Assembly (NCBI RefSeq): GCF_029223525.1 | Contig: NZ_JARHTQ010000036.1 | Span: 1 to 64,000, forward strand | DNA: 64,000 nt | DNA from: Streptantibioticus ferralitis | GTDB lineage: Bacteria > Actinomycetota > Actinomycetes > Streptomycetales > Streptomycetaceae | Direction: 5' to 3' | Notes under the pieces: generated by a model | What the model was told of the DNA's origin: nothing | The model's database searches: none | Seen by the model: the letters and a program-made list of their open reading frames with translations, nothing else | Shown here: positions 1 to 64,000 of the stretch, one piece after another | Layout: each line of letters begins with the position of its first letter | Position numbering within the stretch: position 1 is the first letter of the stretch | Made by a program: the position numbers and the translations under genes

Positions 1-96
1 GCCGCCGCCGAACTCAACAGCCGCCCACGCAAGACGCTCGGCTGGGAAACCCCAGCCGAGCGTCTGTCTAAACTTCTCGCCACCACACGTCAGTGA
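1..96 (+). CDS. IS30-family transposase, C-terminal end (partial)
   Basis: The window opens inside a reading frame ending in TGA at 94-96. The visible 31 residues include NSRPRKTLGWETPAERL, which matches the conserved extreme C-terminus of IS30-type DDE transposases (N-x-R-P-R-K-T-L-G-W-x-T-P). The catalytic residues lie upstream, outside the window. It ends about 120 bp before the next gene, so an insertion sequence sits immediately upstream of the AI-2E permease. Whether the copy is intact cannot be judged from here, and no terminal inverted repeat was identified with confidence. Confidence 0.8.
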   Translation, partial: AAAELNSRPRKTLGWETPAERLSKLLATTRQ

Positions 97-217
97 TCAC
101 GTGTTGCGACGATCCCTGGAATTCGCCTTCACCGGTCGGGGGCTTGTGCGCAAGGCAACCACCGGCCCGGGTAACGTCGTCCTCCTCACGGGTTCGGTAC
201 TGGGGATGGGGAAGGCA

Positions 218-1591
218 ATGTCGCAGATGCGCCGATGGAGGGCGGGCCTTGCCGCGAATCTGGCCGGATTCGCCGTTCGCCTCCAAGAGCGCCGCGCGGC
301 CGTGGAGAGCGAGGAGGGCATCCCCGTGACCCCCGGTGCGCCCGGCGAGGAGGGCGAACCGGAGCGGGGCGGGCCCACGGCGGAGCGGGAACCGCACGCC
401 GACTACGTACCGCCGCCCCCGTCCTACGCCCCGGCGGTCGCGGCGCCGCGCGACCCCGTCGGCGCGGTCCCCTGGGGAGTTCGGGTCGCCGCCGAAGTCG
501 GCTGGCGCTTCCTGATCCTGGCGGGGGCCCTGTACGTCCTGATGCGCGTCATCAGCGCGGTGCAACTGGTCGTCCTCGCCTTCGTCGGCTCGCTGCTGAT
601 CACCGCGCTGCTGCAGCCGACGGTCGCCATGCTCAAGCGCGCGGGGCTGCCGCGCGGCCTGGCCACCGCCGTCACCTTCATCGGCGGCTTCGTGATCATG
701 GGCCTGGTGGGATGGTTCGTGGCCTGGCAGGTCATGGAGAACACCGACATGCTGTCCCAGCAACTCCAGGACGGCATCGGGCAGTTGAAGAAGTGGCTGC
801 TGCACTCCCCGTTCCATGTGACCGAGACGCAGATCAACCAGATCGCCAAGAACCTCCAGCACGCGGTGGGCACCAACGCCGAACAGATCACCTCGGCGGG
901 CCTGCAGGGTGTCACCGTGGTGATCGAGCTGTTCACCGGGATCTTCCTGGCGATGTTCTCCACCCTGTTCCTGCTCTACGACGGGCGGAACGTCTGGCAC
1001 TGGGTGCTCAAGCTCTTTCCGCGGGACGCCCGGGAAGGGATCGCGGGCGCCGGTCCGCGCGCCTGGCGGACGCTGACGCTGTATGTGCGCGGCACGGTGA
1101 TAGTGGCCTTCATCGACGCGGTCTGCATCGGTGTCGGCATCTACTTCCTCGGGGTGCCGATGGCGGTGCCGCTGGCCGTGGTGATCTTCCTCGGGGCGTT
1201 CATCCCGCTGGTCGGCGCGGTGGCCTCGGGTGCGCTGGCGATGATCGTGGCGCTGGTCACCCAGGGGCCGTTCACCATGCTGATGGTGCTGGTGGTGGTG
1301 CTCGCCGTGCAGCAGATAGAGGGCCACATCCTGCAGCCGTTCATCCTCGGGCGCGCGGTGCGGGTGCATCCGCTGGGGGTGGTGCTGGCGGTCGCGGCGG
1401 GTTCGCTGATCGCTGGGATCGGCGGTGCGGTGGTCGCGGTTCCGCTGGTCGCGGTGACCAATACGGTGGTCGGCTACCTCCGCGTCCACGCCCACGAGGC
1501 CGCGCTGAGGGCTGCGCCCGGCCCCCACGGCTCCACGGCGGTGGAGGTGGCGCCGGTCCAAAAGGAAACCCCGGCGGACGAGGCCCCCTGA
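218..1591 (+). CDS. AI-2E family transporter (membrane permease)
   Basis: The protein has about 457 residues from this start. An acidic, Pro-rich N-terminal tail (roughly 100 residues) is followed by paired hydrophobic segments (FLILAGALYVLMRVISAVQL, VLAFVGSLLITALLQP) and a soluble insert rich in Gln/Asn. A C-terminal bundle follows, with the family hallmark around GVPMAVPLAVVIFLGAFIPLVG and QQIEGHILQPFILGRAV. AI-2E (TqsA/PerM-like) proteins export small molecules or act as Na+/H+ antiporters, so the substrate here is unknown. In-frame starts exist at 101 (GTG), 206, 218 and 227. I chose 218 because GGGGAAGG lies just upstream, but 227 has better spacing. The last codons fall in a short repeat tract (see 1577-1686). 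Confidence 0.85.
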   Translation: MSQMRRWRAGLAANLAGFAVRLQERRAAVESEEGIPVTPGAPGEEGEPERGGPTAEREPHADYVPPPPSYAPAVAAPRDPVGAVPWGVRVAAEVGWRFLILAGALYVLMRVISAVQLVVLAFVGSLLITALLQPTVAMLKRAGLPRGLATAVTFIGGFVIMGLVGWFVAWQVMENTDMLSQQLQDGIGQLKKWLLHSPFHVTETQINQIAKNLQHAVGTNAEQITSAGLQGVTVVIELFTGIFLAMFSTLFLLYDGRNVWHWVLKLFPRDAREGIAGAGPRAWRTLTLYVRGTVIVAFIDAVCIGVGIYFLGVPMAVPLAVVIFLGAFIPLVGAVASGALAMIVALVTQGPFTMLMVLVVVLAVQQIEGHILQPFILGRAVRVHPLGVVLAVAAGSLIAGIGGAVVAVPLVAVTNTVVGYLRVHAHEAALRAAPGPHGSTAVEVAPVQKETPADEAP

Positions 1592-1686
1592 CGGGCGTTA
1601 GCGGGTGAAGCCCCCAGGGGGGCTTGGAGGACGAGGTCCCCTGAGGGGGCCCAGTGGACGAAGTCCCCTGGAAACGAAGTCCCCTG
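1577..1686. repeat. Degenerate direct repeats GACGARGTCCCCTG
   Basis: Four related 14-mers occur at 1577-1590, 1630-1643, 1657-1670 and 1673-1686 (GACGAGGCCCCCTG, GACGAGGTCCCCTG, GACGAAGTCCCCTG, AACGAAGTCCCCTG). The first copy encodes the last residues and stop of the AI-2E gene and the rest lie downstream, suggesting local slippage duplication of the gene's 3' end. Confidence 0.7.
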
Positions 1687-1701
1687 GAAATCAAAGCGAA
1701 G

Positions 1702-1735
1702 ACGGGGTCCGGGGCCGAAAGGTCCCGGACCCCGT
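1702..1735. terminator. Bidirectional rho-independent terminator
   Basis: A perfect 12-bp stem (ACGGGGTCCGGG / CCCGGACCCCGT) with a 10-nt loop is followed on the plus strand by TTTT. It lies between the convergent AI-2E permease and ahpD genes and can serve both. Confidence 0.85.
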
Positions 1736-1747
1736 TTTCGGGGTACG

Positions 1748-2281
1748 TCAGGCGAGGTCCGCCTCGGCGTCAAGCGTCGTCCCGACGGCCTGGATGACCG
1801 CCGCGACCTTGAACGCCTCCTGAATCGTCTCGCGAGAGACATCCGCCTTGCGCAGCACCTGCTCGTGCGAGTCGAGGCACATGCCGCAGCCGTTGATGGC
1901 GGAGACCGCGAGCGACCACAGCTCGAAGTCGACCTTCTCCACGCCCGGGTTGCCGATGACGTTCATCCGCAGGCCCGCACGCAGGTTGCCGTACTCCGGG
2001 TCAGACAGCAGGTGCCGGGTCCGGTAGTAGACGTTGTTCATCGCCATGATGGCCGCCGCGGCCTTGGCGGCGGTGTACGCCTCGGGGCTCAGGTTGGCCT
2101 TGGCCTCGGGCTCCAGCTCACGCAGCACGATCGGGCTGCGTGAGGCGATCGCGCAGGCGAGCACGGTGCCCCACAGCTGCTGCTGGGACAGCGCGTCGTT
2201 GTTGCCGATCACCGAACCGAGGTTCAGCTTCAGGTCCTTGGCGTACTCCGGAAGCTGTGACTTCAGCTCATCGAGCGCCAT
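1748..2281 (-). CDS. ahpD: Alkyl hydroperoxidase AhpD
   Basis: The 177-residue protein has the AhpD/CMD signature [11 protein letters not shown] near its C-terminus. The two cysteines of CxxC and the following His form the proton-relay redox centre. In actinobacteria AhpD reduces AhpC and is itself a weak peroxidase, so the pair forms an NADH-linked peroxide defence. I chose ATG at 2281 because GGTGAG precedes it. A GTG at 2287 overlapping the ahpC stop is the alternative. The gene is translationally coupled to ahpC, whose stop codon lies 3 bp upstream, so its expression depends on the chimeric ahpC transcript described below. Confidence 0.95.
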
Positions 2282-2283
2282 GT

Positions 2284-2838
2284 TCACTCACCGGCCAGCA
2301 GCTTGACCGGGTCGAGGGTGTCCTCGCCCTTGCTCCAGTTGCAGGGGCACAGCTCGTCGGTCTGCAGCGCGTCGAGGACCCGCAGGACCTCCTTGGGGTT
2401 ACGGCCGACGGACCCGGCGGTCACCATGGTGAACTGGATCTCGTTGTTCGGGTCGACGATGAAGACCGCGCGCTGGGCGAAGCCGTCCTCGCCCTCGACG
2501 CCGCACGCCTGCATCAGCTCGTGCTTGGAGTCGGCCAGCATCGGGAACGGCAGGTCGCGCAGGTCCTTGTGGTCCTTGCGCCAGGCGTGGTGGACGAACT
2601 CCGAGTCGCCGGAGACGCCGAGGATCTGGGCGTCGCGGTCCGCGAACTCGTCGTTCAGCTTGCCGAACGCGGCGATCTCGGTCGGGCACACGAAGGTGAA
2701 GTCCTTGGGCCAGAAGAACACCACTGACCAACCCTTGTTGTCCTCCGAGCTGTACTCCTTGATCTCCAGCTTGTCGTCGGACGGGCCTTCGACGCCCAGC
2801 AGCTTCCAGGCGGGGAACTTGTCACCAACGGTGAGCAT
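2284..2838 (-). CDS. ahpC: Peroxiredoxin AhpC, chimeric across the AICE attachment site
   Basis: The 184-residue 2-Cys peroxiredoxin has the peroxidatic Cys in FTFVCPTE and the resolving Cys in ELCPCNW. The start at ATG 2838 (MLTVGDKFP) is preceded by GGAG at 9-nt spacing. The gene is built from two sources. Codons from about VVFFW onward belong to the host chromosome. The first 38 codons and the promoter lie inside the integrated element, to the right of attL. The displaced host 5' end is at 19246-19374 and also encodes 38 residues before VV. Both begin MLTVGDKFP but then diverge (13 of 38 identical without gaps). All catalytic residues come from the host part, so the chimera should be functional. 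It is coupled to ahpD. Confidence 0.93.
2711..2724. other. attL core of the AICE
   Basis: CAGAAGAACACCAC lies within the ahpC codons for VVFFW (minus strand). To its left is host ahpC and to its right is element DNA. The preceding base (C) and following base (T) differ from those at attR (T and G), so the identity is exactly 14 bp. Confidence 0.9.
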
Positions 2839-2861
2839 CTGTGATGTCTCCATGATCTTGT

Positions 2862-2900
2862 GGGTTGGACGGACTCCACCGTGCCATAGACTCATTGATC
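2862..2900 (-). promoter_or_regulatory. Element-borne copy of the ahpC promoter / probable OxyR-responsive region
   Basis: On the minus strand the segment contains GATCAATG, then TCTATGGCAC, then GTGGA and CGTCCAACCC. The same blocks in the same order occur in the native ahpC/oxyR intergenic region at 19432-19471. Flanking sequence is not similar, so this short block appears conserved by function. OxyR is known to bind the ahpC-oxyR intergenic region in Streptomyces. That it binds here is inference. The block lies 24-62 bp upstream of the ahpC start. Confidence 0.7.
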
Positions 2901-2925
2901 TAGAAAAATTGCCACTCCGGGAAAG

Positions 2926-2948
2926 ATTGATCGGATCCTCCGATCAAT
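2926..2948. promoter_or_regulatory. Palindrome ATTGATCGGA-tcc-TCCGATCAAT
   Basis: Perfect 10-bp arms with a 3-bp spacer lie just upstream of the conserved promoter block and share the ATCAAT/ATTGAT motif with it. It is a likely regulator-binding site of the element-borne ahpC promoter. A weaker TTGAT-N11-ATCAA arrangement lies at the oxyR start on the native side. Confidence 0.55.
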
Positions 2949-2981
2949 CGCGGGCATCGCAGTCCATCGCCGGTGATCACG

Positions 2982-3019
2982 CCGACGCCCCCGGCCGATG
3001 CGGCACTCGGGGGCGTCGG
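2982..3019 (-). terminator. Stem-loop terminator of the 3047-3382 gene
   Basis: A 12-bp perfect stem (CCGACGCCCCCG / CGGGGGCGTCGG) with a 14-nt loop lies directly downstream of the minus-strand gene ending at 3047. There is no marked T run, as is common in Streptomyces. Confidence 0.6.
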
Positions 3020-3046
3020 GCTGGTGTGGGCTTAGAGCCTCGGGGC

Positions 3047-3382
3047 TCATACCGCCATCTGGGCTCCGGGATAGGTGTACGGGTAGTCGTGGCCCATGCT
3101 CGCTGCCGCTGCTGCCCGGCGTCGCTCGTGCTGCTGTCGTCGCTCGAAGTCACGTTCCCACACCACCATGTAGAGGGGAACGAGGGGGCGCGTGCTCTCA
3201 GGAATGGGCAGGGTTCGAGCCAGCACGTGTGCAGGGATAGGCCGCGTCGGTCCGCAGATCACGTAAGCGGGCTGGGCTGTCGAGGCCTGGTGGGCTAAGA
3301 CGTGTCCCGCGCTGTGTCGGCCTTGGGCGGGCAACAGTATCCGCAGCACCCACGTTAGGGCGCGAGCGATAGTGTCACGCAT
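3047..3382 (-). CDS. Hypothetical AICE protein
   Basis: The protein has about 111 residues starting at ATG 3382 (MRDTIARALTWVLRILLP). An amphipathic or weakly hydrophobic N-terminal helix is followed by a Pro/Arg-rich middle and a C-terminus with an Arg/Ala-rich coiled stretch (ERDFERRQQHERRRAAA) ending in PGAQMAV. I do not recognise a domain. It is divergent from a small GntR regulator, with repeated GTCTACC motifs in between, and is probably controlled by it. An upstream in-frame start at 3475 would run into that operator region and is less likely. Confidence 0.6.
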   Translation of the reverse strand: MRDTIARALTWVLRILLPAQGRHSAGHVLAHQASTAQPAYVICGPTRPIPAHVLARTLPIPESTRPLVPLYMVVWERDFERRQQHERRRAAAAASMGHDYPYTYPGAQMAV

Positions 3383-3478
3383 GTCGTCAGCTCCTACTAG
3401 CTGGTGGCGTTCCAAGCCCCGGCGGGCCGGTCCTACGCGGCCTGTCGGGGTTTCTTTGTGCCTGACAGTAGCCATCTT

Positions 3479-3545
3479 GTCTACCCTCGTCTACATCGGT
3501 AGGCAGACGTATGCCACCAGGCGCAGACATGGCTGGTTGTCTACC
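3479..3545. promoter_or_regulatory. Repeated GTCTACC operator-like motifs
   Basis: GTCTAC occurs at 3479 and 3489, its inverted form GTAGGCAGAC at 3499-3508, a half-site GCAGAC at 3523-3528, and TGTCTACC at 3538-3545 immediately before the GntR start. Several spaced half-sites between two divergent genes suggest an autoregulated operator for the 3555 GntR protein. Confidence 0.5.
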
Positions 3546-3554
3546 TTTGCCCTT

Positions 3555-3812
3555 ATGGCAGCAAGCGAGATCGACCATGACGCACCGACGCCGGTCTACC
3601 GGCAGATTGCGGCGCTGATCATTGCCGACATTGAGAGCGGCCTTCTGGTCGTGAACCGAAAGATTCCGTCCGAGGCGGCATTGGTCCAACGCTTTGGGGT
3701 CGCCCGCGAGACTGCACGGCACGCTGTCGGCTACCTACGTGAGGAGGGGTACGTCTTTACAGTGCCGCAGCGCGGTTCTTACGTGGCGGACCGGAGCGCA
3801 AAGTCCAAGTAG
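3555..3812 (+). CDS. Small GntR-family regulator (DNA-binding domain only)
   Basis: The 85-residue protein starts at ATG 3555 (MAASEIDHDAPTPVYRQIAA). It is essentially a stand-alone GntR winged helix: PVYRQIAALIIADIESG at the front, then PSEAALVQRFGVARETARHA as the recognition region, then LREEGYVFTVPQRGSYVA as the wing. It has no effector-binding domain, unlike the UTRA-type protein at 12552-13331. Such short GntR proteins are frequent in Streptomyces AICEs and plasmids as Kor-type transfer repressors. The operator-like repeats directly upstream suggest autorepression. No clear ribosome site is visible, so the transcript may be leaderless. Confidence 0.8.
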   Translation: MAASEIDHDAPTPVYRQIAALIIADIESGLLVVNRKIPSEAALVQRFGVARETARHAVGYLREEGYVFTVPQRGSYVADRSAKSK

Positions 3813-3850
3813 CCCCGCCCATCTGCGATGGGCACGCGGGTGGGCGGGGC
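3812..3850. terminator. Bidirectional terminator between gntR and tgmC
   Basis: GCCCCGCCCA (3812-3821) pairs with TGGGCGGGGC (3841-3850). It lies between the convergent gntR and tgmC genes. Confidence 0.7.
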
Positions 3851-3866
3851 GGCTTCGGGTGACGGC

Positions 3867-5006
3867 TCAGAGCTTGAACGTCCAGCCGTCCGGGGCGGTC
3901 AACCTACTGCCATCTGGTGTGAGTTCAACGGCCATTCGGTGTAGCGGGAACTTGCCCGCGCTCTCCCAACGTCGACGTACGCGTTCTAGGTCGTCCCACA
4001 GACGGCGAGGGCCGCTCTGGTGTACCGCAGGCGCTGAGCCGTCTTCGCCGCGCGCCCATGACCCGTCGGCGGCGAGAAGCCAGAGCACGCGGCGTCCATC
4101 CGGATACGAAGCGGCGCGCGTCTCGATGCCGGGCGTCTCCAGCTCGTACAGCCAACGGAGTGACCATTCTTGCCAGAGGTCCGGGATTGGTCCGTCGGTT
4201 GGCCGTACGTCGTCCCCATCGCTTTCGCGTGCTGCCGAGAACACGTCGTTCAACTTCGGCGGGTAGTCGGCCTCTTGGCGGGTTTCCATGAACGTAGCGG
4301 GGTCCGGCTGAACGGTCCCCCGTGCAACTCCGTCGTCTCCCATGTCGGCCGTGATCAACAGTGCTGTGTGGGCGATGGTTGTCACGAGCCTGCCCCCTGG
4401 TCGGAGTGCGCGCAGCCAGGTTTCCGGTACGGGGCGGACTGAGACAGTCGCAACGATTCGGTCGTATGCGGCGTCGGGGAGTTTGCCCGTGGCATCAATG
4501 GCTTCCATGCGCGGGTTCCGGCCGAATTCGGCTAGGCGTTCGCGGGCGATCTCAACTAGGTACCGGTCGACGTCCACGCTCGTCACGTGCTCGTCTCCGA
4601 TGCGGCGGCTAAGCAGGGCAGCGGAGTACCCGGAGCCGGTACCAACGTCTAGGACCTGGTGGCTCGGTTCCGCGCCCAGGTGATGAAGCATGGACACCAC
4701 GAGTCCCGGCAACGTTGACGACGATGTAGGGCTACCCGCGGCCTTGCCCCCCGGCTTCGCGTGGTCGGCGTGATCCGGGCCTACCCTGGTAACAAGCGTC
4801 TCGTCCCGGTATGCAGCGGCGGTGTGTTCCGCAGAGAGCGGGGACGGGCTGACGAGTTCCCATTCCTCCGTTGGACTGTTCGGAATCCGCTGCCACCAAC
4901 GGGGTACGAGGTGATGCCGGGGAGTGTTGCTTACCGCATCGTGCCACTCGGGCGCGTTCGTAGTCACCGCGTCGGCAAGCGCTGTTGCCGCGCCTTTCCA
5001 ACTCAC
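3867..5006 (-). CDS. tgmC: PIMT-like methyltransferase of an ATP-grasp (graspetide) cluster
   Basis: The 379-residue protein has an N-terminal third (PRHHLVPRWW) and then a protein-L-isoaspartate O-methyltransferase fold with motif I VLDVGTGSGYSAALL. A C-terminal extension of about 150 residues follows, typical of methyltransferases paired with ATP-grasp peptide maturases. In studied graspetides such as fuscimiditide, this enzyme methylates a core Asp, which then collapses to an aspartimide. It starts with GTG at 5006, overlapping the tgmB stop (GTGA), so it is translationally coupled. Together with tgmB and tgmA it forms a compact operon carried by the AICE. The assignment rests on domain layout and context. 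The exact modified residue is not known. Confidence 0.88.
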   Translation of the reverse strand: MSWKGAATALADAVTTNAPEWHDAVSNTPRHHLVPRWWQRIPNSPTEEWELVSPSPLSAEHTAAAYRDETLVTRVGPDHADHAKPGGKAAGSPTSSSTLPGLVVSMLHHLGAEPSHQVLDVGTGSGYSAALLSRRIGDEHVTSVDVDRYLVEIARERLAEFGRNPRMEAIDATGKLPDAAYDRIVATVSVRPVPETWLRALRPGGRLVTTIAHTALLITADMGDDGVARGTVQPDPATFMETRQEADYPPKLNDVFSAARESDGDDVRPTDGPIPDLWQEWSLRWLYELETPGIETRAASYPDGRRVLWLLAADGSWARGEDGSAPAVHQSGPRRLWDDLERVRRRWESAGKFPLHRMAVELTPDGSRLTAPDGWTFKL

Positions 5007-5950
5007 TCGTTCTCTCCTTGCAGAGCGTCAGCCATGACGGATACCAATGGCAAACCGGCCTTTACGGCAATCCAGTGCCATTGTCCGTTAGGGTTCACCT
5101 CAAAGAACTTCCAATGCCCGTCCGGAGTTACGGCGAAGTCTAGTGCGCCGAAGAACAAGCCAAGTTCGTCCATGAGGCGTCGGACCACTTCCTCAACGGA
5201 GGCGGGCATTTCTATCGTCTCGTAGGTGAGCGAGCGGTAATCGGTGCGCCAGTCCAGTTTTGCCCGTTCGCTTCCAGCGTGGATAGCTACCGGGAACATG
5301 CGATCCCCGATGACCGTCAGCCGGACCTCGTACGCCTTCGGAACATGCTCTTGGAACAGGTGAGTCGTGCCCGAAAGGCTGTCGTCGATCTCCCCAGCGG
5401 TCACAAGCGTTGTGGGAAGGAACTTTCTGCGGCCGTCCGGTCCGAGGATCCCACCGCTAAGTCCCTTGTAGATCACCTGATCACTGCCGATGAAGTCCCG
5501 TGCGTGCTCCGGGTCTGACGTGATCACGGTCCTAGGTACGTCTAGGCCGACGCGAGCAGCTACGGCCAGTTGGCGGGGTTTGTAGTTGGCGGCCGATTCG
5601 TTGGCCGGATGGTTGATCCACCGCACGGGGAGCGAGCCTAGAACGCCCAATACCCCAACGCGCGCTTCGGATAGAGCGAATGCACGCGCGTGGTCTGGCC
5701 ATTCCTCAGGCGTAACGAATTCGTTGGGGCGACGCCACCAAACAGATTTGACCGTTTCGAGGTCCAGCGTCCGGGAGCTGGTCAAGGTGCCCGCCCAGCC
5801 ATCCCCCGTTAGGGAGACGGCCAGGCGGGAAGCGGTAGGAAAGTCGGCCGTGTCGTAGCGAACGACGTTCTCACCGCGCTTGCCCAGCTCCTCAACCACC
5901 GCATCGGCCGTCAGATCGTCCCGGCCGGTAAGGATGAGGATGGTTTTCAT
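5003..5950 (-). CDS. tgmB: ATP-grasp ribosomal peptide maturase (graspetide synthetase)
   Basis: The 315-residue protein starts at ATG 5950 (MKTILILTGRDDLTADAV). Family features in order are the SVWWRRP motif, the NHPANESAANYKPRQL segment, YKGLSGG in the nucleotide-binding region, EVRLTVIGDRMFPVAIHA, the DWR triad, and the metal-binding end FFEVNPNGQWHWI. These match the TgmB group of ATP-grasp enzymes, which activate Asp/Glu side chains as acyl phosphates and join them to Ser/Thr or Lys side chains of a precursor peptide as macrolactones or lactams. It lies 4 bp downstream of the precursor gene tgmA and overlaps tgmC. A longer in-frame extension upstream would run through tgmA and is not credible. 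Confidence 0.92.
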   Translation of the reverse strand: MKTILILTGRDDLTADAVVEELGKRGENVVRYDTADFPTASRLAVSLTGDGWAGTLTSSRTLDLETVKSVWWRRPNEFVTPEEWPDHARAFALSEARVGVLGVLGSLPVRWINHPANESAANYKPRQLAVAARVGLDVPRTVITSDPEHARDFIGSDQVIYKGLSGGILGPDGRRKFLPTTLVTAGEIDDSLSGTTHLFQEHVPKAYEVRLTVIGDRMFPVAIHAGSERAKLDWRTDYRSLTYETIEMPASVEEVVRRLMDELGLFFGALDFAVTPDGHWKFFEVNPNGQWHWIAVKAGLPLVSVMADALQGENE

Positions 5951-5954
5951 GTGG

Positions 5955-6182
5955 TTAGTACAGGTCGGTTCCGCTGTCGGAGCCGGGTGTAGAGCCGTCA
6001 CCGTTGCTGGTCTCGGTCTTCGTCTCCGGCTTGTTCGCGGCAAGGGCGTGCCAAGGGTTGCCCTGTGCGGAGACGTTCAGTTGAAGTGCCTCGCTGTAGG
6101 TGATAACCGGATCCTCTTCGGTCCCCTCAGGGGGCGAGATCAGGTGGCGAACTCCGAAGGGAACTAAAAGTGTTGCGCTCAC
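5955..6182 (-). CDS. tgmA: Graspetide precursor peptide
   Basis: The 75-residue peptide starts at GTG 6182, with AAGGAG at 7-nt spacing. The leader carries PFGVRHL at residues 8-14, resembling the P-F-x-x-R motif by which ATP-grasp maturases recognise their substrates (PFFARFL in microviridins). The C-terminal 25 residues are low in hydrophobics and alternate Thr/Ser with Glu, Asp and Lys, ending in GTDLY. These are the nucleophile and acid partners needed for omega-ester or amide crosslinks. D62-G63 and N60-G61 dipeptides are favourable for aspartimide formation by the PIMT-like enzyme. Four bp separate it from tgmB. No protease or exporter is visible in the cluster. Confidence 0.85.
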   Translation of the reverse strand: MSATLLVPFGVRHLISPPEGTEEDPVITYSEALQLNVSAQGNPWHALAANKPETKTETSNGDGSTPGSDSGTDLY

Positions 6183-6431
6183 TGCTGCACTCTCCTTTTC
6201 GGTTGTGTGCCTCTGCTGACCCGCCCCGGCTGAGTGGCCTCGTGTGCACCCAACCGGGACGGGTAGTACCCGCCCAGCCTCGAACAGGAGGAACAAGCCG
6301 GACGGGCGTTCGTACCCGCCCCTGCCGGGATCCCGAATCAGCGAAGGGGGTAGGCCGGTTCGGTCCGTCCGGCAGGGACGGGAGTTCACTAGTTGCTTTG
6401 CGGGCGGCGTGCTCAGCGCTTTTGCCCGCGG

Positions 6432-6716
6432 TCATGACCGTCCCCGCTGCCGTAGGGCATGCAACCTGCCAATCGCCTCCAACTGCCGTGCTTCCCGCTC
6501 GGTACCTCGCCGGAGTCTTAGGAAGGGCACCCGCCAGGTAAAGCCCGTGGGGCGCTCCAACTCGACGTACCGGCCGTCCACCCTTCGCACCTTGCCGGGC
6601 ATGTCGTAGGCGTGATCAAAAACCACCGTGCCAACGCTGATTTCATCCGGCGTGGCGAACACGACGGTTCGTGCGATGGCCCGCGAGGGTGGAGCGACAG
6701 GATTGCTCGTTCTCAC
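6432..6716 (-). CDS. Hypothetical protein of the XRE/graspetide locus
   Basis: The 94-residue protein starts at GTG 6716, overlapping the upstream stop by GTGA. The core reads like a small beta-rich domain (VGTVVFDHAYDMPGKVRRVDGRYVELERP), followed by a basic C-terminal helix (RLRRGTEREARQLEA). No enzymatic motif is visible. Comparable small proteins accompany XRE/TPR regulators in Streptomyces. It is the third gene of a minus-strand operon 7145-6432. The next gene downstream, tgmA, is 249 bp away with its own ribosome site. Confidence 0.65.
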   Translation of the reverse strand: MRTSNPVAPPSRAIARTVVFATPDEISVGTVVFDHAYDMPGKVRRVDGRYVELERPTGFTWRVPFLRLRRGTEREARQLEAIGRLHALRQRGRS

Positions 6717-6877
6717 GCTCGTGCCCTTCTGTGCGGGTGGTTAGCGATCTCTGCATTGCAGCTCTGGGCCGTAACGGGGCTGCCCGTCCGGCGTGCTGCT
6801 TCGCGCTGCCGGGCCAGTGCGGCGCACACGTCGCAATCCTCTACTGGTGCTACGGTCGCCGTGGTTTCACTGCTCAC
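6713..6877 (-). CDS. Small CxxC protein
   Basis: A 54-residue ORF runs from GTG 6877 to TGA 6713-6715. It contains CDVCAALARQREAARRTG, a later single Cys (QSCNAE) and a basic end (HPHRRARA). It overlaps both neighbours (11 bp with the upstream gene, 4 bp with the downstream one), which argues strongly that it is translated. The Cys arrangement suggests a minimal metal-binding or redox motif. I do not recognise a characterised function. Confidence 0.65.
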   Translation of the reverse strand: MSSETTATVAPVEDCDVCAALARQREAARRTGSPVTAQSCNAEIANHPHRRARA

Positions 6878-7145
6878 CGGTCAACCTCCGCAAACCGATT
6901 GCAACGCTGCGGACGAGCGCCCGCGTTGGCCTTGCATACGGCCCGCGCGGCACCTCTGGCGGTAACGGGGTCCGGGGGGAGAACCACACTTTGTCCGGCG
7001 TGCGCTCCCAGCGCTTACGCTGCTCCGCTGCTACGTCGGCCGGTAGCAACCGACGGAACTGATGCCCGTTGACCGCTGCCTTTGCCAGGTTGTCACCCCT
7101 GCTGGCTACTCCTGGGGCTGGGGTCTGCTCCGCCATAGTCGCCAT
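6867..7145 (-). CDS. Hypothetical protein, first gene of operon divergent from XRE regulator
   Basis: The protein has 92 residues from ATG 7145, with ATG 7136 as an alternative. It is basic and Pro-rich, with AAVNGHQFRRLLPADVAAEQ and TPDKVWFSPRTPLPPEVPRG. There are no transmembrane or catalytic motifs. It is divergent from the XRE/TPR gene at 7274 with 128 bp between, and is followed by two overlapping small genes. The arrangement suggests joint control by the XRE protein. Confidence 0.6.
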   Translation of the reverse strand: MATMAEQTPAPGVASRGDNLAKAAVNGHQFRRLLPADVAAEQRKRWERTPDKVWFSPRTPLPPEVPRGPYARPTRALVRSVAIGLRRLTGEQ

Positions 7146-7228
7146 GCCCTTCGCCTGTTCGGTGATCTCTGCTCGCTCTAGGCAACCCCTCGACTACGCA
7201 CGGCGGTACCGTGGCAACAGCAGCAGGA

Positions 7229-7243
7229 CTTAAGAGCTTTAAG
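7229..7243. promoter_or_regulatory. Palindrome CTTAA-N5-TTAAG between divergent genes
   Basis: CTTAAGAGCTTTAAG lies in the 128-bp intergenic region between the small-gene operon (minus) and the XRE/TPR gene (plus), 31 bp before the GTG start. It is AT-rich in a GC-rich setting and symmetric. It is a plausible XRE operator or core promoter. Confidence 0.4.
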
Positions 7244-7273
7244 AGAGCCAGCAGCGCGGGGAGTTGAGGGCCA

Positions 7274-8605
7274 GTGACCACGCCTGAGCCGAACAAAGTT
7301 CTAGAGCGGCTGTACCGCGAGACTGGCTGGACGCTGCGCCAGGCTGCCCAAGAGGTCAACCGCATCGGCACCGAGCGCGGAACGCCACTGCGGTACCGAG
7401 AACCTTCCGTTCACCAGTGGCTCAATGGGCACATGCCCAAGGCGGACGTGCAACCCCTGATCTTGGAAGCGCTGTCCCGCAGGCTGCACCGTCCGATCAC
7501 GCACTCCGAGGCGGGGTTTCCTCCGCCTCCCGGTCAACCGAACAGCCGTCCAAGTACCGTGGAGGGGCTGATCGATCTCGGGAGGCAAGACATGGACCCA
7601 TCTCGCCGCAGCGTCCTCGGTGCGGGTCTATTTTCTGTTGCCCTCACCGTGCCCGGGTGGACGGACGTAGTCGGCCGAATGGACGCTGTTCAGACCGGTC
7701 AGACGCAACATATAGGCATGCCCGAGGTTGAGATGGTCATCGCAATGACCGAGCGGGTGTCTGAACTTGACGACGAATTCGGCGGGCGGCACGCGCGGCC
7801 CATGGCTGCTGCGTTCCTCGTGAATACCGTAAGCCCCTATCTGCGGGCGGATGCTTCCGAATCGGTCCGTAAAGCGATGATGTCGGCTGCGTCGGATTTG
7901 TGCTACCTCACTGGGTATATGGCGGTGGACGAGGGAGTTCACGGCACGGCTCAACAGTATTACCTCAAGGCGCTGGAGCTGGCCGGAGCGGCGGAAGATC
8001 ACCTGACGTACTGCACAACACTGCGGGGAATGAGTGTTCAAGCCGTCGACCTAGGGCACGGTCGAGAGGCTATGCGACGTGCTGACGCTGCCGCCGCTGC
8101 GTCTCCGAACGCTGGTCCTAGGATGCGTGCCTTCCTCGCTGGTCAACAGGCCCATGCGGCGGCGCAAACCGGCGACCGTCATAAGGCGCTTATGTACCTC
8201 AAAGAAGCCGAACGGGCCATGGAGAAGGCCGAGTCACGATCGAAGACTTTTGGTTCTTACAACCCGTCATCACTCACGTACCACGTTGGTCAAGTCCTAT
8301 ATGAGTTGGGTGACATCCGCGGCTCCATCGCGGCCTTGGGAGAATCTGACAGGCTACGTCATCACTCGTTCCGGCGAAATCGGGTGCGGTATCTATCCAT
8401 GCTCGCTGAACGACAGCTAGAACTTGGTCACCTTGAGGCCGCGTGTGACACGTGGGGGAAAGCCGTCGAAATTTACCCGCTAGTCCAGTCGGGGCAATGC
8501 GACCAAAGCATGGCCAATATGCGGGCTCGAATTCGTCCCTACCTAAAGAATAAGGTTGCACGACAGCTCTACGAGCGGGCGCGAGTCCCGGCTGATCGAC
8601 TCTGA
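7274..8605 (+). CDS. XRE-family transcriptional regulator with C-terminal TPR-like region
   Basis: The 443-residue protein starts at GTG 7274. Residues 1-70 form an HTH-like domain (LERLYRETGWTLRQAAQEVN then YREPSVHQWLNG). A linker ends in DMDPSRRSVLGAGLFSVALTVPGW, typical of Streptomyces XRE proteins with a hydrophobic segment, and a TPR-like helical repeat region follows to the end. Such proteins often sense peptides or small ligands through the TPR part. It flanks the graspetide cluster and is the best candidate regulator of it. Base use is less GC-biased than in neighbouring chromosomal genes, consistent with transfer. Confidence 0.8.
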   Translation: MTTPEPNKVLERLYRETGWTLRQAAQEVNRIGTERGTPLRYREPSVHQWLNGHMPKADVQPLILEALSRRLHRPITHSEAGFPPPPGQPNSRPSTVEGLIDLGRQDMDPSRRSVLGAGLFSVALTVPGWTDVVGRMDAVQTGQTQHIGMPEVEMVIAMTERVSELDDEFGGRHARPMAAAFLVNTVSPYLRADASESVRKAMMSAASDLCYLTGYMAVDEGVHGTAQQYYLKALELAGAAEDHLTYCTTLRGMSVQAVDLGHGREAMRRADAAAAASPNAGPRMRAFLAGQQAHAAAQTGDRHKALMYLKEAERAMEKAESRSKTFGSYNPSSLTYHVGQVLYELGDIRGSIAALGESDRLRHHSFRRNRVRYLSMLAERQLELGHLEAACDTWGKAVEIYPLVQSGQCDQSMANMRARIRPYLKNKVARQLYERARVPADRL

Positions 8606-8714
8606 TGACGGGGCGTCGACGAGTGGTCCTTTCGTGGCCTTTGATCACTACGTCTCTCAACTCATCAGGCGGCACTGGCTCTTTGGTGGCTTCGATCTGG
8701 TCTGAGGGGTCACA

Positions 8715-9299
8715 GTTTCATCACGCGTGACGAAACCTGAGGGCGGGTGCGGTCGTCCCCAAGTAACGTCACGTGTGACGAAACTTGGGAGGGTGGGTCA
8801 TGGCCGGTGAGTCGGGTAGCGCGTGCGCGGTGTGCGGCGGGCCGTTGGGGGTGCGGGCTCGAACGGGACGTCCGTCGGTGTACTGCTCGCGCGCGTGTCA
8901 GGCTCGGGCGTATCGCGCTCGTGTGGCTGGGGCTGGACGGTCCCGGCCGGAGTCGTCGGCTGCGGGTGCCGTGTCGGTTGCGGCAGGTGGCGGGGAGTTG
9001 GCGCGGGAGGTTCGGCGGCTGGTCGGGTTGTTCGCTGAGCGGGCCGAACAGGCAGTGTGCGCGGCGGAGGGCGGCGAGGTTGGTCCTGGTGGCGCCGGTC
9101 GTGACGCTGACGACCTGGCGGAACTCGCCGCGAAGGTGGTTGATCTCGTCCGCTCCGCCTCCTTGCCTACGCACCCGTCGGCTGAATCGTCACGGTGTGA
9201 CGAAACGTCGGGGGTGGTGGTTGCTGGGGCGCAGGATGGGCGGATGGGCTCGTCGGCGGCGGCGACTGCTCGCCGTACGGTTTCATCGCGTGACGAAAC
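8715..9299. repeat. Four palindromic GTTTCRTCACG / CGTGACGAAAC sites
   Basis: Imperfect palindromes occur at 8715-8736 (GTTTCATCACGCGTGACGAAAC, given here in two halves: GTTTCATCACG and CGTGACGAAAC), 8761-8786, about 9186-9207 and 9280-9299. All share the right half GTGACGAAAC. Two precede the gene at 8800 and two lie inside it. The pattern resembles iterons, partition (parS-like) sites or a multi-site operator. Confidence 0.75.
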
Positions 9300-9663
9300 A
9301 TCGGTGCCCGTAGCCGTGGTGGAGTCGGCGGCGGCTGGGCCTGTCGAACGGGTGGTGCGCACGGTGGACATGGCGCATGAGTTCGGGGGCGGCTGGCAAC
9401 TGGTCCGGCTGGCGAGCAGCTTTGACGGTGACTGGCTGGTGCGGCTGCACGGTGAGACGGTCGGCAGCGTGGGGCGTGTGCGCACGTTGTCGGGCCGTGG
9501 CGTGCGGGGCTGGGAAGCGCGTCACCTTGGGCATGCGGTTCCGGGTGGGGTTGCCGGTCTGTGGCCAAGCCGTGGGGTGGCTATGGCGGCTGTGGTCCGT
9601 GCCCATCAAGAACGTGGCGGGGCAAAGGGTCGTCGCGGGAGTCGGCGGCGTCCCTCGCGCTGA
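8800..9663 (+). CDS. AICE protein with N-terminal four-Cys zinc-finger-like motif
   Basis: The 287-residue protein starts at ATG 8800. The N-terminus has CAVCGG and YCSRACQARAYRAR, a C-x2-C-x(n)-C-x3-C pattern seen in small DNA-binding proteins of Streptomyces plasmids. The middle is an Ala/Glu-rich helical region (LAREVRRLVGLFAERAEQ), then a linker whose DNA contains two of the GTGACGAAAC palindromes. A C-terminal domain (GGGWQLVRLASSFDGDWLVR) follows and then a basic tail. The repeats upstream and within the gene suggest that it binds them, for autoregulation or partition-like maintenance. That is inference; no homologue was identified. Confidence 0.7.
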   Translation: MAGESGSACAVCGGPLGVRARTGRPSVYCSRACQARAYRARVAGAGRSRPESSAAGAVSVAAGGGELAREVRRLVGLFAERAEQAVCAAEGGEVGPGGAGRDADDLAELAAKVVDLVRSASLPTHPSAESSRCDETSGVVVAGAQDGRMGSSAAATARRTVSSRDETSVPVAVVESAAAGPVERVVRTVDMAHEFGGGWQLVRLASSFDGDWLVRLHGETVGSVGRVRTLSGRGVRGWEARHLGHAVPGGVAGLWPSRGVAMAAVVRAHQERGGAKGRRGSRRRPSR

Positions 9664-9761
9664 GCTGGCGGGGGCGCGGTGCTGGGACGGTGCGCTGTTG
9701 ACACGCGGTCATTCGGGCCTGTCCCAGGCTCCGGCCCTGGTCGGGCTTTCTTGCGGCTCCA

Positions 9762-9777
9762 ACTTATACGGATAAGT
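9762..9777. promoter_or_regulatory. GntR-type operator ACTTATACGGATAAGT upstream of SH3 cluster
   Basis: A 16-bp palindrome differs by one base from ACTTATACGAATAAGT at 13451-13466, next to the UTRA GntR gene. It is followed by GCTTGAC, also shared with 13399-13413. It lies about 110 bp before the first SH3 gene. Confidence 0.6.
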
Positions 9778-9884
9778 GCTTGACGTAAGAGGTGGAGTGG
9801 GCTGATGCTGATGCCTCCTCCGCGTGAGTGCTGACGGACAAGCCGTCAGGGTGTGCTCACGCGGCAAATCTGAGGGGCAATCAG

Positions 9885-10313
9885 ATGGCAATGACGCGTG
9901 TGCGTATGCGCGTGCGGGCTCTGGCTGTGGCCGGAGTTCTGGCGGTGGCTGGTGTGGGTGTCGGCGCGGCTTCGGCGTCGGCTGCGACTCCGGCTGACGG
10001 ATCCGGGGTGGAGGGTCCGGCGGCGGCTGCGGTGGTCCTTCCGCAAGTCACGGTGGACGGTCTGCGGATGCGTGACGACGTGGGGACCGGTGCGGGCATC
10101 CTCGGGCAGCTCTACGCCGGTGACCAGGTGCAGATCCTTTCGACCGCGCAGGATGCGGGCGGCCAGCAGTGGGACCAGGTGACGCTTGCCAACGACAGTG
10201 CGGGCGGGCTGCCTTCCGGCTTCGCGGGCTGGGTCAGTGAGGCGTACCTCAGTGAGCCTTCGTGCCCGTCGGATAGCCAGATCCAGTGCCTGATGTACGG
10301 CGGTCATGACTGA
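9885..10313 (+). CDS. Secreted SH3-domain protein 1
   Basis: The 142-residue protein starts at ATG 9885, with GAGGGG at 7-nt spacing. A Sec signal peptide (basic MTRVRMRVR, hydrophobic core, ASASAA) is followed by a bacterial SH3 domain (VTVDGLRMRDDVGTGAGILG, GWVSEAYL). A short tail contains two Cys (SEPSCPS, IQCLM) that could form a disulphide. Bacterial SH3 domains usually bind peptidoglycan peptides. It is the most divergent of three tandem copies and has the GntR palindrome upstream. Confidence 0.8.
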   Translation: MAMTRVRMRVRALAVAGVLAVAGVGVGAASASAATPADGSGVEGPAAAAVVLPQVTVDGLRMRDDVGTGAGILGQLYAGDQVQILSTAQDAGGQQWDQVTLANDSAGGLPSGFAGWVSEAYLSEPSCPSDSQIQCLMYGGHD

Positions 10314-10377
10314 TCGCCGGGGCTCTCGCGCTCGCACGGACAAGCAATCTGGCCAGTCATCAGGAAGAGAGAACAAC

Positions 10378-10773
10378 ATGCGTGCAAGCTCTACCGGTCG
10401 CGTTGGTCGTCGTCTGGGTGCGTTGGCGGTCGTGACGATGGTGGCGGCGGCCGGTCTGGGTGTGGGCGTGACGTCTGCCTCGGCGGCTCCGTCGCATGCG
10501 GCTCGGGCGGCGAGTAGCTATGCCACACAGGTCACAGCTGATGGGGTCCGGCTGCGGACCGGTCCGGGGACTGGGTACGGCGTGGAGGGGCTCCTCTACT
10601 ACGGGGACGCGGTCGACATCACGCAGTGCAGCGGGGGCTGGGATCGGGTGTATCTCGCCGCTGACAGTGCGGGCGGCCTGGGCTCGGGCGCTGCGGGGTG
10701 GGTGTACGGCAGCTACCTGGAGCCGCTTGCGGGCTCGCCGATAGGCGGCGGGCTGCCTTCGGGCTGCGAGTGA
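10378..10773 (+). CDS. Secreted SH3-domain protein 2
   Basis: The 131-residue protein starts at ATG 10378, after AGGAAGAGAG. A signal peptide (GRRLGALAVVTMVAAAGLGV, ending TSASAAP) precedes an SH3 domain (VTADGVRLRTGPGTGYGVEG, LLYYGD, GWVYGSYL). Two Cys residues are present, one mid-domain (ITQCSGGW) and one at the very end (PSGCE), a likely disulphide. It is a tandem paralogue of the next gene, with near-identical signal peptide and RLRTGPGTGYGVEGLLYYGD core, so the duplication is recent. It is probably exported to the cell wall. Confidence 0.82.
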   Translation: MRASSTGRVGRRLGALAVVTMVAAAGLGVGVTSASAAPSHAARAASSYATQVTADGVRLRTGPGTGYGVEGLLYYGDAVDITQCSGGWDRVYLAADSAGGLGSGAAGWVYGSYLEPLAGSPIGGGLPSGCE

Positions 10774-10818
10774 CCGCGTGCAGTGATCAGTCATCAGAAA
10801 CGGAACGAAGGAGTAGGC

Positions 10819-11217
10819 ATGTCTTCTACTTGGTTCGCCGGTCGTGCCGTGCGTCGTCTGGGTGCGCTGGCGGTCGTGACGGCGGTGGCTGCGGCTGGTC
10901 TGGGCGTCGGCGTGACGTCCGCCTCGGCGGCTCCGGCACACTCGGCCGCGCCCTCTGCGGTTGCTGAGCCGCATGGCTGGCCTGGGGGCATCACCGGGAA
11001 TGGGGTCCGCTTGAGGACCGGTCCGGGGACCGGGTACGGGGTGGAGGGTCTTCTCTACTACGGGGACACGGTTCAGCCGGTGGGCTGCTCCGGGTCGTGG
11101 TACCACGTGTACCTGACTGCGAACAGTGCCGGTGGTCTACCCGCAGGTACGTGGGGGTGGGTCAACGATGCCTACATTGACCCGATAACGGGTGCTCCAT
11201 CGTCGGACTGCTCGTAA
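10819..11217 (+). CDS. Secreted SH3-domain protein 3
   Basis: The 132-residue protein starts at ATG 10819, after GAAGGAG. The signal peptide is closely similar to copy 2 (VRRLGALAVVTAVAAAGLGV). The SH3 domain has the same RLRTGPGTGYGVEG core and GWVNDAYI. Cys residues are at VGCSGSW and the C-terminus (SSDCS), matching copy 2. A strong terminator follows, so 9885-11217 forms one transcription unit of three wall-associated proteins. Within an AICE they may act at the mycelial surface during transfer or entry exclusion. That role is speculative. Confidence 0.82.
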   Translation: MSSTWFAGRAVRRLGALAVVTAVAAAGLGVGVTSASAAPAHSAAPSAVAEPHGWPGGITGNGVRLRTGPGTGYGVEGLLYYGDTVQPVGCSGSWYHVYLTANSAGGLPAGTWGWVNDAYIDPITGAPSSDCS

Positions 11218-11225
11218 CCGCCTGC

Positions 11226-11268
11226 GGTGCCCCCTCCTGTGTCGGCGGGAGGGGGCACCTCCGTTTTT
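11226..11268 (+). terminator. Rho-independent terminator after SH3 cluster
   Basis: The stem GGTGCCCCCTCC / GGAGGGGGCACC (12 bp, 10-nt loop) is followed by TCCGTTTTT. Confidence 0.9.
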
Positions 11269-11470
11269 CCGTAGCGTTACATACCGCTAGGTTGGTTTCC
11301 CATTCGCCAGTTACCTACTGTGCAGCCGCTTTCCAATTCTGATGTGTAGTCAGTGTTTACCGGGCGGGTGCACGGTGGGCGGTCCCCTTGTGTGACAAGG
11401 GAATTCAAAGGTCTAGTGCATATGCCTGGGGCGTGAGAGGCTGGACGGCTCAGGTTTCGGGAGGTGGAAC

Positions 11471-11746
11471 GTGATGGACACGCCCGGTGACGGACGCGGC
11501 GCGGGCGAGTCGGCTGATGACTCTGTGTGGATACGTGGGGTGGACTACGTGACCAGCTATCGGCAGGCAGATACCGTAGCGTCGGATTTCAACGAGGTGA
11601 TGGCGCTTCTCGGCTTGGGCCTGGAGGACGAGCGGTTTCGGGCACTTCCGCGCACTGGTCCGGACGGTGAGCCGCTGGTGGTCTTGACGGTCGAGGCGGT
11701 GCAGCTCTGCGTGGCTGTCCTGGTGGCTTTAGCGGAATGTCTGTGA
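11471..11746 (+). CDS. Hypothetical protein
   Basis: The protein has 90-91 residues. GTG 11471 and ATG 11474 are adjacent start choices after GGGAGGTGG. The acidic N-terminus is followed by a compact helical region (VASDFNEVMALLGLGLEDER) and a hydrophobic C-terminal helix (VEAVQLCVAVLVALAECL). It is not recognised. The pattern resembles small DUF6907-like or AICE accessory proteins but is not diagnostic. The next small gene starts 12 bp downstream. Confidence 0.6.
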   Translation: MMDTPGDGRGAGESADDSVWIRGVDYVTSYRQADTVASDFNEVMALLGLGLEDERFRALPRTGPDGEPLVVLTVEAVQLCVAVLVALAECL

Positions 11747-11758
11747 GGGAGGGGCATC

Positions 11759-11941
11759 ATGCGTGGTCGACCCAAGGGAACGACATGGATGACAAGGACA
11801 GGCAAGCGGGTGTGGGTCGAGGTCGACGTGACGGGGCGTCGGGTCTGCTGTGAGGCGTGCCCTCGTCCGATCCCCGTGCGGGGCTGGGGTTCTCCTGCTG
11901 GCGCGGCTCGGCGGCATGCGCGGCAGTGCTCTAGGCGCTGA
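11759..11941 (+). CDS. Small basic Cys-containing protein
   Basis: A 60-residue ORF starts at ATG 11759 after GGGAGGGG. It is highly basic, with VCCEACPRPIP and a later RQCSRR that could bind a metal. It lies 12 bp after the previous gene, in the same direction. The function is unknown. Confidence 0.5.
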   Translation: MRGRPKGTTWMTRTGKRVWVEVDVTGRRVCCEACPRPIPVRGWGSPAGAARRHARQCSRR

Positions 11942-12023
11942 CCTGGCCGAACGCCAGGGGCACGGCCTGGTGGCGGACGATGAACTGAACAACTCTTACC
12001 CCTTCCCGCTGCTCAGCCACTGA
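11916..12023 (+). CDS. Possible 35-residue peptide
   Basis: ATG 11916 to TGA 12021-12023 encodes a peptide with LAERQGHGLVADDELNNSYP and the end FPLLSH. It overlaps the previous ORF in another frame. Amino-acid composition looks coding, but there is no strong ribosome site. Low confidence. Confidence 0.3.
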   Translation: MRGSALGADLAERQGHGLVADDELNNSYPFPLLSH

Positions 12024-12186
12024 CCGTGGGTTCCGCGGCGGGGTAGAGGGTCGACAGGCGCGATTGGTGCCGCACTACCCCCATCGGCATCAACCGTCAT
12101 CCAAGGGGCGGTGTTCTCCAGCGCGGACGGGCCTTGACCCGGACGATGCGGTTTCGCGCTGGAGGGCACCGACCAGCGGGCGGGGT

Positions 12187-12210
12187 CCAGGGACCGCTAT
12201 AGGTCCCTGG
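12187..12210. repeat. Perfect inverted repeat CCAGGGACC-N6-GGTCCCTGG
   Basis: The arms are 9 bp with spacer GCTATA, lying in a non-coding stretch of the element. It could be a replication/transfer origin feature or a regulator site. No T run follows, so a terminator is unlikely. Confidence 0.6.
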
Positions 12211-12390
12211 TACCACGCCGCGCAACCAGCCTCGTCACGATCTCCGCCACCGTGTTGAGCACCGTGGGCGCCGGCCTGCGGAGTGGTCCCGTACGCGGCG
12301 GCGCGGTTGCCAACGGCGCTCGGTGCGGCGGGAGTTCGCGGTCCCGGTAGACGCGTCAGTGTCCGGTGACGGCTGCTGGTGCACAAGGAT

Positions 12391-12418
12391 GCCCCCCCGG
12401 CTGGCGGCGGGGGGCTTT
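12391..12418 (+). terminator. Stem-loop GCCCCCC / GGGGGGC with T run
   Basis: A 7-bp G/C stem with an 11-nt loop is followed by TTTCT on the plus strand. It would end a transcript entering from the left (11471-12023 region) or a small RNA. Confidence 0.55.
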
Positions 12419-12551
12419 CTGCTGCTCAAGGCGTGGTGCGTGCGCGGGCGGTTGCCGTCCGGACGGGACCGGCCGTCAGGCCGCATGCCCGGCCGAGGCG
12501 GCAGGGCCGCCCGGCGCGCCGCAGGCGTGCCCTTGAGTAAGTAGAGAAAAG

Positions 12552-13331
12552 TTACTCCGCAGCTTTGGCGGGGCGGCGCTTGGTGGGTGCCTTCACAGGC
12601 GTCACGCGGTAACTGAGACGGGTTGTAGCGGCGGACACGCGCAACTCTTCGACTAGCAGCGGGCGTTGCGTGGCCTCGTCGAGGGTGACGCGATAGGAGA
12701 CCAATAGGGGCTGCGGGTCGGTGAGTCCCAACGCCATGCGTTCGTCGGGAGTCGGCATCATCGCCCCTACTTCCTCATCCCACACGATCGTGAACCCAGC
12801 GGTCGTCAGGTGCTTGTACAGCTCGGGCACGGGGGCGTCAGGGGTCGTGGCCAGTGCTGGGACGTCGGCGGCGACCTGGAGCGGAATCAGCATGCGGTGA
12901 GTTAGGCGCTCGCCAGTCAGCGGATCGCGCAACAGGCGGTCGACGGAAATAGCTTGCTGTCCCTGCTGGTTCAGCAGTTCGGCGGGTGTGCCGGTGAGGG
13001 TCACGCGGGAGATCGCGGGCGCTTCCGTCTCCTTCATCTCCGGCAGCTCGTACCGCGTGCCGGTGCGGCTGACCGTGCGCGGGATCGCTCGTGCTGCCGG
13101 GCTGCCCTTGACGGTGGTCCGCCGACCCTGCGCCTTGATCACCAGCCCCATATTTCGTAGCTCGTTGACGGCAGCTCGCACGGTCGCCGGGCTGACCCGG
13201 TAGGTGCTCACCATCTCTGACTCGCTGGGCAGGGTGCTGCCCGCTTCCAGATCACCTTGTTGGATCGCCTGCGCGATTCGTCCGGCAAGTTGCAGGTACA
13301 TCGGCTGCGGTCGCGTGATGCCGCTGTCCAT
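12552..13331 (-). CDS. GntR-family regulator with UTRA domain (KorA/KorSA-like)
   Basis: The 259-residue protein starts at ATG 13331. The N-terminal winged helix (PMYLQLAGRIAQAIQQGDL, PSESEMVSTYRVSPATVRAA) is followed by an effector-type UTRA domain (from about residue 95: AISRVTLTGTPAELL, VDRLLRDPLTGERLTHRML, LLVSYRVTLDEATQRPLL). In AICEs such as pSAM2, GntR repressors keep transfer and replication genes silent. It is divergent from the transfer operon starting at 13496. The palindrome ACTTATACGAATAAGT lies in that intergenic space and nearly the same site precedes the SH3 genes, so a two-target regulon is likely. Confidence 0.85.
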   Translation of the reverse strand: MDSGITRPQPMYLQLAGRIAQAIQQGDLEAGSTLPSESEMVSTYRVSPATVRAAVNELRNMGLVIKAQGRRTTVKGSPAARAIPRTVSRTGTRYELPEMKETEAPAISRVTLTGTPAELLNQQGQQAISVDRLLRDPLTGERLTHRMLIPLQVAADVPALATTPDAPVPELYKHLTTAGFTIVWDEEVGAMMPTPDERMALGLTDPQPLLVSYRVTLDEATQRPLLVEELRVSAATTRLSYRVTPVKAPTKRRPAKAAE

Positions 13332-13398
13332 CTCGGCTCCTGGTCTCGGCGTCGGCGGTTGTCAGTGGTAGGTGCTATAGGGCTCTTCAGCGGTCACA

Positions 13399-13466
13399 GG
13401 ATAAGTGCTTGACCTGCTACCTATCTAGAGCGCACGATGAGTGTCCTCGTACTTATACGAATAAGT
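13399..13466. promoter_or_regulatory. Divergent gntR / transfer-operon control region
   Basis: It contains GGATAAGTGCTTGAC (13399-13413), a half operator with a -35-like TTGAC, and the full palindrome ACTTATACGAATAAGT (13451-13466). The latter lies 30 bp before the first gene of the transfer operon. Confidence 0.65.
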
Positions 13467-13495
13467 ACGAAGGTAGAAGATGGAGTTGAGGTGCC

Positions 13496-13870
13496 ATGCA
13501 ACAGAAGCCAATCGACACTGGGCGACTGGGTCAGTTCATGTGCGTGATCGCGCCGGAACGACGTGTCGACCCGACTACCGATGAGCCGCGTAAAGACAGG
13601 GAGGGGCGCGAACAGTGGATCGTGGGGCTGTCCGTACGGCAGGCGGCGGGTCGGCGTACGGACGTGATCCATGTGGTTGTGCCTGGTCAGCCGCGGGGCA
13701 TCGCGGAGGGCATGAGCGTACGGGTGGTCGACCTGTGGGCGAATGACTGGTCAGTGGACGGCAGGAGCGGAACGTCCTGGCGGGCGGAACAGATCGTCCC
13801 GGCTGGGGGCACGGCTGCCAGCGGTGGGAGCGCGGCGGCGGCTCCGGCTGCCCGAAAGGGTGGCGAGTGA
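13496..13870 (+). CDS. SCO3933-family AICE regulatory protein
   Basis: The 124-residue protein starts at ATG 13496, preceded by GGAGTTGAGG. The core GREQWIVGLSVRQAAGRRTD, VIHVVVPGQPRG and GMSVRVVDLWANDW...GRSG matches small proteins of the SCO3933 type that open replication/transfer operons of Streptomyces AICEs. An OB-like beta-rich domain is plausible. It is the first gene of a chain of overlapping genes running through traB to the Spd-like gene, and sits directly behind the GntR operator. Confidence 0.75.
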   Translation: MQQKPIDTGRLGQFMCVIAPERRVDPTTDEPRKDREGREQWIVGLSVRQAAGRRTDVIHVVVPGQPRGIAEGMSVRVVDLWANDWSVDGRSGTSWRAEQIVPAGGTAASGGSAAAAPAARKGGE

Positions 13871-14076
13871 TGCCCTTAACCATCGTCCTTCTGCTGTCCG
13901 CAGAGGAGGCTGCCGGGCTCGCGTGCGTGGTGTGCGGCGAACGGTTCGAGGCCGTGGCCAACGTTCAGGTCGGCCGGTCCACGCTGGGCGCCCCGGTCTA
14001 CGCCTGCACCGCGCCGTGCGCGCACTGGTACCGGTCCGCGGCGGTCGGGCCTACCTCGACAGGGAGTGAGTGCTGA
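13870..14076 (+). CDS. Small zinc-ribbon-like AICE protein
   Basis: A protein of about 68 residues starts at ATG 13870, overlapping the previous stop by one base (TGATG). GTG 13867 is an alternative. CVVCGE and YACTAPCAHWYR give a C-x2-C / C-x3-C-x-H pattern suggesting zinc binding. The function is unknown, but such proteins recur in AICE transfer operons. Confidence 0.65.
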   Translation: MPLTIVLLLSAEEAAGLACVVCGERFEAVANVQVGRSTLGAPVYACTAPCAHWYRSAAVGPTSTGSEC

Positions 14077-14285
14077 TGTACCTGGGGGATGACGACACCT
14101 TCGGTCACCTGCTGCGTGATCTGGAACTGCTGAGCGGTACTAAGTCGCTGCTGGTCACCGTGGATGATCTGCCCACGCTGGAATTCGTGATGGGTATGGT
14201 CGGCGTCACTGCCGAACAGGCCGCACGGCGTGCCCAGTTGATCGGCGCCCGGCTTCGCCTCCAAGGGGGTGGCGGGGATGACTAA
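14076..14285 (+). CDS. Small hypothetical AICE protein
   Basis: The 69-residue protein starts at ATG 14076 (TGATG overlap with the upstream stop, GGGAG upstream). It is acidic and helical (FGHLLRDLELLSG, VMGMVGVTAEQAARRAQL). It overlaps the start of the translocase gene by 8 bp. The tight coupling indicates a role in transfer or its control. No domain is recognised. Confidence 0.65.
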   Translation: MYLGDDDTFGHLLRDLELLSGTKSLLVTVDDLPTLEFVMGMVGVTAEQAARRAQLIGARLRLQGGGGDD

Positions 14286-15612
14286 TCACCTGCTGCTGTG
14301 GGTGGTGCTGCTCGCCGCGACGGTAGGCGCACTGACACGCAAGTGGTGGGCACCCCACGCTAGTCGGTGGGCTGAGGCGCGACAGATCCCGTGGCGCTGG
14401 TGGCTGCTGGAATATCCGGTCTTGACCGTGCGTATGCGTGTGACGTGGCGTCAGGTCTGCCTGTTGAACGGGCTGTCCATCTCGCGGCGCAGTACTGCGC
14501 GGGTGGTTGACGGCGTCATGGTGCGTGGCGTTGCCCTGCGGCAGTCACCTCCCCGCTTGGGTCTGCCGCATCTCACCCGTACCGGCGTCGTCGTTCGGAT
14601 TCGGATCCATCCGGGGCAGACTCCCGGCCCTTTCCTCGCTGCCGCACAGGCACTGGAGCATGCCTGGCGGGTGCACGGGGTGCGGGTGACCAGTCCGCGA
14701 CGTGGTGAGGTGCTCATCACGATCACCGCACACAACACGCTCGATGACACGGCGCGCGATGTAGCGGCGCCGACGGCTGGACCCGTGCTGGTGGCGAGGG
14801 TCGGGCGAGTGGACGACGGCGGGCCGTGGGTGCTGAACCTGCGACGCATACCCCACTGGCTGGTGGTCGGCGCGACCCAATCGGGGAAATCCACGCTGCT
14901 CGCAGCCTTCATCCGGGCCATAGCGCCGCAACCGGTCGCACTGGTCGGCATCGACTGTAAAGGAGGTATGGAACTGGGCCTTTTCGGGCGTCGGCTGTCC
15001 GCGCTGGCTACGAGTCGACCCGAGGCGCTGAGGGTGCTTACCGGCCTGGTGACCGAGGTGCAGCAACGGATGACCCTGTGTTGGTCGGCGGGGGTCCGCT
15101 CCATCTGGGAACTGCCGGAAGATCGGCGGCCGGTACCGGTGGTCTTGATCGTGGATGAGCTGGCAGAGCTGTACCTGATGGACGGCACGCGGGAAGGGCG
15201 AGATCAGTCTGAGCAGTGCTCCACCTTGCTGCTTCGCCTCGCGCAACTCGGCGCAGCCCTGGGCGTACACCTGGTGGTGGCTGGTCAACGGGTGGGCTCC
15301 GACATGGGGCCAAGGGTCACGGCGCTGCGTGCCCAACTCGGCGGGCGCATCGTCCATCGCGTGCACGACGAAGCGTCAGCGGAAATGGCGCTGGGCGACC
15401 TAAGCCCGGACGCCGTGGCGGTGGCCCAAATGATCACTGAAGAGGAACAGGGCGTCGCTGTCGCCACCATCGGCGGCCGGTGGGTACGCGCCCGGTCGGT
15501 CCTCGTCACGACCGAAGAGGCACGACAGGTCGCCGAGGAGTACGCCGCGCTTACTCCCGACCTGCCCGCGCTGGCGGCGGTGACCTTCGAAAAGGAGGGG
15601 GGTGCAGCATGA
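14278..15612 (+). CDS. traB: TraB/FtsK-SpoIIIE-type DNA translocase
   Basis: The 444-residue protein starts at ATG 14278. An N-terminal transmembrane helix (LLLWVVLLAATVGAL) is followed by the motor domain with Walker A GATQSGKST, Walker B VVLIVDELAEL and a sensor-like GVHLVVAGQRVGSD. Streptomyces conjugation differs from type IV systems. One hexameric FtsK-like ATPase moves double-stranded DNA between mycelial cells after binding clt repeats through a C-terminal winged helix. Here the C-terminal end (ARQVAEEYAALTPDLPALAA) is short. The gene is coupled to neighbours on both sides (8-bp and ATGA overlaps). It is named TraSA in pSAM2. Confidence 0.9.
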   Translation: MTNHLLLWVVLLAATVGALTRKWWAPHASRWAEARQIPWRWWLLEYPVLTVRMRVTWRQVCLLNGLSISRRSTARVVDGVMVRGVALRQSPPRLGLPHLTRTGVVVRIRIHPGQTPGPFLAAAQALEHAWRVHGVRVTSPRRGEVLITITAHNTLDDTARDVAAPTAGPVLVARVGRVDDGGPWVLNLRRIPHWLVVGATQSGKSTLLAAFIRAIAPQPVALVGIDCKGGMELGLFGRRLSALATSRPEALRVLTGLVTEVQQRMTLCWSAGVRSIWELPEDRRPVPVVLIVDELAELYLMDGTREGRDQSEQCSTLLLRLAQLGAALGVHLVVAGQRVGSDMGPRVTALRAQLGGRIVHRVHDEASAEMALGDLSPDAVAVAQMITEEEQGVAVATIGGRWVRARSVLVTTEEARQVAEEYAALTPDLPALAAVTFEKEGGAA

Positions 15613-15794
15613 GCCAAAACCAAATCTACCTCTTCGAAATCTTCCTCTGGGTCGTCTCCATCATGCTGGTGCGCGGTAATGACGTGCGCGGCTGGCAACT
15701 CGTCATCATCGCACTGGCCGGTTTCTACCTCGCCCTAACACCCATAGGAAATGCCGTTGTGGCGGTAGTGAACATGCTGGTCATGATGGCCTAG
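15609..15794 (+). CDS. Small membrane protein (Spd-like)
   Basis: The 61-residue protein starts at ATG 15609, sharing ATGA with the traB stop. Two hydrophobic helices are visible: IYLFEIFLWVVSIMLV, and one from about residue 30 (LVIIALAGFYLALTPIGNAV) running into VVNMLVMMA. In AICEs and plasmids, small hydrophobic Spd proteins encoded beside traB promote intramycelial plasmid spread (pock formation). The assignment is by size, topology and position only. Confidence 0.7.
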   Translation: MSQNQIYLFEIFLWVVSIMLVRGNDVRGWQLVIIALAGFYLALTPIGNAVVAVVNMLVMMA

Positions 15795-15928
15795 CGCAAC
15801 ATCTCTCCTTGGCTTTCTTCGACTTTCTCTCTATAGCCTCGCCACTCTCACAGATCACTGACGATGCATCAGATATGGAGCGCTGGCATGTCCGTTCACC
15901 TGCTCGTACCTAGTGGAAGGGGTCCACC

Positions 15929-17380
15929 GTGGCCTACCCGGCTACCTCGGACGCGCGGCGCTCGGCACTGGCAAATGCTGAGCGCCTGCGCGCGTTGACA
16001 GAAACAGAGCGGGATATTATCCGGCTCGTCCATGAACCTGGCTTCCCCCGCTGGCTGGAGCAAATCCACGCCATCGGCGGGTGCGCTCACCCTATATACC
16101 TATCCGGCCGGAAAACCATCCGTGACGCTACCGGCGCGGTTCTCCAGCATTACGACACATCCCACGAACCTGGCGGTCGGCTCGCCGTGCGGTGTCGAAA
16201 CCGCCGTGAGTCCCGGTGCCCGTCCTGCTCGCGACTGCACGCGGGCGACACCTTCCACCTGGTGCGTAGCGGCCTGGTCGGCGGCAAGCACGTGCCTACC
16301 GCTGTCGCCGGGCATCCACGGTTGTTCGTCACCCTGACTGCCCCCTCCTTCGGCGCTGTCCATCGCGCGGGGGAGCGCTGCCATCCACGCCGTGAGGGGG
16401 GCCAGTGCCCGCATGGGCGGCCGGTCCACTGCGGAGCGCACCACGCTGATACCGACCCCCACGTCGGCCAACCGCTGTGCCCCGCCTGCTACGACTACCC
16501 GGGGCACGTCCTGTGGCACGCGATGGCCGGACGGCTGTGGAACCGGTTCTGCACCGAGGCGCGGCGGCAACTCGCCTCCTCGGCGGGCATACCGCGTTCC
16601 CGCTTGCGGGAGCACGTCCTGGTGGGCTTCGCCAAAGTCGCGGAATTCCAACGTCGGGGAGCTGTCCACTTCCATGCCGTTGTGCGCCTCGACGGGCCGC
16701 ACGGTCCTGGGTCGCCCCCGCCCGCGTGGGCTACCGGTGACCTCCTGGAAGAGGCGATCCGTCAGGCGGCGGCTACGACGTACGTACGCGCGCCCTACAC
16801 GCATGCCCTGGGTGAGCCGGTCTTGCGCTGGGGCCCGCAGATCGATATCCACCCAATCCGCGGGCTCGTCGGCGACGGTGCGGTATCCGACTCAGCAGTA
16901 GCGGCCTACGTCGCCAAGTACGTCAGCAAATCCATATCCGACGCGGGCGGCACCGACCAACGCGTTCGCTCGCTGGAGGAAATACAACTCCTGCCCGTGC
17001 ACGCCCACCTACGGGCGCTGATGCTCACCTGCTGGCGTCTCGGCGGCCTACCCGAACTCGCCGACCTGAGACTCAGGGCATGGGCTCACACCCTCGGCTA
17101 CCGCGGCCACGTACTCACCAAAAGCCGGGCCTACAGCACGACGTACAAGGCGCTTCGGGCGGCTCGGGCGGACTATTTGGGCGACACGTCCCGGGGGCAG
17201 GGTGACGGCCTGGTGGACGGCGTTGATGTGGAGTCTGTCTGGCGGTTCGTTGGCTCAGGCCACACGCCCGGCGAGGCCGAGATAGCGCGCGGGATTGCTG
17301 CGGATCGTGAGCATGCGCGTGAGGAAGCGAGGTTTGCGGGTGGCGGCAGTGGGCGCCCTGGCGTTGGGGTTGATCTCTGA
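15929..17380 (+). CDS. repSA: Replication initiator protein (RepSA-like, rolling-circle type)
   Basis: The 483-residue protein starts at GTG 15929, after GGAAGGGG. It has a zinc-finger-like Cys/His region (CPSCSRLHAGDTFH, and a later CHPRREGGQCPHGRPVHCGA), then the HUH metal-binding motif in AVHFHAVVRLDG. A probable catalytic Tyr lies in AAYVAKYVSKS. These are hallmarks of the RepSA group, which nick the double-strand origin and start rolling-circle replication of excised AICEs. The origin is often inside or just before the gene; the 134-bp gap before it holds no ORF. The stop overlaps the start of the next small gene. Confidence 0.9.
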   Translation: MAYPATSDARRSALANAERLRALTETERDIIRLVHEPGFPRWLEQIHAIGGCAHPIYLSGRKTIRDATGAVLQHYDTSHEPGGRLAVRCRNRRESRCPSCSRLHAGDTFHLVRSGLVGGKHVPTAVAGHPRLFVTLTAPSFGAVHRAGERCHPRREGGQCPHGRPVHCGAHHADTDPHVGQPLCPACYDYPGHVLWHAMAGRLWNRFCTEARRQLASSAGIPRSRLREHVLVGFAKVAEFQRRGAVHFHAVVRLDGPHGPGSPPPAWATGDLLEEAIRQAAATTYVRAPYTHALGEPVLRWGPQIDIHPIRGLVGDGAVSDSAVAAYVAKYVSKSISDAGGTDQRVRSLEEIQLLPVHAHLRALMLTCWRLGGLPELADLRLRAWAHTLGYRGHVLTKSRAYSTTYKALRAARADYLGDTSRGQGDGLVDGVDVESVWRFVGSGHTPGEAEIARGIAADREHAREEARFAGGGSGRPGVGVDL

Positions 17381-17520
17381 TGCCGGAGGAGTCGAATGAA
17401 CGTCCCGGCCCCATGACTAAGGAAGAATGGCTTAGGCGTGAGCTAGCTAAGGCGCCGGAGCGTAGTGATCAATGGTGCAGAGAGATGCTGAAGCTATTCG
17501 GTTTTAGGGTATCTGAATGA
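17380..17520 (+). CDS. 46-residue protein between rep and integrase (candidate recombination directionality factor)
   Basis: ATG 17380 shares a base with the rep stop (TGATG), and the gene ends at TGA 17518-17520. It encodes a charged peptide (MTKEEWLRRELAKAPERSD, WCREMLKLFGF). In pSAM2-type AICEs with tyrosine integrases, xis sits exactly here. Serine integrases need an unrelated directionality factor, so this protein is a positional candidate. Very small size and lack of a known fold keep confidence modest. The stop codon forms the base of the following terminator. Confidence 0.6.
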   Translation: MPEESNERPGPMTKEEWLRRELAKAPERSDQWCREMLKLFGFRVSE

Positions 17521-17572
17521 ATAAGGATGGACCCCTCGTTCCCGGCCGCAGTGAGGGGTCCATCCTTATTCA
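17518..17572. terminator. Bidirectional terminator with perfect 20-bp stem
   Basis: Left arm 17518-17537 (TGAATAAGGATGGACCCCTC) and right arm 17553-17572 are exact complements with a 15-nt loop. T-rich ends flank it on both strands. It separates the convergent small gene and integrase. The left arm contains the stop codon of the former. Confidence 0.92.
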
Positions 17573-17580
17573 TCCCGGCG

Positions 17581-19203
17581 CTATGTAGCAGGAGTATTCG
17601 GGGCTGTGTTCTGCTCGTCCTTCGTCCAGAGGATTTCGATGTACGCTGGGTCGAATCGCTTTCCCCGTCCAACCTGGTGGATGAGGACGGCGCGAATGGA
17701 GTGCTTGAGTCTGGCGCGCTTCTCGCTTGTCGTGTAGTCCACCCACTCCGTCAGGATTTTCTCATCTGTGTCGATGGTGGCCCTAGCCTTGGCGGCCTGC
17801 AATTGCCGCGTCTCTTTGACGAGTTGCGCTTCCTCTTTTTCTAGGTGTTCGATGGCGTCCATGGCTTCGATGACGGAAATACGCTTCTCGTTGCGCCGGA
17901 TCTTGACTTGATCCTTCTCCCAAGCGATTTCCTTCAGTCGGGCGTCGTTTTTGGTTGGGTCGACTACCTCTACCTTGACCTTGGACTTCTTCAACCGCTT
18001 CCGTAGGTCATCCAAGAAGGCGGTCTCCACGAGGTCGTCAACGGGGGGCCCGACCCGCGAAACCCCTCCGCATCCGCCAAGAGACGACCTGCACTGGTAG
18101 CGGAACCGGTATTTGGCGTACGCTCCGGTTCCTTTGGTGTACAGGGATGCCCTCATTGGGAAGAAGCATTCTCCGCACCGGGCGATTCCGGTCAAGAAAT
18201 AGGCTGGTGAGGTGTCGTGGTTCGGGTTGCCTTCCCGATTTGATTCCTTGCGTGTCTCAATAGCGCTTACGCATGCGGCCCATTCTTCCGGAGTGCAAGC
18301 GGCCTCCCAGTCCCCGATAACTGGTTTACCGTCCTTATATAGGACGTGATCGGGGAGCCATAGGCGTGATGACTCTCGGTGTAGTTGCTGCGGGATGTAC
18401 ACCACGTAGCCGCAATTCCTGGGGTTGACCAGACGAGCCTCGACCGTGGAGTGTTGAAGAGTCCAGTTGTTCCCGCTTTCCCTGGACCTCTTGTTTGCCT
18501 TGGGGGTGTACCCCTCGTCGATCCACTCTTTTCTAACCTCGCCGACCAACTTGCCGCCAGGGATGGCCCGTACCGCCTCTAGGAGATCCTTGGATTCCTT
18601 GGGGTGCAGGGTCCCGTCCTCGTTCCACCCGAAGGCGCGTGGGCCTCCGTGCTTCTTGCCTTTCAGGGCGCGGGACTTGTTCGTGCCGCTGACCCGCCGC
18701 TTGGTGTTGTGGACTTCGTAGGCGCCCATGGTGGCCTGCACCATGAACATGGTTCGGCCTTCCTGGGTGCTCAGATCGGTACCGCCGTCGAGGGCGCGGC
18801 CGACGTAGCTGGGGAACATCGTGAAGAGGCGGTTGACGCGCGCGGCGTCGTACTCCAACCTGGCCACGCGGTCGGAGTGCGTGAAGAGAAAGCCTCGAAT
18901 CTCGCCGCTCTCAAGGTCTTTGAGCATCTGTTCGAAGTCGCGACGGACGATGAACGGGTCTGAGGCTGGAGTGTTGTTGTCGTTGTACTCGCGGACGATG
19001 ACGCATCCGAGGTTGGGCGCTGCTTCGTGGAGCCTGCGGCGTTGCTCGGCTACCTGCTCGCCCTCTTCGCGCCCTTCGCTGCCAGCGCGTAGGGCCTTGT
19101 CCTCAGACAGGCGGACGTAGATCCCGACAGGTGTCCGTCCCTGCTCAAGGGCTAACGCCCGAGCGGCAACATCTATGCAGGTCATCAGGTTGGTCGAGGT
19201 CAT
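17581..19203 (-). CDS. int: Large serine recombinase (AICE integrase)
   Basis: The 540-residue protein starts at ATG 19203. The catalytic resolvase domain opens with PVGIYVRLSEDK and includes THSDRVARLE. A recombinase domain follows (GPRAFGWNEDG), then a zinc ribbon (ARCGECFFPM, YQCRSSLGGCGG) and a charged coiled-coil region (KIRRNEKRISVIEAMDAIEH). Large serine integrases recombine short attP/attB sites with a 2-bp crossover and no supercoiling requirement. The gene reads away from attR, its start only 43 bp from the 14-bp core, as usual for int next to attP. Target choice in ahpC is unusual among those I know (other genes such as dapC or chaperone genes are used by known Streptomyces phages). 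Confidence 0.95.
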   Translation of the reverse strand: MTSTNLMTCIDVAARALALEQGRTPVGIYVRLSEDKALRAGSEGREEGEQVAEQRRRLHEAAPNLGCVIVREYNDNNTPASDPFIVRRDFEQMLKDLESGEIRGFLFTHSDRVARLEYDAARVNRLFTMFPSYVGRALDGGTDLSTQEGRTMFMVQATMGAYEVHNTKRRVSGTNKSRALKGKKHGGPRAFGWNEDGTLHPKESKDLLEAVRAIPGGKLVGEVRKEWIDEGYTPKANKRSRESGNNWTLQHSTVEARLVNPRNCGYVVYIPQQLHRESSRLWLPDHVLYKDGKPVIGDWEAACTPEEWAACVSAIETRKESNREGNPNHDTSPAYFLTGIARCGECFFPMRASLYTKGTGAYAKYRFRYQCRSSLGGCGGVSRVGPPVDDLVETAFLDDLRKRLKKSKVKVEVVDPTKNDARLKEIAWEKDQVKIRRNEKRISVIEAMDAIEHLEKEEAQLVKETRQLQAAKARATIDTDEKILTEWVDYTTSEKRARLKHSIRAVLIHQVGRGKRFDPAYIEILWTKDEQNTAPNTPAT

Positions 19204-19245
19204 GACAACAGCCTACCGAAAAAAAGGTGTTCCAGTGGTCTTCTG

Positions 19246-19374
19246 TCAGAAGAACACCACGCGCCACTTGCCCTCGTAGCTCTTGTGGTTGATCTGGGCG
19301 AACGCCTTGTCCGGGTCAAGGTCGACACAGGCGGTCAGGTCGTACTCGGGGAACTTGTCACCGACAGTGAGCAC
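19246..19374 (-). pseudogene. ahpC: Displaced native 5' end of ahpC
   Basis: Reading from GTG 19374 gives [16 protein letters not shown] and continues to KWRVVFF, then TGA at 19246-19248 where element DNA begins. The 42-codon remnant matches the expected N-terminus of Streptomyces AhpC and would join in frame to host ahpC at 2710 if the element were excised. Its promoter towards the left is the native one shared with oxyR, so a short AhpC fragment may still be made. Confidence 0.92.
19247..19260. other. attR core of the AICE
   Basis: CAGAAGAACACCAC is identical to attL 2711-2724. To the left lies element DNA next to int, to the right the native 5' end of ahpC. Confidence 0.9.
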
Positions 19375-19431
19375 GCGCTCTCCTTCGAGGGGCTGGAAAA
19401 TCCCATATGAGTGCTATAGGGGACTTCCTTA

Positions 19432-19471
19432 GGGTTGGACGTGATCCACAGTGCCATAGAGTGCATTGATC
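19432..19471. promoter_or_regulatory. Native ahpC-oxyR intergenic control region
   Basis: It contains, on the minus strand, GATCAATG, TCTATGGCAC, GTGGA and CGTCCAACCC, the same blocks as at 2862-2900 with one extra base. It lies between the displaced ahpC start (19374) and oxyR (19501), the position where OxyR acts in Streptomyces. Confidence 0.75.
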
Positions 19472-19500
19472 AGTGAAATAGCCGCGAGCCGTGATCTTGA

Positions 19501-20460
19501 TTGGAGATCCTTATCAATAGCCAGCGCCAGCCGACCCTCGCCCAGCTACGGGCGTTCGCCGCCGTCGCCGACCATCTGCACTTCCGCGACGCGGCCGCCG
19601 CCATCGGAACCAGCCAGCCCGCGCTGTCCGGGGCGGTCGCCGCGCTGGAGGAAGTGGTCGGCGTGCAATTGGTGGAACGTACCACCCGGCGGGTGCTGCT
19701 GACCCCCGCCGGAGAGCGGCTGGCGGTCCGGGCGCATGCGGTGCTGGACGCGGTCGGCGCGCTGATGGAGGAGGCCGAGGCGGTCCGTGCGCCGTTCACC
19801 GGGGCGCTGCGGCTGGGTGTGATCCCGACCGTCGCGCCGTATCTGCTGCCGATAGTGCTGCGGCTGGTCCATGAGCGCTACCCGGAGCTCGACCTCCAGG
19901 TGCACGAGGAGCAGACGGCCTCGCTGGTCGAGGGACTGGCCGCGGGACGGCTGGACCTGCTGCTGCTCGCGGTGCCGCTCGGCATGCCGTCGGTCGTCGA
20001 ACTGCCGCTGTTCGACGAGGACTTCGTGCTGGTCGTACCGGAGGGGCACCGGCTGGCCGGGCGTGGCGACATCCAGCGCGAGGTGCTGCGCGACCTCGAC
20101 CTGCTGCTGCTGGAGGAGGGGCACTGCCTCCGGGACCAGGCACTGGACATCTGCCGTGAGGTGGGACGGCCCGAGGGCACTCCGGGGACGACCAGCGCCG
20201 CCGGTCTGTCCACGCTGGTGCAGCTGGTCGCGGGCGGGCTGGGGGTGACGCTGCTGCCGCGCACCGCGGTAAGGGTGGAGACCGGGCGCAGCGCCCACCT
20301 CGCCACCGGGTACTTCCGCGATCCGGCGCCGGACCGCCGGATCGCGTTGGCCATGCGGCAGGGCGCCGCGCGCGCCGAGGAGTTCGAGGAACTCGCCTCG
20401 GCGCTGCGCGGGGCCCTGCGGGAGCTTCCGGTGCGGATCGTCGGGGAGGCCCAGCCGTAA
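19501..20460 (+). CDS. oxyR: LysR-type hydrogen peroxide sensor OxyR
   Basis: The 319-residue protein has an N-terminal LysR HTH (PTLAQLRAFAAVADHLHFRD, GTSQPALSGAVAALEEVVGV) and a C-terminal sensor domain. Two redox cysteines are in EEGHCLRDQALDICRE, the OxyR signature with C-x7-C spacing. The start is taken as TTG 19501 because a stop precedes it in frame and no ATG/GTG lies before the HTH. OxyR activates the divergent ahpCD in Streptomyces. Here integration has moved ahpCD 16.5 kb away and left only a truncated ahpC opposite oxyR. Confidence 0.93.
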   Translation: MEILINSQRQPTLAQLRAFAAVADHLHFRDAAAAIGTSQPALSGAVAALEEVVGVQLVERTTRRVLLTPAGERLAVRAHAVLDAVGALMEEAEAVRAPFTGALRLGVIPTVAPYLLPIVLRLVHERYPELDLQVHEEQTASLVEGLAAGRLDLLLLAVPLGMPSVVELPLFDEDFVLVVPEGHRLAGRGDIQREVLRDLDLLLLEEGHCLRDQALDICREVGRPEGTPGTTSAAGLSTLVQLVAGGLGVTLLPRTAVRVETGRSAHLATGYFRDPAPDRRIALAMRQGAARAEEFEELASALRGALRELPVRIVGEAQP

Positions 20461-20462
20461 CG

Positions 20463-22811
20463 TCACTCCGTGCGCAGCCCCTCCGGGCGCATCATGCGCC
20501 ACAGCGGGGGCAGGCTCAGCACCGTCACCAGCAGCACGACCGCCGCGCCCGCACCGGTCAGGCCCGCGACGCCTGCCCAGTCGAACCGCACCGGTGCCTT
20601 CACCATCTTCAGCAGCACCGTGCCCAGCCCTAGCCCGCCCACCAGGGCGAGCCCCAGGCCGATGACCACCGGCACCGCGGCCTGCCACAGCACCGACAGG
20701 GCCAGCGTGCCGCGCCGGGTGCCGAACGCCACGAGCACCGCCAACAGCCGCCTGCGCTCGCGCAGTTGCTCCAGCGTGGACACCAGCATGCTCGCCCCGA
20801 TCACCAGCAGCGTCGCGGTGGCCCCGACCAGCAGACCGCGCCGGATGCTGGAGAAGGTGTGGTCCTGCGCGGTCGAGGTCAGCGTCATCGTCGGGTCCGA
20901 GGGGTCCAGGCGGCTGCCGGTGTTGCGCACCCGGTCCGCCGCGTCCGGATCGGTCGGGTCCAGCTTCATGGCGACGGTGGCCACCGGGTGGGCCAGTTCG
21001 CTGACGCTCAGCGCGCCGGGGGTGGCCAGCACACCGTAGTGCGCCATGCCCGCGGCGTCCTCGCGCGGCTGTACGATCCGGGCGTCGGCCGGAATGGTCC
21101 ACGGCCGGGGGCCGCCGGTGGGGGCGCCGATGTAGGGGGCGTTGAGGTCAAGCCGCTTGCCGGGCATGGCGTAGGGGGCGGACGGGTTGTTGTCTGACCC
21201 CTTGATCACGAACACGCTGTTCGGTGAGCAGCCGTCGATCCGGGCGATCTCCCGCAGCGTCGTGCAGTCGGCGACGGTGACCGGAACCCTGCGGTCGTTG
21301 CCGCTGTCGCCCGCGGCCGTCGCCTCTGTGACGCCGAACGCCGACCGCACTCCCTGGGTGGTGCGGAACGTGGTGATGGCCTGCTGGGCCTGCGTACCGT
21401 CGTGTACCTGGACCCGGGCCATGATCTGCGCCCGGTTCGGGTCCTGACCGGTGCTGGAGGTGAAGTAGTGCTCGGCCCCCGCGAACAGCGTCTGCAACGC
21501 GATCGCCCCGGCCACCGCGACGGTGATCCCGCTGACCATCCGGGCGGCCATGCCGCTGCTCAACTGGAGCCTGCGGGTGGCCAGTTGCCACGGCAACGGG
21601 CCGCCGCGCAACCGCCGTACCGCCGACTCCACCAGCCACGGCAGCAGCAACGCCAGCCCCACCAGCAGCAGCACCACACCCGCGGCGATCTGGTACTGGT
21701 TGATCGAACCATGCGTGCCGACCCGGCCGATCAGCGGGAACAGCAGGGCGATTCCCAGCACCGGCAGCACCAGCCGCCACCACAGCCGCCGCGGACGCGG
21801 CGTCGCGGCGCGCACCACACCCAGCGGCTCGATGGTCACCCCGCGCAGCGCCAACAGCGTCACGCCGACCGCCGCCCCGGGCACCGCAAGCGCGATCAGC
21901 GCCACCAGTGCGGCGCTCGGCGTCACGTCCGAGGGGAAGACGCCGATCCCCATCATGCTGAACGAGCCGACGAACTGCCGTACCGCGAGGAAGAATCCGG
22001 CCCCCACGACCAGCCCGATCAGCGAACCGAACAGGGCCTCACCGGCCGCGATCCGCCGCGCCATCGGTACGTCCGCGCCCACCAGGCGCAGCGCGGCCAG
22101 CCTGCGGTCCCGCCGCTCGCCGCCGAACCGTACGGCGGTGCCGATGAACACCATCACCGGCATCAGCAGCACCACGAAGATCATGACGACCAGCAGCATC
22201 AGGATCGGATCGAGCGGGGTGGACTTCCGCTTCAGCCCGAAGTGGTCGATCCGGAAGCCGCCGTCGGCCCGGCCGGACAGCGACTTGGTGCCCGCGTAGT
22301 ACGAGAGGTCACCGGGGCCGTCCAGGCCCTGGTCGCCGATGGTGCCGATGATCCGGTAGGGCAGTCGCTGCCTGAGCAGCTCGCTGTCCGGGGCGTTCAG
22401 CAGCTTGGCGAGCGCGGGGGAGGCCACCATCTCGTTCGGCCGGGGCAGCCTGTCCACGCCGGGCGGGACGGGGGCGTTCGGGCCTTCCGGCTGGAGCAGG
22501 CTGCCGCTGATCCGGTCCTGGCGGAACGTGGTGTTGGCGTCCTTGACCAGCATGGTGCCGGCGGTCGGCCTGGTCAGCTCGGGGCTGTACGGGGCTTCCC
22601 TGGCGTAGCTGCGGTCGCTGCGGTTGTCGACCATCGCCGGTACCGCGGCGGCGACCAGCAGCAGCATGACGCCGAGCGCCACGCCGACCGCGGTCAGCGC
22701 GGTGCGGGTCCAGCCCTCGGTGCCGCCCCCGGTGGCGAACCGGGCGCCGAGCGCCAGTTCACGCCCCCAAGTGCGCGGCGTGGCACGGGAGGTGCGGGTG
22801 GTGGCGGTCAT
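20463..22811 (-). CDS. FtsX-like ABC transporter permease
   Basis: The 782-residue protein has an N-terminal transmembrane helix (AVGVALGVMLLLVAAAVPAM), a large extracytoplasmic domain, a block of three or more helices (LMLLVVMIFVVLLMPVMVFI) and a second half repeating the layout with MSD/FtsX helices at the C-terminus (VLSLPPLWRMMRPEGLRTE). It pairs with the ATPase encoded immediately upstream (4-bp overlap). Such exporters handle antibiotics, lipoproteins or cell-wall stress signals, and the substrate cannot be read. It is controlled with a PadR regulator in the same operon. Confidence 0.9.
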   Translation of the reverse strand: MTATTRTSRATPRTWGRELALGARFATGGGTEGWTRTALTAVGVALGVMLLLVAAAVPAMVDNRSDRSYAREAPYSPELTRPTAGTMLVKDANTTFRQDRISGSLLQPEGPNAPVPPGVDRLPRPNEMVASPALAKLLNAPDSELLRQRLPYRIIGTIGDQGLDGPGDLSYYAGTKSLSGRADGGFRIDHFGLKRKSTPLDPILMLLVVMIFVVLLMPVMVFIGTAVRFGGERRDRRLAALRLVGADVPMARRIAAGEALFGSLIGLVVGAGFFLAVRQFVGSFSMMGIGVFPSDVTPSAALVALIALAVPGAAVGVTLLALRGVTIEPLGVVRAATPRPRRLWWRLVLPVLGIALLFPLIGRVGTHGSINQYQIAAGVVLLLVGLALLLPWLVESAVRRLRGGPLPWQLATRRLQLSSGMAARMVSGITVAVAGAIALQTLFAGAEHYFTSSTGQDPNRAQIMARVQVHDGTQAQQAITTFRTTQGVRSAFGVTEATAAGDSGNDRRVPVTVADCTTLREIARIDGCSPNSVFVIKGSDNNPSAPYAMPGKRLDLNAPYIGAPTGGPRPWTIPADARIVQPREDAAGMAHYGVLATPGALSVSELAHPVATVAMKLDPTDPDAADRVRNTGSRLDPSDPTMTLTSTAQDHTFSSIRRGLLVGATATLLVIGASMLVSTLEQLRERRRLLAVLVAFGTRRGTLALSVLWQAAVPVVIGLGLALVGGLGLGTVLLKMVKAPVRFDWAGVAGLTGAGAAVVLLVTVLSLPPLWRMMRPEGLRTE

Positions 22812-23524
22812 GCGACGTGCTCCAGATCGCGTGACCTGCCGTCCCGTACCACGACCTCGCGGTCGGAGTACGCGGCGACCCGGGCCTCGTGGGTGACCAG
22901 GACGACGGCGGCCTGGGTGTCGCGGGCGGCCGCGGTCAGCAGCTCCATCACGCGTTCGCCGTTGAGCGAGTCCAGGGCGCCGGTCGGCTCGTCGGCGAAC
23001 ACCACTCGGGGGCCGGTGACCAGGGCGCGGGCGACCGCGACGCGCTGGCCCTGTCCGCCGGAGACCTCGCCGGGGCGCTTGGCGGAGACATCGGTGACCT
23101 CAAGGCGGTCGAGCCACTCGGTGGCCCGGCGCTCGGCCTCCTTGCGCTTCACGCCGTTCAGCCGCAGCGGCAGCGCGACGTTCTCCACACAGGTCAACTC
23201 CGGTACCAGCTGGCCGAACTGGAAGACGAAGCCGAACTCGCCACGGCGCAGCGCGCTGCGCTCGGCGTCGGACATCTCGGACAGCTCCCGGTGCCGGTAG
23301 CGGACCTGGCCCGCGTCGGGGCGCACGATCCCGGCCAGGCAGTGCAGCAGCGTGGACTTGCCGGAGCCAGACGGGCCCATCACGGCGACGACCTCGCCGG
23401 GGCGTATGGAGAAGTCGGCGTTGTCCAGGGCCGGGGTGTGGCCGTAGGTCTTGCGCAGTGCGGTGGCCACCAGGAGCAGTTCGCCCGCCCGCCGCCCGTC
23501 GTCGGCGCTTCCCGCCTCAGTCAT
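22808..23524 (-). CDS. ABC transporter ATP-binding protein
   Basis: The 238-residue protein starts at ATG 23524, sharing ATGA with the padR stop. It has Walker A GPSGSGKST, Q-loop QFGQLVPEL, signature VSGGQGQRVAVARAL, Walker B VVFADEPTGALD and an H-loop THEA. It is of the MacB/LolD type that partners FtsX-like permeases (gene just downstream). The operon order is padR-ATPase-permease. Confidence 0.94.
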   Translation of the reverse strand: MTEAGSADDGRRAGELLLVATALRKTYGHTPALDNADFSIRPGEVVAVMGPSGSGKSTLLHCLAGIVRPDAGQVRYRHRELSEMSDAERSALRRGEFGFVFQFGQLVPELTCVENVALPLRLNGVKRKEAERRATEWLDRLEVTDVSAKRPGEVSGGQGQRVAVARALVTGPRVVFADEPTGALDSLNGERVMELLTAAARDTQAAVVLVTHEARVAAYSDREVVVRDGRSRDLEHVA

Positions 23525-24045
23525 TTCGTGACCTCCTTGGCCAGTTGGTCCAGCCGGGCGGCGGTCAGTTCCAGCCACCGCAGATCCGCCTCAAGGTGGA
23601 ACAGGGCGTGGTCGCACACGAGTTGGTCGGCGAGGTCGCCGCCGCTCTTGCGACGGGTCAGCTCCCGCATCAGCCGAAGATGCTCGGCGCGCTGGGTGTC
23701 CAGCAGCTCTGCGGCGCTGCGGCCGGTGAGCAGGGCGAGGACGACCTTGGTGTACAGGGTGCTGTGCAGATACGGCTCGGGCTTCTCCGGCTGGGCGAGC
23801 CACCGCTCGACATCGGTGATCCCGGCATCGGTGATCGCGTACCGCTTGCGCTCGGGGCCGCCGCCCGGCTCGATGCCTTCGACCTCCACCAGCCCGTTCT
23901 TCAGCAGGCGCGCCAGCGTGGAGTACACCTGCCCGTATGCCAGTGGGCGGTCGTGTCCGAACCGTGCGTCGAAGGTCCGCTTGAGGTCGTAGCCGTGCCG
24001 GGGGCCTGACTCCAGGAGCCCGAGGAAGGTGTGGCCGATTGACAT
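23521..24045 (-). CDS. PadR-family transcriptional regulator
   Basis: The 174-residue protein starts at ATG 24045. The N-terminal winged helix (LGLLESGPRHGYDLKRTFDA, LAYGQVYSTLARLLKNGLVE, KRYAITDAG) is followed by a C-terminal helical dimerisation domain (Vir-type). PadR proteins typically repress a linked ABC exporter until a drug or lipid binds. The palindrome GTATACAC-CGC-GTGTATAC lies 22 bp upstream of the start, well placed for autorepression of the whole operon. Confidence 0.92.
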   Translation of the reverse strand: MSIGHTFLGLLESGPRHGYDLKRTFDARFGHDRPLAYGQVYSTLARLLKNGLVEVEGIEPGGGPERKRYAITDAGITDVERWLAQPEKPEPYLHSTLYTKVVLALLTGRSAAELLDTQRAEHLRLMRELTRRKSGGDLADQLVCDHALFHLEADLRWLELTAARLDQLAKEVTK

Positions 24046-24066
24046 GGCAAGGACACTACACCATGG

Positions 24067-24085
24067 GTATACACCGCGTGTATAC
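24067..24085. promoter_or_regulatory. PadR operator candidate GTATACAC-CGC-GTGTATAC
   Basis: Perfect 8-bp arms with a 3-bp spacer lie directly upstream of padR. The ATAC...GTAT layout resembles known PadR operators. Confidence 0.75.
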
Positions 24086-24136
24086 GTCGGCCGTATAGCG
24101 GGCCTGGGGGTGAAACCCCCAGGCCCTGGGTCTTCG

Positions 24137-24385
24137 TCAGGCCTCTGACTTCGGTGGCCGCCCGCGGCGCGGAATCGGCTTCGCCGCGCCCGGCAGCCGG
24201 CCGGCCTCGGACAGCGCCCGCCGCAGCAGGTACTCGATCTGGGCGTTGGTGCTGCGCAGATCGTCCGCCGCCCAGCGGGCGATCGCGTCGTGGACGGCGG
24301 GATCGAGTCGCAGCAGCACCTTCTTGCGCTCGGCGCGCGCGGGCTGCCGACGCGGCTCGTCCGTGTCCTCGGTGGGATCGGTCAC
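24137..24385 (-). CDS. Small Arc/ribbon-helix-helix-type protein
   Basis: The 82-residue protein starts at GTG 24385, overlapping the SPFH stop (GTGA). KKVLLRLDPAVHDAIARWAADD followed by STNAQIEYLLRRAL is a ribbon-helix-helix pattern (beta strand then two helices) like Arc/MetJ or antitoxin DNA-binding proteins. A basic Pro-rich tail follows (IPRRGRPPKSEA). It is co-translated with the SPFH gene, an arrangement widespread in Streptomyces. Its regulatory target is unknown. Confidence 0.8.
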   Translation of the reverse strand: MTDPTEDTDEPRRQPARAERKKVLLRLDPAVHDAIARWAADDLRSTNAQIEYLLRRALSEAGRLPGAAKPIPRRGRPPKSEA

Positions 24386-25353
24386 TGGTAGAGGGTGCCC
24401 GTGTTCAGTACCGGCTGGGCCGCGCGGTCGCCGCACAGCACGACGAGCAGATTGCTCACCATGGCGGCCTTGCGCTCCTCGTCGAGGTCGACCAGGTCCT
24501 GCTCGGCGATCCGGGTGAGTGCGGACTCGACCATGCCCACCGCGCCCTCGACGATCTTCTGCCGTGCGGCGACGATGGCGCCCGCCTGCTGGCGCTGGAG
24601 CATCGCGGAGGCGATCTCGGGTGCGTATGCGAGGTGGGTGAACCGGGACTCGGCGATCTTCACGCCTGCCGACTCCACCCGGGCGGCGATCTCGGTGGAG
24701 AGCTGCTCGGTGATCGTCTCGGCGTTCTCCCGCAGGCTCAACTCGGAGTCGCCGTGCGAGTCGTACGGGTACTTGGTGGCGATGTGCCGGACCGCGGTGT
24801 CGGTCTGGATGGAGACGAAGTCGACGAAGTCGTCCACCTCGAAGACCGCCTGGGCGGTGTCCTCGACCTGCCAGACGACCACACAGGCGATCTCGATCGG
24901 GTTGCCGTAGGCGTCGTTGACCTTCAGCACCTCGGTCTCGTTGTTGCGCAGCCGGGTGGAGATCCTGGTGCGCGAGGTGAACGGGTTCACCCAACGCAGT
25001 CCGTCATGGCGGATCGTGCCCTGGTAGCGGCCGAACAACTGGCAGACCCGCGCCTGGCCGGGGGCGACCTGGGTCAGGCCGCGCAGCATGAACAGGTCGG
25101 CGACGATCACCAGTGCACCGCCCACGATGAGCGCGGTGGAACCGGCGCCCTTGTGGCCGGTGCCGGCCATGTTGCCGCCGGTGGCCATGAGGACGATGCC
25201 GATCACCAGTGCGATCAGGGCCAGTAGCAGGAACGGCAGGCCGGGCATGCCGAGCGCGCGGCGCTCGGTGATCCGCGGCCGGGGCATCTCGGGTATCTCG
25301 GCCTGGGCGGTCTCGGTGCCCGGGCGGGCCTGAGGGTCTTGGGTGTCGGTCAT
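24382..25353 (-). CDS. SPFH/band-7 domain membrane protein
   Basis: The 323-residue protein starts at ATG 25353. Two adjacent N-terminal helices ([39 protein letters not shown]) are followed by a stomatin/prohibitin (SPFH) domain ([48 protein letters not shown]) and a helical C-terminus ([20 protein letters not shown]). SPFH proteins oligomerise on membranes and organise lipid domains or proteases. It is coupled to a small RHH protein downstream. Three 12-bp tandem repeats precede the start. Confidence 0.88.
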
Positions 25354-25360
25354 GGCTCCC

Positions 25361-25396
25361 CGTTTCGGCGGTCGTTTCGGCGGTCGTTTCGGTGGT
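25361..25396. repeat. Three tandem 12-bp repeats CGTTTCGGCGGT
   Basis: Copies lie at 25361-25372, 25373-25384 and 25385-25396 (third CGTTTCGGTGGT), just upstream of the SPFH gene start and within its leader. Confidence 0.8.
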
Positions 25397-25623
25397 CGGT
25401 CGGTGCGCTGGCACGCGCCTAGCAAAGTGATAGCACATTACAGGGTTGTTGAAACTCGCGGAAATGGTTCCCGTCGGACGGCGTGGGCCTTCTCACGTAC
25501 CGAAATTGTGCGACTTTGGCCAAATAAGGACAGCTACCGGTGCTAGCTTCATCGGTCGCGCGTATGTGCCGAGGAGTCGCGAGTGCGCGCTGTGACCACT
25601 GGGCGGGGTGAGGAGACCGGATC

Positions 25624-27867
25624 GTGGGCAGTAGAAGCAAGGCCAAGCCAGCCATGGGCAGAGTCAAGGCCGACGGCAAGCCACGCCGCCGCTGGCTGCG
25701 GTGGCTGCTCGGGAGCACGCTCGGCGTGCTCCTGCTCGGCATGGCGGCCTTCGTCTACCTGTACGAGACGGTGGGCCTGCCGGCGGCCAACGCCTCAGCC
25801 ACCCTCCAGGCGAACGTCTACAAGACCGCCGACGGCAAGGTCATCGCCAGGAGCGGCACGTTCAACCGCGAGAAGGTCGACATAAGCCAGATACCCGTCG
25901 GTGTGCAGCACGCGTTCGTGGCGGCCGAGAACAAGACGTTCTACACCGACGGCGGCGTCGATGTGCGCGGTATGGCGCGCGGTATCTACAACACCCTGAG
26001 CGGCAGGGGCACCCAGGGCGGTTCCACGATCACCCAGCAGTACGTCAAGAACTACTACCTCACCCAGAACCAGACGTTCAGCCGGAAGTTCAAGGAACTG
26101 TTCATCTCCCTCAAGGTCGACCAGGAGATGAGCAAGGACAAGATCCTTGAGGGCTACCTCAACACCGTCTACTTCGGCCGCGGCGCCTACGGCATCCAGG
26201 CCGCCGCGCAGGCCTACTACGGCGTCGACGTCAAGAAGCTGACCGTCCCGCAGGGCGCCTACCTGGCCGCACTGGTCCAGGCCCCGAGCCAGTACGACGT
26301 GACGTTCGCGAGCCCCGAGGGCAAGCAACTGGCCGTCGGCCGCTGGAACTACGTCCTCAACAACATGGTCGAGATGCACTGGCTGGACGCGGGCACCCGC
26401 GGCCAGGCGAAGTTCCCGCAGCCGATCCAGCCGAAGGGCACGCCAGGTCTGAGCGGCCAGACCCAGTACTTCGTCAACGAGGCCAACCACGAGCTGACCA
26501 GCAACAACGTCATCTCCGACCAGGACCTCGCGACTGGTGGCTGGACCATCACGCTCACCATCGACCCGACCAAGCAGCGGGCCCTGGAGAAGGCGGTCAA
26601 GACCCAGCTGACCAACCAGCTCGACCCCTCGGCGCGCAAGGTCGACGGGAACGTCCAGGCGGGCGCGGCCTCCGTGGACCCCAAGACCGGCCATGTCGTG
26701 GCGCTCTACGGCGGTGACGGCCCACCGAAGCACTACCTGGACAACGCGACCCGCCAGGACTACCAGGTCGCCTCCACCTTCAAGCCGATCGAGCTGGCCT
26801 CCGCGCTGGAGAACAACGCCCACACCCAGGACGGTCGCCCGATCACCGCCAACACCATCTACGACGGCACCAGCGGCCGTCAGGTGCAGGGCTCGCCCCA
26901 GCCGTTCGGCCCGGCGAACGAAGACCACCAGGACTACGGCAACATCACCGTCCAGCGGGCCGTGGACCAGTCCGTCAACTCGGTCTTCGCCCAGATGGCG
27001 GTGGACGTCGGCCTGGACAAGGTGGCGGACACGGCGGTCAAGCTCGGCATGCCGACCAAGACCGCGGGCCTGCACGACGGCCCCGCGATCGCGCTCGGCA
27101 CGATGGGCGGCAGCCCGCTGGAGATGGCCGGGATCTACGCGACGCTCGACAACCACGGACAGCTGGTCACCCCGAGCATCGTGAAGTCGGTGGAGCGCGG
27201 CAATGACAAGCCCGCACTGAAGAACCCGATCGGCGGTCAGGCGATCAGCCGCTCCACGTCGGACGCGGTCACCTCGATCCTGACCGGCGTGGTCAACTCC
27301 GGTACCGGTACCGCCGCGCAGCAGGACAGCCAGGTCGCGGGCAAGACGGGTACCTCGGACGACAACAAGTCGGCCTGGTTCACCGGTTACACCCCGGACC
27401 TGGTGACCTCGGTCGGCCTGTTCGGCGAGGACGCCAAGACCCACAACCAGGTGACGATCTCCGGCGCGGGCGGCGGTGGCCGGGTCAACGGCGCGGGCTT
27501 CCCGGCACAGATCTGGAGCGCCTACACCCGCGTCGCGCTGAGCAGTGAGTCGCCCCAGCAGTTCGACCTGCAGACCGACCAGGGCGCCGCGGTGCAGTCG
27601 GACGCGCCGTCGACCGCGCCGTCCGCCTCGGCGCCGCCGTCGACCAAGCCGTCCACGAAGCCGTCGCAGTCGCCGTCGACGCCCCCGTCGCACTTGCCGT
27701 CGCACAGCACGCCGCCGGTGATCCCGGACCCGCGCCCGTCCCACCCGTCGACGCCGCCGGTGACCGGCGGCACCGGCTCCAACCCGCCGGACGGCAGCAC
27801 GGGTACCACCCAGGGCCAGGGCGGCGCGAACAACATGAACGGCCTCAGCTTCCCGCAGGGCGGCTAG
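25624..27867 (+). CDS. Class A penicillin-binding protein (transglycosylase/transpeptidase)
   Basis: The 747-residue protein starts at GTG 25624. A basic cytoplasmic start and one transmembrane helix (LLGSTLGVLLLGMAAFVYLY) are followed by the glycosyltransferase domain: catalytic E102 in AAENKTFY, then GGSTITQQYVKN and YLNTVYFGRGAYGIQAAAQAYY. The transpeptidase domain has S384 in ASTFK, an SVN motif (QSVNSVF) and K574-T-G. A Ser/Pro/Thr-rich tail of about 130 residues ends the protein. It polymerises and crosslinks peptidoglycan. In the first motif the usual E-D-x-x-F reads E-N-K-T-F and the later His is replaced (YTDGGVD), a variation found in some actinobacterial PBPs. Confidence 0.93.
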   Translation: MGSRSKAKPAMGRVKADGKPRRRWLRWLLGSTLGVLLLGMAAFVYLYETVGLPAANASATLQANVYKTADGKVIARSGTFNREKVDISQIPVGVQHAFVAAENKTFYTDGGVDVRGMARGIYNTLSGRGTQGGSTITQQYVKNYYLTQNQTFSRKFKELFISLKVDQEMSKDKILEGYLNTVYFGRGAYGIQAAAQAYYGVDVKKLTVPQGAYLAALVQAPSQYDVTFASPEGKQLAVGRWNYVLNNMVEMHWLDAGTRGQAKFPQPIQPKGTPGLSGQTQYFVNEANHELTSNNVISDQDLATGGWTITLTIDPTKQRALEKAVKTQLTNQLDPSARKVDGNVQAGAASVDPKTGHVVALYGGDGPPKHYLDNATRQDYQVASTFKPIELASALENNAHTQDGRPITANTIYDGTSGRQVQGSPQPFGPANEDHQDYGNITVQRAVDQSVNSVFAQMAVDVGLDKVADTAVKLGMPTKTAGLHDGPAIALGTMGGSPLEMAGIYATLDNHGQLVTPSIVKSVERGNDKPALKNPIGGQAISRSTSDAVTSILTGVVNSGTGTAAQQDSQVAGKTGTSDDNKSAWFTGYTPDLVTSVGLFGEDAKTHNQVTISGAGGGGRVNGAGFPAQIWSAYTRVALSSESPQQFDLQTDQGAAVQSDAPSTAPSASAPPSTKPSTKPSQSPSTPPSHLPSHSTPPVIPDPRPSHPSTPPVTGGTGSNPPDGSTGTTQGQGGANNMNGLSFPQGG

Positions 27868-27896
27868 CGCCGCCTGCGGCCCGGCTCGGGTCGGTG

Positions 27897-28047
27897 TGCC
27901 CTTCCGGTGGAGTCGTGATCAGCGGCGGTGCGCTTTGACCGCCGGTCCACTCCATCGTGGTTGCCGCCGCGACGGCGGGCAACCGCCACGGTGTGGACCG
28001 GCGGTCAAAGCGCGCCGCACCCCGATCAGGAATCCGCCGGAAGGGCA
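27897..28047. repeat. Large intergenic inverted repeat (dispersed family, copy A)
   Basis: Nested arms are present. The outer 15-bp arms are 27897-27911 / 28033-28047 (14 of 15 matching). Perfect 21-bp arms are 27930-27950 / 27993-28013 (GCGCTTTGACCGCCGGTCCA plus C). An inner imperfect stem is GTGGTTGCCGCCG / CGGCGGGCAACCGCCAC. It fills the space between the convergent PBP and catalase genes. Related sequence recurs near 37904 and 40796. Confidence 0.85.
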
Positions 28048-28134
28048 ACATGCAGCCCCGGGCACGGAGGGACGTTCACGTGCCGCGGGGCTGCGGTCCG
28101 TTGCGACGGGAGGCCGTCGGCCTCCGCCGCGCGG

Positions 28135-29583
28135 TCAGAGGCCGTTGACCTCGGCCGCGATGCGGTCGCCGATCTTCTTGTCGATGTTGCGCCAGTACTG
28201 CACCGCCCGCTCCAGCACCGGCTGGCTGACGCCCTGCTTCAGATGTCCGGCGACGTTGGACACCAACCGGGTGCGGGCGTCCTCGTCCAGGACCTGGCGG
28301 ACCATGGTGCCCGGCTGCCCGAAGTCATCGTCCTCGCGGTGCAGTGAGTAGGCCTCGCGCACCATCTCGCCGGCCGTCTGCCAGCCCGCGATGTCGCCGT
28401 ACGCCTCCGGCGACGCGTGCGGGCCGCCGTAGGAGTTCGGCGCGTAGGGCCGGGCCGTGCGGGCCGGCTCGTACCGCATCGGGCCGTCCTTGGCGTACGA
28501 GTGCACCGGCACCCGCGGCCGGTTCGGCGGCAGCTGCGCGTAGTTGGGGCCGATCCGGTAGCGGTGGGTGTCGGGGTACGAGAACAGCCGTCCCAGCAGC
28601 ATCTTGTCAGGGGACGGCCCGACACCCGGCACCATGTTGGCCGGTTCGAACGCCGCCTGCTCGATGTGGATGAAGTAGTCCTCGGGGTTCTGGTCGAGCG
28701 TCATCCGGCCGACCTCGATCAGCGGGTAGTCGCCGTGCGGCCACACCTTGGTCAGGTCGAAGGGGTTGAAGCGGTAGTCGGCCGCGTCCTCGAACGGCAT
28801 GACCTGCACGTACAGGGTCCACGACGGCGCGTTGCCGGACTCGATGGCCTGCCACAGGTCCTTGCGGTGGACGTCGGGGTCAGAGCCCGCCAGCGCGTCG
28901 GCCTCGGCCTGGGTGAGGAAGTCGATCCCCTGGTCGGTCTTGAAGTGGTACTTGACCCAGTACCTGGTCCCGCCGCCGTTGATCCACATGTAGGTGTGCG
29001 AGCCGTACCCGTTCATGTTGCGGTACGTCTTGGGGATGCCGCGGTCGCCCATCAGCCAGGTGACCATGTGGGCGGACTCGGGGGAGAGGGTCCAGAAGTC
29101 CCACTGCATGTCGTTGTCGCGCAGGCCGTTGTCCGGGCGGCGCTTCTGCGAGCGGATGAAGTCCTGGAACTTGATCGTGTCACGGACGAAGAAGATCGGC
29201 GTGTTGTTGCCGACCAGGTCGAAGTTGCCCACGTCCGTGTAGAACTTCAGGGCGAAGCCACGCGGGTCGCGCCAGGTGTCGGGACTGCCCTGCTCACCGG
29301 CGACGGTGGAGAACCGGGCCAGCATGTCGGTGCGCTTGCCCGGTTGGAACAGGTCCGCCTTGGTGAACTGGCTGACGTCGTTGGTGACTTCGAAGAATCC
29401 GTATGCGCCCGCGCCCTTGGCGTGCACTACCCGTTCCGGTACCCGTTCGCGGTTGAACTGGGCCATCTTCTCGATCAGGTAGTGGTCCTGCAGCAGGATA
29501 GGGCCGTCCGGTCCCACGGTGAGCGAATGCTCATCGCTTTCCACCGCGATGCCCGCGTTGTTGGTGGTGAAGGGGGTGCTCAT
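28135..29583 (-). CDS. katA: Monofunctional catalase
   Basis: The 482-residue protein starts at ATG 29583, with GGGAGG at 7-nt spacing. It is a clade-3-like small-subunit catalase: active-site His in [36 protein letters not shown], and proximal heme-ligand Tyr in [17 protein letters not shown]. It decomposes H2O2 in the cytoplasm, complementing AhpCD encoded at the other end of the window. Streptomyces catA is usually next to a Fur-type repressor catR. None is present here, and the upstream neighbour is a PP2C phosphatase. Confidence 0.95.
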
Positions 29584-29753
29584 CGGACGTCCTCCCAAAA
29601 ATGGGGTTCAGGCCGCTATGTCCACCCCAGCAGTGAATCGCCGCGACGGCATATCGGCAACAGCTTGGACTCGGTCCAAGCCTAAACCCGATATGGGCGC
29701 TATGGGTGTTTTCGCACTGTTCCCGGCCTGCTCCACATCGTGCTTGGTGAGGA

Positions 29754-32060
29754 TCAGCGGCCGCTCGGTAACGGGTGAGGCAGCGCCTGCGGCAACGGCA
29801 GCTCGAACCAGACCACCTTGCCCGCACTCAGCCGGGTCGCCCCCCATCGCTGGGCCATCCTGTGCACCAGGAACAGACCGCGTCCGGTCTCCTCCTGCGG
29901 CGCCACGTGCCGCATCCGCGGCAGTTGCGGCGCGTCGTCGCCGACCTCGCAGCGCAGCACATCGGTCCGCAGCAGCCGCAGCGTGATGGGCCGTCCCGCG
30001 TACCGCACCGCGTTGGTGACCACCTCGCTGACCAGTAGCTCCACCGAGTCGGCCAACTCGTCCAGACCCCAGCGGTGCAGCGCCCGCCGCACCAGCCGCC
30101 GGGCCCGGCGGGCCGTCTGCGGGTGCGGTTCAAGGAACCAGTACGCGACATCGCTCGGCGCGATTCCGTCGAAGCGCGCGGCGAGCAGCGCGATGTCGTC
30201 ATCGCGGTCGCCGGGGCCGAGGATGTCCAGCACCTCGTCGCACAGCGGTTCCAACGGCGGTGGGCAGACGATCGACCCCACCGCGGCCAGCCGCTCCCGC
30301 AACCGCTCGATCCCCGACCACACGTCGCGGGTCCGCGACTCCACCAGGCCGTCGGTGTAGAGGAGCAGCGTGGCACCCGCCGGTGCGGGCAGCTCGACCG
30401 CCTCGAACGGCACCCCGCCGACCCCGATCGGCGCGCCCTCCGGCACCCGCAGCACCTCGGTGCGCCCATCGCTGTGCAGCATCACCGGCGGCGGATGCCC
30501 GGCGTTCGCCACCAGCAGCCGGTGCGCTATCGGGTCGTACACCGCGTACACACAGGTCGCCATGCGGTCATGGCCGAGCCGCTGGGCCTGCTCGTCCAGG
30601 TGGTACAGCACCTCCTGCGGAGGCAGGTCCAGGCCCGCGAGGGTCTGTACGGTCGTGCGCAGCTGGCCCATGATCGCGGCCGACTGCATCGAGTGGCCCA
30701 TCACATCGCCGACGATCAACGCGACCCGGCTGCCGGGCAGCGGCAGCGCGTCGTACCAGTCACCACCGACGCGCGCCGTCTCGGCGGCCGGAAGGTAGCG
30801 GCTGGACAGCTGGACGCCGGTGGGCTGGGGGAGTGAGTCGGGCAGCATCGCGCGCTGCAACTGGTCGGCGATGTCCGCCTCTCGCCCGTACAGAGCCGCC
30901 TTGTCGACGCCGAGCGCCGTGTGGGTGGCCAACTGCGCGGCCACCAGCAGGTCGTCGCCCTCGAACGGCGGCCGGTCGGGGCGGCGCAGCAGCACCGCGG
31001 CGCCGATCACCCGGCGGCGCCCGCGCAACGGCGCGAGGATCGCGCGCCGCCCGCCGGGCACATCGGTGTTGACCAGCTCGGCGAGCGCCGCCGCGGCCTG
31101 CGGGGACTCGGCGAACAGCGGTCGCACGCCGCGCAGCACCTCGGCCAGCGGCCCGTCCATCCGTACCCGGGTGGTCTCCGCCGCACCGCTGACCTCCGGC
31201 GCGGGCACCAGCGGCAGCCGGGCGCCCGCGCCGGGAGCGTCGGGCACCGGGGTCTCGGTGGGGTCCTCGGGGGTGCGGTCGGTCCTGCGCAGCCGCAGCA
31301 CCAGTGGCTCCACCGGCCGCTCGTCGCCGACCGGCAGCGGATCGCGCAGATAGACCAGGATGGCGTCGGTGAACGTCGGCACCACCGACCGGCACAGGCC
31401 GAGCACGATCTCGTCCAGGTCGATACCGCGCGCGATCCGGCGCGTCGCCGCCCCGACATAGCGCAGCCGCAGACTCTCCGCCGACTCGCTCTCCAACCGG
31501 GTCTCACTGTCCGGGCGGGGCCGCGCCGCGGGCTCCGACGGCGGCTCGCCGGCCGGATGCGGTACGGGAACGGGGGCGTCGGCCGCCGGGCGCGCGCCCG
31601 GGATACTGGGCACTCCGGTGCCGGACGAGCCCGGTCTGGGGCGGGGACGTCCGACGGGGTTCTCGCCCATCGGTTGCGGGCCGTCGCCGCGCCCGCCGTC
31701 CGCGCCGCGCGGGCGGCTTTCACCGCGCGGGCTGTTGAGCGGTAGTGCGCCGGGGGTTTCCGTGGCCTGGCCTCTCGTTTCGTGCTCACGGCGGGCGCTG
31801 TGCCGTCCGTGTTCGGTGTGTTCGCCGTGGCCGGTCCCGGACGTGGCCGGTACCGGATGCCCGGCACCCGTCGCGCCGGGCGCCGCCCCCTCCGCCGCGT
31901 GGCGGGGGCGGCGGAGTGCGCTGCGGGGATCCGGGATCTGCGCAGGTCTGGGCGCGGCCGCGGGGGCGTCGCTGCTGGCGCCCGGCTCCTGCGGGCGCGC
32001 GGCGGCGCTCGGCGCGCCCTTCTCCTCGGCCGCCCGCCGGGCGGCGCGGTGCTCCGTCAC
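29754..32060 (-). CDS. SpoIIE/RsbU-type PP2C phosphatase with GAF and HATPase domains
   Basis: The 768-residue protein starts at GTG 32060. Residues 1-190 are disordered and rich in Pro, Ala and Arg. A GAF-like sensor spans about 200-390 and a PP2C/SpoIIE phosphatase about 405-630 (VGGDWYD, GDVMGHSMQSAA, NAGHPPP, YTDGLVESR). A C-terminal HATPase_c anti-sigma kinase-like domain (about 640-765) contains LLVSEVVTNAVRYA and GRGLFLVHRMAQRWG. Such proteins combine phosphatase and kinase activities of sigma-factor partner-switching networks, common in Streptomyces. The partner anti-sigma antagonist is not encoded nearby. Confidence 0.9.
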   Translation of the reverse strand: MTEHRAARRAAEEKGAPSAAARPQEPGASSDAPAAAPRPAQIPDPRSALRRPRHAAEGAAPGATGAGHPVPATSGTGHGEHTEHGRHSARREHETRGQATETPGALPLNSPRGESRPRGADGGRGDGPQPMGENPVGRPRPRPGSSGTGVPSIPGARPAADAPVPVPHPAGEPPSEPAARPRPDSETRLESESAESLRLRYVGAATRRIARGIDLDEIVLGLCRSVVPTFTDAILVYLRDPLPVGDERPVEPLVLRLRRTDRTPEDPTETPVPDAPGAGARLPLVPAPEVSGAAETTRVRMDGPLAEVLRGVRPLFAESPQAAAALAELVNTDVPGGRRAILAPLRGRRRVIGAAVLLRRPDRPPFEGDDLLVAAQLATHTALGVDKAALYGREADIADQLQRAMLPDSLPQPTGVQLSSRYLPAAETARVGGDWYDALPLPGSRVALIVGDVMGHSMQSAAIMGQLRTTVQTLAGLDLPPQEVLYHLDEQAQRLGHDRMATCVYAVYDPIAHRLLVANAGHPPPVMLHSDGRTEVLRVPEGAPIGVGGVPFEAVELPAPAGATLLLYTDGLVESRTRDVWSGIERLRERLAAVGSIVCPPPLEPLCDEVLDILGPGDRDDDIALLAARFDGIAPSDVAYWFLEPHPQTARRARRLVRRALHRWGLDELADSVELLVSEVVTNAVRYAGRPITLRLLRTDVLRCEVGDDAPQLPRMRHVAPQEETGRGLFLVHRMAQRWGATRLSAGKVVWFELPLPQALPHPLPSGR

Positions 32061-32123
32061 GCTAGGGGTTCCATCCGTATCCGTCAGTGCGCCGCCGGCA
32101 GCCTGCCGGGCCGTCTGAAGCGG

Positions 32124-32834
32124 TCAGGCCAGTCGGCGGCAGTGCAAGAAGAGTTGCTCCTCCGGGGGCACATCGGTGCTCGCCGGTGCGTACGAGTACG
32201 AGGACTCCTCGACGATCTCGAAGCCCGCGTCCCGTACGACGCGTCGCAATTCGTCCCGCAGGTATCCGGATACCCGGATCGTGTTTCCCAGGAACGGAAT
32301 AGCGAAATCATCCACATCCGCTTCCACCATGGACAGTGCCAGCAACCCGCCGGGCACCAGGAGTTCACGGACCAGACGGAGGGTGAACGGGATCTCCGCG
32401 CGGCGCAGCATCAGCAGCGAGAAGAACGCCGCGACCCCCTCGTAGTGCCCCCTGCCGCCCGCCACCCGTGCGCCGGAGCCGCCAGGCCGCAGGTCGGCTA
32501 TGTCCAACTGGTGGAACTCCGCCTCCGGTACGTGCTTTCGGGCCAGCGCGATCATTCCGGCGGACAGGTCTATGCCCACCACGTCGTGACCGGCGTCGGC
32601 CAGTTGCCGTGCGGTCGGCAGTCCCGTACCGCAGCCGAGGTCGAGTATTCGCGAACCGGCGGGCAGTTCCGCGGCCAGCCAGGCTCCGGCCGCCAACTGC
32701 CCTTCCTTGTGCGGGAACGCCTCGTCGTACCGGTCGCCGATGGCGTCGAACGCCTCGGCCTGGCCGGTCCGGTCCCGCCGCTGGCCTTCGGCATGGGTGG
32801 TGACCCCCATGCCCTCGTATCCGCCGGTTCCCAC
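32124..32834 (-). CDS. SAM-dependent class I methyltransferase
   Basis: The 236-residue protein starts at GTG 32834, with ATG 32810 as an alternative start. Motif I is ILDLGCGTGLPTARQL, motif II VVGIDLSAGM, then LDIADLRPGG and LVPGGLLALSMVEADVDDF. The N-terminal AFDAIGDRYDEAFPHKEGQ is typical of a conserved Streptomyces methyltransferase of unknown substrate. No cofactor partner gene adjoins it. Confidence 0.88.
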   Translation of the reverse strand: MGTGGYEGMGVTTHAEGQRRDRTGQAEAFDAIGDRYDEAFPHKEGQLAAGAWLAAELPAGSRILDLGCGTGLPTARQLADAGHDVVGIDLSAGMIALARKHVPEAEFHQLDIADLRPGGSGARVAGGRGHYEGVAAFFSLLMLRRAEIPFTLRLVRELLVPGGLLALSMVEADVDDFAIPFLGNTIRVSGYLRDELRRVVRDAGFEIVEESSYSYAPASTDVPPEEQLFLHCRRLA

Positions 32835-33038
32835 GGACTCCCCTGACTTAACGTCAAGCGTTGGTGTGTGCTTGCTTTTTTCGCGATGTTGCGGAGGACG
32901 ATCCTACGGTTCATGGGGAGGGGGACATCAAGAGTCTTTCGGATTTCCGCACGGGAGCAACTGCTTTTCCAGGATGTCTCCACCGGGGCGGCGGGGGCGC
33001 CGCCGCGGGTGTGCCAGGAAGCGACTGAGACGGATGTC

Positions 33039-33794
33039 TCAGCTCGCGGGGCGGTCCCAGTCGTCCGGGAGGGACGGCACGGTCCACGCCGGGTCCGGCC
33101 GCCAGTCCTCCCAGCCGTCGCGGAACGGCGAGCCCCACTCCTCGATCACCCGGACCGCGCGCGCCCCCGCGTCCCGTACCCGCGCGGCGAGTTCGGCGTC
33201 GATCAGCCCGTCGGCCTGCGCCTGGGCGAACTCGTCCTCGTCCCGCCAGCCCCAACTGCGGCCCGGCTGCACCGAGATGTCCAGGAAGTGGTCCTCGGAG
33301 TCCACCCCACGGGCCCAACGGCGCAGCGGTTCCTCCAGGTTCACGTACCAGTTCTTGAACCGCCAGCCCGGCTCCCAGAACAGCCACACCGACCATGGCT
33401 CGCCCGGCCGGGCCAACTTCAGCACGCCGGTGCCGTGCCAGCGCTCCACGCGGGTGGCGCGGGACTTCAGATAACGGGTGGCAAGCGGCTCGCGGTGCAC
33501 CGATGTGCCATCGGCCAGCACCGGCTTCACACACTGCGTGCCCGGTGCCATCCACACCGCCAGCAGTTCGGTGTCGTCGCGCACCACGGTCACCGGGCGC
33601 GCGATGTGCACCTGTGCCCGGTACCGCGGGCCGTTGCCTCGGTAGCGCCACAACACCTGCGAACCGGGCGCCCACCCGCCCGGTGGGCTTCCGTTGAGGG
33701 CGGTGGTGGGCGACGGGGAATCGTGTCCGTGGCCCGGTGGGCTTCCGTTGAGGGCGGTGGTGGGCGACGGGCGGGAGTGAGAACTGGCTGTCAT
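33039..33794 (-). CDS. DUF402 family protein
   Basis: The 251-residue protein has a core (residues about 45-240) with VLWRYRGNGPRYRAQVHIAR, VWMAPGTQCVKP, FWEPGWRFKNWYVNLEEPL and DEDEFAQAQADGLID. These match the DUF402/FomD-like fold (nucleotide diphosphate hydrolase relatives). The N-terminus contains a duplicated segment PSPTTALNGSPPG encoded by a 40-bp direct repeat (33678-33771), so the true start could lie downstream of one or both copies. Confidence 0.85.
   Translation of the reverse strand: MTASSHSRPSPTTALNGSPPGHGHDSPSPTTALNGSPPGGWAPGSQVLWRYRGNGPRYRAQVHIARPVTVVRDDTELLAVWMAPGTQCVKPVLADGTSVHREPLATRYLKSRATRVERWHGTGVLKLARPGEPWSVWLFWEPGWRFKNWYVNLEEPLRRWARGVDSEDHFLDISVQPGRSWGWRDEDEFAQAQADGLIDAELAARVRDAGARAVRVIEEWGSPFRDGWEDWRPDPAWTVPSLPDDWDRPAS
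33678..33771. repeat. 40-bp direct repeat in the 5' end of the DUF402 gene
   Basis: Identical 40-mers at 33678-33717 and 33732-33771 (54-bp period) begin GCCCGGTGGGCTTCCGTTGA. In frame they duplicate PSPTTALNGSPPG. Confidence 0.9.
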
Positions 33795-33829
33795 GCACGG
33801 ATCCTACGGAGCACCGCGAGCGGGCGGGG

Positions 33830-35218
33830 TTACGGGTGGGTCATGCGCAGGACGTCCAGCGCCTCGTCCAGTTGCCGCTCGGTGAGCAGGCCCCGGTCCA
33901 CATAGCCCATCTCCAGCACCACGTCGCGGATGCGCTTGCGCTCCGCCAGTGCCCGCTTGGCGACCTTCGCCGCCTCCTCGTAGCCGATGTAGCGGTTCAG
34001 CGGGGTGACCACGGAGGGGGAGGACTCGGCGTACTCACGGGCCCGTTCGACGTTGGCGGTGACGCCGTCGACCGTACGGTCCGCCAGCAGCCGGGAGGCG
34101 TTCGCCAGCAGCCGGATCGAGGACAGGATGTTGGTCCCGATCACCGGCATCATCACATTGAGCTCGAAGTTGCCGGACGCGCCCGCCCAGGCGATCGTGG
34201 CGTCATTGCCGACGACCTGCGCGGCGACCATCGCCACCGCCTCCGGGATCACCGGATTGACCTTCCCCGGCATGATCGAGGAGCCCGGTTGGAGATCGGG
34301 CAGCGCGATCTCGGCGAGCCCGGCCCGCGGACCCGATCCCATCCAGCGCAGATCGTTGGCGATCTTGGTCAGCCCGACCGCGATGGTCCGCAGCTGCCCG
34401 GACGTCTCCACGACGGCGTCCCGCGCGCCCTGCGCCTCGAAGTGGTTGCGGGCCTCGGTCAGCGGCAGCCCGGTCTCCCGGGCCACCTCGGCGATGACCG
34501 CGGCCGCGAATCCGGGTGGGGTGTTGATGCCGGTGCCCACCGCCGTTCCACCGAGCGGCAGTTCGGCCAGCCGGGGCAGGGACGCGTTCAACCGCTCGAT
34601 CCCGTACCGCATCTGGGCCGCGTAGCCGCTGAACTCCTGACCGAGCGTCACCGGTGTGGCGTCCATCAGATGCGTACGGCCCGACTTGACGACCTCGGCG
34701 AACTCCTCGGCCTTGCGCTCCAACGCGGCGGCCAGCTGGTCCAGGGCCGGCAGCAGATCGCGCACCACCGCGGACGTGGCGGCGATGTGGATGGACGAGG
34801 GGAAGACGTCGTTGGACGACTGGCTGGCGTTGACCTGGTCGTTCGGGTGCACCGGGCGGCCGAGGCGCTCGCCGGCCAGGGTGGCGATGACCTCGTTGGC
34901 GTTCATGTTGGACGAGGTGCCGGAGCCGGTCTGGAAGACGTCGATGGGGAAGTGCTCGTCCCAACGGCCCTCCGCGACCTCACGCGCCGCCTCGATGATC
35001 GCCTCGGCCGTGTCCTTGTCGATCACTTCGAGGTCGGCGTTCACCCGTGCCGCCGCCGCCTTGATCCTGGCGAGTGCCGCGATGTGGGCGTGCTCCAGCC
35101 GCTGTCCGCTCACCGGGAAGTTCTGCACCGCGCGCTGGGTCTGCGCACGCCACTTGGCTTCGGCCGGAACCCTTACCTCACCCATCGAGTCGTGCTCGAT
35201 CCGGTACTCATCGCTCAT
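33830..35218 (-). CDS. fumC: Fumarate hydratase class II
   Basis: The 462-residue protein starts at ATG 35218. It belongs to the fumarase/aspartase superfamily: [47 protein letters not shown] and the signature loop [16 protein letters not shown] with catalytic Ser. It is a homotetrameric, iron-independent fumarase of the TCA cycle. Directly upstream (60 bp) lies the iron-sulphur class I enzyme in the same orientation, so the locus encodes both isozymes, as in Streptomyces chromosomes generally. Confidence 0.96.
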
Positions 35219-35278
35219 ACCTATGACAGTGCCCGGGAACGGTGATCTGTTCCCGGGCACTGCCTTTTCGGTCGTCCG

Positions 35279-36970
<1,692 letters not shown>

Positions 36971-37206
36971 CTGGCGTGTTCCTCACTCGGCGACGTCGAC
37001 GAAGCGAAACCAAGCGTAAGACGTGGTCCGGCGTCGCGGTCTGTGAGGTAGGGCTCACCGCAGCGGGACCGGCCTGCCGCGTGTTCCCGGGGGCTGGCCC
37101 CCGGCCCCTCCCGGCCCCCGGCTCCCGGCCACGTCGCCCGGCCCGGGTGACATCGTGAGGCGAAGCCGGTAGTCACGATCTATCGCGTTTGGATATCGTG
37201 GTTGCC

Positions 37207-37851
37207 GTGGACGAGTCGTCGCTCCAGAAGCGAGAGCAGAAGCCGTACGCCGAGCCCGAGATGCGTGCGTCGGACGTGGACCGGGACCGCATCGCCGAGA
37301 TCCTGCGCGATGCGCTCGCCGAGGGGCGTCTGACGCACGAGGAGCACTCCCAACGCATGGACGCCGCCTACGCGGCGAAGACGGTCGGCGAGTTGGAGCC
37401 GCTGGTACGGGACCTGCCGGTGCGGGGCCCCGCTGCCGCGCCGCGGCCCGCGCCGTCGGCCGAGCCGCCGTCCAGCACCCAGAACCTGATCGCCGTCTTC
37501 GGCGGCTCCACCCGCAAGGGCCGCTGGCGCGTCGGTGCCCGCACCAATGCCTTCGCCTGCTTCGGCGGCGTGCAGATCGATCTCACGGAGGCGGTGTTCG
37601 AACAGCGGGAGATCGTCATCAACGCGGTGGCGATCTTCGGCGGCGTCGAGATCAAGGTCCCGGAGAACGTCACCCTGCGCGGCACCGGCAGCGGCATCTT
37701 CGGCGGCTTCGACGTCAGCACGCACGAGTCGCCCGACCCCGAGGCCCCCGTCGTGGTGATCAGCGGCATGGCCCTGTTCGGCGGTGTGGACGCCAAGTCC
37801 AAGCGCGGCAAGCGCCTGAAGTCCTGGGGCCGCGACCGCTTGGAGGGGTAA
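37207..37851 (+). CDS. DUF1707 / LiaF-like C-terminal domain protein
   Basis: A protein of about 214 residues. An N-terminal DUF1707 motif (MRASDVDRDRIAEILRDALAEGRLTHEEHSQR, here in parts) is followed by a Pro-rich linker and a beta-helix-like LiaF/DUF2154 domain with repeated FGG elements (AVFGGSTRKGRW, CFGGVQIDL, IFGGVEIKVP, IFGGFDVS, LFGGVDAKS). Such proteins are linked to envelope-stress signalling, though this one has no transmembrane helix. Starts at 37189, 37198 and 37207 are possible. A TATCGT box 7 nt before GTG 37207 suggests a leaderless transcript. Confidence 0.85.
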   Translation: MDESSLQKREQKPYAEPEMRASDVDRDRIAEILRDALAEGRLTHEEHSQRMDAAYAAKTVGELEPLVRDLPVRGPAAAPRPAPSAEPPSSTQNLIAVFGGSTRKGRWRVGARTNAFACFGGVQIDLTEAVFEQREIVINAVAIFGGVEIKVPENVTLRGTGSGIFGGFDVSTHESPDPEAPVVVISGMALFGGVDAKSKRGKRLKSWGRDRLEG

Positions 37852-37903
37852 CCCTCCGGGGGCGCGCCCCGCATGCGCGGTAGGGCCGCTCCGGCCCATG
37901 ACC

Positions 37904-37941
37904 AACGTGGACCGGCTGCCGTCCGACCGCCGGTCCACGTT
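37904..37941. repeat. Dispersed inverted repeat, copy B
   Basis: AACGTGGACCGG (37904-37915) and CCGGTCCACGTT (37930-37941) are exact complements. CCGCCGGTCCAC and the nearby CCCGCCGCGACGGCG (about 38043) are shared with copies A and C. Confidence 0.7.
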
Positions 37942-38291
37942 GTTGTGGGGGCGCGCCGTGGCGGCGGACGCGGATCGGGCCGGCCGCGGTCCGCTGAGGG
38001 TCCGCCCGCCGGTGGTCGGGTATCGCAGTGACGGAAACTCCTTCCCGCCGCGACGGCGAGACGTGCCATGGCGGAGTCCGGCGGTGTCGAATCCACCGCA
38101 GGCCGGCGAGGACCCGCCGGTGTCCGAGGGCTGGCCACGTGGGGGGTGCGGCCTGAGGTTCACGGCGCGCGAGCGGGCGTGTGCTCCTGCCCGACGGCCA
38201 CCGGGCCGGTCCCTGGTGCGGGCCGTGATGGGAGGCATGCGGAGGACCGGGGGCAGGGTCTTCGGGCGCCGTGTCGCTGCGTGAACGGGGG

Positions 38292-38397
38292 CCGGGGCGG
38301 AGCCCCGGGGCATCCGGAGCGATTCGGAACGGGGCGCGGGGCGGAGCCCCGCAGTGACCCCGCCGCGCCACCACCCGACCGGGGCGGAGCCCCGGTC
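38292..38397. repeat. Three GGGGCGGAGCCCC hairpins
   Basis: Palindromes occur at 38292-38308, 38336-38352 and 38377-38397, each centred on GGGGCGGAGCCCC. This short palindrome is abundant between genes in Streptomyces genomes. Confidence 0.85.
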
Positions 38398-38546
38398 GGT
38401 ACGCTCCGCATGAACTAGCGCACAGCGGGTAAGGGTTGGTGCATCGTCACTCGTACGGCTGGGCGGGGAACTATGCGGTTAGGGACAGCTGTACGCAGCG
38501 ACGGGCAAGGGTGACAGAACGCCGAAGCCGTCGTCAGGAGTACCCC

Positions 38547-38900
38547 GTGCTGCAACCGATCGAGCCCGTGCAGGACACCGTCACGTCCCCGTACCGTCAC
38601 CCCCGGGACTTGGCAGGACCATGGCACGCTGAGGCGGCGTGCCGCCGAGATGAAGCGGGCATGTTCTTCGCGCCGTCGAAGGAGCCGACCGCGGCGCGGC
38701 TGTCCCGTGAGGAAGCCGCGAAGCGGGTCTGTGCGCGCTGCCCGGTGATGCTGGAGTGCCGGGAGCACGCGTTGCTACAGCCCGAACCCTACGGGGTGTG
38801 GGGCGGATTGACCGCCGCGGAGCGCAGGGTCGTACTGGCCCGTCGGCGCCGCCGCGACGCGGAACTCCAGCGATCGCCAAGGATCGCCGCCGCGGGCTAG
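38547..38900 (+). CDS. wblI: WhiB-family iron-sulphur regulator (WblI-like)
   Basis: The 117-residue protein starts at GTG 38547, with AGGAG upstream. Four cluster-binding Cys residues are present: one in [15 protein letters not shown] and the others in [17 protein letters not shown]. The G[VI]WGG turn ([13 protein letters not shown]) and a basic tail (RRRRRDAEL) that would contact DNA or sigma follow. Wbl proteins respond to oxidants or NO through a 4Fe-4S cluster and bind the principal sigma factor. Position beside glpX and near the fumarases matches S. coelicolor wblI, so the symbol rests on synteny. Confidence 0.85.
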
Positions 38901-38920
38901 GCCCGCGACACCGCGCAACA

Positions 38921-38980
38921 GCGCAGTACGGGACGGGGGCCCCGCCGAACTGATCGGCGGGGCCCCCGCCCGTGCTGCGC
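38921..38980. terminator. Bidirectional terminator between wbl and glpX
   Basis: A perfect 14-bp stem (GGGGGCCCCGCCGA 38935-38948 / TCGGCGGGGCCCCC 38954-38967) is extended by imperfect pairing outward (GCGCAG...CTGCGC). Confidence 0.85.
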
Positions 38981-38991
38981 TTGACTGTCCG

Positions 38992-40023
38992 CTACCGCGC
39001 GCGGTCGAAGTCGATCGCGCTGTACGCCCGCAGCTTGGCCAGCTTGTGCGTGGAGTCGATCTGCCGGATCGTGCCGGACTTCGACCGCATCACCAGCGAC
39101 GAGGTGGTCGCGGTCTCCGCGCCGTAACGGACACCGCGCAGCAGTTCGCCGTCGGTGATGCCGGTCGCGACGAAGAACACGTTGTCGCCGCTGACCAGGT
39201 CGTCGATGTGCAGCACCCGGTCCAGATCGTGGCCCGCGTCCAGCGCCCGCTGGCGCTCGGCACCGTCCTTGGGCCACAGCCGGCCCTGGAACGTGCCGCC
39301 CAGACACTTGATGGCGCAGGCCGCGATGATGCCCTCGGGCGTGCCGCCGATGCCGAGCAGCAGGTCGACGCCGGTGCCCTCCCGTACGGCCATGATCGCG
39401 CCCGCGACATCGCCGTCCGAGATGAACTTGATCCGTGCACCGGTCTCCCGGATCTCCTTGACCAGCCCGTCATGGCGCGGCCGGTCGAGCACGACGACGG
39501 TCACGTCCTCCGGCGCACAGCCCTTGGCCTTGGCCACCGCGCGGATGTTGGTGGCGGCGGGGGCGGTGATGTCGACGGCGTCGGCCGCTTCGGGACCGGC
39601 GGCCAGCTTCTCCATGTAGAACACCGCGGACGGGTCGAACATCGTGCCGCGTTCGGCGACCGCGAGCACCGAGACCGCGTTCGGCATGCCCTTGGCGGTC
39701 AGCGTCGTGCCGTCGACCGGGTCGACGGCGACATCGCACTCCGCACCGGTTCCGTCACCGATCCGCTCGCCGTTGTAGAGCATCGGCGCTTCGTCCTTCT
39801 CGCCCTCGCCGATGACGACGACGCCGTTCATCGACACGGTGTGGACGAGGGTGCGCATGGCCTTGACCGCCGCGCCGTCCGCGCCGTTCTTGTCGCCGCG
39901 GCCGACCCACCGGCCGGCGGCCATGGCGGCGGCCTCGGTGACCCGGACCAGTTCCAGGGCGAGGTTGCGGTCAGGGGCCTCCGGGCTCACTTCGAGTTGG
40001 GACGGCAAGTTGTGCTCGGTCAT
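38992..40023 (-). CDS. glpX: Fructose-1,6-bisphosphatase class II
   Basis: The 343-residue protein starts at ATG 40023 ([12 protein letters not shown]). GlpX signatures are [67 protein letters not shown] and GITDGELL. A Li+-sensitive, Mg/Mn-dependent phosphatase, it catalyses the irreversible step of gluconeogenesis. The in-frame region upstream of 40023 has no similarity and runs through a repeat, so the shorter start is correct. Confidence 0.95.
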
Positions 40024-40227
40024 CGAGCGCACCTTTCTGTACGGCGACGGCCGGAAACGAGGGTGCTGTGACTTTATCGGTCGCTCGCCATCTTGAGCAG
40101 GGCACCCGTCACATGAGCGCCTACACCAGCCATGATGACGCCGCCAGGAGCACGCGAGCCATGAACGAGAGCGCTGCTCCGGCACCCCTGAGCCGAGCCG
40201 CGGCCGGCATGGGGGACGATAGGGGGC

Positions 40228-40755
40228 GTGGCAAACATGCGTGGCAGGCAGACGGTACGGGACATGGTGCTGTCGATCGCGGTGATCGGCGTGCTCGTCG
40301 CGGGCATCTACCTCTTCGTCCCGCACACCGAGAGCAATCCGGTCAAGACGGTCAGCTACAACGTGGAGCTGGGGCAGGCCCGCCGCGCGGCGCCCTATCC
40401 GGTGGCCGCACCCGAGGGGCTGTCGGACCAGTGGCGGGCCACGTCGGTGACGTACGACGGGTCGGACCCGAAGAACTCCCAGTGGCACCTCGGCTTCATC
40501 GACCCGCAGAACGAGTACGTGGCGGTGGAGCAGAGCAACGGCGACCCGCAGCAGTTCATCTCCGGCAAGACGCAGTCCTCGCAGCAGAACGGCTCGCAGT
40601 CGGTGGCCGGGCAGACCTGGGACCGCTACGACGGCGGCCGGTACCGGGCGCTGGTGCGGCACAAGGGCAGCGTGACCACGCTGGTCACCGGCACCGCACC
40701 GTACGACCAGTTGGCTCAGCTGGCCGCGGCGCTTCGGGCCTCCGGCGGATCCTGA
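40228..40755 (+). CDS. DUF4245 domain membrane-anchored protein
   Basis: The 175-residue protein starts at GTG 40228 after AGGGGG, with ATG 40237 as an alternative. One N-terminal transmembrane helix ([19 protein letters not shown]) is followed by an extracellular domain ([56 protein letters not shown]) matching the actinobacterial DUF4245 family. Its function is unknown. It is divergent from glpX, a conserved neighbourhood. Confidence 0.88.
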
Positions 40756-40790
40756 TCCGGGTTTCGGTCGGTATCCGGGTTTCGGTCGGT
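40755..40790. repeat. 18-bp tandem duplication after DUF4245 gene
   Basis: ATCCGGGTTTCGGTCGGT occurs twice head to tail (40755-40772, 40773-40790), the first copy touching the stop codon region. Confidence 0.85.
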
Positions 40791-40795
40791 TAGCC

Positions 40796-40985
40796 ACCGC
40801 CGGTCCGTGCCGCGGTGGTTGCCCGCCGTCGCGCCGGGACATCCTGCCGGGCGCAAGCGCCCGACACCCCCGGGTGGTCTGGAGACCGCCCCGGGAAGAG
40901 CGCCGTAGCGGTGGGGGTCTGGGGGCGTGCCCCCAGGAGACTTCCGCCGCGACGCCGAGCCACCACGATGCCGCGGACCGGCGGT
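40796..40985. repeat. Dispersed inverted repeat, copy C
   Basis: ACCGCCGGTCCG (40796-40807) pairs exactly with CGGACCGGCGGT (40974-40985), with further imperfect pairing inward (GCGGTGGTTGCCCGCCGTCG against the segment CCGCCGCGACGCCGAGCCAC). It shares CCGCCGGTCC and GTGGTTGCCCGCC with copy A. It fills the about 300 bp between the DUF4245 and xseB genes. Confidence 0.75.
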
Positions 40986-41057
40986 CAGGGACTTGCCGCA
41001 ACGCTCAAACGGCGCTGATGACCCCGTCGAGCGCGAACGGCGCCGTCGGCCCCGGGC

Positions 41058-41318
41058 TCAATCCTCGCCGTCCTCGTCCGCGGGGCGGGCGTCGTCCGCG
41101 GCCTCCTCGCTGTCGGCCAACGCCGCGTCGAGCCGCGCCCTGGCGCCGTCCAGCCAGCGACGGCACACCTTCGCCAGCTCCTCGCCGCGCTCCCACAGCG
41201 CGAGAGACTCCTCCAGCGTCGAGCCGCCGGCCTCCAGCCGCCGCACGACATCGACCAGTTCGTCGCGCGCCTGCTCGTATCCCAGCGTGTCCTGCTCGGC
41301 CGTCTCCTGATCTGCCAT
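41058..41318 (-). CDS. xseB: Exodeoxyribonuclease VII small subunit
   Basis: The 86-residue protein starts at ATG 41318. The core GYEQARDELVDVVRRLEAGG, STLEESLALWERGEELAKVC matches XseB, a helical subunit several copies of which bind XseA. The C-terminus is acidic. The stop codon lies at 41058 and xseA is 95 bp upstream in the same direction, so the pair is probably co-transcribed. Confidence 0.95.
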   Translation of the reverse strand: MADQETAEQDTLGYEQARDELVDVVRRLEAGGSTLEESLALWERGEELAKVCRRWLDGARARLDAALADSEEAADDARPADEDGED

Positions 41319-41413
41319 GGGACCAAGCCTAGGCGCGGGGTACGACAGCACTGTCAACGGCGCCACGGGTCGCGGCGTCCGCCCGCGTCACCCCGGCGGC
41401 GTCCGCCCCCGCG

Positions 41414-42634
41414 TCACCCCGCCGCGCCGTCCGCGACCCGCACGCTGAACTCGCCTTCCGCGACCCGGGCCCGCAGCTTCTCGTCCGCCACGACCTCGTC
41501 GGCCGCACGCACCACGGCGCCGTCCTCGCGCTGCAGCACCGCGTATCCGCGCCGCAGCGTCGCGGCGGGGGAGAGCGCCAGCACCCGCGCCCGGGTGTGT
41601 TCCAGTTCGGCGTCCGCCCGGTCCAGCAGATGGCCCAGACAGCGGCGGGAACGTTCCACCAGCGCGGCGGCCTCGGCCTCGCGCTCCTCCACCATCCGGT
41701 GCGGATGCGCCATCGACGGCCGGCTGACCGCGGCCGCCAGCCCCCGCTCCTCGCGGTCCAGCAGATTGCGCACCGTACGCAGCGCCCGTTCCCGCAGTTG
41801 CCGTATCCGCAACTGCTCCTCGCCCACGTCCGGCACCACCTTCTTGGCGGCGTCGGTGGGCGTGGAGGCCCGTAGATCGGCCACCAGATCCAGCAGCGGG
41901 GAGTCCGGCTCGTGCCCGATCGCCGAGACCAGCGGGGTGCGGCACGCGGCCACCGCCCGTACCAACTCCTCGTCGGAGAACGGCAGTAGGTCCTCCACGC
42001 TGCCGCCGCCGCGGGCCACCACGATCACATCCACCTCGGAGTGCGCGTCCAGGTTCCGGATGGCCTCGATGACGCGCGGCACCGCCTGTACGCCCTGCAC
42101 CGGGACGTTGCGCACCTCGAAGCGGACGGCGGGCCAGCGGTGCCGCGCGTTCTCCAGCACGTCCCGCTCGGCCGCCGAGGCTCGACCGCAGACCAGACCG
42201 ATCAACTGCGGGAGGAACGGCAGGCGTTGTTTGCGGTCGGCGTCGAACAGCCCTTCCCTGGCGAGCGACTTCTTCAACCGCTCCAGGCGCGCCAGGAGTT
42301 CGCCCACCCCCACCGGCCGGATCTCGGCGGCCCGCAGCGACAGCTGGCCGCGTGGCGCGTACCACTCCGGTTTGGCGTGCACCACCACCCGCGCGCCCTC
42401 GGTCACCGCGTCCGCCACCGCGTCGAAGACGGCGCGGAAGCAGGTCACGCTGATCGACACATCGTGTGAGGGGTCGCGCAGCGTCAGGAACACCACACCC
42501 GCGCCGGGGCGCCGCGACAGCTGGGTGATCTGCCCCTCGACCCACACCGCACCCAGCCGGTCGATCCACCCGCCGATCAACCGCGACACCTCGCCGACCG
42601 GGATCGGCGCTTCCGCTGATGTGCTCAGTGCCAT
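41414..42634 (-). CDS. xseA: Exodeoxyribonuclease VII large subunit
   Basis: The 406-residue protein has an N-terminal OB fold ([20 protein letters not shown]) and a catalytic domain ([51 protein letters not shown]). A long coiled-coil C-terminus that binds XseB follows. The complex degrades single-stranded DNA in both directions during repair. It is followed by xseB. Confidence 0.96.
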
Positions 42635-42780
42635 GTGCCGAGACTAGCCGTCCGCACCGACAGCCCGAACGCGGCCGTGTTCGGGCCGGGGTGCGGCGGG
42701 TTCGGCGCCGCCGGATATCCGGATACCGGCTGAAGTTGGAATTTTCCGACTTCAGCAGAAATCTCCTGGCTTTCACTGGT

Positions 42781-43317
42781 ATGGGATGCCAATTTGGTCC
42801 GGTGGAGCAGCAACCCAGCACGCGTACGCCGCGCCCCGCCCGCAGTGGCATGCCCGAGCCCACCGCGACCTGCTACCGGGCGCGGCGCCGGGCGTCGCTC
42901 CCCGAGCCGGTGGCGACCGTCCTGCGCCGTGTCGTGCGGCCGAGCGCCCGGCTCACCGGGCTCGGGACGGGTCTGGTGGTCATCACGGTCACGGTGATCG
43001 GCGGCGCCCTGGACAACCTCTTCACCGATGAGCCGGGCACCTTCTTCGGCGTGGTCTTCATCATCGCGAGCGTGCTGGGCGCGCTGTGGGTACGCGGCGA
43101 GGACCTGGCCGCCGCTCCGGTCAGCGCGCCCATCGCCTTCGCCCTGGCGCTGGGCGTGACCGGGGAGTCCGGTGACGGCAGCTTCCTCGGGCACCTCGCC
43201 GGTACGGTGACCGGTCTGGCCACCCGCACCGGCTGGCTCTACGGCGGCACGCTACTGGCGGCCGTCATCGCCGCCGCCCGCAAGATCAGCGACCAGCGGG
43301 CCCGCAGGCGGCCCTGA
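42781..43317 (+). CDS. DUF6542-type membrane protein
   Basis: The protein has about 178 residues from ATG 42781, with GTG 42802 an equally plausible start. An N-terminal basic Pro-rich tail is followed by four hydrophobic segments (GTGLVVITVTVIGGALDNLF, TFFGVVFIIASVLGALWV, PIAFALALGV, GWLYGGTLLAAVIAAARKI). It is a conserved Streptomyces membrane protein of unknown function encoded next to xseA and ppgK. The stop lies in the first of three 23-bp repeats. Confidence 0.78.
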   Translation: MGCQFGPVEQQPSTRTPRPARSGMPEPTATCYRARRRASLPEPVATVLRRVVRPSARLTGLGTGLVVITVTVIGGALDNLFTDEPGTFFGVVFIIASVLGALWVRGEDLAAAPVSAPIAFALALGVTGESGDGSFLGHLAGTVTGLATRTGWLYGGTLLAAVIAAARKISDQRARRRP

Positions 43318-43383
43318 GCCGGGCTCGCGGAGGGCCTTGAGTCGGGCTCGCGGAGGGCCTTGAGCCGGGCTCGCGGACGGGGC
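43315..43383. repeat. Three 23-bp tandem repeats
   Basis: TGAGCCGGGCTCGCGGAGGG-CCT-type units lie at 43315-43337, 43338-43360 and 43361-43383. The first supplies the stop codon of the upstream gene and each unit contains the small palindrome GAGCCGGGCTC. Confidence 0.9.
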
Positions 43384-43390
43384 GCGGCCG

Positions 43391-44128
43391 TCAGCCCTTC
43401 GCGGCGGCCATCGCCGCGCCCACGATGCCCGCGTTGTTCTGCAGCCCGGCGGGCACGATCTGCGCGCGGATGCCGTTGATCAGCGGCAGGAACTTGTCCG
43501 CCTTGCGGCTCACCCCGCCGCCGATCACGAACAGGCCGGGTGAGAACAGCATCTCGACATGGGCCAGATACTGCTCCACCCGGGCCGCCCACTGCTTCCA
43601 GGTCATCTCGTGGTCTTCCTTGACCTTCGACGAGGCCCGCTTCTCCGCGTCGTGGCCGTGCAACTCCAGGTGGCCCAACTCGGTGTTGGGCAGCAGCCGG
43701 CCATCGACGAAGACGGCGCTGCCGATACCGGTGCCGAAGGTGAGCAGGACCACCGTTCCGTCGTGGCCATGGCCCGCGCCGAACGACATCTCGGCGATTC
43801 CGGCCGCGTCCGCGTCGTTGAGCAGCGTGACCGGCATGCCCAGCGCGTCGCTGAGCAGTGCGCGGGCGTCCGTTCCGATCCAGCCCTTGTGCATGTTCGC
43901 CGCGGTGCGGGTCACGCCGTCCATGACGACCCCGGGAAACGTCACCCCGACCGGTCCGGACCAACCGAAGTGGTCTACGACCTGTTTGACGCTCTCCACC
44001 ACCGTGTCAGGTTCCGCCGGATGCGGGGTGAGCACCTTGTAGCGCTCCTCCGCCAGGTCGCCGCGCTCCAGGTCCACCGGAGCGCCCTTGATCCCGGATC
44101 CACCGATGTCCACACCGAAGACATTCAT
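43391..44128 (-). CDS. ppgK: Polyphosphate glucokinase
   Basis: The 245-residue protein starts at ATG 44128. It is a ROK-family kinase with the ATP/polyphosphate loop FGVDIGGSGIKGAPVDL, catalytic Asp in LLNDADAAGIAE, TFGTGIGSAVFVDG, NTELGHLELHG and IVGAAMA. It phosphorylates glucose with polyphosphate or ATP. Orthologues are conserved in actinobacteria beside xseA/ispH. Confidence 0.94.
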   Translation of the reverse strand: MNVFGVDIGGSGIKGAPVDLERGDLAEERYKVLTPHPAEPDTVVESVKQVVDHFGWSGPVGVTFPGVVMDGVTRTAANMHKGWIGTDARALLSDALGMPVTLLNDADAAGIAEMSFGAGHGHDGTVVLLTFGTGIGSAVFVDGRLLPNTELGHLELHGHDAEKRASSKVKEDHEMTWKQWAARVEQYLAHVEMLFSPGLFVIGGGVSRKADKFLPLINGIRAQIVPAGLQNNAGIVGAAMAAAKG

Positions 44129-44224
44129 AGGACCCAAGTTAAGGCCGCCCGGCGCCGGTCACCCCCGGAAGCGCCAGCCCGCCCCGGCGACGCCCGGAAA
44201 GGAAGCGCTATCCGGAAGGAAGTG

Positions 44225-45193
44225 CTACGCGCCTTCCGGCTTCCTGAGATCGCGGCGCAGTTCCTTCGGCAGTGAGAACTGGATGTGCTCCTCCGCCGAG
44301 GTCACCACCTCGACATCCGCGTAGCCGCGCTGGGCCAGCCACTCCAGCACGCCTTCGACCAGGATCTCCGGCACCGAGGCGCCCGAGGTGAGACCGACCG
44401 TCGTGACCCCGTCCAGCCACGTCTCGTCGATCTCGTCCGCGAAGTCCACCAGGTGCGCGTCCTTGGCACCGGCCTGCAGTGCCACCTCGACCAGTCGCTT
44501 GGAGTTGGAGGAGTTCCGCGAGCCGACCACGATCACCAGGTCCGCGTCCGCGCCGATCTGCTTCACCGCGACCTGGCGGTTCTGCGTCGCGTAGCAGATG
44601 TCGTCGCTCGGCGGGCTGACCAGTGCGGGGAACCGGTCCTTGAGCCGGTCGACGGTCTCCATCGTCTCGTCCACCGACAGCGTGGTCTGCGACAGCCACA
44701 CCAGCTTCTTCTCGTCGCGCACCTCAAGCTTCGCGACGTCCTCCGGACCGTCCACCAGATGGATCCGGTCCGGGGCCTCGCCCATCGTGCCGATGACCTC
44801 CTCGTGGCCCTCGTGCCCGATCAGCAGGATGTCGTAGTCCTCGTTGGCGAAGCGCTGCGCCTCCTTGTGGACCTTGGTCACCAGGGGGCAGGTCGCGTCG
44901 ATGGAGGCGAGGCGGCGCTGGGCGGCCTCCTCGTGGACGACGGGGGCGACGCCGTGCGCGGAGAAGATGACGATGGAGCCCTCGGGCACCTCCTCCGTCT
45001 CGTCGACGAAGATCGCGCCCTTCTTCTCCAGGGTCTGGACGACGTACTTGTTGTGCACGATCTCCTTGCGCACGTAGATCGGCGCCCCGTACTGCTCCAG
45101 GGCCTTCTCGACGGTGATCACGGCTCGGTCCACGCCTGCGCAGTAGCCGCGGGGGGCGGCGAGCAGGACCCGGCGGGAAGTCGTAGCAGTCAT
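44225..45193 (-). CDS. ispH: 4-hydroxy-3-methylbut-2-enyl diphosphate reductase
   Basis: The 322-residue protein starts at ATG 45193. Three cluster-ligating cysteines are in [23 protein letters not shown] and [17 protein letters not shown] and [12 protein letters not shown] (conserved TSGAS substrate loop) are also present. It is the last enzyme of the MEP pathway, giving IPP and DMAPP through a 4Fe-4S centre. It is divergent from the permease at 45306. Confidence 0.96.
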
Positions 45194-45305
45194 GACCCCA
45201 TCGTACGGGCGCGTACCGGCGCCCCAAGGGCGCGGCTTCGCACGCGTCGAAGCACGCCCGGTGATGCAATCGGGCGAGGAGCGGCCCGGACCCGAGGAGG
45301 CACCC

Positions 45306-46667
45306 ATGACCACCGCACAGGAGCCCGCGGCGCCCACCGGGGAGCTGCGCCGCACCCTCGGCTTCCGTGACCTGGTGGTCTACGGGCTGCTGTTCATCGC
45401 CCCGATGGCGCCGGTCGGTGTCTTCGGCGCGCTGGACGCCGGATCGCACGGCGCGGTGGCGCTGGTGTACGTGGCGGCCACCGTCGCGATGGCTTTCACC
45501 GCCTTCTCGTACGCGTTGATGGTGCGGGTGGTACCGCAGGCGGGTTCGGTGTTCGCGTACGCGCGGGCCGGGCTCGGCCCCGCGCCCGGCTTCATCGCGG
45601 GCTGGATGGCGATGCTCGACTACCTGCTGATCCCCGCGGTCGCCTATCTCTTCTCGGGCATCGCGCTGCATGCGCTGATCCCGTCCGTCTCGCAGTGGGT
45701 CTTCACCGCGATCGCCGTGGTGGTGACCACGGCGCTGAACATGCGCGGGGTACGGGCGGCCGCCCTCGTCGGCTTCCTGGTGCTGGCCATGGAGATCGCG
45801 GTGCTGCTGGTCTTCGTCGGCTCGGCGATCGTCGTACTGGTACGCCATGGCGCCAGCCGAGGCCTGGCCTCGCCTTTCACCGGGCAGGGCGGCTTCTCCG
45901 GGACGGCGGTGCTCGGCGCGGTGTCGGTGGCGGTGCTGTCGTACCTCGGCTTCGACGCGATCGCGGCGTTCGCCGAGGAGGCCAGCGGGGGATCGGGGCG
46001 GGTGGCGAGGGCGGTGCTGTTCTGCCTGGTGCTGGCCGGGGCGCTGTTCATCACCCAGACGTATCTGGCGGCCCTGCTGTCCCAGCAGTCCGCCGCCGCA
46101 CTCGCGGCCGACCCTGCCAGGCAGAGCTCCGCCTTCTACGACGTGGTGGAGGCGGGCATCGGCCACTGGCTGCACCAACTGGTCGCCGTGAGCAAGGCGA
46201 TCGGCGCGGCTTTCGCGGCGCTCGCCGGGCAGGCGGCGGCCGGGCGGCTGCTCTTCGCGATGGCCAGGGACCGGCGGCTGCCCGGGGCCCTGTCGAAGGT
46301 CGACGCGACCAGCGGTGTGCCGCGCCGCGCGCTGCTGGTCAACGCCGTGGTGACACTGGTCGCGGCGGTGTGGGCGGCGCGCCGGGCGGACGGCCTGGAC
46401 CGGCTGGTCTCGGTGGTGGACATCGGCGCGCTGACCGCGTTCGCGCTGCTGCATCTGTCGGTGGTCGGGTGGTTCGCGGTACGTAACCGGGACGCCGCGT
46501 TCAGTGTGGTGAAGCACCTCGTGGTGCCGGTGCTGGGGCTGGCCGTGACGATCGCGGTGATCGTCGAGGCGGCGCGCACCGCCCAGTGGGTCGGGCTGAT
46601 CTGGCTGGCGCTGGGCCTGGCGGTGCTGGTGGCGCAGCGCGGTGGCCGTAGCATGCGGGCCGCTTAG
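45306..46667 (+). CDS. APC-superfamily amino acid permease
   Basis: The 453-residue protein starts at ATG 45306, after GAGGAGG. Twelve hydrophobic segments are visible, starting [20 protein letters not shown] and [20 protein letters not shown]. The APC hallmark [15 protein letters not shown]-like region ([20 protein letters not shown]) and [15 protein letters not shown] follow. Substrate specificity cannot be read. Related Streptomyces permeases take up amino acids or polyamines. Confidence 0.9.
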
Positions 46668-46727
46668 ACTGGGGGTTCGGTCCCGATGGGGACCGAACCA
46701 TTCGTCCTCGCCCTGGGAAGTCGCCAC

Positions 46728-47816
46728 GTGTCGCTCACGATCGGAATCGTCGGCCTGCCGAATGTCGGCAAGTCGACCCTGTTCAACGCCCTGACCAAGA
46801 ACGACGTACTGGCGGCCAACTACCCGTTCGCCACGATCGAGCCGAACGTGGGCGTGGTCGGCGTCCCCGACCCGCGCCTGGACAAGCTCGCCGGGATCTT
46901 CGGCTCGCAGCGCAAGCTCCCGGCCACCGTCGACTTCGTCGACATCGCGGGCATCGTGCGCGGTGCCTCGGAGGGTGAGGGCCTGGGCAACAAGTTCCTC
47001 GCGAACATCCGCGAGTCGGATGCGATCTGCCAGGTCATCCGCGCCTTCAAGGACGAGAACGTCGTCCACGTCGACGGCAAGGTCTCGCCCAAGGACGACA
47101 TCGAGACCATCAACACCGAGCTGATCCTCGCCGATCTGCAGACCATCGAGAAGGTCCTGCCGCGGCTGCAGAAGGAAGCACGCCTCCAGAAGGACAAGGC
47201 CGCGGTCGTCACCGCCGTCGAGGCCGCCCAGAAGATCCTGGAGGAGGGCCGCACCCTCTTCTCCGCGGGCATCACCAAGGGCACCGAGCAGGGCATCCTG
47301 CTGCACGAGCTGCACCTGCTCACCACCAAGCCGTTCCTGTACGTCTTCAACGTCGACGAGGACGAACTGGTCGACGAGGAGTTCAAGGACGAGCAGCGCG
47401 CCCTGGTCGCCCCCGCCGAGGCGATCTTCCTCAACGCCAAGATCGAGTCCGAGCTGATCGAACTCGACGACGACGAGGCGCTCGAACTCCTGCAGTCCAT
47501 GGGCCAGGACGAGCCGGGCCTCGCCACCCTCGCCCGCGTCGGCTTCGAGACCCTGGGCCTGCAGACCTACCTGACCGCGGGCCCCAAGGAGGCCCGCGCC
47601 TGGACCATCAAGAAGGGCGCCACCGCCCCCGAAGCCGCCGGTGTCATCCACACCGACTTCCAAAAGGGCTTCATCAAGGCCGAGATCGTCTCCTTCGAGG
47701 ACCTTGTCGAATGCGGCTCGGTCACCGAAGCCCGCGCCAAGGGCAAGGCCCGCATGGAGGGCAAGGAGTACGTGATGCAGGACGGGGATGTGGTGGAGTT
47801 CCGGTTCAACGTTTAG
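46728..47816 (+). CDS. ychF: Redox-regulated ATPase YchF (OBG family)
   Basis: The 362-residue protein starts at GTG 46728 (MSLTIGIVGLPNVGKSTLFN). The P-loop is GLPNVGKST, a switch region is VDIAGIVRGASEGEGLGNKF and the altered G4 is NVDED, which explains the ATP preference. A C-terminal TGS domain (TYLTAGPKEARAWTIKKG, DGDVVEFRFNV) ends the protein. It is a universal ribosome-associated ATPase that inhibits catalases and oxidative responses in other bacteria. It is the last clearly core gene before the variable island. Confidence 0.96.
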   Translation: MSLTIGIVGLPNVGKSTLFNALTKNDVLAANYPFATIEPNVGVVGVPDPRLDKLAGIFGSQRKLPATVDFVDIAGIVRGASEGEGLGNKFLANIRESDAICQVIRAFKDENVVHVDGKVSPKDDIETINTELILADLQTIEKVLPRLQKEARLQKDKAAVVTAVEAAQKILEEGRTLFSAGITKGTEQGILLHELHLLTTKPFLYVFNVDEDELVDEEFKDEQRALVAPAEAIFLNAKIESELIELDDDEALELLQSMGQDEPGLATLARVGFETLGLQTYLTAGPKEARAWTIKKGATAPEAAGVIHTDFQKGFIKAEIVSFEDLVECGSVTEARAKGKARMEGKEYVMQDGDVVEFRFNV

Positions 47817-48403
47817 GCGGCGCTGTAGCGTTGATGCAGTGATTTAGCAAACGCGCAGGTCGGATGGGGTCGGTCCTGGTTGGGGTCGGCCCCGTTCGCG
47901 TTCCCGTTGCTGGATCCGTGCTGGATTTGGTGACGGGTCGTCGGCTGTCGTCATCCCTGGTTATCGGTACGGTTGCTGGATGGGTGCTGGATGTACGTGA
48001 CGGGCCGATAGCGGAAGGGGGCGGCATCTGGCCACGGAATCTGTGACCGATGGGCCGGATGCGCGCGCGTGTGGGGTCGGGATGGGCTGACCGTGTCCAA
48101 TTGCCCCGGACGCCGGCGTTGGGCGGCAGGCGGCTGCCAGGGAACCGAACGGTGGTCGGCGTGAGCCTGGGCCGCAGGTTGGAGTCCTCGGTCGGGTTCG
48201 AAACCGATGCCCCTGCTTTACAAGGCGGACGGAGATCGGATCGGTCCTGGCCGACCGTGCCGCGTGGTGCTGTTCTGGCTGGTCAGCGCCACGCGGCGGG
48301 TTGTGCTGTTCGGCCCGTGATGGTTCGGGACGCGCCGTCTGCTCACGCACCGGTCACGCAGCCGCATCGCCTGCTGCGGCCTGCGTCGCTGTAAGCATTC
48401 AAC
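47817..48403. other. Gene-free junction between core chromosome and island
   Basis: About 590 bp with no convincing gene, tRNA or known insertion sequence. It has two diverged 35-bp direct repeats at 47905-47940 and 47970-48007 (GTTGCTGGAT...GTGCTGGAT...GTGACGGG). Base composition shifts around here from core to less biased DNA. Confidence 0.5.
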
Positions 48404-49468
48404 TCAAGGCTTACGCGGTCCTGGAAGCCGCACCTTTGGGTTGCACATGGGGGCACGTACATGCTGCTCAATCCAGGTCAGATGGTCCTCAGGCCGGGGT
48501 TCGACAAGGAGTGCCCCGTCAACCGCGGTGACTCTGACAGTTCCTGCGCAGCATCGGTTACCTGTGAGCCCAGCTGCTGGGCGGCCAAGTAGGTGGAGTG
48601 GTTGAGCAGTAGGTGGTTCGCCCGCATGACAGTTCGGTGATAGCTGAGTACAGGCAACGCGGGTACCGGCACGTGAGCTTCTGATCTCAGCAACGGCCTC
48701 AGGCAAGGGGTTTTTAAAGGAACCGCGCCCCATCGAAAAGACGACAACCTCGGGTTGGACGGCCTCGCACAACTGCTTGGCAAACTCGTTCTCCGGGCCG
48801 TCACCGCTGTGCCCGCCGTGGTGCGGGTAGACAAGCACATGGGCAGTCATGGCCTTAGAGCGGCTGAGCATCTGCTCCAGCGCGGCGGCGTCGAGGTCAC
48901 CAGGCAGCAAGAGCGCCGGATGACCATCGAGAAGCACTCGGAGTACGACTGACATGCCGTTGGTGGTGATCTCCGGACGGACTCGGCCCGCCTTGCCCGT
49001 GCCATGACCTATGTCCGTGAGGGTGGGATGAAGGACGTCGATGAGAACTCGTTCGAGGGAGAGATCCCAATCCTGCTCATCGCAGATTCCCACCCGAGTC
49101 CTGAGCCTGCCATCTCGCTTCAACCTAGCGAGCAGGCCCAACAGCTCGTGCCATTTCAAGCTATCCTTGTTGCTATCCGAATTTATCCAGACGGTTCCGA
49201 TATCGAAGTCTTCGTTTGGCAGTAGTCTAAGAGCACCCGCAATATGGTCACTGTCGGCGTGCGACAGCACCAAGTGCTCGATACGGCAGATTCCGGAGTC
49301 AATCAATTCTTGATAAAGAAGCTTATCGGACTTAGCGTCTACGATGACACAGCGCACGCCATCCCGAAGCACGGCACAATTGCCATGTCCCACGTCCAGG
49401 ATCACGGCCTCAGCCGTGTCAACCGCAGTGCGACCTGCTGGGCGAAGTCCACTTTGGACCTCGGTCAT
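48404..49468 (-). CDS. ComEC-like metallo-beta-lactamase-fold hydrolase of a kinase/receiver/MBL operon
   Basis: The 354-residue protein starts at ATG 49468, sharing ATGA with the upstream stop. It has a metallo-beta-lactamase fold of the ComEC/Rec2 C-terminal type: ILDVGHGNCAVLR, metal site H70-A-D72-S-D74-H75, GDLD (LLLPGDLDAAALEQ), and YPHHGGHSGDG. Free-standing ComEC-like MBL proteins often act as nucleases or phosphodiesterases. There are no transmembrane segments, so it is not a DNA-uptake channel. Coupled translation with a receiver-like protein and a kinase-like ATPase suggests it is the effector of a signalling or defence module. Codon bias is weaker than in the core chromosome. Confidence 0.82.
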   Translation of the reverse strand: MTEVQSGLRPAGRTAVDTAEAVILDVGHGNCAVLRDGVRCVIVDAKSDKLLYQELIDSGICRIEHLVLSHADSDHIAGALRLLPNEDFDIGTVWINSDSNKDSLKWHELLGLLARLKRDGRLRTRVGICDEQDWDLSLERVLIDVLHPTLTDIGHGTGKAGRVRPEITTNGMSVVLRVLLDGHPALLLPGDLDAAALEQMLSRSKAMTAHVLVYPHHGGHSGDGPENEFAKQLCEAVQPEVVVFSMGRGSFKNPLPEAVAEIRSSRAGTRVACTQLSPNCHAGEPPTAQPLHLLGRPAAGLTGNRCCAGTVRVTAVDGALLVEPRPEDHLTWIEQHVRAPMCNPKVRLPGPRKP

Positions 49469-50187
49469 TCGGTGTTCCAATCGGCCGGAGGATCTGGAGC
49501 AAGTTCGAGATCGTGGAAGAACAGCTCAGCCTCAGACTCAGCATAGAAGTTAACCTTGCCAAGGAAGACCGTGCCGATCAACGATGAGGAAGCCGACTGG
49601 TGTGTGGCCGGGAGCCGAGTCAGGGGAATGGTTACCACGGTGTCGGGCTTCCAGGCGGTGACCGTTACGTCAACGGTCGGGTATCCGTCGCGATGGACAT
49701 CCACGACACGTACAGGGGTAAGGAACCCTCGACGTTCCAGCGCGCGACGACCAGCTACCTCGGCCGCTGCTGTTTGCAACGCCTCGGGAATTGCCTCTAC
49801 TGAGTGCGGGCCCTTCTGAACTACTCGAGGGATACGGTATCGCCATTCTCGGATAGAGGTCGCTTCGTCGTCTTCGACATGGGCACTGTAAAGCACAGCC
49901 GGGAGCTTCCGTTCATTCGCCCGGTACACCAGCTCCGCTCCGTCGAAGCCGACGCGTGCGTGATGACGCAGCCTGTGATCGGAAATCAATGCAGTACACC
50001 CGCGCCCAAGGATTTCGTCTAACACGCTGTTGAGCGTACGCGGTTCACGTAAAAGCATGGGGTCAACTGTCAGAGGCAGGTCTCCCAACAGATCACAGGC
50101 TCTGATCAGTGCCTCTTCCCGGTCATCCACCAGGGCAACTCTTGGGCTAGCGAGTTCCAGGACGTTGTGAGCACATGCTCTACTCAT
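49465..50187 (-). CDS. Receiver-domain protein with unknown C-terminal domain
   Basis: The 240-residue protein starts at ATG 50187, overlapping the kinase stop (ATGA). Residues about 15-130 fit a two-component receiver: acidic pair D21-D22 (VALVDDREEAL), phosphoacceptor D70 (ALISDHRLRHH), S101 (LYSAHV) and conserved K125 (RVVQKG). The C-terminal 100 residues (VVDVHRDGYPTVDVTVTAWK, GTVFLGKVNFYAESEAELFF) form no known DNA-binding domain, so this is not a usual transcription factor. It probably relays phosphorylation or conformational state from the upstream kinase to the MBL protein. Confidence 0.8.
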   Translation of the reverse strand: MSRACAHNVLELASPRVALVDDREEALIRACDLLGDLPLTVDPMLLREPRTLNSVLDEILGRGCTALISDHRLRHHARVGFDGAELVYRANERKLPAVLYSAHVEDDEATSIREWRYRIPRVVQKGPHSVEAIPEALQTAAAEVAGRRALERRGFLTPVRVVDVHRDGYPTVDVTVTAWKPDTVVTIPLTRLPATHQSASSSLIGTVFLGKVNFYAESEAELFFHDLELAPDPPADWNTE

Positions 50188-52322
50188 GGGGTCGCCGCCT
50201 GCCCGTCGCGTCCCTCTGCCTGTCGAGGCAAGCGGATGTGAAAGGCTGCGCCCCCAAGCTCGCCATGTATCTCTGCTGAGAGCTCGCCCTCTTCAAGGAC
50301 GGTCTTCTTGCCGTGAAGATCAGCGACAATGTCCTTGACGATGGTCAAGCCGAGCCCCGTGCCATCGGAACTTCTACCGCCCTCACCAGGGAGCCACATA
50401 TCTTGTACGGCAACATCCGTGAGCCCAGGGCCAGAGTCGGCGACATCAATTACCACCCGGTCAGCCTCCGCCCGAGTTCGGATGAGCACCGTCCGCTCTC
50501 CCGACGGGTCATTTGAGCGCGCAAAAGCGTGTGCCGCGTTGATGACGAGATTTGCATAAATCGATTCGATATCGGCGATCGGAGTCAGCACGCAGACGGG
50601 CTCATCGCACAGATCGAGATCAAGCTTTATGTGCCAGTCCTGAAGATAGCCGCCAAACATCTCAGCGAACTCGCGACACGCTTCGTTGACGTCGACTGCT
50701 GCAGCTCGGCGCTTGTTGCGGCGCAGCATCCGTAGAGGGACCTTGGCGAATGAGTGGATAGAAGCAGCGCTTCGCTGAGCTCGCCCTAGAGTGCTGTTGA
50801 TCTTCTCCTCGTATGTTTCGGCGTCGAGAAGTTTGCGGCTCCGCCGCTCTAGCATCTCCAAGTCTTCGCCAAGCCCCACAGCTGTGCTCAATGACTCATG
50901 AGCGAACACGGCGGTGCTGATTCCGACCGTCGCCAGAGAGCGATAGAGAAGACGGTCCCGCTCTAGGGCTTGAATGTATCGTTCTTGGGTGTCGACCAGC
51001 TCCGAAACTTGCCTAGCCTGCACTGGGTTGAATCGCTGGAGGTCTTTCAGGACTTCCTTGACTGCTCGCTTCGCCTGATCTTTTTCCTTCCGGACTGTCG
51101 CAGCATTCCCAGTGCGATTGTTATCACGTATGCGCTTTCGCTCTCTGGCGGCCCAGTCAGTTGCACTGCGGGCAAAACTCCGGAGCTCTATGAACGCCAG
51201 ATTTTCTTGAAATCCCATTCGGTCCGTCTTGGGAATCAAGGTGTCATCCGGGTCATCCACCGATACCCGACCAACACTATTGTTGGTGGATGGACGAAGT
51301 TCCGGGCTACGCGATCGCATGAGGTTGAGGTCTAGCCAGTCGAAACCCGAATCGCCATACGGGTGAACGCGTAGCCCCCTGTGAAATAGGTGCACACCAC
51401 CGACTACCTTCAGCCAGGGGCGCAATTCAGTGTACTGTCGTCGGGACCCGCGCAGCTCGAACGACCGCTTGTCCAGGAGAAACATCCACAGTTCGAAAGA
51501 GGCCGACGGAGCTTCGTACTTGAGCGGTGCCTGCAATTGGCCACGAGGCCCGTCAGGAGCCACATCACTGTGCTCACCCCTCACGATCTCCTCGCCCTTC
51601 CAGTTATATAGGACCGTGCGGGCATACCCTTGCTCGTCGAGGTGGGCCTCCAGCTTGTACTCATGTTCGTCGAAGAAACCGCGGTTCACGGCCTCGGCTA
51701 CGCGCTCAAACTGTGGTGCATTCAACGTGGTTTGGAAGCCGGTGTCCTCATCATCGAAGAATCCGGTGAGCAGGCGCATGGCTCGGGCGAGCCGTTCCAT
51801 CTCTGCATCGTCGAACCCTTGCCGAAGGCGGTGAACGGTCAAGTTTGTTCCTGGGCCCTTCCTCGTAGGCCGCGTCTCGACAATGAGTTCGACTTCCTCA
51901 ACGGTTCGCACAGACTCGTACGCTGACCAGTCGATGACCAGGACGTGCTCGACGCCGGGCTCTTCGCGGGGACGAGTGAAGAGTTCGACCTGACGTCCCA
52001 GCCGCAGAGCAGCGAGCCGACCGAGCCCCTTCTCTCCGACCTTGCGACGCTCCTTGCGGGTGAGAGGTGAGGTCGGTTTGGTCGACCGGCCGATCAGGAG
52101 GAAGCCCTCTCGAATGCTCTCCGCTGTCATCCCATCGCCGTCATCCGCGACCACCAGTGTCCCGCCTGGTTGCGAAGCGTTATGCAGTGTGACGGTGCAG
52201 TGAGTCGCATCTGCGTCGTAGGCGTTGCGGACCAGTTCGATCACGCCCAGGTCGGGGTGAGGGATGAGCTCCTCTCCTAGCCGGACCAGGATTTCCGGGG
52301 CGAAGCGCAGATGAGTGCTCAA
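50184..52322 (-). CDS. Double-GHKL ATPase / histidine kinase-like sensor
   Basis: The 712-residue protein starts at TTG 52322, preceded by GGAGGGGG. The N-terminal Hsp90/MutL-type GHKL domain has ELVRNAYDADA (N box, about 29-39), VVADDGDGM (58-65) and VGEKGLGRLA (95-104). A middle region of about 350 residues has no clear family. A coiled-coil, DHp-like helix pair carries H475 in AVFAHESLSTAVG. The second, histidine-kinase-type ATPase domain has NLVINAAHAF (591-600), VADSGPGL and DGTGLGLTIV (653-662). Two GHKL modules in one chain are unusual and suggest a sensor clamp feeding a kinase. It is first in the operon and divergent from a DNA methyltransferase. Confidence 0.85.
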   Translation of the reverse strand: MSTHLRFAPEILVRLGEELIPHPDLGVIELVRNAYDADATHCTVTLHNASQPGGTLVVADDGDGMTAESIREGFLLIGRSTKPTSPLTRKERRKVGEKGLGRLAALRLGRQVELFTRPREEPGVEHVLVIDWSAYESVRTVEEVELIVETRPTRKGPGTNLTVHRLRQGFDDAEMERLARAMRLLTGFFDDEDTGFQTTLNAPQFERVAEAVNRGFFDEHEYKLEAHLDEQGYARTVLYNWKGEEIVRGEHSDVAPDGPRGQLQAPLKYEAPSASFELWMFLLDKRSFELRGSRRQYTELRPWLKVVGGVHLFHRGLRVHPYGDSGFDWLDLNLMRSRSPELRPSTNNSVGRVSVDDPDDTLIPKTDRMGFQENLAFIELRSFARSATDWAARERKRIRDNNRTGNAATVRKEKDQAKRAVKEVLKDLQRFNPVQARQVSELVDTQERYIQALERDRLLYRSLATVGISTAVFAHESLSTAVGLGEDLEMLERRSRKLLDAETYEEKINSTLGRAQRSAASIHSFAKVPLRMLRRNKRRAAAVDVNEACREFAEMFGGYLQDWHIKLDLDLCDEPVCVLTPIADIESIYANLVINAAHAFARSNDPSGERTVLIRTRAEADRVVIDVADSGPGLTDVAVQDMWLPGEGGRSSDGTGLGLTIVKDIVADLHGKKTVLEEGELSAEIHGELGGAAFHIRLPRQAEGRDGQAATP

Positions 52323-52457
52323 GAGTCCCCCTCCGAGCCAGGTCGTGCCCCAGGGTTCCGGGGTCGATCGGACTGCTGCAGAATAGCGGCGGACGGGGCG
52401 TCACCTCTAGCTAACTGCTGGGTAGTTGACGCCAAGAGGGGGGAAGGGGAGCCTCGC

Positions 52458-53789
52458 GTGCGAACAGCCGGGTATGCGGCGTACACCGATCAACTACGGT
52501 TGCTCGCTTCAGACGTTGTCAAGGGCTCGTGGAGGCGAGTCCATCAAGACGTGGAGCATGCTCTGAATGGCCAGGCTGCCCAGCGCTTGCGCAGCCTGGT
52601 GCCGTTGCAGGTCCGTCGGGACGAAGGTGCCTTCTTCACAGGAGGTGAGGTCCGCTCCCGGGTCTCCGCGCTGATGGACACTGGCGAGCCATCGACCGCG
52701 GAACGCTTCTGGGATCCAACATGTGGAGCCGGGGACCTGCTGCTTGCTGCTGCCGATCGTCTCCCTATCGGCTCCACATTGGCCGAAACTGTTCGACTCT
52801 GGGGCAGGCGCTTGCGCGGATCCGATCAGCAGCAGCCGTTCGTGGATGCCGCTCGGTTGCGGCTGCTCCTGGCAGCAGCAGCTAGGCATCGTGGGGAAGT
52901 AAGCCCGGGCAGCATCAATGTGGACGCCGGGCTTCGCGCCTTCCGGGGTATACAAGCTGGCGACGGGCTCGCCTTGCTGCGCTCAACCTCCAGTTACCGA
53001 GGGCATCTGCTGCTTAACCCTCCGTATGGCTCTGCTCCCGCAGACCCCGACTGTGACTGGACTAGCGGTGCCGTTTCGCAGGCCGCCGTCTTTGTCCTCG
53101 CGGCCGCACAGGCACTGGGGATCCAACAACGGATGTTTGCCGTACTGCCTGACGTGCTGCGCAGCGGCAGTCGCTATGAACCCTGGCGCTCTCGGGTGGA
53201 GTCGCTTCTTGATGTGGAACGTGCTGACCTCTACGGACAGTTCGATGCACAGACTGACATCGATGTGTTTCTTATGCGAGCAGCCCGCAGACGCAAGAGA
53301 ACCCCGAGCGTCCCTGCAGGCCCGTGGTGGCCGGCGCCGATGGCCTCGTCAAGCGTTGAAGATGCGTTTGAGGTGCGCGTGGGAGCTGTCGTGGACAATC
53401 GAGACCCGCATGAGGGGCCAGTTGCTCCATTCCTCACTGCTCGCGATCTTCCGCCGTCCGGAGCCAAAGGAGTTCCCGGCCGTTCCCGTCAGTTCGCAGG
53501 GCGATTGGTAACTCCCCCTTTTATTGCGATCCGTCGGACTTCCCGGCCGGGTTCGAGGGCCGGTGGAGAGGCTCGGGCGGCTGGGGTGCTGGTCACAGGC
53601 GTTGATCCGGTCGCAGTGGACAATCACCTGATTACGGCCACGCCGCTGGACGGAGGTGAGGCGGAATGCAAGCGTCTGCTGCAGGTGCTGGAATCATCCG
53701 AGGTATCCGAATGGCTCGACCAGCGCATACGCTGCAGGCACCTGACTGTTGGTGTGGTCCGCTCCCTACCCTGGCCGGGCCTCGGTTAG
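52458..53789 (+). CDS. N6-adenine DNA methyltransferase
   Basis: The 443-residue protein starts at GTG 52458, after AAGGGGAG. RDEGAFFTGGEV precedes motif I DPTCGAGDLLLAAAD (86-92) and motif IV NPPYG (187-191). This is the gamma-type order found in type I/IIG and BREX/DISARM-like methylases (GAFFTP region). The C-terminal half may hold target recognition (IRRTSRPGS). No restriction nuclease follows. It is divergent from the kinase/receiver/MBL operon with 135 bp between starts, so self/non-self marking for that operon is a reasonable hypothesis. Confidence 0.85.
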   Translation: MRTAGYAAYTDQLRLLASDVVKGSWRRVHQDVEHALNGQAAQRLRSLVPLQVRRDEGAFFTGGEVRSRVSALMDTGEPSTAERFWDPTCGAGDLLLAAADRLPIGSTLAETVRLWGRRLRGSDQQQPFVDAARLRLLLAAAARHRGEVSPGSINVDAGLRAFRGIQAGDGLALLRSTSSYRGHLLLNPPYGSAPADPDCDWTSGAVSQAAVFVLAAAQALGIQQRMFAVLPDVLRSGSRYEPWRSRVESLLDVERADLYGQFDAQTDIDVFLMRAARRRKRTPSVPAGPWWPAPMASSSVEDAFEVRVGAVVDNRDPHEGPVAPFLTARDLPPSGAKGVPGRSRQFAGRLVTPPFIAIRRTSRPGSRAGGEARAAGVLVTGVDPVAVDNHLITATPLDGGEAECKRLLQVLESSEVSEWLDQRIRCRHLTVGVVRSLPWPGLG

Positions 53790-54001
53790 CAATCGCTGGG
53801 TTCAGAGGGTTAGTGAGTGCAATGGGTAGTCGTTATGCGGCGGTGTGGAGGCCCTCGCCCGCGTGTCCGCAGGGGCAGTTCAGATGAGTAGGAGCGCACC
53901 TCTAGGGCTGGTCGAAGACCACGAGGTTTCAGCGCCGATGTTGACGCCGAAGCCGAATGAGGCTGTAGTACTGGTAGGGCGGCTGCGAGCGGCACTGCTA
54001 T

Positions 54002-54373
54002 TTACGCGGATGTCGACTCGGGTCCGTCGATGCCGAAGATGGTTCCGAATGGGTCCGTGAGCTGGCAGATTTTTCGGCCTGGTTCGGCTTCGATGGGGCC
54101 GCGGTGGTGGGTGCAGCCGGCGTCCAGCAGACGCGTGCGGACCGCGTCCACGTGGTCGACGGCCCAGTACACGACGGGGCTGCCGCCGCGTGGATTGCGT
54201 GTCTCGTCGGCGGGATGGAAGCCAAGCTCGATCCCGCTGACGTCCAGCCAGGCGTACACCCTGCCGTCATCCACCTCCAGACGGACCTCGGTATCCAGGA
54301 CGCTCGCCCACCAGCGGGCGCACTTCTCGGGATCGTCGGCGAAGACCATGACGGTACGCACGGCAGTGAACAT
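54002..54373 (-). CDS. VOC (glyoxalase/bleomycin-resistance fold) protein
   Basis: The 123-residue protein starts at ATG 54373. FADDPEKCARWWASVLDTEV, WLDVSGIELGFHPADE, VVYWAVDHVDAVRTRLLDAG and CQLTDPFGTIFGIDG are typical of a single VOC domain. Substrate is unknown. It lies 23 bp after the kinase gene at 54397 in the same direction and could be the last gene of that operon. Confidence 0.88.
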   Translation of the reverse strand: MFTAVRTVMVFADDPEKCARWWASVLDTEVRLEVDDGRVYAWLDVSGIELGFHPADETRNPRGGSPVVYWAVDHVDAVRTRLLDAGCTHHRGPIEAEPGRKICQLTDPFGTIFGIDGPESTSA

Positions 54374-54396
54374 GTGCTGTTGCTTCCCTCTTCCGG

Positions 54397-55272
54397 TCAC
54401 CTCTCGACGCCGTGGAGGCAGCGCAAGCCCGTGGCCTCCGCGAACGCCGTGAGCGCCCGCACCAGGGCCGCGTCCGTCCACTGGGCGCCAAACATGCTGG
54501 TGCAACGACGGTAGAGGTGCCGGACCGATCGTGGAGACAAACGCCCTCCTTCCACCCGGGCGAGGTGGGCGAGGGTGATCAGGTCCGGTTGGCCCGTCAG
54601 GTCCGGCCGGAGGGTCTCGACGTCGATGACCACCGGGTGCCCGTCGGGATGGCGCCGCCCGTGGTCGGCCTTCAGGTCCAGGTGGCCGACGGGAACATGG
54701 TCCGGGCCGTGCGCGTCGGCGACCACCTTCAGCAGCAGTTCCCACGGGTGCGGGACGCTGATCCACGGCGGCGCCGGGGCGTCGAGAGCCGCCGCGACCG
54801 TCCAGTCGGCCATCGTCTCCTGGATCGCCGGGTGCCACCGGGCAGGGGCCGTGTGGATCGCTGCGACGGTGGCGACCAGTTCCTCGAAGACCGCTGGCCT
54901 GCCGAGGTCCATCCGCTCCTCGACGTACTCGGTGACCAGGGACAACGAGGTGTCGCTGGAGCTGAGCAGGGCTGGCAGCACCCCCTCGCTGTCGAGTAGT
55001 TGGTAGGCCAGTACTTCGCTGAGGTAGGCGGCCTGATCAGCATGCCGCTTGAGTAGCCGCTGCGCCGGGGCACCGAGCGCGAAGGCGGCGGTGCGGTAGC
55101 GGGCGGTGAGGCACCTTACCGGCCCTGCGGATTGAGGGTGATACCGCTGAAGCAGTAGACGGGCCTGCGCTTCAGCCTGGATCCGATTGCGGGTCAGCGG
55201 GCGGGCCAGCCAGCCGTCGGGCCGCAGACGGGCGGCCCCGTCCAACGGCCCGACATGGTTGGTGCAGTTCAC
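54397..55272 (-). CDS. APH-like phosphotransferase of a putative RiPP locus
   Basis: The 291-residue protein starts at GTG 55272, overlapping the upstream stop (GTGA). The protein-kinase-like fold has YLSEVLAYQLLDSEGVLPAL, a catalytic-loop GHLDLKADHG and a metal-binding VIDVETLRPDLTG with Asp. The order matches aminoglycoside-phosphotransferase-type kinases, although the N-lobe is short. APH-like enzymes act in several RiPP pathways (class V lanthipeptides, thioamitides) as dehydratase partners. Here it is coupled to an MBL-fold enzyme and a 40-residue Thr-rich peptide, so Thr/Ser phosphorylation is an attractive but unproven role. Confidence 0.75.
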   Translation of the reverse strand: MNCTNHVGPLDGAARLRPDGWLARPLTRNRIQAEAQARLLLQRYHPQSAGPVRCLTARYRTAAFALGAPAQRLLKRHADQAAYLSEVLAYQLLDSEGVLPALLSSSDTSLSLVTEYVEERMDLGRPAVFEELVATVAAIHTAPARWHPAIQETMADWTVAAALDAPAPPWISVPHPWELLLKVVADAHGPDHVPVGHLDLKADHGRRHPDGHPVVIDVETLRPDLTGQPDLITLAHLARVEGGRLSPRSVRHLYRRCTSMFGAQWTDAALVRALTAFAEATGLRCLHGVER

Positions 55273-56762
55273 GATGCTGCCGTCGGAGTGGACCCGAGCC
55301 GGGACAGGCTGTAGGCGTAGCAGCGGGCCGCCAGGTCAGGGCGTTGATGTTCACCGTAGATCGCGAACAGGGCGTAGACCGGCGAGTCGAGGTTCTCGCC
55401 GATGTGCCACCCCTGGTACGAGCCGCCGACCACGTCCCAGATCTGGGCGCGGCCGGTGAACAGCGCCGCGAGGTCTTGGTAGTAGATCTCGATGCCGAAC
55501 GGGTAGACGGCCATGGCTTCTTCCCGGCTGATGGTCGGTACCGCCTCCCACCTCGGGCCGGTGATGTCCCAGGCGTAGCTGTCCATACTTCCGGGCTGGC
55601 CGGGCGGGTCGAGCAGCCGCAGCACGACGCGGTGGGCGCCGAGTGGGCCGGACAGGTAGTCGTGGATGCTGGTGGCCAGCGCCCCGGTACGTGTGGCCAC
55701 GAACTCGCGCGCCATCCGGGGAAGTTCCCCGGCCACTGCTTCCCGTGCGGCGTCCCATTCGCTTTCGGGCAGCGCGGGGGTGATCGGCGTGGGAGCGACC
55801 TGGCTGGGCTTGTCGAGGAAGAGGTGTAGCTCGGCGGCGGCGCGGTCCTCGGCGGCGGTGTCGATCTCGACCCACGGGACCTGGCTGATGGCGATGGCTT
55901 CCCCGTTGCGCGGCACCGTAAGACAGTCGCCCGGCCGGGGGCCGTGAACGCGGAACAGGTGCTGCATGGCGTTGGCGGCCTGGGCGAGCCTGGCGTGGTC
56001 GGCGTACAGGAAGGGGCCGTGCGGACTGCGCGGGGCGGTGAAGCCGTTGCCGCACAAGGCGACATTGCCCACCCCGTCCAACGGCCGCAGGTAGTCGATC
56101 AGCAGACCGTTGAGGATTTCGAGGCCGGTCTTCCGGTTGCGTGGGCCGTCCATGCCCGGCAGCAGGTTGGCGTCCGCACCCAGCGCCCCGTAGGGAACTG
56201 TCTGGGCGTTGTTGGACACCACCGCAAGACGCGGCGGTGCCAGGACCCCGTCTCTGACCTGCTCGGTGTACAGGTCAGAGACATCGGCGTCCACGCCGAT
56301 GAATACATCGTCGCCGGTGGTGCCGGCGAGACGGACCAGTGGCTGGGCCACCCGTTTTTCCCAGAACAGAGTCCGTGCGCCAGCGGGATACAGCGTGATC
56401 TCGATGTCACCGATCCTGATCGGCTGGGTGTGGTCGGCCCGGTGCACGGTGAAACCGAGGGCGGTGATCGCGTTGGTCACCGCGGCCGGTGTGGTCACGC
56501 CGGTGTAGACGGGCGTGGTGCGCTCCAGCAGGTTCAGCGATGGCAGGTGGAAGTGGTCGAGGTGCTCGTGACTGAGCACCACGGCGTTCGGCGCGGGCAT
56601 CGCGGCGATGTCGACCGAGCGGGGCGGCCAGATGGCGAACTGTAAGTCTCCCGCGCCGAAGGCGGTGTCGAGGATGGGGTCCAGCAGTACGACGGTGTGG
56701 CCGTCGCTAATGTGCCAGGTCTGGTGTCCCAGGAACGTCAGGTGCAAGCCAGAGGAAAACAC
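55269..56762 (-). CDS. Large metallo-beta-lactamase-fold protein of the putative RiPP locus
   Basis: The 497-residue protein starts at GTG 56762. The N-terminal half has an MBL/UlaG-like fold: LTFLGHQTWHIS, VLLDPIL, metal-binding SHEHLDHFHLP and VFIGVDADVSD. The C-terminal half (from about residue 260) is an unrelated alpha/beta region (YGEHQRPDLAARCYAYSLSR at the end). It follows the 40-residue peptide gene after a strong stem-loop and overlaps the kinase gene. MBL-fold enzymes can hydrolyse or oxidise peptides and lactones. The actual reaction is unknown. Confidence 0.8.
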   Translation of the reverse strand: MFSSGLHLTFLGHQTWHISDGHTVVLLDPILDTAFGAGDLQFAIWPPRSVDIAAMPAPNAVVLSHEHLDHFHLPSLNLLERTTPVYTGVTTPAAVTNAITALGFTVHRADHTQPIRIGDIEITLYPAGARTLFWEKRVAQPLVRLAGTTGDDVFIGVDADVSDLYTEQVRDGVLAPPRLAVVSNNAQTVPYGALGADANLLPGMDGPRNRKTGLEILNGLLIDYLRPLDGVGNVALCGNGFTAPRSPHGPFLYADHARLAQAANAMQHLFRVHGPRPGDCLTVPRNGEAIAISQVPWVEIDTAAEDRAAAELHLFLDKPSQVAPTPITPALPESEWDAAREAVAGELPRMAREFVATRTGALATSIHDYLSGPLGAHRVVLRLLDPPGQPGSMDSYAWDITGPRWEAVPTISREEAMAVYPFGIEIYYQDLAALFTGRAQIWDVVGGSYQGWHIGENLDSPVYALFAIYGEHQRPDLAARCYAYSLSRLGSTPTAAS

Positions 56763-56800
56763 GGGTGCTTCTCCCGGGTAGATCGCGAGTAAGGGGCGGA

Positions 56801-56830
56801 CGGGGAGAGGCGCCCATGCGCCTCTCCCCG
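56801..56830 (-). terminator. Stem-loop between peptide gene and MBL gene (possible attenuator)
   Basis: CGGGGAGAGGCGC (56801-56813) pairs perfectly with GCGCCTCTCCCCG (56818-56830), loop 4 nt, 8 bp downstream of the peptide stop. Such hairpins often raise precursor-to-enzyme transcript ratios in RiPP operons. Confidence 0.7.
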
Positions 56831-56838
56831 CGTGACGG

Positions 56839-56961
56839 CTACCGGTGGTAGGTCGTCGGTGCGTTGTTGGTGGTGCCGGTCGCCGCGAACGCCTTCACGC
56901 GACGTTGAAGAAGTCGCACGGCCTCGGCGCTCAGCTTGGTCTGCGTACCGGTCGTGGTCAC
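56839..56961 (-). CDS. 40-residue Thr-rich peptide, candidate RiPP precursor
   Basis: GTG 56961 is preceded by GAGGAGG at 8-nt spacing, and the stop TAG is at 56839. The peptide begins VTTTGTQTKLSAEAV, has a basic helix (LLQRRVKAF) and ends in AATGTTNNAPTTYHR. A second GTG at 56970 is less well spaced. It is followed by a strong hairpin and then an MBL enzyme and an APH-like kinase gene. Small size, excellent ribosome site, a helical leader-like part and a Thr/Asn-rich end fit a RiPP precursor. There are no Cys, so lanthionines are excluded, but dehydration or phosphorylation of Thr is possible. Confidence 0.6.
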   Translation of the reverse strand: MTTTGTQTKLSAEAVRLLQRRVKAFAATGTTNNAPTTYHR

Positions 56962-57117
56962 GTTGCTCACCTCCTCTCTCGCTCCGGTGATGGTCCCTGC
57001 CTGTTGACAGAGGGGTGGGTGTCACCCCAGCCGTCGAGCCCGGGAAACCTGTTCACGGACAACCCCGGCAGGGGTGTGGCGCCCCGGCATCGGGGGATAG
57101 CCGATGGCACCACGGGT

Positions 57118-57156
57118 CCCGGCCGGTCCGGCCCCAGTCACATCGGACCGGCCGGG
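57118..57156 (-). terminator. Terminator downstream of the 57160-57606 gene
   Basis: CCCGGCCGGTCCG (57118-57130) and CGGACCGGCCGGG (57144-57156) form a perfect 13-bp stem with a 13-nt loop. Confidence 0.75.
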
Positions 57157-57159
57157 AGA

Positions 57160-57606
57160 TCATGGGCCCACCACGGCGCGGATCGCCGCGTGGAGGAGCA
57201 CGGCGTGGGTCAGTCGACCGTCGGGCCGCGGCGGGTTGAGCCAGTGCGGCCCTGGGCCTGCGGTCCGTGCCGCGTGTACGACCGTGACCCAGGAGCCGGT
57301 GCTGCGGCAGACCACGCCGGGCAGCTTCCATGAGGCCGTAGCCCCGGGCCGCACCAGCCAGTAGTGCCATCCAGCGTATGGATCGAGGAGCACCGGACCG
57401 GGGTCGCCATGCGTCGCGCCACACATGTGCTCGTAGACCATGGCGGCGGCGTCAGGTCCGAGCCGGACCGCGTCCCATTCCCGGCCTGCCGGCCACAAAG
57501 TCGATTGGCCAGGCAGCGCGGCCACCCATCCACCGGACGGAAGCCGGGCCAGCTGGGAGGTGCACTTCACAACGGCGGGGGACGGGCACGGTTCATACGC
57601 GGTCAT
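57160..57606 (-). CDS. Hypothetical Streptomyces protein next to XRE regulator
   Basis: The 148-residue protein starts at ATG 57606. Its pattern (REWDAVRLGPDAAAMVYEHM, PVLLDPYAGWHYWLVRPG) matches a small-protein family I recall near XRE regulators in Streptomyces, without known function. A second half (GSWVTVVHAARTAGPG, GRLTHAVLLHAAIRAVVG) completes the domain. It is divergent from the XRE/TPR gene with 240 bp between. Confidence 0.65.
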   Translation of the reverse strand: MTAYEPCPSPAVVKCTSQLARLPSGGWVAALPGQSTLWPAGREWDAVRLGPDAAAMVYEHMCGATHGDPGPVLLDPYAGWHYWLVRPGATASWKLPGVVCRSTGSWVTVVHAARTAGPGPHWLNPPRPDGRLTHAVLLHAAIRAVVGP

Positions 57607-57846
57607 ATGGAGAACTCCCGATGGTGAGGTGCTGCCGACTCACTTCGCGGCGGTGGCCACTGGCAGGCAGCTCGACCCGCAGGGCACTCGTGCATGGCCG
57701 AGCTTGGATGCATCTAGATAACCGTGGCGCCCGCACCGCCCGGCGGACCTCCCCCCGGACGTATCGCCGGACTTTTCGCGTCTGACCGGACTTTCAGCAC
57801 ACTCGACACCGCTACTGTCGGTTCAGCAGCTGCACCGGGGGTTCAG

Positions 57847-59121
57847 GTGACCGACGACGTGACACCGTTTCAACGGGCATGTATTTCTCGCGGCTGGGAT
57901 CAGCCCACCGCATTCCTTCAGGCGTTCGATGCCACGGCTCGGCTGCTCGGCGAGCCGGTCACCGTCACCGAACGCCAGCAACGGCGATGGAGGCAGCCGG
58001 ACCCGCCCCAGCCGCGGGCCCGTGCCTGGGCTGTGTTGCAGGCGATGTTCGGAACTGACCCTTCCGTCTTGGGGTTTCGACCCCGGACGGCCGGTGAGAC
58101 GATCACGCCGACGAGGAAGGAGGCGAGCGTGGAACGGCGGACATTTGTAGCCGACGCGGTGGGCATCGCCGCGGGCGCGGCGCTCCCGGCGGGAGGTCAC
58201 GAGGTCGGCTCCGCCCACGTCCTGGAGCTGCGCGAGGGGCTGCGCTCTCTGTATGCCCTGGATGACGCGTACGGTGGTGCCGACGTCCTTTCGCTGGCCG
58301 TGCGCCACCTGCACCGCGTCCGTCGGGTGCTGAACACCGCCGTCGTGCCCGAGCCCATCGCCCGCCAGCTGCATCTACTCGTCGGCGAGACGGCCGAACA
58401 AGTGGCGTGGCTTGCCTACGACGCCGACGACCAGGACGCCGCCCGCCGCTACTGGGGCGAGGCGCTGACCACCGCCACGGTGCTGGGCGACACCGGACTG
58501 GAGGTCCTGGTCCTAGCAGCGTTGAGCATGCAGGCCATCCACGAGGACCGCCCCCGCGACGGCTACGACCTCGCCCGCACCGCCCGCAGCAAGGCCGAAG
58601 GACTCGGCTCCCCTACCCTGCTGTCACTCATCACCGCACGGGAGGCACGTGCACTGGCCCGGATGCGCGACGCCACCGGAGCCAGTCGCCAACTCGCCAC
58701 CGCCATGCGCATGCTGGAGCGCATGGATCGCGGCCGACCCGCACCGCCGTGGGCCGCGTTCCACGGCCCAGCCGAACTCGACTTCGCCCAAGGGCTGCTG
58801 TATGACGACACAGGCCGACCCCGCGCCGCCGTCCCCTTCCTACGCACGGCCGTGACTCGGCAGGCCGCCGCTTACGGCCGCAACCGCGCCCTGTATCGAC
58901 TTACCCTCGCCCGCGCCCTGGTCCACACCGGAGAAGCCGACGAGGCCGCCACCGAAGCCACCGCCGCCCTCGACGACCTCGCCGAAGTCGACTCCGGCCG
59001 CGTCACCCGCCGCCTCGCCCAGGTCCGTGACCAGCTACAGCGCACCGGCGCCCGCGGTGCCCGCGAGGCTGCCGACGCCATCACCCCGTACCTCACCACG
59101 GCATCCGGAGGCCGCCGATGA
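57847..59121 (+). CDS. XRE/TPR-type transcriptional regulator
   Basis: The 424-residue protein starts at GTG 57847. The N-terminal HTH-like part (PFQRACISRGWDQPTAFLQA, TVTERQQRRWRQPDP) is followed by a linker ending ERRTFVADAVGIAAGAALPA and TPR-like helices to the C-terminus. It resembles the AICE regulator at 7274 in layout, not in close sequence. It probably regulates the peptide/MBL/kinase locus to its left. Its stop overlaps the next GNAT start. Confidence 0.78.
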   Translation: MTDDVTPFQRACISRGWDQPTAFLQAFDATARLLGEPVTVTERQQRRWRQPDPPQPRARAWAVLQAMFGTDPSVLGFRPRTAGETITPTRKEASVERRTFVADAVGIAAGAALPAGGHEVGSAHVLELREGLRSLYALDDAYGGADVLSLAVRHLHRVRRVLNTAVVPEPIARQLHLLVGETAEQVAWLAYDADDQDAARRYWGEALTTATVLGDTGLEVLVLAALSMQAIHEDRPRDGYDLARTARSKAEGLGSPTLLSLITAREARALARMRDATGASRQLATAMRMLERMDRGRPAPPWAAFHGPAELDFAQGLLYDDTGRPRAAVPFLRTAVTRQAAAYGRNRALYRLTLARALVHTGEADEAATEATAALDDLAEVDSGRVTRRLAQVRDQLQRTGARGAREAADAITPYLTTASGGRR

Positions 59122-59687
59122 CCCCTCACCCAGCCCTCCAGATCGTCGACGGCCCCGACGCCGTCGACCAGCTCGGCGCGTTCCTGCCTGCCTACGCCGA
59201 GGTCTACGCCGAGCCCCCGTATTGCGAAGGACCGGAGGACGTGAAGGAGTTCACCGAGCGCTTCGCCCGCCAGGCCGCCACCCGCCCGCACTTCCGACTG
59301 GTCCTCGCACGCGATGACGCCGATCAGGTCGTCGGCTTCACCTACGGCTACTGCCTGCCCGCCGAGACCCGTTGGTGGTCTGGCTTGCAGCAGCCGCTCG
59401 CCGATCGTGAATTCACCCGCGAGAACGGCGAGCGCACGTTTGCCGTCATCGAGCTGGCCGTCCGCCAGCCGTGGCGCCGGTCCGGCGTCGCCGCCGCACT
59501 GCACAACGTGCTGCTGGATGGCATGCCCGCCGAGCGGGTCACTCTCACCGTGCGCCCCGAGCCGGAAGCGGCCCCGGCACAGCAGGCGTACAGCCACTGG
59601 GGATACCGCTCCCTCGGCCCCAGCCGCCCGTGGGAGGACGCCCCGCTGTACACGGCGATGATCCGCACAGTCGATGGGCAGCCATGA
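59118..59687 (+). CDS. GNAT-family N-acetyltransferase
   Basis: The 189-residue protein starts at ATG 59118, sharing ATGA with the regulator stop. The GNAT fold has VVGFTYGYCLPAETRWW, the acetyl-CoA region VRQPWRRSGVAAALHNVLLD and a late AQQAYSHWGYRSLG. The substrate is not recognisable. Linked GNATs in RiPP or antibiotic loci can modify or detoxify the product. After its stop the same frame stays open for 40 codons (IDARVQPLYRSRSSTSPYEV), possibly a remnant of a further gene. Confidence 0.85.
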   Translation: MTPHPALQIVDGPDAVDQLGAFLPAYAEVYAEPPYCEGPEDVKEFTERFARQAATRPHFRLVLARDDADQVVGFTYGYCLPAETRWWSGLQQPLADREFTRENGERTFAVIELAVRQPWRRSGVAAALHNVLLDGMPAERVTLTVRPEPEAAPAQQAYSHWGYRSLGPSRPWEDAPLYTAMIRTVDGQP

Positions 59688-59810
59688 GCACCGCCCGCAT
59701 ATCGATGCACGGGTCCAGCCGCTGTACCGCTCCCGCAGCAGCACGTCGCCGTACGAGGTGGCCGACTGGCTGAGGAATGGCCACCACCGGCGTCAGCTGA
59801 GGAGGAGACG

Positions 59811-59928
59811 GTGAGCACCCCGAGCACCCGCACCGACCTGGTGATCCGCACCTACGGGCCGCGCCAGCTCCCGTCGTTGATGGACGCACTAGCTGACATC
59901 TGGGCGGACGCCCACCTTGAGTTGGTCA
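59811..59928 (+). pseudogene. Truncated GNAT acetyltransferase fragment
   Basis: From GTG 59811 the frame encodes a standard GNAT N-terminus (DLVIRTYGPRQLPSLMDALA, DIWADAH) and then breaks off at about residue 39, joining unrelated sequence. The remainder of the fold is missing. Confidence 0.65.
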
Positions 59929-59949
59929 TTAGTTGCCCACCGGTGGGAA

Positions 59950-60158
59950 ATGCGAGACCTCGGTGTCGTCCAGCACGGCGCCGACATCCTCGCCGAACCG
60001 GCCCGCCCCCTCGATCTGCCCACCGAACGCTACGAGGCTGAACGCATTGCGGACGAGCTGTTCGCCGCCATGGAACGGATCGGCCAAGTACACCACTTCG
60101 CCAAGGGCATGGGCTCACCGCCCCGCAGATCGGCATCGCTCGCGCCGCCGCAGTCGTC
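59950..60158 (+). pseudogene. Peptide deformylase fragment with frameshift
   Basis: From ATG 59950 the frame reads MRDLGVVQHGADILAEPARP, then AMERIGQVHHFAKGMG. The deformylase motif TAPQIGIARAAAVV follows only in another frame, implying a 1-bp deletion near 60113. The catalytic HEXXH half is absent. It is a dead paralogue of def. Confidence 0.75.
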
Positions 60159-60165
60159 CATTGTG

Positions 60166-60512
60166 GGAGTCCGGCCCCGCGCGCCCATCGTCGGCGGCGC
60201 TCTTCATTGGCGTAGAGCCGCAACCCCGTAGTATCCAGCCCACCGTCATCTCACGACGGGGGCTTCGCCATGTCCAGAGGCGCGTAGAGGCGAGTAACGA
60301 GCCCAGCCCACATGGTGGTTCGCACGCCGAGGGTAGGCCGGACTTTCACGTTCCTACCTGACACCATCCGCCGGCTCGATTGCCGCCCCTGGGTGTGAAC
60401 GAACTCGCCATCGGCGGAAGTCCTCAAAGTCCTCATCAGAGGGCAGTTCCGCTCTTACCGCACAGCACGGTGTGGTGGTCGCGTCCCGATCGCGATTGCT
60501 GCGGAGGCCGTC
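60166..60512. other. Stretch without recognisable gene
   Basis: About 350 bp downstream of the broken deformylase. No coding pattern, RNA gene or repeat is recognised on either strand. Confidence 0.4.
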
Positions 60513-60677
60513 ATGCTGCCGATCATCCTGTTCGCATCCGTTCTCTCGCTACCGACCGCCGTCCTCGGTGTGCCCTCGTTCAGGGGGGAGGTGATCGCCT
60601 GCATGCGTCCCGGCCGGGGACGACACCGTCGTATCGACCGGAGTCGCCACGCAGTTCGGGGAGGTGTACGGCGATGA
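60513..60677 (+). CDS. Small protein coupled to ATP-binding protein
   Basis: ATG 60513 after GGAGG to TGA 60675-60677 gives 54 residues. A hydrophobic N-terminus (MLPIILFASVLSLPTAVLGV) is followed by a strongly basic end (RPGRGRHRRIDRSRHAVRGG). Its stop overlaps the start of the HATPase gene (ATGA), indicating translational coupling. The function is unknown. Confidence 0.55.
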   Translation: MLPIILFASVLSLPTAVLGVPSFRGEVIACMRPGRGRHRRIDRSRHAVRGGVRR

Positions 60678-61210
60678 GCTCCCCGTGGCGCAGCGCCCCC
60701 TGGACCCTGTACCGCTGGACCAGCTGCACCCCCACCCCGGCCGCCGAGGCACGGTCTGTACTCCGTCGAGCCCTCACCTCCATGGGGATGCCCGAAGAGA
60801 CGATCAGTAACGGCGTCCTGGCAGCCTCGGAACTGGTCGCCAACGCCAGCGAGCACGCCAAGGGACCATATGAGTTGTCGCTTCGATGCACTGACGCCGA
60901 GATCATCTGCGAAGTGCTCGACCACGACCCCACGGTTCCTGACGTTCCGGCGTTCCCCGACGTCTGCCCGTTCACGCCGCTGTCCGAAGACAGGGGAGGG
61001 GGTCTGGAGGCGCTGTGTGCCCTCCTGGCCGAGCGCGGGCGTGGCCTCCATATCGTGCACGAACTCACCGCCGGTGCCTGGGGGTTTCGCCCGGTGGAGA
61101 AGAGCGCCAAGGTCGCCTGGATTGCATTCCCGGCGGAATTGCATCAGTTGCAACATGGCGCGCAACTTCCTCCCGGAGTTGACCTGGGGTTTGTCGGGTT
61201 GGAGGAATGA
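60674..61210 (+). CDS. HATPase_c anti-sigma-like ATP-binding protein
   Basis: The 178-residue protein starts at ATG 60674, with GGGGAGG upstream. It is a single GHKL domain of the RsbW/anti-sigma type: ARSVLRRALTSMG, N box LAASELVANASEHAKG, EVLDHDPTVPDV and GRGLHIVHELTAGAWG. Streptomyces encode dozens of such orphan kinases, which bind sigma-factor antagonists. No partner gene adjoins it. Confidence 0.85.
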   Translation: MSSPWRSAPWTLYRWTSCTPTPAAEARSVLRRALTSMGMPEETISNGVLAASELVANASEHAKGPYELSLRCTDAEIICEVLDHDPTVPDVPAFPDVCPFTPLSEDRGGGLEALCALLAERGRGLHIVHELTAGAWGFRPVEKSAKVAWIAFPAELHQLQHGAQLPPGVDLGFVGLEE

Positions 61211-61807
61211 GGGCATGTTCTTCTCCGATGAGTGCCAGACTCAGTCGCACATGACGATGCAGGTCACCCGGTTATTTCGGTGCTCTGGCGGCTAGGTGGC
61301 TCGCTGGCCCACGGCTCGTCCAACCTCTAGGGCAATGCGGCGTCGATCCCGCAGTCCTGCTTGCAGAAGACCCCCTGGGCCGGGCAACGCCACAGGTCAG
61401 CGGACGATTTGCCACCACTGGGCCGATGCGACTGCATATAGGTGCGTCTTTGTATGCCCCAATCTGCACACTCGGCGCGCGGGCCCCGATTGCAGTGCGC
61501 ATGGCCGACATCCGGTGGCACGCGACATGCCGCAGTCTCGGCTGATGTCGGTGGCTTTCCAGAAGTGATCCAGGACCACTCTTCAGAGTTCGGCGACAAT
61601 AGGTCTCCGCCCATCGGAGGCCGTCTCGCCAGGACCATTCCCCCCGGCGTGGGAAGCAACCAGCCAGCCGCTTCGCCCGCTGTCCCAGCGGGCTGCTGGG
61701 TGACGAATCTCGGCGGTATGTGCCTGGCGACGGGGTAGCACAGGGAGCAACCAGATGCACATGCGGTTCAACAGCAGCCGACACCGGAGGCGGTTGCCCG
61801 GCAGGGT
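61211..61807. other. Decayed stretch, no intact gene
   Basis: About 600 bp. Open frames exist on both strands, but none has a recognisable protein pattern or ribosome site. It leads into the broken gene at 61808. Confidence 0.5.
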
Positions 61808-62204
61808 GTGAGCCAGTTGCAGTCGCGGTCGCCAGGGATTCGGATGAGTCCGGATGTCCGGGCGGCTCACGTGGTGCGAGCGCCGACGTGGATGTGGCTC
61901 GATCGGGCGGATTGGCCTCCGGTGTCGCAGACGTCGCGGCTGCCGGGGGTTGAGGTGATGGCCAAGGCGACACCTGTGCGGATGGCGTGGTCGATGGAAG
62001 ACGGTTGGTGAAATGGTGTGTGGAGGTCAGAGCACGCCGTACTCCTCGCGGTAGTCCGCGACTTCGCAATTTACGGATTGCGGCTATGCCTACTGTCGGT
62101 CGTCGGTTGGGCAGCCTGGTGAGACGTTCACGGTGACGGCCACCGTCGTGTGGGATGTGGATGGCAGGGCGGCGGGCGGGGTCGCCACATCAGGCCTCGC
62201 GTAG
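61808..62204 (+). pseudogene. Broken secreted ATP/GTP-binding-like protein gene
   Basis: Two frames carry consecutive pieces of a Streptomyces-type secreted protein. Frame 1 (61808 to about 62010) has PTWMWLDRADWPPVSQT and MAWSMEDG. Frame 2 (62034-62204) has TPYSSR, SQFTDCGYAYCRSS and GETFTVTATVVWDVDG, with an internal TAG. The order matches the C-terminal part of proteins that read PTWLW...WSMGDG...CGYxY...TVTATVxW. A frameshift near 62010 and the stop make it a pseudogene. Confidence 0.65.
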
Positions 62205-62472
62205 GCGGTGCCGCCGTGGGCACTGGGGGCCACGGGCACGCACGATGGCGTCGTTCGAATGATCTCGCGTTGGTCGTGGCGGCCCAACCAACCTCCAGGT
62301 CACGGGTGGCAACACCCGCTCGCGGCGTTCAGCGGGGTGGGACGACACGACACACCCCGCACAGTCCCTGCTCAGGCGTCGACTCGCCGCCTTGGATGCC
62401 GCCTCGAAAGCGGCTCTCCACAGACGAGGGTGCAGCGGTCGGGAACTGTGAACCGGTAGCCGTACTGAACGG

Positions 62473-63177
62473 TCAGCGACCCAATCGGGCCGCGAGACCG
62501 TCGAGCACGCAGTCCAGGCCGAACGCGAACTCGACGTCAGGGTCGAGTTCCTCGCCTTCCAGGACGCGGCGGGCGAGCATCGGGTGCTCGCCCGCCGCGA
62601 GGACCTCGCTGATATAGGGGCCGACGCTGCGCTGCCACTGCTCCTCGGTCAGGCCGGTGCGCTGCTCGGCGCGCCGAGCAGCCTGCTGCGTGGCCACCGA
62701 GCCCAGCACGTACGCGTGCACGGCTACGAGCGCCTGTGAGGCCAGGGTGATGTCGGGCGTGAGCGCGACGGCGGCGCGCAGCGCGGATTCGGACCGTCGC
62801 AACGAGTTGGGGCCGAGTGAGGGCCGGCCTGCCAGTTCTCCCGCCAACCATGGGTGCCGCAGCAGGGTCGTGCGCAGCGAGTGCGCGACCGCGGACAGGT
62901 CGGCGCGCCAGTCCCGCGTGGGCTCGGGAAGCGGGTCCTCGCCCTGCACCGCGTCGACCATCAGGTCCATGAGTTCGTCGCGGTTGGCGATGTAGCGGTA
63001 GAGGGTGGCCGTCCCGGAACCGAGGTCGCCCGCGACCCGGCGCATCGACACCGCGGCCAAGCCCTCCGCATCGGCGACGGCCAGCGCGGCGGCCACGTAC
63101 TGGTCCACCCCCGGCGCGCGTCGGGCCGGTTCGGGGCGAGGCCTGGTCCACACCGACCAGGGAGCGGGTTCGGTCAT
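62473..63177 (-). CDS. TetR-family regulator with TetR_C_1-type C-terminal domain
   Basis: The 234-residue protein starts at ATG 63177, with ATG 63207 as an alternative. HTH: YVAAALAVADAEGLAAVSMR, RVAGDLGSGTATLYRYIAN, RDELMDLMVDAV. The C-terminal ligand domain (HPWLAGELAGRPSLGPNSL, FAFGLDCVLDGLAARLG) matches the group that represses a divergent FAD monooxygenase, as in TetR/TetX-like pairs. An 11-bp inverted repeat lies in the shared intergenic region. Confidence 0.9.
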   Translation of the reverse strand: MTEPAPWSVWTRPRPEPARRAPGVDQYVAAALAVADAEGLAAVSMRRVAGDLGSGTATLYRYIANRDELMDLMVDAVQGEDPLPEPTRDWRADLSAVAHSLRTTLLRHPWLAGELAGRPSLGPNSLRRSESALRAAVALTPDITLASQALVAVHAYVLGSVATQQAARRAEQRTGLTEEQWQRSVGPYISEVLAAGEHPMLARRVLEGEELDPDVEFAFGLDCVLDGLAARLGR

Positions 63178-63212
63178 CGGGTGCTTCCCTTTCTCGTTGC
63201 CCGGCATTCTAT

Positions 63213-63257
63213 CTTCTGGATACGATGTAGCCATGACGGAAACGGTGTATCCAGAAG
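63213..63257. promoter_or_regulatory. 11-bp inverted repeat over the monooxygenase promoter and start
   Basis: CTTCTGGATAC (63213-63223) and GTATCCAGAAG (63247-63257) are exact complements 23 bp apart, flanking the ATG at 63233. A -35-like TTGCCC (63197) and -10-like TACGAT (63221) with 18-bp spacing place the transcript start near the ATG. Confidence 0.65.
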
Positions 63258-64000
63258 TGCCGGTGCTCGTGGTCGGAGGCGGCAGCGTCGGGCTGCTCAC
63301 CGCGGCGCTGCTCGCCCACCACGGCGTCCCCGCAGTGCTCGTCGAACGCCGGTCCGGGCCGTCCGTCCACCCGCGCGCCACCGGCATCGGGTCGCGCACC
63401 GTCGAGGTCCTGCGCGAACTCGGGCTGGACACCGCCGTCGACGCCGCCGCGGTCGACCTCCGGGGCGCCGCGGGCAAGGCGGTGGCGCGGACCGTCGTCG
63501 AAATGGGTGCGGGCGATGTCGTGACCGTGCCCATGCCGACCCCGTCCGCCACCGAGCTGGACACGACGCCGTTCAGGCTGCGCGGCGTCTGCGCGCAGGA
63601 CCGCCTCGACGCCGTGGTGACGGCCGACCTGGCGCGCCGCGGAGCGGATCTGCGCTGGTCGACCCGCCTGGTCGGCATCGCGCAGGACGCCAACGGGGTC
63701 GACGTCGAACTGGAGGGGCCCGACGGCCGCTACTCGTTGCGCTGCGTGCACGTGGTGGCTGCGGACGGCACGCACAGCGCCGTGCGGACCGCGCTCGGCG
63801 TGGGCACCTCCGGGCCGGGCGACCTGGGCAAGTCGAAGATCAACATCCTGTTCCGCGCCGACCTCCGACCCCACCTGCGGGGGATGGCCTTCGGCACCTG
63901 CACGATCACCACGCCGGAGGCACCCGGCCTGCTGGTGACCGTGGACGGAGCGACCACCTGGGTCTTCCACGTCACCTGCGACATCGACGGGGGCGAGCGG
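63233..64000 (+). CDS. FAD-dependent monooxygenase (partial, runs off window)
   Basis: The visible 256 residues start at ATG 63233. The Rossmann motif VLVVGGGSVGLLTAALLAHH, ERRSGPSVHPRATGI, and the second FAD motif VVAADGTHSAVRTALG place it in the aromatic hydroxylase (PheA/TetX/PgaE) family. Its substrate is unknown, but the pairing with a TetR repressor suggests xenobiotic or antibiotic inactivation. The promoter seems leaderless and overlaps the probable TetR operator. Confidence 0.92.
   Translation, partial: MTETVYPEVPVLVVGGGSVGLLTAALLAHHGVPAVLVERRSGPSVHPRATGIGSRTVEVLRELGLDTAVDAAAVDLRGAAGKAVARTVVEMGAGDVVTVPMPTPSATELDTTPFRLRGVCAQDRLDAVVTADLARRGADLRWSTRLVGIAQDANGVDVELEGPDGRYSLRCVHVVAADGTHSAVRTALGVGTSGPGDLGKSKINILFRADLRPHLRGMAFGTCTITTPEAPGLLVTVDGATTWVFHVTCDIDGGER

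Follow-up and report, generated by a model that had tools for sequence, protein, structure and literature searches.

We describe here a mobile element of about 16.5 kb that is integrated within ahpC in a 64,000-nucleotide stretch of DNA from Streptantibioticus ferralitis (hereafter the window), and we consider it likely that this AICE-like element carries its attP inside a cassette made of the ahpC promoter and codons 1-42, through which it rebuilds ahpC-ahpD under an OxyR operator of the host type. On all the sequence evidence, the element promoter with its OxyR-type operator now stands upstream of ahpCD, 16.7 kb from oxyR. A preliminary description had viewed the region as a mimic of the ahpC promoter through which ahpCD would stay under host OxyR; this reading is supported at the level of sequence, with the correction that what is found is a homologous ahpC 5' cassette which extends into codons 1-42 and no isolated mimic. 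Two further points go beyond that description, namely that the native promoter left behind is now located upstream of the integrase gene, and that in the excised circle the element copy would replace the native one at that place.

Anatomy of the integrated element

The features of the element and of the divided ahpC gene, with positions in the window, are as follows.

2711-19248, unstranded: integrated element, about 16.5 kb, with the attL and attR cores at its ends
2711-2724, minus: attL core GTGGTGTTCTTCTG, with the predicted crossover dinucleotide, the TG of the Trp43 codon, at 2711-2712
19247-19260, minus: attR core GTGGTGTTCTTCTG, in which TG is followed by A to give a stop codon at the junction
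2713-2838, minus: element-derived ahpC codons 1-42, a 42-residue N-terminus joined in frame to the host part
2287-2712, minus: host-derived ahpC codons 43-184, with the peroxidatic-Cys motif FTFVCPTE inside and the stop codon at 2284-2286
1748-2287, minus: ahpD, the downstream gene of the same operon, named by context, the order of the two genes being that of S. natalensis (PMC3219662)
19246-19374, minus: displaced native ahpC 5' stub, 42 codons followed by a TGA created at the junction
17581-19203, minus: large serine integrase (Pfam Resolvase/Recombinase/Zn_ribbon_recom), whose relatives are all at ahpC
19210-19215, minus: TAGGCT, which may serve as the -10 for leaderless transcription of the integrase (TAGGCT-N6-ATG), similar hexamers being present in other elements
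15929-17380, plus: RepSA replication initiator (PF20199, E=7e-158)
14269-15612, plus: FtsK/SpoIIIE-type translocase, TraSA-like (PF01580, E=5e-26)

The element has a site-specific integrase at one end, a replication protein of the RepSA type, which reached 491 of 700 bits against the NCBIfam RepSA equivalog and thus lies under the cut-off, and an FtsK/SpoIIIE-type transfer protein, as expected for AICEs of the pSAM2 type. Judged by these genes the window element is AICE-like, with excision and conjugal transfer as predicted properties only. It also has the features of an element that replaces the 5' end of its target gene, as the insertion lies in the 5' part of ahpC (after codon 42) and the N-terminus encoded by the element is in frame, while the new promoter that such an element supplies is at this stage a putative one, recognized by its motifs. 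The 42 residues from the element show 37% identity to the displaced native 42 residues in comparison to 95-98% identity to the sister elements, and the dN/dS for codons 1-42 of the window cassette was 0.08-0.10. In seven of eight reconstructed attP sequences the best or tied-best dyad centre was the TG of the Trp43 codon (tied in one); the attR of genome G394 shows a one-base difference at the TG dinucleotide.

Several cargo genes were also observed. The segment 3867-6389 (minus) resembles a cluster for a graspetide, an ATP-grasp ribosomal peptide, with a maturase above the cut-off of TIGR04187, a partner methyltransferase below the cut-off of TIGR04188, and a precursor-like ORF whose C-terminal end is ...NPWHALAANKPETKTETSNGDGSTPGSDSGTDLY. 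A TPR-like regulator of the NsdA family lies at 7274-8605 (plus), with a match to NF053720 well above the cut-off and distant homologues (27-28% identity) in the elements of G001 and G002. At 9828-11217 (plus) three related small ORFs stand in tandem with signal-peptide-like starts, and their products are probably secreted; a Pfam search run on the third ORF alone (10783-11217) found a bacterial SH3 domain.

Two copies of the ahpC promoter in the window

The 64-kb window was searched by nhmmer with a profile of the family's ahpC promoters, for which 39 uninterrupted examples were used and element-bearing genomes were excluded. These promoters were picked by similarity rank to the native N-terminus of the window, plus a set with deviating N-termini, and they constitute a non-random sample which weighting reduces to an effective count of 25. 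The results showed two strong matches, one at 19375-19526 (native, E=1.5e-23) and the other at 2857-2960 (element, E=2.8e-13); the third match below E=1 was the opposite strand of the element palindrome (12 bits), and the remainder did not exceed 3.8 bits. In the family layout a distal box ACTGATAnCnnCCTCCGATCAA is followed by a proximal box CTATTTCnnTGATCAATG, then by an TGTGGCAnnGTGG block with the likely -10 inside, and lastly by CGTCCAACCC, where the transcript probably starts; both copies in the window have this layout.

2926-2948, minus: distal OxyR-type (LysR T-N11-A) box of the element, ATTGATCGGAGGATCCGATCAAT, a TTGAT-N11-ATCAA palindrome
2893-2910, minus: proximal box of the element, AATTTTTCTAGATCAATG, following the distal box at 38 nt and overlapping the presumed -35, with a weaker match than the native
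2876-2888, minus: -10 block of the element, TATGGCACGGTGG, near-identical to the native TATGGCACTGTGG, 17.6 of a maximum 17.7 bits
2862-2871, minus: CGTCCAACCC, conserved start-of-transcript/5'UTR block, identical to native 19432-19441
19432-19518, minus: native ahpC promoter, with distal box 19497-19518, proximal box 19464-19481, -10 block 19446-19458 and CGTCCAACCC 19432-19441
19501-20460, plus: oxyR, best family match OxyR, with the H2O2-sensing motif GHCLRDQALDIC intact

The promoter block at 2862-2902 that had been noticed on the minus strand, GATCAATG...TCTATGGCACGGTGGA...CGTCCAACCC, with its counterpart at native 19432, is therefore real and far above chance by the profile E value of 2.8e-13. 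The likeness between the copies had been called almost base for base, which holds for the -10/5'UTR block but not over 116 bp, where identity is 71% with gaps. A strong palindrome had been placed next to the block; it is indeed present at 2926-2948, not as a mere neighbour but as the distal LysR-type box of the operator, matching native 19497-19518. The statement that the surrounding DNA differs was borne out, since in comparison to the elements of two sister genomes (G001 and G002) likeness reaches only some 108 bp upstream from the ATG.

The distal box of the element scored 23.2 bits by PWM, a value reached by 0 of 4000 random element windows, and its TNNAT-N11-ATCA form is found in every element cassette. 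Conservation in the element promoter is lowest at the proximal box, which has 8 bits in comparison to about 30 in natives while the spacing is as in the native, and the proximal boxes of the G001 and G002 elements are likewise weak; regulation could thus be altered at the window copy, and induction may differ in strength. Taken together, the window's element promoter shows the sequence and spacing of the family ahpC operator and promoter, with a joint score of 48.9 (0 of 3000 in the null). Transcription from it is predicted to start at about 2868-2872, and the CGTCCAACCC near this presumed start is kept in most native and element promoters. The sites of LysR-type regulators have the form T-N11-A. 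We take the boxes to be OxyR sites based on this form and on their conservation beside oxyR; that OxyR binds the element promoter and that H2O2 induces it are inferred.

Recurrence, conservation and decay among genomes

The search for the integrase covered the family (394 genomes), the genus to which G256 belongs (392) and that of G111 (35); the genus of the window genome is a small one with three genomes in the sample. The integrase family was found in 11 distinct Streptomycetaceae genomes, the aligned parts being 50-91% identical (G000, which is the window genome, G001, G002, G111, G256, G268, G394, identical to G973, G395, G773, G824 and G987). In 11 of 11 carriers the integrase lies beside oxyR or the ahpC stub and one intact hybrid ahpC ORF stands at the far end, and the integrase orientation and the junction point are constant across all of them; the stub itself has been lost in G256, G395 and G773. 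A reverse test on the family sample identified two ahpC 5' ends in G000, G001, G002, G111 and G268, all with this integrase. The ahpC-type integrase was absent at E<=1e-60 from 393 other genomes sampled across the class. A 33%-identical integrase in G001 (L007) sits away from ahpC and oxyR, so the choice of target is specific to the ahpC integrase clade.

Among sequenced phages the relatives of the integrase were all less than 60% identical, with the best at about 26%, and two cassette peptides had zero matches; in IMG/VR a close relative was absent for three integrase queries. In G111 the element is a 50-kb tailed-phage (siphovirus-like) prophage in ahpC with terminase, portal, capsid and tape-measure genes (L087, L088, L089), and it shares both the integrase family and the ahpC 5' cassette. 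The element of G987 is similarly large (52 kb).

All 11 element cassettes have the distal box, proximal box and -10 block in this order, with spacings of 37-38 and 22-23 nt that equal those of natives, and the joint score of each exceeded all 3000 random windows (0/3000), the null windows being drawn from elements only. This includes the loosest cassettes, those of G111 (25.9 bits) and G987 (23.9 bits). The cassettes of G256, G773 and G221 have exactly the last 116 bp in common, and both in this group and in the G000/G001/G002 group the border of likeness coincides with the distal box. Boxes and spacing are kept even where the flanks no longer align (the G824 and G987 elements). The three sister elements owe part of their conservation to shared descent, and cassette conservation in general could partly reflect common descent rather than constraint.

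Codons 1-42 are under purifying selection, as element copies compared with one another gave dN/dS values of 0.04-0.22; such values are to be expected only where the hybrid AhpC is in use. The element-borne N-termini are of three kinds. For the DAEWLKLNREKKGW-type (G395, G824, G987) native relatives in the sample all have 62% identity or less, so these cassettes have long been resident on elements. Related cassettes match the N-termini of native ahpC genes in other genera (L059, L060, L064) with 91% protein identity.

The native promoters that were cut off from ahpC serve as a natural control. Beside oxyR the distal box persists while the proximal and/or -10 blocks decay (G395, G268, G235, G111, G773), all blocks are weakened in G001 and all are gone in G221, whereas the copy now driving ahpC retains all blocks. 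This pattern is indirect evidence, and it fits a distal box that is kept for oxyR as an autoregulatory site and a move of ahpC control to the element copy. The exception is G256, where the native promoter boxes are intact yet drive only a truncated integrase and not ahpC, indicating that age matters too; there (L008 1400-1550) a deletion joins the native ahpC promoter straight to an integrase that lacks its first 50 or so residues. A series from intact to relic is seen in G395, G256, G773, G114, G235 and G221. Relic DNA with a second OxyR-type promoter was also seen between oxyR and the ahpC stub in L085 4263-7813 (G001), L093 1120-5377 (G268) and L087 1675-1953 (G111), showing signs of stacked insertions, and the G001 stub is a recombinant in which an element-type promoter is joined to native codons. 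As a parallel that involves no element, antiporter-like (Mrp-type) genes without an integrase separate oxyR from ahpC in G291 (L080), where the OxyR-type boxes of ahpC are kept.

Interpretation and relation to known systems

In the mechanism we favour, the attB of the serine integrase would be the TG of the Trp43 codon of ahpC, and attP would sit within a cassette containing a full ahpC promoter (two OxyR-type boxes, -10 block and 5'UTR) and the first 42 ahpC codons. Integration would split the host ahpC after codon 42, so that the host promoter and 5' stub end on the integrase side, and would fuse the element cassette in frame to host codon 43, yielding an ahpC-ahpD operon with a foreign N-terminus, the promoter of the element and an OxyR operator of the host type. 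Host OxyR would then bind the element copy and induce ahpCD from about 2868-2872, and selection on carriers or lysogens for undisturbed peroxide-inducible AhpCD may keep the cassette intact. More tentatively, and with considerable doubt on our part, the cassette may be a portable attachment module common to AICEs and at least one tailed prophage, which would keep the target gene inducible and hold the integrase under the host peroxide regulator both integrated and excised, and whose repeated gain and decay would, in several lineages, have altered both the N-terminus of AhpC and its promoter.

The preliminary description left it undecided whether the regulatory site was captured or had converged. 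Capture is the reading we favour, since the operator runs directly into homologous 5' coding sequence of ahpC and this layout is found in 11 of 11 genomes. That OxyR-like boxes arose independently in the element might be suggested by the identity of just 71%, with gaps, to the resident native copy, but this is highly improbable and we rejected it, as it is contradicted by the contiguous coding homology, related cassettes being 91% identical to native N-termini elsewhere. We also rejected a local duplication or rearrangement of ahpC with later insertion of unrelated genes and without a mobile element. Separation of oxyR and ahpC by non-element genes does exist (G291, Mrp-type antiporter genes between them), but the identical junction, integrase family and orientation in 11 genomes, the presence of integrase, RepSA and TraSA and the short identical cores make such an origin next to inconceivable.

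The two other alternatives concern the function of the cassette. The captured promoter may have become constitutive or otherwise altered, with OxyR control gone and the boxes left as remnants; the weak proximal box of the window copy points in this direction, as does the dusA element, which restores expression below the native level (PMC8409611). We regard this as improbable, given that 11 diverse cassettes still have the boxes at the usual spacing, even with non-aligning flanks, while detached native copies lose box and -10 features. It is possible, though we doubt it, that the cassette is chiefly selected to drive int, via attP in the circle and from the host ahpC promoter after integration, which would make int peroxide-responsive in both states. 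The order cassette-attP-int along a single strand of the reconstructed circle, the order native promoter-stub-int when integrated, the start of int at roughly 14-180 nt from the stub stop and the promoter-switch precedent of ICEKp1, ICEclc and ICEEc1 (PMC13023037) are all consistent with such a role. Purifying selection on codons 1-42 and the in-frame fusion would be superfluous for it, and -10-like hexamers just upstream of int (TAGGCT, TAAGCT, TAGCCT) suggest that int has a promoter of its own. Driving of int is in any case compatible with the rebuilding of an OxyR-controlled ahpC-ahpD, which remains our preferred explanation.

The rebuilding of ahpC-ahpD suggests that a mobile element splitting a stress-response operon can keep the regulatory wiring of the host, beyond a merely working gene. 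It offers a natural experiment in promoter evolution, in which the operator and core promoter survive in cassettes driving ahpC, and in detached natives mostly the distal box alone. In addition, the ahpC Trp43 codon is a new attB for a serine integrase and could serve as a tool site, and the element cassettes offer a source for the puzzling variety of AhpC N-termini in Streptomycetaceae.

Of 144 AICEs surveyed in PMC3218068 only 19 use serine recombinases, and neither in the main text of that survey nor in that of a second one (PMC9513070) does the term ahpC appear. Our literature search, which mostly excluded subscription journals, did not find ahpC as an attachment site. In Streptomyces, oxyR and ahpCD are divergent and OxyR is the H2O2-sensing regulator of AhpCD (PMC3219662), whereas here the operator is on a mobile element 16.7 kb from oxyR. 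Like pSAM2-type AICEs, the window element combines RepSA, an FtsK/SpoIIIE-type transfer protein and an integrase (criteria of PMC3218068). In ICEKp1, ICEclc and ICEEc1 a host promoter lies upstream of int when integrated and an element-end promoter when excised (PMC13023037), and the geometry here is the same, but those elements use a tRNA promoter while here two versions of an OxyR-type ahpC promoter are involved and transcription across the junction is a prediction. As described in PMC8409611, citing SXT/prfC, dusA-specific elements (IMEVchUSA3) and SXT in prfC replace the 5' end of the target gene as the ahpC element does, in other genes and in gammaproteobacterial hosts; a report of a supplied promoter preserving the operator of the host regulator was not found in the dusA/SXT literature. 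In comparison to these elements, integration here relies on a serine recombinase and takes place in an inducible stress gene, and what is new is the ahpC target, the host operator preserved in the supplied promoter, a cassette common to AICEs and a 50-kb prophage, and the series from intact element to relic.

Follow-up and report, generated by a model that had tools for sequence, protein, structure and literature searches.

A graspimiditide-type gene cassette as likely cargo of an AICE integrated in ahpC of Streptantibioticus ferralitis

A stretch of 64,000 nucleotides of the S. ferralitis genome (hereafter the window) carries a graspetide cassette of the group 13 type that is very probably cargo of an AICE integrated inside ahpC. 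The gene trio at 6182-3867 is a new group 13 graspetide ("graspimiditide") cluster, a peptide class that is already known. The less ordinary part is its AICE carrier, together with the insertion in ahpC and the replacement of the 5' end of that gene. The features of the cassette, of the element and of its integration site are listed in Table 1.

Table 1. Features of the graspetide cassette, its carrier element and the ahpC integration site (window coordinates).
Feature	Position	Strand	Remarks
Host ahpC 3' end	2284-2724	-	In frame with the element-borne 5' end
Left attachment site (CAGAAGAACACCAC)	2711-2724		14-bp direct repeat with 19247-19260
Element-borne replacement ahpC 5' end	2725-2838	-	95-98% identical in sister genomes
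Small GntR-family regulator	3495-3812	+	PF00392; longest ORF from 3372; convergent with M
M, PIMT-like peptide L-aspartyl O-methyltransferase, 379 aa	3867-5006	-	TIGR04188, Pfam PCMT
B, ATP-grasp graspetide synthetase (tgmB-type), 315 aa	5003-5950	-	TIGR04187
Precursor A (tgmA-type), 75 aa	5955-6182	-	GTG start at 6182; TIGR04186, E 3e-4
Predicted core T54-D73, TKTET-SNGDGSTPGS-DSGTD	5964-6023	-	Predicted from fuscimiditide-like spacing and invariance
D62 codon, predicted aspartimide position	5997-5999	-	
PFGVRHL leader motif of A	6141-6161	-	
NsdA-family TPR regulator	7274-8605	+	NF053720, 448 bits; divergent from the precursor
GntR-family regulator, AICE backbone	12552-13331	-	Sister elements have a homologue (43%) in the same position
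FtsK/SpoIIIE-type transfer protein (Tra)	14269-15612	+	PF01580, 92 bits
RepSA (pSAM2-type) replication initiator	15929-17380	+	PF20199, 526.7 bits
Large serine integrase	17581-19203	-	PF00239, PF07508, PF13408
Right attachment site	19247-19260		14-bp direct repeat; same junction in two sister genomes, as for the left site
Orphaned native ahpC 5' end	19249-19374	-	Beside oxyR; fragment also present in both sister genomes (93-98% identity)
oxyR	19501-20460	+	

The precursor, ATP-grasp and PIMT-like genes form the compact minus-strand operon of three ORFs that had been proposed from the DNA letters. A ribosome site GGAG (sequence AAAAGGAG) lies upstream of the GTG start of A, B starts 4 nt past the stop codon of A and the start of M overlaps the stop of B by GTGA, giving a translationally coupled trio. 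Neither a transporter nor a protease gene was found within the cluster. The B protein scores 385.8 bits against TIGR04187, over the curated cut-off of 350, and its nearest solved structures in the PDB are MvdD/MdnC-type ligases (5ig9, E 9e-41). The M protein well exceeds the Pfam PCMT cut-off (69 bits for 20.3) and stays under the curated cut-off of TIGR04188 (303 bits for 380), as A does for TIGR04186 (20.7 bits for 25). The best PDB match of M is the Thermotoga PIMT 1DL5, the one PAMT-clade protein with a solved structure (PMC10787088). In M the PCMT domain extends to about residue 212 of 379 and is followed by a C-terminal extension of ~165 aa past the SAM-binding domain. Note that the AlphaFold model of M (9 sequences) has a mean pLDDT of 54, too poor to serve as a structure-search query; the order of strands and helices past residue 228 in this low-confidence model resembles the described PAMT C-terminal domain. 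The trio shows the gene-level features of group 13: a graspetide (MvdD/SAV_5884) type ATP-grasp ligase, a neighbouring PIMT-homologous methyltransferase with an extension of more than 100 aa, and a precursor whose leader has a PFG-type motif and whose core is conserved. The leader reads V-P-F-G, not R-P-F-G, a partial fit to the RPFG recognition motif (PMC13003496).

Nine close actinobacterial loci were found in the species-genome scan, all with A and M alongside a B protein 75-82% identical to that of the window; they correspond to eight genomes, one Streptacidiphilus strain being counted twice (chromosome and plasmid copies). Two further genomes with the trio (G108 and G309) came from a family search, bringing the total to ten, and the trio is apparently open in nine of these. 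The exception is Streptacidiphilus sp. 4-A2, in which the leader frame of A and the M gene are broken in both copies (L001, L002), one chromosomal and the other on an 86-kb plasmid contig. Another decayed cluster (L049, G025:C22:271775-272011) retains the precursor and a methyltransferase fragment, with no ATP-grasp gene. The distribution is patchy: 5 of 395 sampled genomes of the family have a close precursor. At the other aligned loci the precursor orthologues are 55-76% identical and are followed by the same genes. About 30 columns are identical across all nine aligned precursors; the leader is variable and the C-terminal core, PETxTETSNGDGxxPGSDSGTDL(Y/W), nearly invariant. Codon differences in the core are mostly synonymous, with 279 synonymous versus 68 non-synonymous ones over all pairs. 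The frame is therefore real and the core is the part under purifying selection, so that the precursor passes the check on its conservation in homologous clusters set by the original prediction. This conserved core, the TIGR04187 score and the PCMT match also bear out its reading of the trio as a graspetide cluster with a PIMT-like enzyme. The window's own genome has two more ATP-grasp maturases, with 41% and 35% identity to B: L013 (G000:C64), with an adjoining methyltransferase, and L015 (G000:C66), with a precursor-like ORF carrying a MRPFALTYARRPIP leader motif.

The core is laid out as T54-x3-T58, a 10-residue loop holding D62-G63, and D69-x3-D73. Fuscimiditide has the same layout (T3, T7, loop 8-17, D18, D22; PMC12291112), and in characterised graspimiditides the methylated Asp is always in the loop and precedes a Gly (PMC13001092). 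Shared spacing and the loop DG lead us to predict an inner ester T58-D69 and an outer ester T54-D73, making a stem-loop with two esters, in which D62 becomes an aspartimide. In tail shuffles such spacing arises together with a loop DG in 0.02% of cases, a figure that is descriptive since the motif had been noticed before the test. The tail had been described as rich in Thr, Asp, Glu and Lys; this holds for Thr and Asp, but Lys residues are few and unconserved, and the tail is rather Thr/Ser/Gly/Asp-rich. Likewise, the core does differ in its letters from known ones, as had been noted, but its cross-link geometry is exactly that of fuscimiditide and the core itself is recurrent and nearly invariant. 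Its letters were not found in the graspetide papers searched, in a comparison that did not include the albusimiditide sequence.

In the proposed maturation the ATP-grasp enzyme would bind the PFGVRHL leader and phosphorylate D69 and D73, whereupon T58 and T54 would attack to yield two nested omega-esters round the 10-residue loop (~-36 Da). The PIMT-like enzyme would next methylate the Asp of the loop D-G, D62 (+14 Da), and the methyl ester would lose methanol (-32 Da) to form the aspartimide, with possible hydrolysis to isoAsp. N60-G61 may deamidate spontaneously by analogy with an Asn in SsfA. The leader would be removed by an unlinked protease.

The trio lies between the attachment sites of a 16.5-kb element whose ends are 16,536 bp apart. 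RepSA, an FtsK/SpoIIIE-type Tra and a site-specific integrase occur together in this element, as characteristic of AICEs, and it is flanked by direct repeats whose empty site is found in relatives. The 14-bp repeat falls in the ahpC codons for VVFF. In genomes of the same family with an empty site, ahpC is intact, has a native-type N-terminus and adjoins oxyR. The N-terminus borne by the element is unlike this host type; its coding sequence continues in frame into the host 3' part and restores a full AhpC. Short blocks upstream of both ahpC 5' ends are alike and equally spaced, and peroxide control of ahpC may therefore persist. Relatives of the integrase were found in five other genomes of the family. 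In three genomes from other genera, a related integrase lies close to an ahpC gene that is either split or adjacent. A stranded native ahpC fragment lies beside the integrase in G119 and G277, which have elsewhere an intact ahpC with a different N-terminus, of the element type in G119. The use of ahpC as a serine-integrase site by such elements was not found in the papers searched. At 9828-11217 the element also codes for three tandem, similar, small secreted-looking proteins (VTxDGLRMRDDVGTG / GVRLRTGPGTGYGV), SH3-like by eye, which are probably further AICE cargo.

Both other genomes examined from the genus have an insertion at the same site, with a related integrase (88-91%), a stranded native ahpC 5' end, an element-type replacement 5' end, and RepSA and Tra in between. 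The precursor is absent from these two sister genomes and no part of the trio is found in their element region. Together with the exact element ends, these cargo-free elements of the same type uphold the proposal that the trio is AICE cargo. The window and the sisters share high DNA identity up to 2947 and from 17615 on. This identity is lost in the interior but for Tra/Rep stretches of 67-72% and a 130-bp block near 12425, which suggests that the interior was exchanged or that another element sharing these ends came in. The trio falls in this exchanged part. The cassette would have entered the species inside the AICE, which would excise from and integrate at ahpC by means of its serine integrase, the element-encoded N-terminus restoring AhpC.

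What moves appears to be a cassette larger than the trio, running GntR-M-B-A-NsdA over ~3321-8605. The block GntR-M-B-A (window 3321-6164) recurs in Streptomyces huasconensis (L007) in the same order and orientation, followed in the same layout by NsdA (window 7170-8494), with about 72.5% nucleotide identity over the whole block; the small GntR (57-63% identical) is in the same place and NsdA is 75% identical. Two more distant trio loci likewise have an NsdA-like gene ahead of them. The GC3 of the five cassette genes (0.65-0.72) is below that of the AICE backbone (0.75-0.79) and far below that of the host (0.90-0.98). This recurrence, the NsdA-like genes elsewhere and the lower GC3 suggest that the cassette moves as a unit. 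Expression would presumably be controlled by the NsdA-type and GntR-type genes. At L007:3431-5245 and 7624-12463, the S. huasconensis block adjoins a large serine recombinase of another type; convincing att repeats were not found for that element.

AICE carriage of the trio is the exception and not the rule. Apart from S. huasconensis, the other close relatives have no RepSA, FtsK or serine recombinase within ~20 kb of the trio, G008 excepted (one FtsK gene ~20 kb away), and most lack RepSA and FtsK within ~20-30 kb; the search covered RepSA, FtsK and serine recombinases, on contigs some of which were short. Small AICE-like neighbour ORFs were not found at the other trio loci. The idea that the cluster is usually AICE-borne was rejected on these searches, most relatives having no AICE genes nearby. 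The suggested horizontal spread on a mobile carrier is accordingly supported as regards movement of the cassette but not as regards spread by AICEs generally, S. huasconensis being the sole other close relative with an adjoining recombinase. On plasmids, 68 tgmB records were found, all less than 60% identical to B of the window, so that the presence of graspetide clusters on mobile DNA is in itself nothing new. Viral contigs yielded no relative and phages only distant ATP-grasp genes. A link between graspedites and ICEs was not found in the papers searched.

The number and place of the cross-links could be other than predicted. T56 is also invariant, as are E53, E57 and T72, and with the C-terminal carboxylate available the esters could number three. 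A different pattern, with at least three esters (one linking T56 and the C-terminal carboxylate, or a shifted register) or a K55 amide, followed by the D62 aspartimide, is nevertheless unlikely: D69 and D73 are the only conserved side-chain carboxylates C-terminal of the loop and stand at the fuscimiditide spacing. K55 is unique to the window precursor, being Q in all relatives, and loop positions 64-65 are freely variable, which argues against linkage at those residues.

As for the carrier, the insertion could be old, vertically inherited and immobile, and the cluster silent or decaying, since AICE cargo often decays (PMC9513070), both sisters have the same insertion site with integrase ends 86-89% identical, and the integrase is frameshifted in one of them. 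We regard this as somewhat unlikely, given that the trio genes, Int, RepSA and Tra are all open in the window, that purifying selection acts on the core across relatives and that the interior is almost wholly unlike that of the sisters, which suggests that it was exchanged or replaced later. It is highly improbable that the trio was already resident in the chromosome and was picked up there by the element. Its relatives are mostly outside AICEs, as such an origin would have it, but the trio sits between attL and attR, is missing in the sister species, has a GC3 strongly unlike the host and recurs in the same block beside a serine recombinase in another species. A cassette brought in as AICE cargo is the reading that we retain.

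A wider scheme is put forward tentatively, as possible but somewhat doubtful. A family of serine-integrase elements in Streptomycetaceae would target the ahpC coding sequence and replace its promoter and N-terminal part, so that the main peroxidase operon would be expressed from the element; the interior would be exchangeable and would here hold a cassette for an aspartimide peptide, one that passes as a single regulated block between unrelated elements. We know of no biological role for aspartimide-bearing graspetides. The presence of the cassette in one element and its absence from same-site sisters provide a natural comparison with and without it, and the window core is an independent test case for the fuscimiditide cross-link rule. 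The element itself clearly exemplifies integration within the coding region of a stress gene whose 5' end is replaced in the process.

Serine integrases are a known minority in AICEs, some of them inserting in protein genes (Ghinet et al. 2011, PMC3218068). The window element shares RepSA, an FtsK-type Tra and the integrase with the pSAM2-type AICEs that have serine integrases (PMC3218068), from which it differs by its ahpC target with an element-borne 5' replacement and by its graspetide cassette cargo, neither of which was found in the papers searched. The cassette has the same trio of precursor, ATP-grasp enzyme and PIMT homologue as fuscimiditide (ThfA/ThfB/ThfM of Thermobifida fusca), the founding graspimiditide, with PFG in the leader and two Thr and two Asp identically spaced around a 10-residue loop in which, by analogy, the aspartimide is also expected. 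The window precursor differs by its shorter leader (~50 aa versus 67), its stem (TKTET/DSGTD versus TMRVT/DVEKD) and two extra C-terminal residues (LY), its chemistry being predicted from the genes. The same enzyme trio, stem-loop logic and loop Asp-Gly methylation site are found in amycolimiditide, albusimiditide and SsfA(BM) (PMC13001092); amycolimiditide is reported to have four esters and SsfA five, whereas two are predicted for the window peptide.

What the first reader, a model, noticed from the sequence alone, without database searches (positions are those of the whole stretch)
54397..57606. Possible new RiPP-type locus: Thr-rich 40-mer, MBL enzyme and APH-like kinase
A peptide gene with an excellent ribosome site and a strong downstream hairpin is followed by two coupled genes for an MBL-fold protein fused to an unknown domain and a kinase with HLDLK / DVET motifs. 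A divergent XRE/TPR regulator plus GNAT flank it. I know no named RiPP class with exactly this enzyme pair and a Cys-free, Thr/Asn-rich precursor. Phosphorylation-elimination of Thr followed by another step is conceivable.
Basis: partly seen in the sequence, partly recalled or inferred. Interest (0 to 1): 0.68.

Follow-up and report, generated by a model that had tools for sequence, protein, structure and literature searches.

The report
Tyr-His peptide with MBL–kinase pair
A tiny bacterial gene makes a peptide ending in Tyr-His that is nearly always found beside the same two enzymes, a metal enzyme and a kinase, so it looks like an undescribed family of enzyme-tailored natural peptides.

Summary
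A 40-residue, Cys-free peptide (56961-56839, minus) with a clean ribosome site and a strong hairpin behind it precedes two overlapping genes: an MBL-fold enzyme fused to a ~160-aa domain without Pfam match, and an APH-fold kinase. All 23 distinct type-I peptides end Tyr-His-x. Two Streptomycetaceae genomes hold a second type: peptide ending His-His-Tyr-x-Arg, two MBL proteins, and a P-loop kinase instead of the APH kinase. Tyr -3 is common to all 25 peptides; no Ser/Thr position is invariant and no HopA1 lyase was found, so phosphorylation-elimination of Thr is not supported. The MBL site keeps HxHxDH and the bridging Asp but lacks the third and fifth hydrolase histidines and has an invariant W-E-x-R motif. 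Most likely a RiPP-type pathway acting on the C-terminal Tyr(-His); the chemistry is unproven. No paper describing this pair was found in the held library. New variant (candidate class) of a known kind.

The parts
56839..56961 (-). Precursor peptide gene, 40 aa, GTG start, stop TAG; C-terminus APTTYHR
   Evidence: conserved upstream of the MBL gene in 24 of 25 loci
56970..56975 (-). Shine-Dalgarno AGGAGG, 8 nt before the GTG at 56961
   Evidence: sequence
56800..56831 (-). Hairpin between peptide and MBL gene, probably a partial terminator or stabilising stem that keeps precursor mRNA in excess
   Evidence: a strong stem at the same place in 10 of 10 loci folded (of 25), z -2.09 to -4.86, with different sequences
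55269..56762 (-). MBL-fold protein, 497 aa: N-terminal MBL domain (about 1-301) with HEHLDHFH and D158 but no third/fifth hydrolase His; invariant W134-E135-x-R137; C-terminal domain of unknown family
54397..55272 (-). APH-fold kinase, 291 aa, overlapping the MBL gene by 4 nt; K75, E86, D199, H204, D217, E219 in 25 of 25
54002..54373 (-). VOC (glyoxalase/bleomycin-resistance fold) protein, probable accessory or self-protection gene
   Evidence: in 19 of 25 loci
57847..59121 (+). NsdA-family TPR regulator, divergent; probable cluster regulator
   Evidence: adjacent and divergent in 13 of 14 loci
59118..59687 (+). GNAT acetyltransferase overlapping the regulator gene; accessory
   Evidence: some other loci have a different GNAT downstream
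57160..57606 (-). 148-aa ORF upstream of the peptide, shared nearly full-length only with the sister species; probably not part of the core

Best explanation
A RiPP-type biosynthetic operon. The peptide's helical N-terminal part (xVxxLQxRVxxF) acts as leader; after a [TS]-G step near -13/-12 the last 10-12 residues form the core. The MBL-fold protein, whose metal site has lost two hydrolase ligands and carries an invariant W-E-x-R motif, transforms the C-terminal Tyr(-His) pair, and the kinase phosphorylates the peptide, most likely at or after Tyr -3. The modified C-terminal piece is then cut off and exported; the divergent NsdA-family TPR regulator controls the cluster. Shown: conserved gene order, conserved peptide with invariant C-terminus, intact kinase residues, altered MBL site, replacement of the kinase by an unrelated kinase family in a second subtype. 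Inferred: that the peptide is the substrate, that Tyr -3 is the site, the order of steps, cleavage and export.
For: 24 of 25 loci with intact MBL/kinase genes have the peptide directly upstream; four Frankiales loci found by the MBL domain alone all had it. All 23 distinct type-I peptides end Y-H-[RHY]; Tyr -3 in 25 of 25 with type II; Cys in 0 of 25. Type II (L038, L039): peptide, two MBL proteins, P-loop kinase, MFS exporter. Hairpin after the peptide in 10 of 10 folded. Kinase catalytic Lys, Glu, Asp, Asp in 25 of 25, with H204 where LxmK has its Mg-binding Gln226 (passages of PMC12291118). The Caenimonas relative sits behind HlyD and a C39-peptidase ABC exporter of NHLM type, the Chlamydiales one before an ABC-like protein. 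MBL and kinase distances agree.
Against: No product or modified peptide is known. No exporter or protease gene is conserved in the actinobacterial type-I loci. The Caenimonas locus lacks a recognisable peptide. The selection test is modest: window against L002 pS 0.45, pN 0.09, but pooled over six pairs 0.17 against 0.10. VOC, GNAT and a kinase together are also what self-resistance looks like.
Confidence: 0.55

Rival explanations
1. The MBL enzyme alone matures the peptide; the kinase, with the VOC and GNAT proteins, is self-protection that phosphorylates and silences the product inside the producer (phospho-prodrug logic).
For: APH-fold kinase, VOC in 19 of 25, GNAT genes; in Caenimonas a phosphatase of the histidine-phosphatase type follows the kinase.
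Against: The kinase overlaps or abuts the MBL gene and tracks it (r 0.975), also where VOC was not found (L013, L014).
Confidence: 0.2
2. Peptide signal: the C-terminal fragment, modified, is exported and sensed by the NsdA-family TPR regulator encoded next to it, as in RRNPP systems (recalled analogy).
For: TPR regulator adjacent and divergent in 13 of 14 loci, over the NsdA-family cut-off in 4 of 4 tested; conservation is strongest at the peptide's C-terminus.
Against: No hit to the regulator at L013 or L014; no import gene found; NsdA-type regulators are common beside actinomycete clusters (recalled).
Confidence: 0.13
3. The peptide is not a substrate but a small subunit or activator of the MBL-kinase pair, which acts on another molecule.
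For: C-terminal conservation with a helical rest fits a docking tail; the MBL fold is shared with nucleases and phospholipases; the type-II kinase scores best with AAA_33 and Zeta_toxin models.
Against: Hairpin after the peptide gene, often seen behind precursor genes (recalled), in 10 of 10 folded; C39 exporter beside the Caenimonas pair.
Confidence: 0.12
4. One reading: Thr phosphorylation and elimination to dehydrobutyrine, then another step.
For: An apparently competent kinase and 10 Thr residues in the window peptide.
Against: No invariant Ser/Thr; four peptides have none in the three residues before Tyr-His; no Cys in 25 peptides; HopA1 lyase 0 of 1 in the genome.
Confidence: 0.06

Closest known systems
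Class V lanthipeptides / thioamitides (LxmK/CaoK/TvaC kinase with HopA1-type lyase)
   Same: Short precursor next to a stand-alone APH-fold kinase; LxmK (9dk3) is among the kinase model's fold matches, Z 12.5, rmsd 4.8, 226 aligned, tied with many; Asn of the metal site replaced (Gln in LxmK, His here)
   Different: No Cys in the peptides, no HopA1 lyase, an MBL-fold partner instead
CmlA / FrsH MBL-fold diiron beta-hydroxylases
   Same: MBL fold (5kik Z 17.7, rmsd 5.0, 238 aligned), HxHxDH and the following Asp
   Different: No CmlA_N domain here; they act on carrier-bound amino acids in NRPS; CmlA's E377 region does not align to E135 with confidence
NAPE-PLD / UlaG-type MBL hydrolases
   Same: Best sequence match in the PDB (4qn9, E 2.7e-6)
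   Different: Third and fifth metal-binding His missing; extra C-terminal domain
Mycofactocin and PQQ (recalled)
   Same: Conservation concentrated in the last residues of a small precursor, with a Tyr
   Different: No radical SAM enzyme seen; other partners

Membership tests
RiPP (general) | Small genetically encoded precursor next to dedicated modifying enzymes, conserved across genomes | tested here: met
   24 of 25 loci
RiPP (general) | Post-translational modification of the peptide shown | not testable with these tools
   needs mass spectrometry
RiPP (general) | Exporter or leader protease in the cluster | tested here: inconclusive
   absent as a conserved gene in type-I actinobacterial loci; MFS in type II, C39-ABC in L014, ABC-like in L013
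Class V lanthipeptide / thioamitide | HopA1-type phospho-Ser/Thr lyase | tested here: not met
   PF17914: 0 of 1 (own genome), control positive in 1 of 14
Class V lanthipeptide / thioamitide | Cys in the precursor for thioether or AviCys rings | tested here: not met
   0 of 25 peptides
Class V lanthipeptide / thioamitide | Kinase with catalytic Asp, Mg-binding Asp, ATP-binding Lys | tested here: met
   D199, D217, K75 in 25 of 25; LxmK residues from passages of PMC12291118
MBL hydrolase (NAPE-PLD/UlaG type) | HxHxDH plus bridging Asp | tested here: met
   H67, D69, H70, D158 in 29 of 29; H65 in 27 of 29, Asn in the two type-II second copies
MBL hydrolase (NAPE-PLD/UlaG type) | Third and fifth metal-binding His | tested here: not met
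   third: no His at position 129 in 29 of 29, His present in the genome's own hydrolases L019, L020; fifth: no invariant His after 72 in 15 of 15
CmlA/FrsH diiron hydroxylase | CmlA_N domain (PF18456) | tested here: not met
   no such Pfam hit in the window protein; 0 matches in G000
CmlA/FrsH diiron hydroxylase | Glu in place of the third His (E377 in CmlA) | tested here: inconclusive
   E135 invariant in 29 of 29 but not aligned to CmlA's Glu
APH-fold kinase | APH/choline-kinase fold | tested here: met
   8agy_A Z 14.5, rmsd 4.2, 235 aligned; model pLDDT 90.2

The most novel reading that the evidence does not exclude
A new class of ribosomal peptide natural products, spread sporadically over Actinomycetota (chromosomes and linear plasmids) and at least one Chlamydiales genome, in which a C-terminal Tyr (with a neighbouring His) is transformed by a rewired MBL-fold metalloenzyme obligatorily paired with a kinase, and in which that kinase slot has been filled by two unrelated kinase families.
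Probability: 0.45. Interest if true: 0.82.

Novelty: new variant of a known kind. Interest (0 to 1): 0.72.

Why it matters
MBL-fold enzymes are not known to me as RiPP maturases, and the searches named in the report found no paper on the pair. If true it adds a maturation chemistry centred on Tyr-His, shows a kinase step kept while the kinase family was swapped, and offers a compact three-gene pathway that can be tested in E. coli in one experiment.

Tried and rejected
Thr dehydration: rejected as main mechanism. CmlA-type diiron hydroxylase: fold shared, membership not met, ligand question open. SCP2-like C-terminal domain: a profile comparison with SCP2 domains from a search of 16 genomes gave probability 0.3%, dropped; the C-terminal domain has no significant Pfam or PDB sequence match, and as it was not folded alone a known fold is not excluded. 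Viral contigs: none. Peptide in Caenimonas: not found. Anti-phage defence: PADLOC gives only AbiEi, E 0.0019, over 49 residues of the MBL protein, taken as chance.

Rows dropped before counts: L015, L035, L037, L064 (broken MBL and/or kinase genes; L015 keeps a truncated peptide), L016, L017, L019, L020 (MBL domain only), L018 and L021 (the window itself), L022-L031, L040-L050, L056-L058, L095-L099 (short versions of, or weak hits beside, loci used), L033, L034, L036 (same contigs, by length, as L001, L008, L011), L051-L055 and L065-L094 (CmlA_N and SCP2 comparison loci). L010 and L062 are near-identical, so 24 of the 25 counted loci are independent. L038 and L039 (type II) are counted apart.
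Full report
What is there. On the minus strand lie a 40-aa peptide gene (56961-56839), a 76-nt gap with a 14-bp stem (-39.1 kcal/mol, z -3.19), an MBL-fold gene (56762-55269), an APH-like kinase gene overlapping it by 4 nt (55272-54397) and a VOC gene (54373-54002); divergently lie an NsdA-family regulator (57847-59121) and a GNAT gene. The host genome has 8.8 Mb in 110 contigs and is of the same genus as G419, whose 56,315-base contig matches by length the Streptantibioticus rubrisoli contig of L001.

Is the peptide real? One scan of the species-genome collection with the MBL protein gave 17 loci. The peptide lies directly upstream of the MBL gene in 13 of the 15 loci L001-L015; L014 (Caenimonas) has none and L015 a truncated one beside a broken MBL gene. 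With later loci added, of 1727 ORFs of 30-80 aa in 21 loci 18 end in YH[RHY], all directly upstream of MBL; L059 and L061 have it too with longer mechanical starts; L014 is the exception. A prospective test followed: the profile of the MBL C-terminal domain hit 5 of 35 genomes in the order of Protofrankia, itself one of them; the four new regions were fetched and all four carried a peptide ending YHR at the same place. Total: 24 of 25 loci, of which 24 are independent. RefSeq calls the peptide 'hypothetical protein' and the kinase 'DIPK family protein' or 'hypothetical protein' in the four intact plasmid copies. Window against L002: pS 0.45, pN 0.09; pooled over six pairs 0.17 and 0.10, weak because most pairs are close.

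What is conserved. In 23 distinct type-I peptides: Tyr -3 and His -2 in all; -1 is Arg (15), His (6) or Tyr (2); -6 Pro in 19; -12 Gly in 21; -13 Thr/Ser in 22; Cys in none. No Ser/Thr position is invariant; the four Frankiales peptides read ALVAYHR. That argues against Thr as the key residue.

A second type. Two Streptomycetaceae genomes (G730, G610; L038, L039) have a 46-47-aa peptide ending FHHYTR or HHHYVR, two tandem MBL proteins about 32% identical to each other, a P-loop kinase (AAA_33/Zeta_toxin/SKI models) and, checked in L038, an MFS exporter. The two peptides are 59% identical over 44 residues. Tyr is again at -3. So one slot, a kinase, is filled by two unrelated families. That makes a phosphotransfer step the common theme, though it does not tell maturation from self-protection.

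The MBL protein. AlphaFold2 with 15 sequences: pLDDT 84.6, pTM 0.86. Residues 1-301 match MBL proteins: Foldseek best NAPE-PLD 4qn9 (E 1.6e-10), CmlA 4jo0 fifth. In 29 sequences H67, D69, H70, H72, W134, E135, R137, D158 and N185 never vary; H65 is Asn in the two type-II second copies. The third hydrolase His, present in the genome's own hydrolases (L019, L020: PAHHW, PARHF), is Ala in 26 of 29 and never His; no invariant His follows H72 in the 15-sequence alignment. It is therefore unlikely to be an ordinary two-zinc hydrolase. E135 may replace the missing ligand, as Glu 377 does in CmlA (the E377D entry title is; its role is recalled), but the profile alignment does not pair them. FrsH, a CmlA relative with a weak sequence match, is a non-heme diiron leucine hydroxylase (passages of PMC7794379). 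The C-terminal 160 aa match no family by sequence and not SCP2.

The kinase. pLDDT 90.2; APH fold, best VIA match 8agy_A Z 14.5 (rmsd 4.2, 235 aligned); LxmK 9dk3 Z 12.5 among many ties. K75, E86, D199, H204, D217, E219 in 25 of 25. LxmK has Asp221, Gln226, Asp241 with the same 5-residue spacing to the metal residue, while the kinase-like cyclase RosX has lost these residues (passages of PMC12291118). So this looks like an active kinase, not a pseudokinase. In class V lanthipeptides such a kinase works with a HopA1-like lyase (passages of PMC9486802), which was not found in this genome.

Neighbourhood. A divergent TPR regulator adjoins the operon in 13 of 14 loci, the 14th contig ending too early; four of four tested regulators pass the NsdA-family cut-off. 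VOC in 19 of 25. Beside some regulators lies a methyltransferase or an alpha/beta hydrolase. Caenimonas: HlyD, C39-ABC exporter of NHLM type, MBL, kinase, histidine-phosphatase-type gene, no peptide seen. Chlamydiales: peptide, MBL, kinase, ABC-like protein.

How common. Genomes with a match over genomes searched: 1 of 396 in the phylum sample, 9 of 394 in the family, 2 of 297, 5 of 35, 1 of 116 and 1 of 274 around the other centres, each count including the centre itself. Plasmids: 5 records of 72,556, four intact. Viral contigs: none. Rare and scattered, as expected of a transferable biosynthetic cassette; decayed copies exist (L015, L035, L037, L064).

Literature. Full-text searches of the held library for RiPP with MBL, metallo-beta-lactamase, beta-lactamase superfamily or metallohydrolase terms returned 0 to 4 papers each; from titles and abstract starts none concerns such a locus. 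The decRiPPter paper (PMC7794033, term search of its main text) has no occurrence of 'lactamase' or 'kinase'. Most subscription papers and all bioRxiv preprints are outside the library, so prior description is not excluded.

Verdict. Observation confirmed; RiPP-type reading well supported; proposed Thr chemistry not supported; best guess is Tyr(-His)-directed maturation by a rewired MBL enzyme with an obligatory kinase.

Noticed in passing
window 12552-19203: GntR regulator, FtsK/SpoIIIE-type protein, pSAM2-type RepSA replication protein and a serine recombinase, in a stretch of lower third-position GC: an integrated actinomycete conjugative element (AICE).
   Followed up: partly
window 49465-53789: A 712-aa protein with two HATPase-type regions and a small coupled partner, divergent from an N6-methyltransferase-like protein; weak PADLOC matches only. 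Possibly a defence module.
   Followed up: no
L038:8141-11664 and the matching part of L039: Tandem MBL proteins with a P-loop kinase; the second MBL copy has Asn for the first metal His and His for N184, suggesting a specialised or structural partner.
   Followed up: partly
L012:10402-11247; L011 about 10400-11130: A further kinase-like gene (Pkinase E 7e-5 for the L012 copy, below its cut-off) directly behind the APH-like kinase.
   Followed up: no
L014:10285-10908: Histidine-phosphatase-family gene directly after MBL and kinase in Caenimonas; with the kinase this would fit a phosphate put on and taken off during export.
   Followed up: no
L035, L037, L015, L064: Decayed copies of the cassette in Streptomycetaceae genomes and one plasmid.
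   Followed up: no
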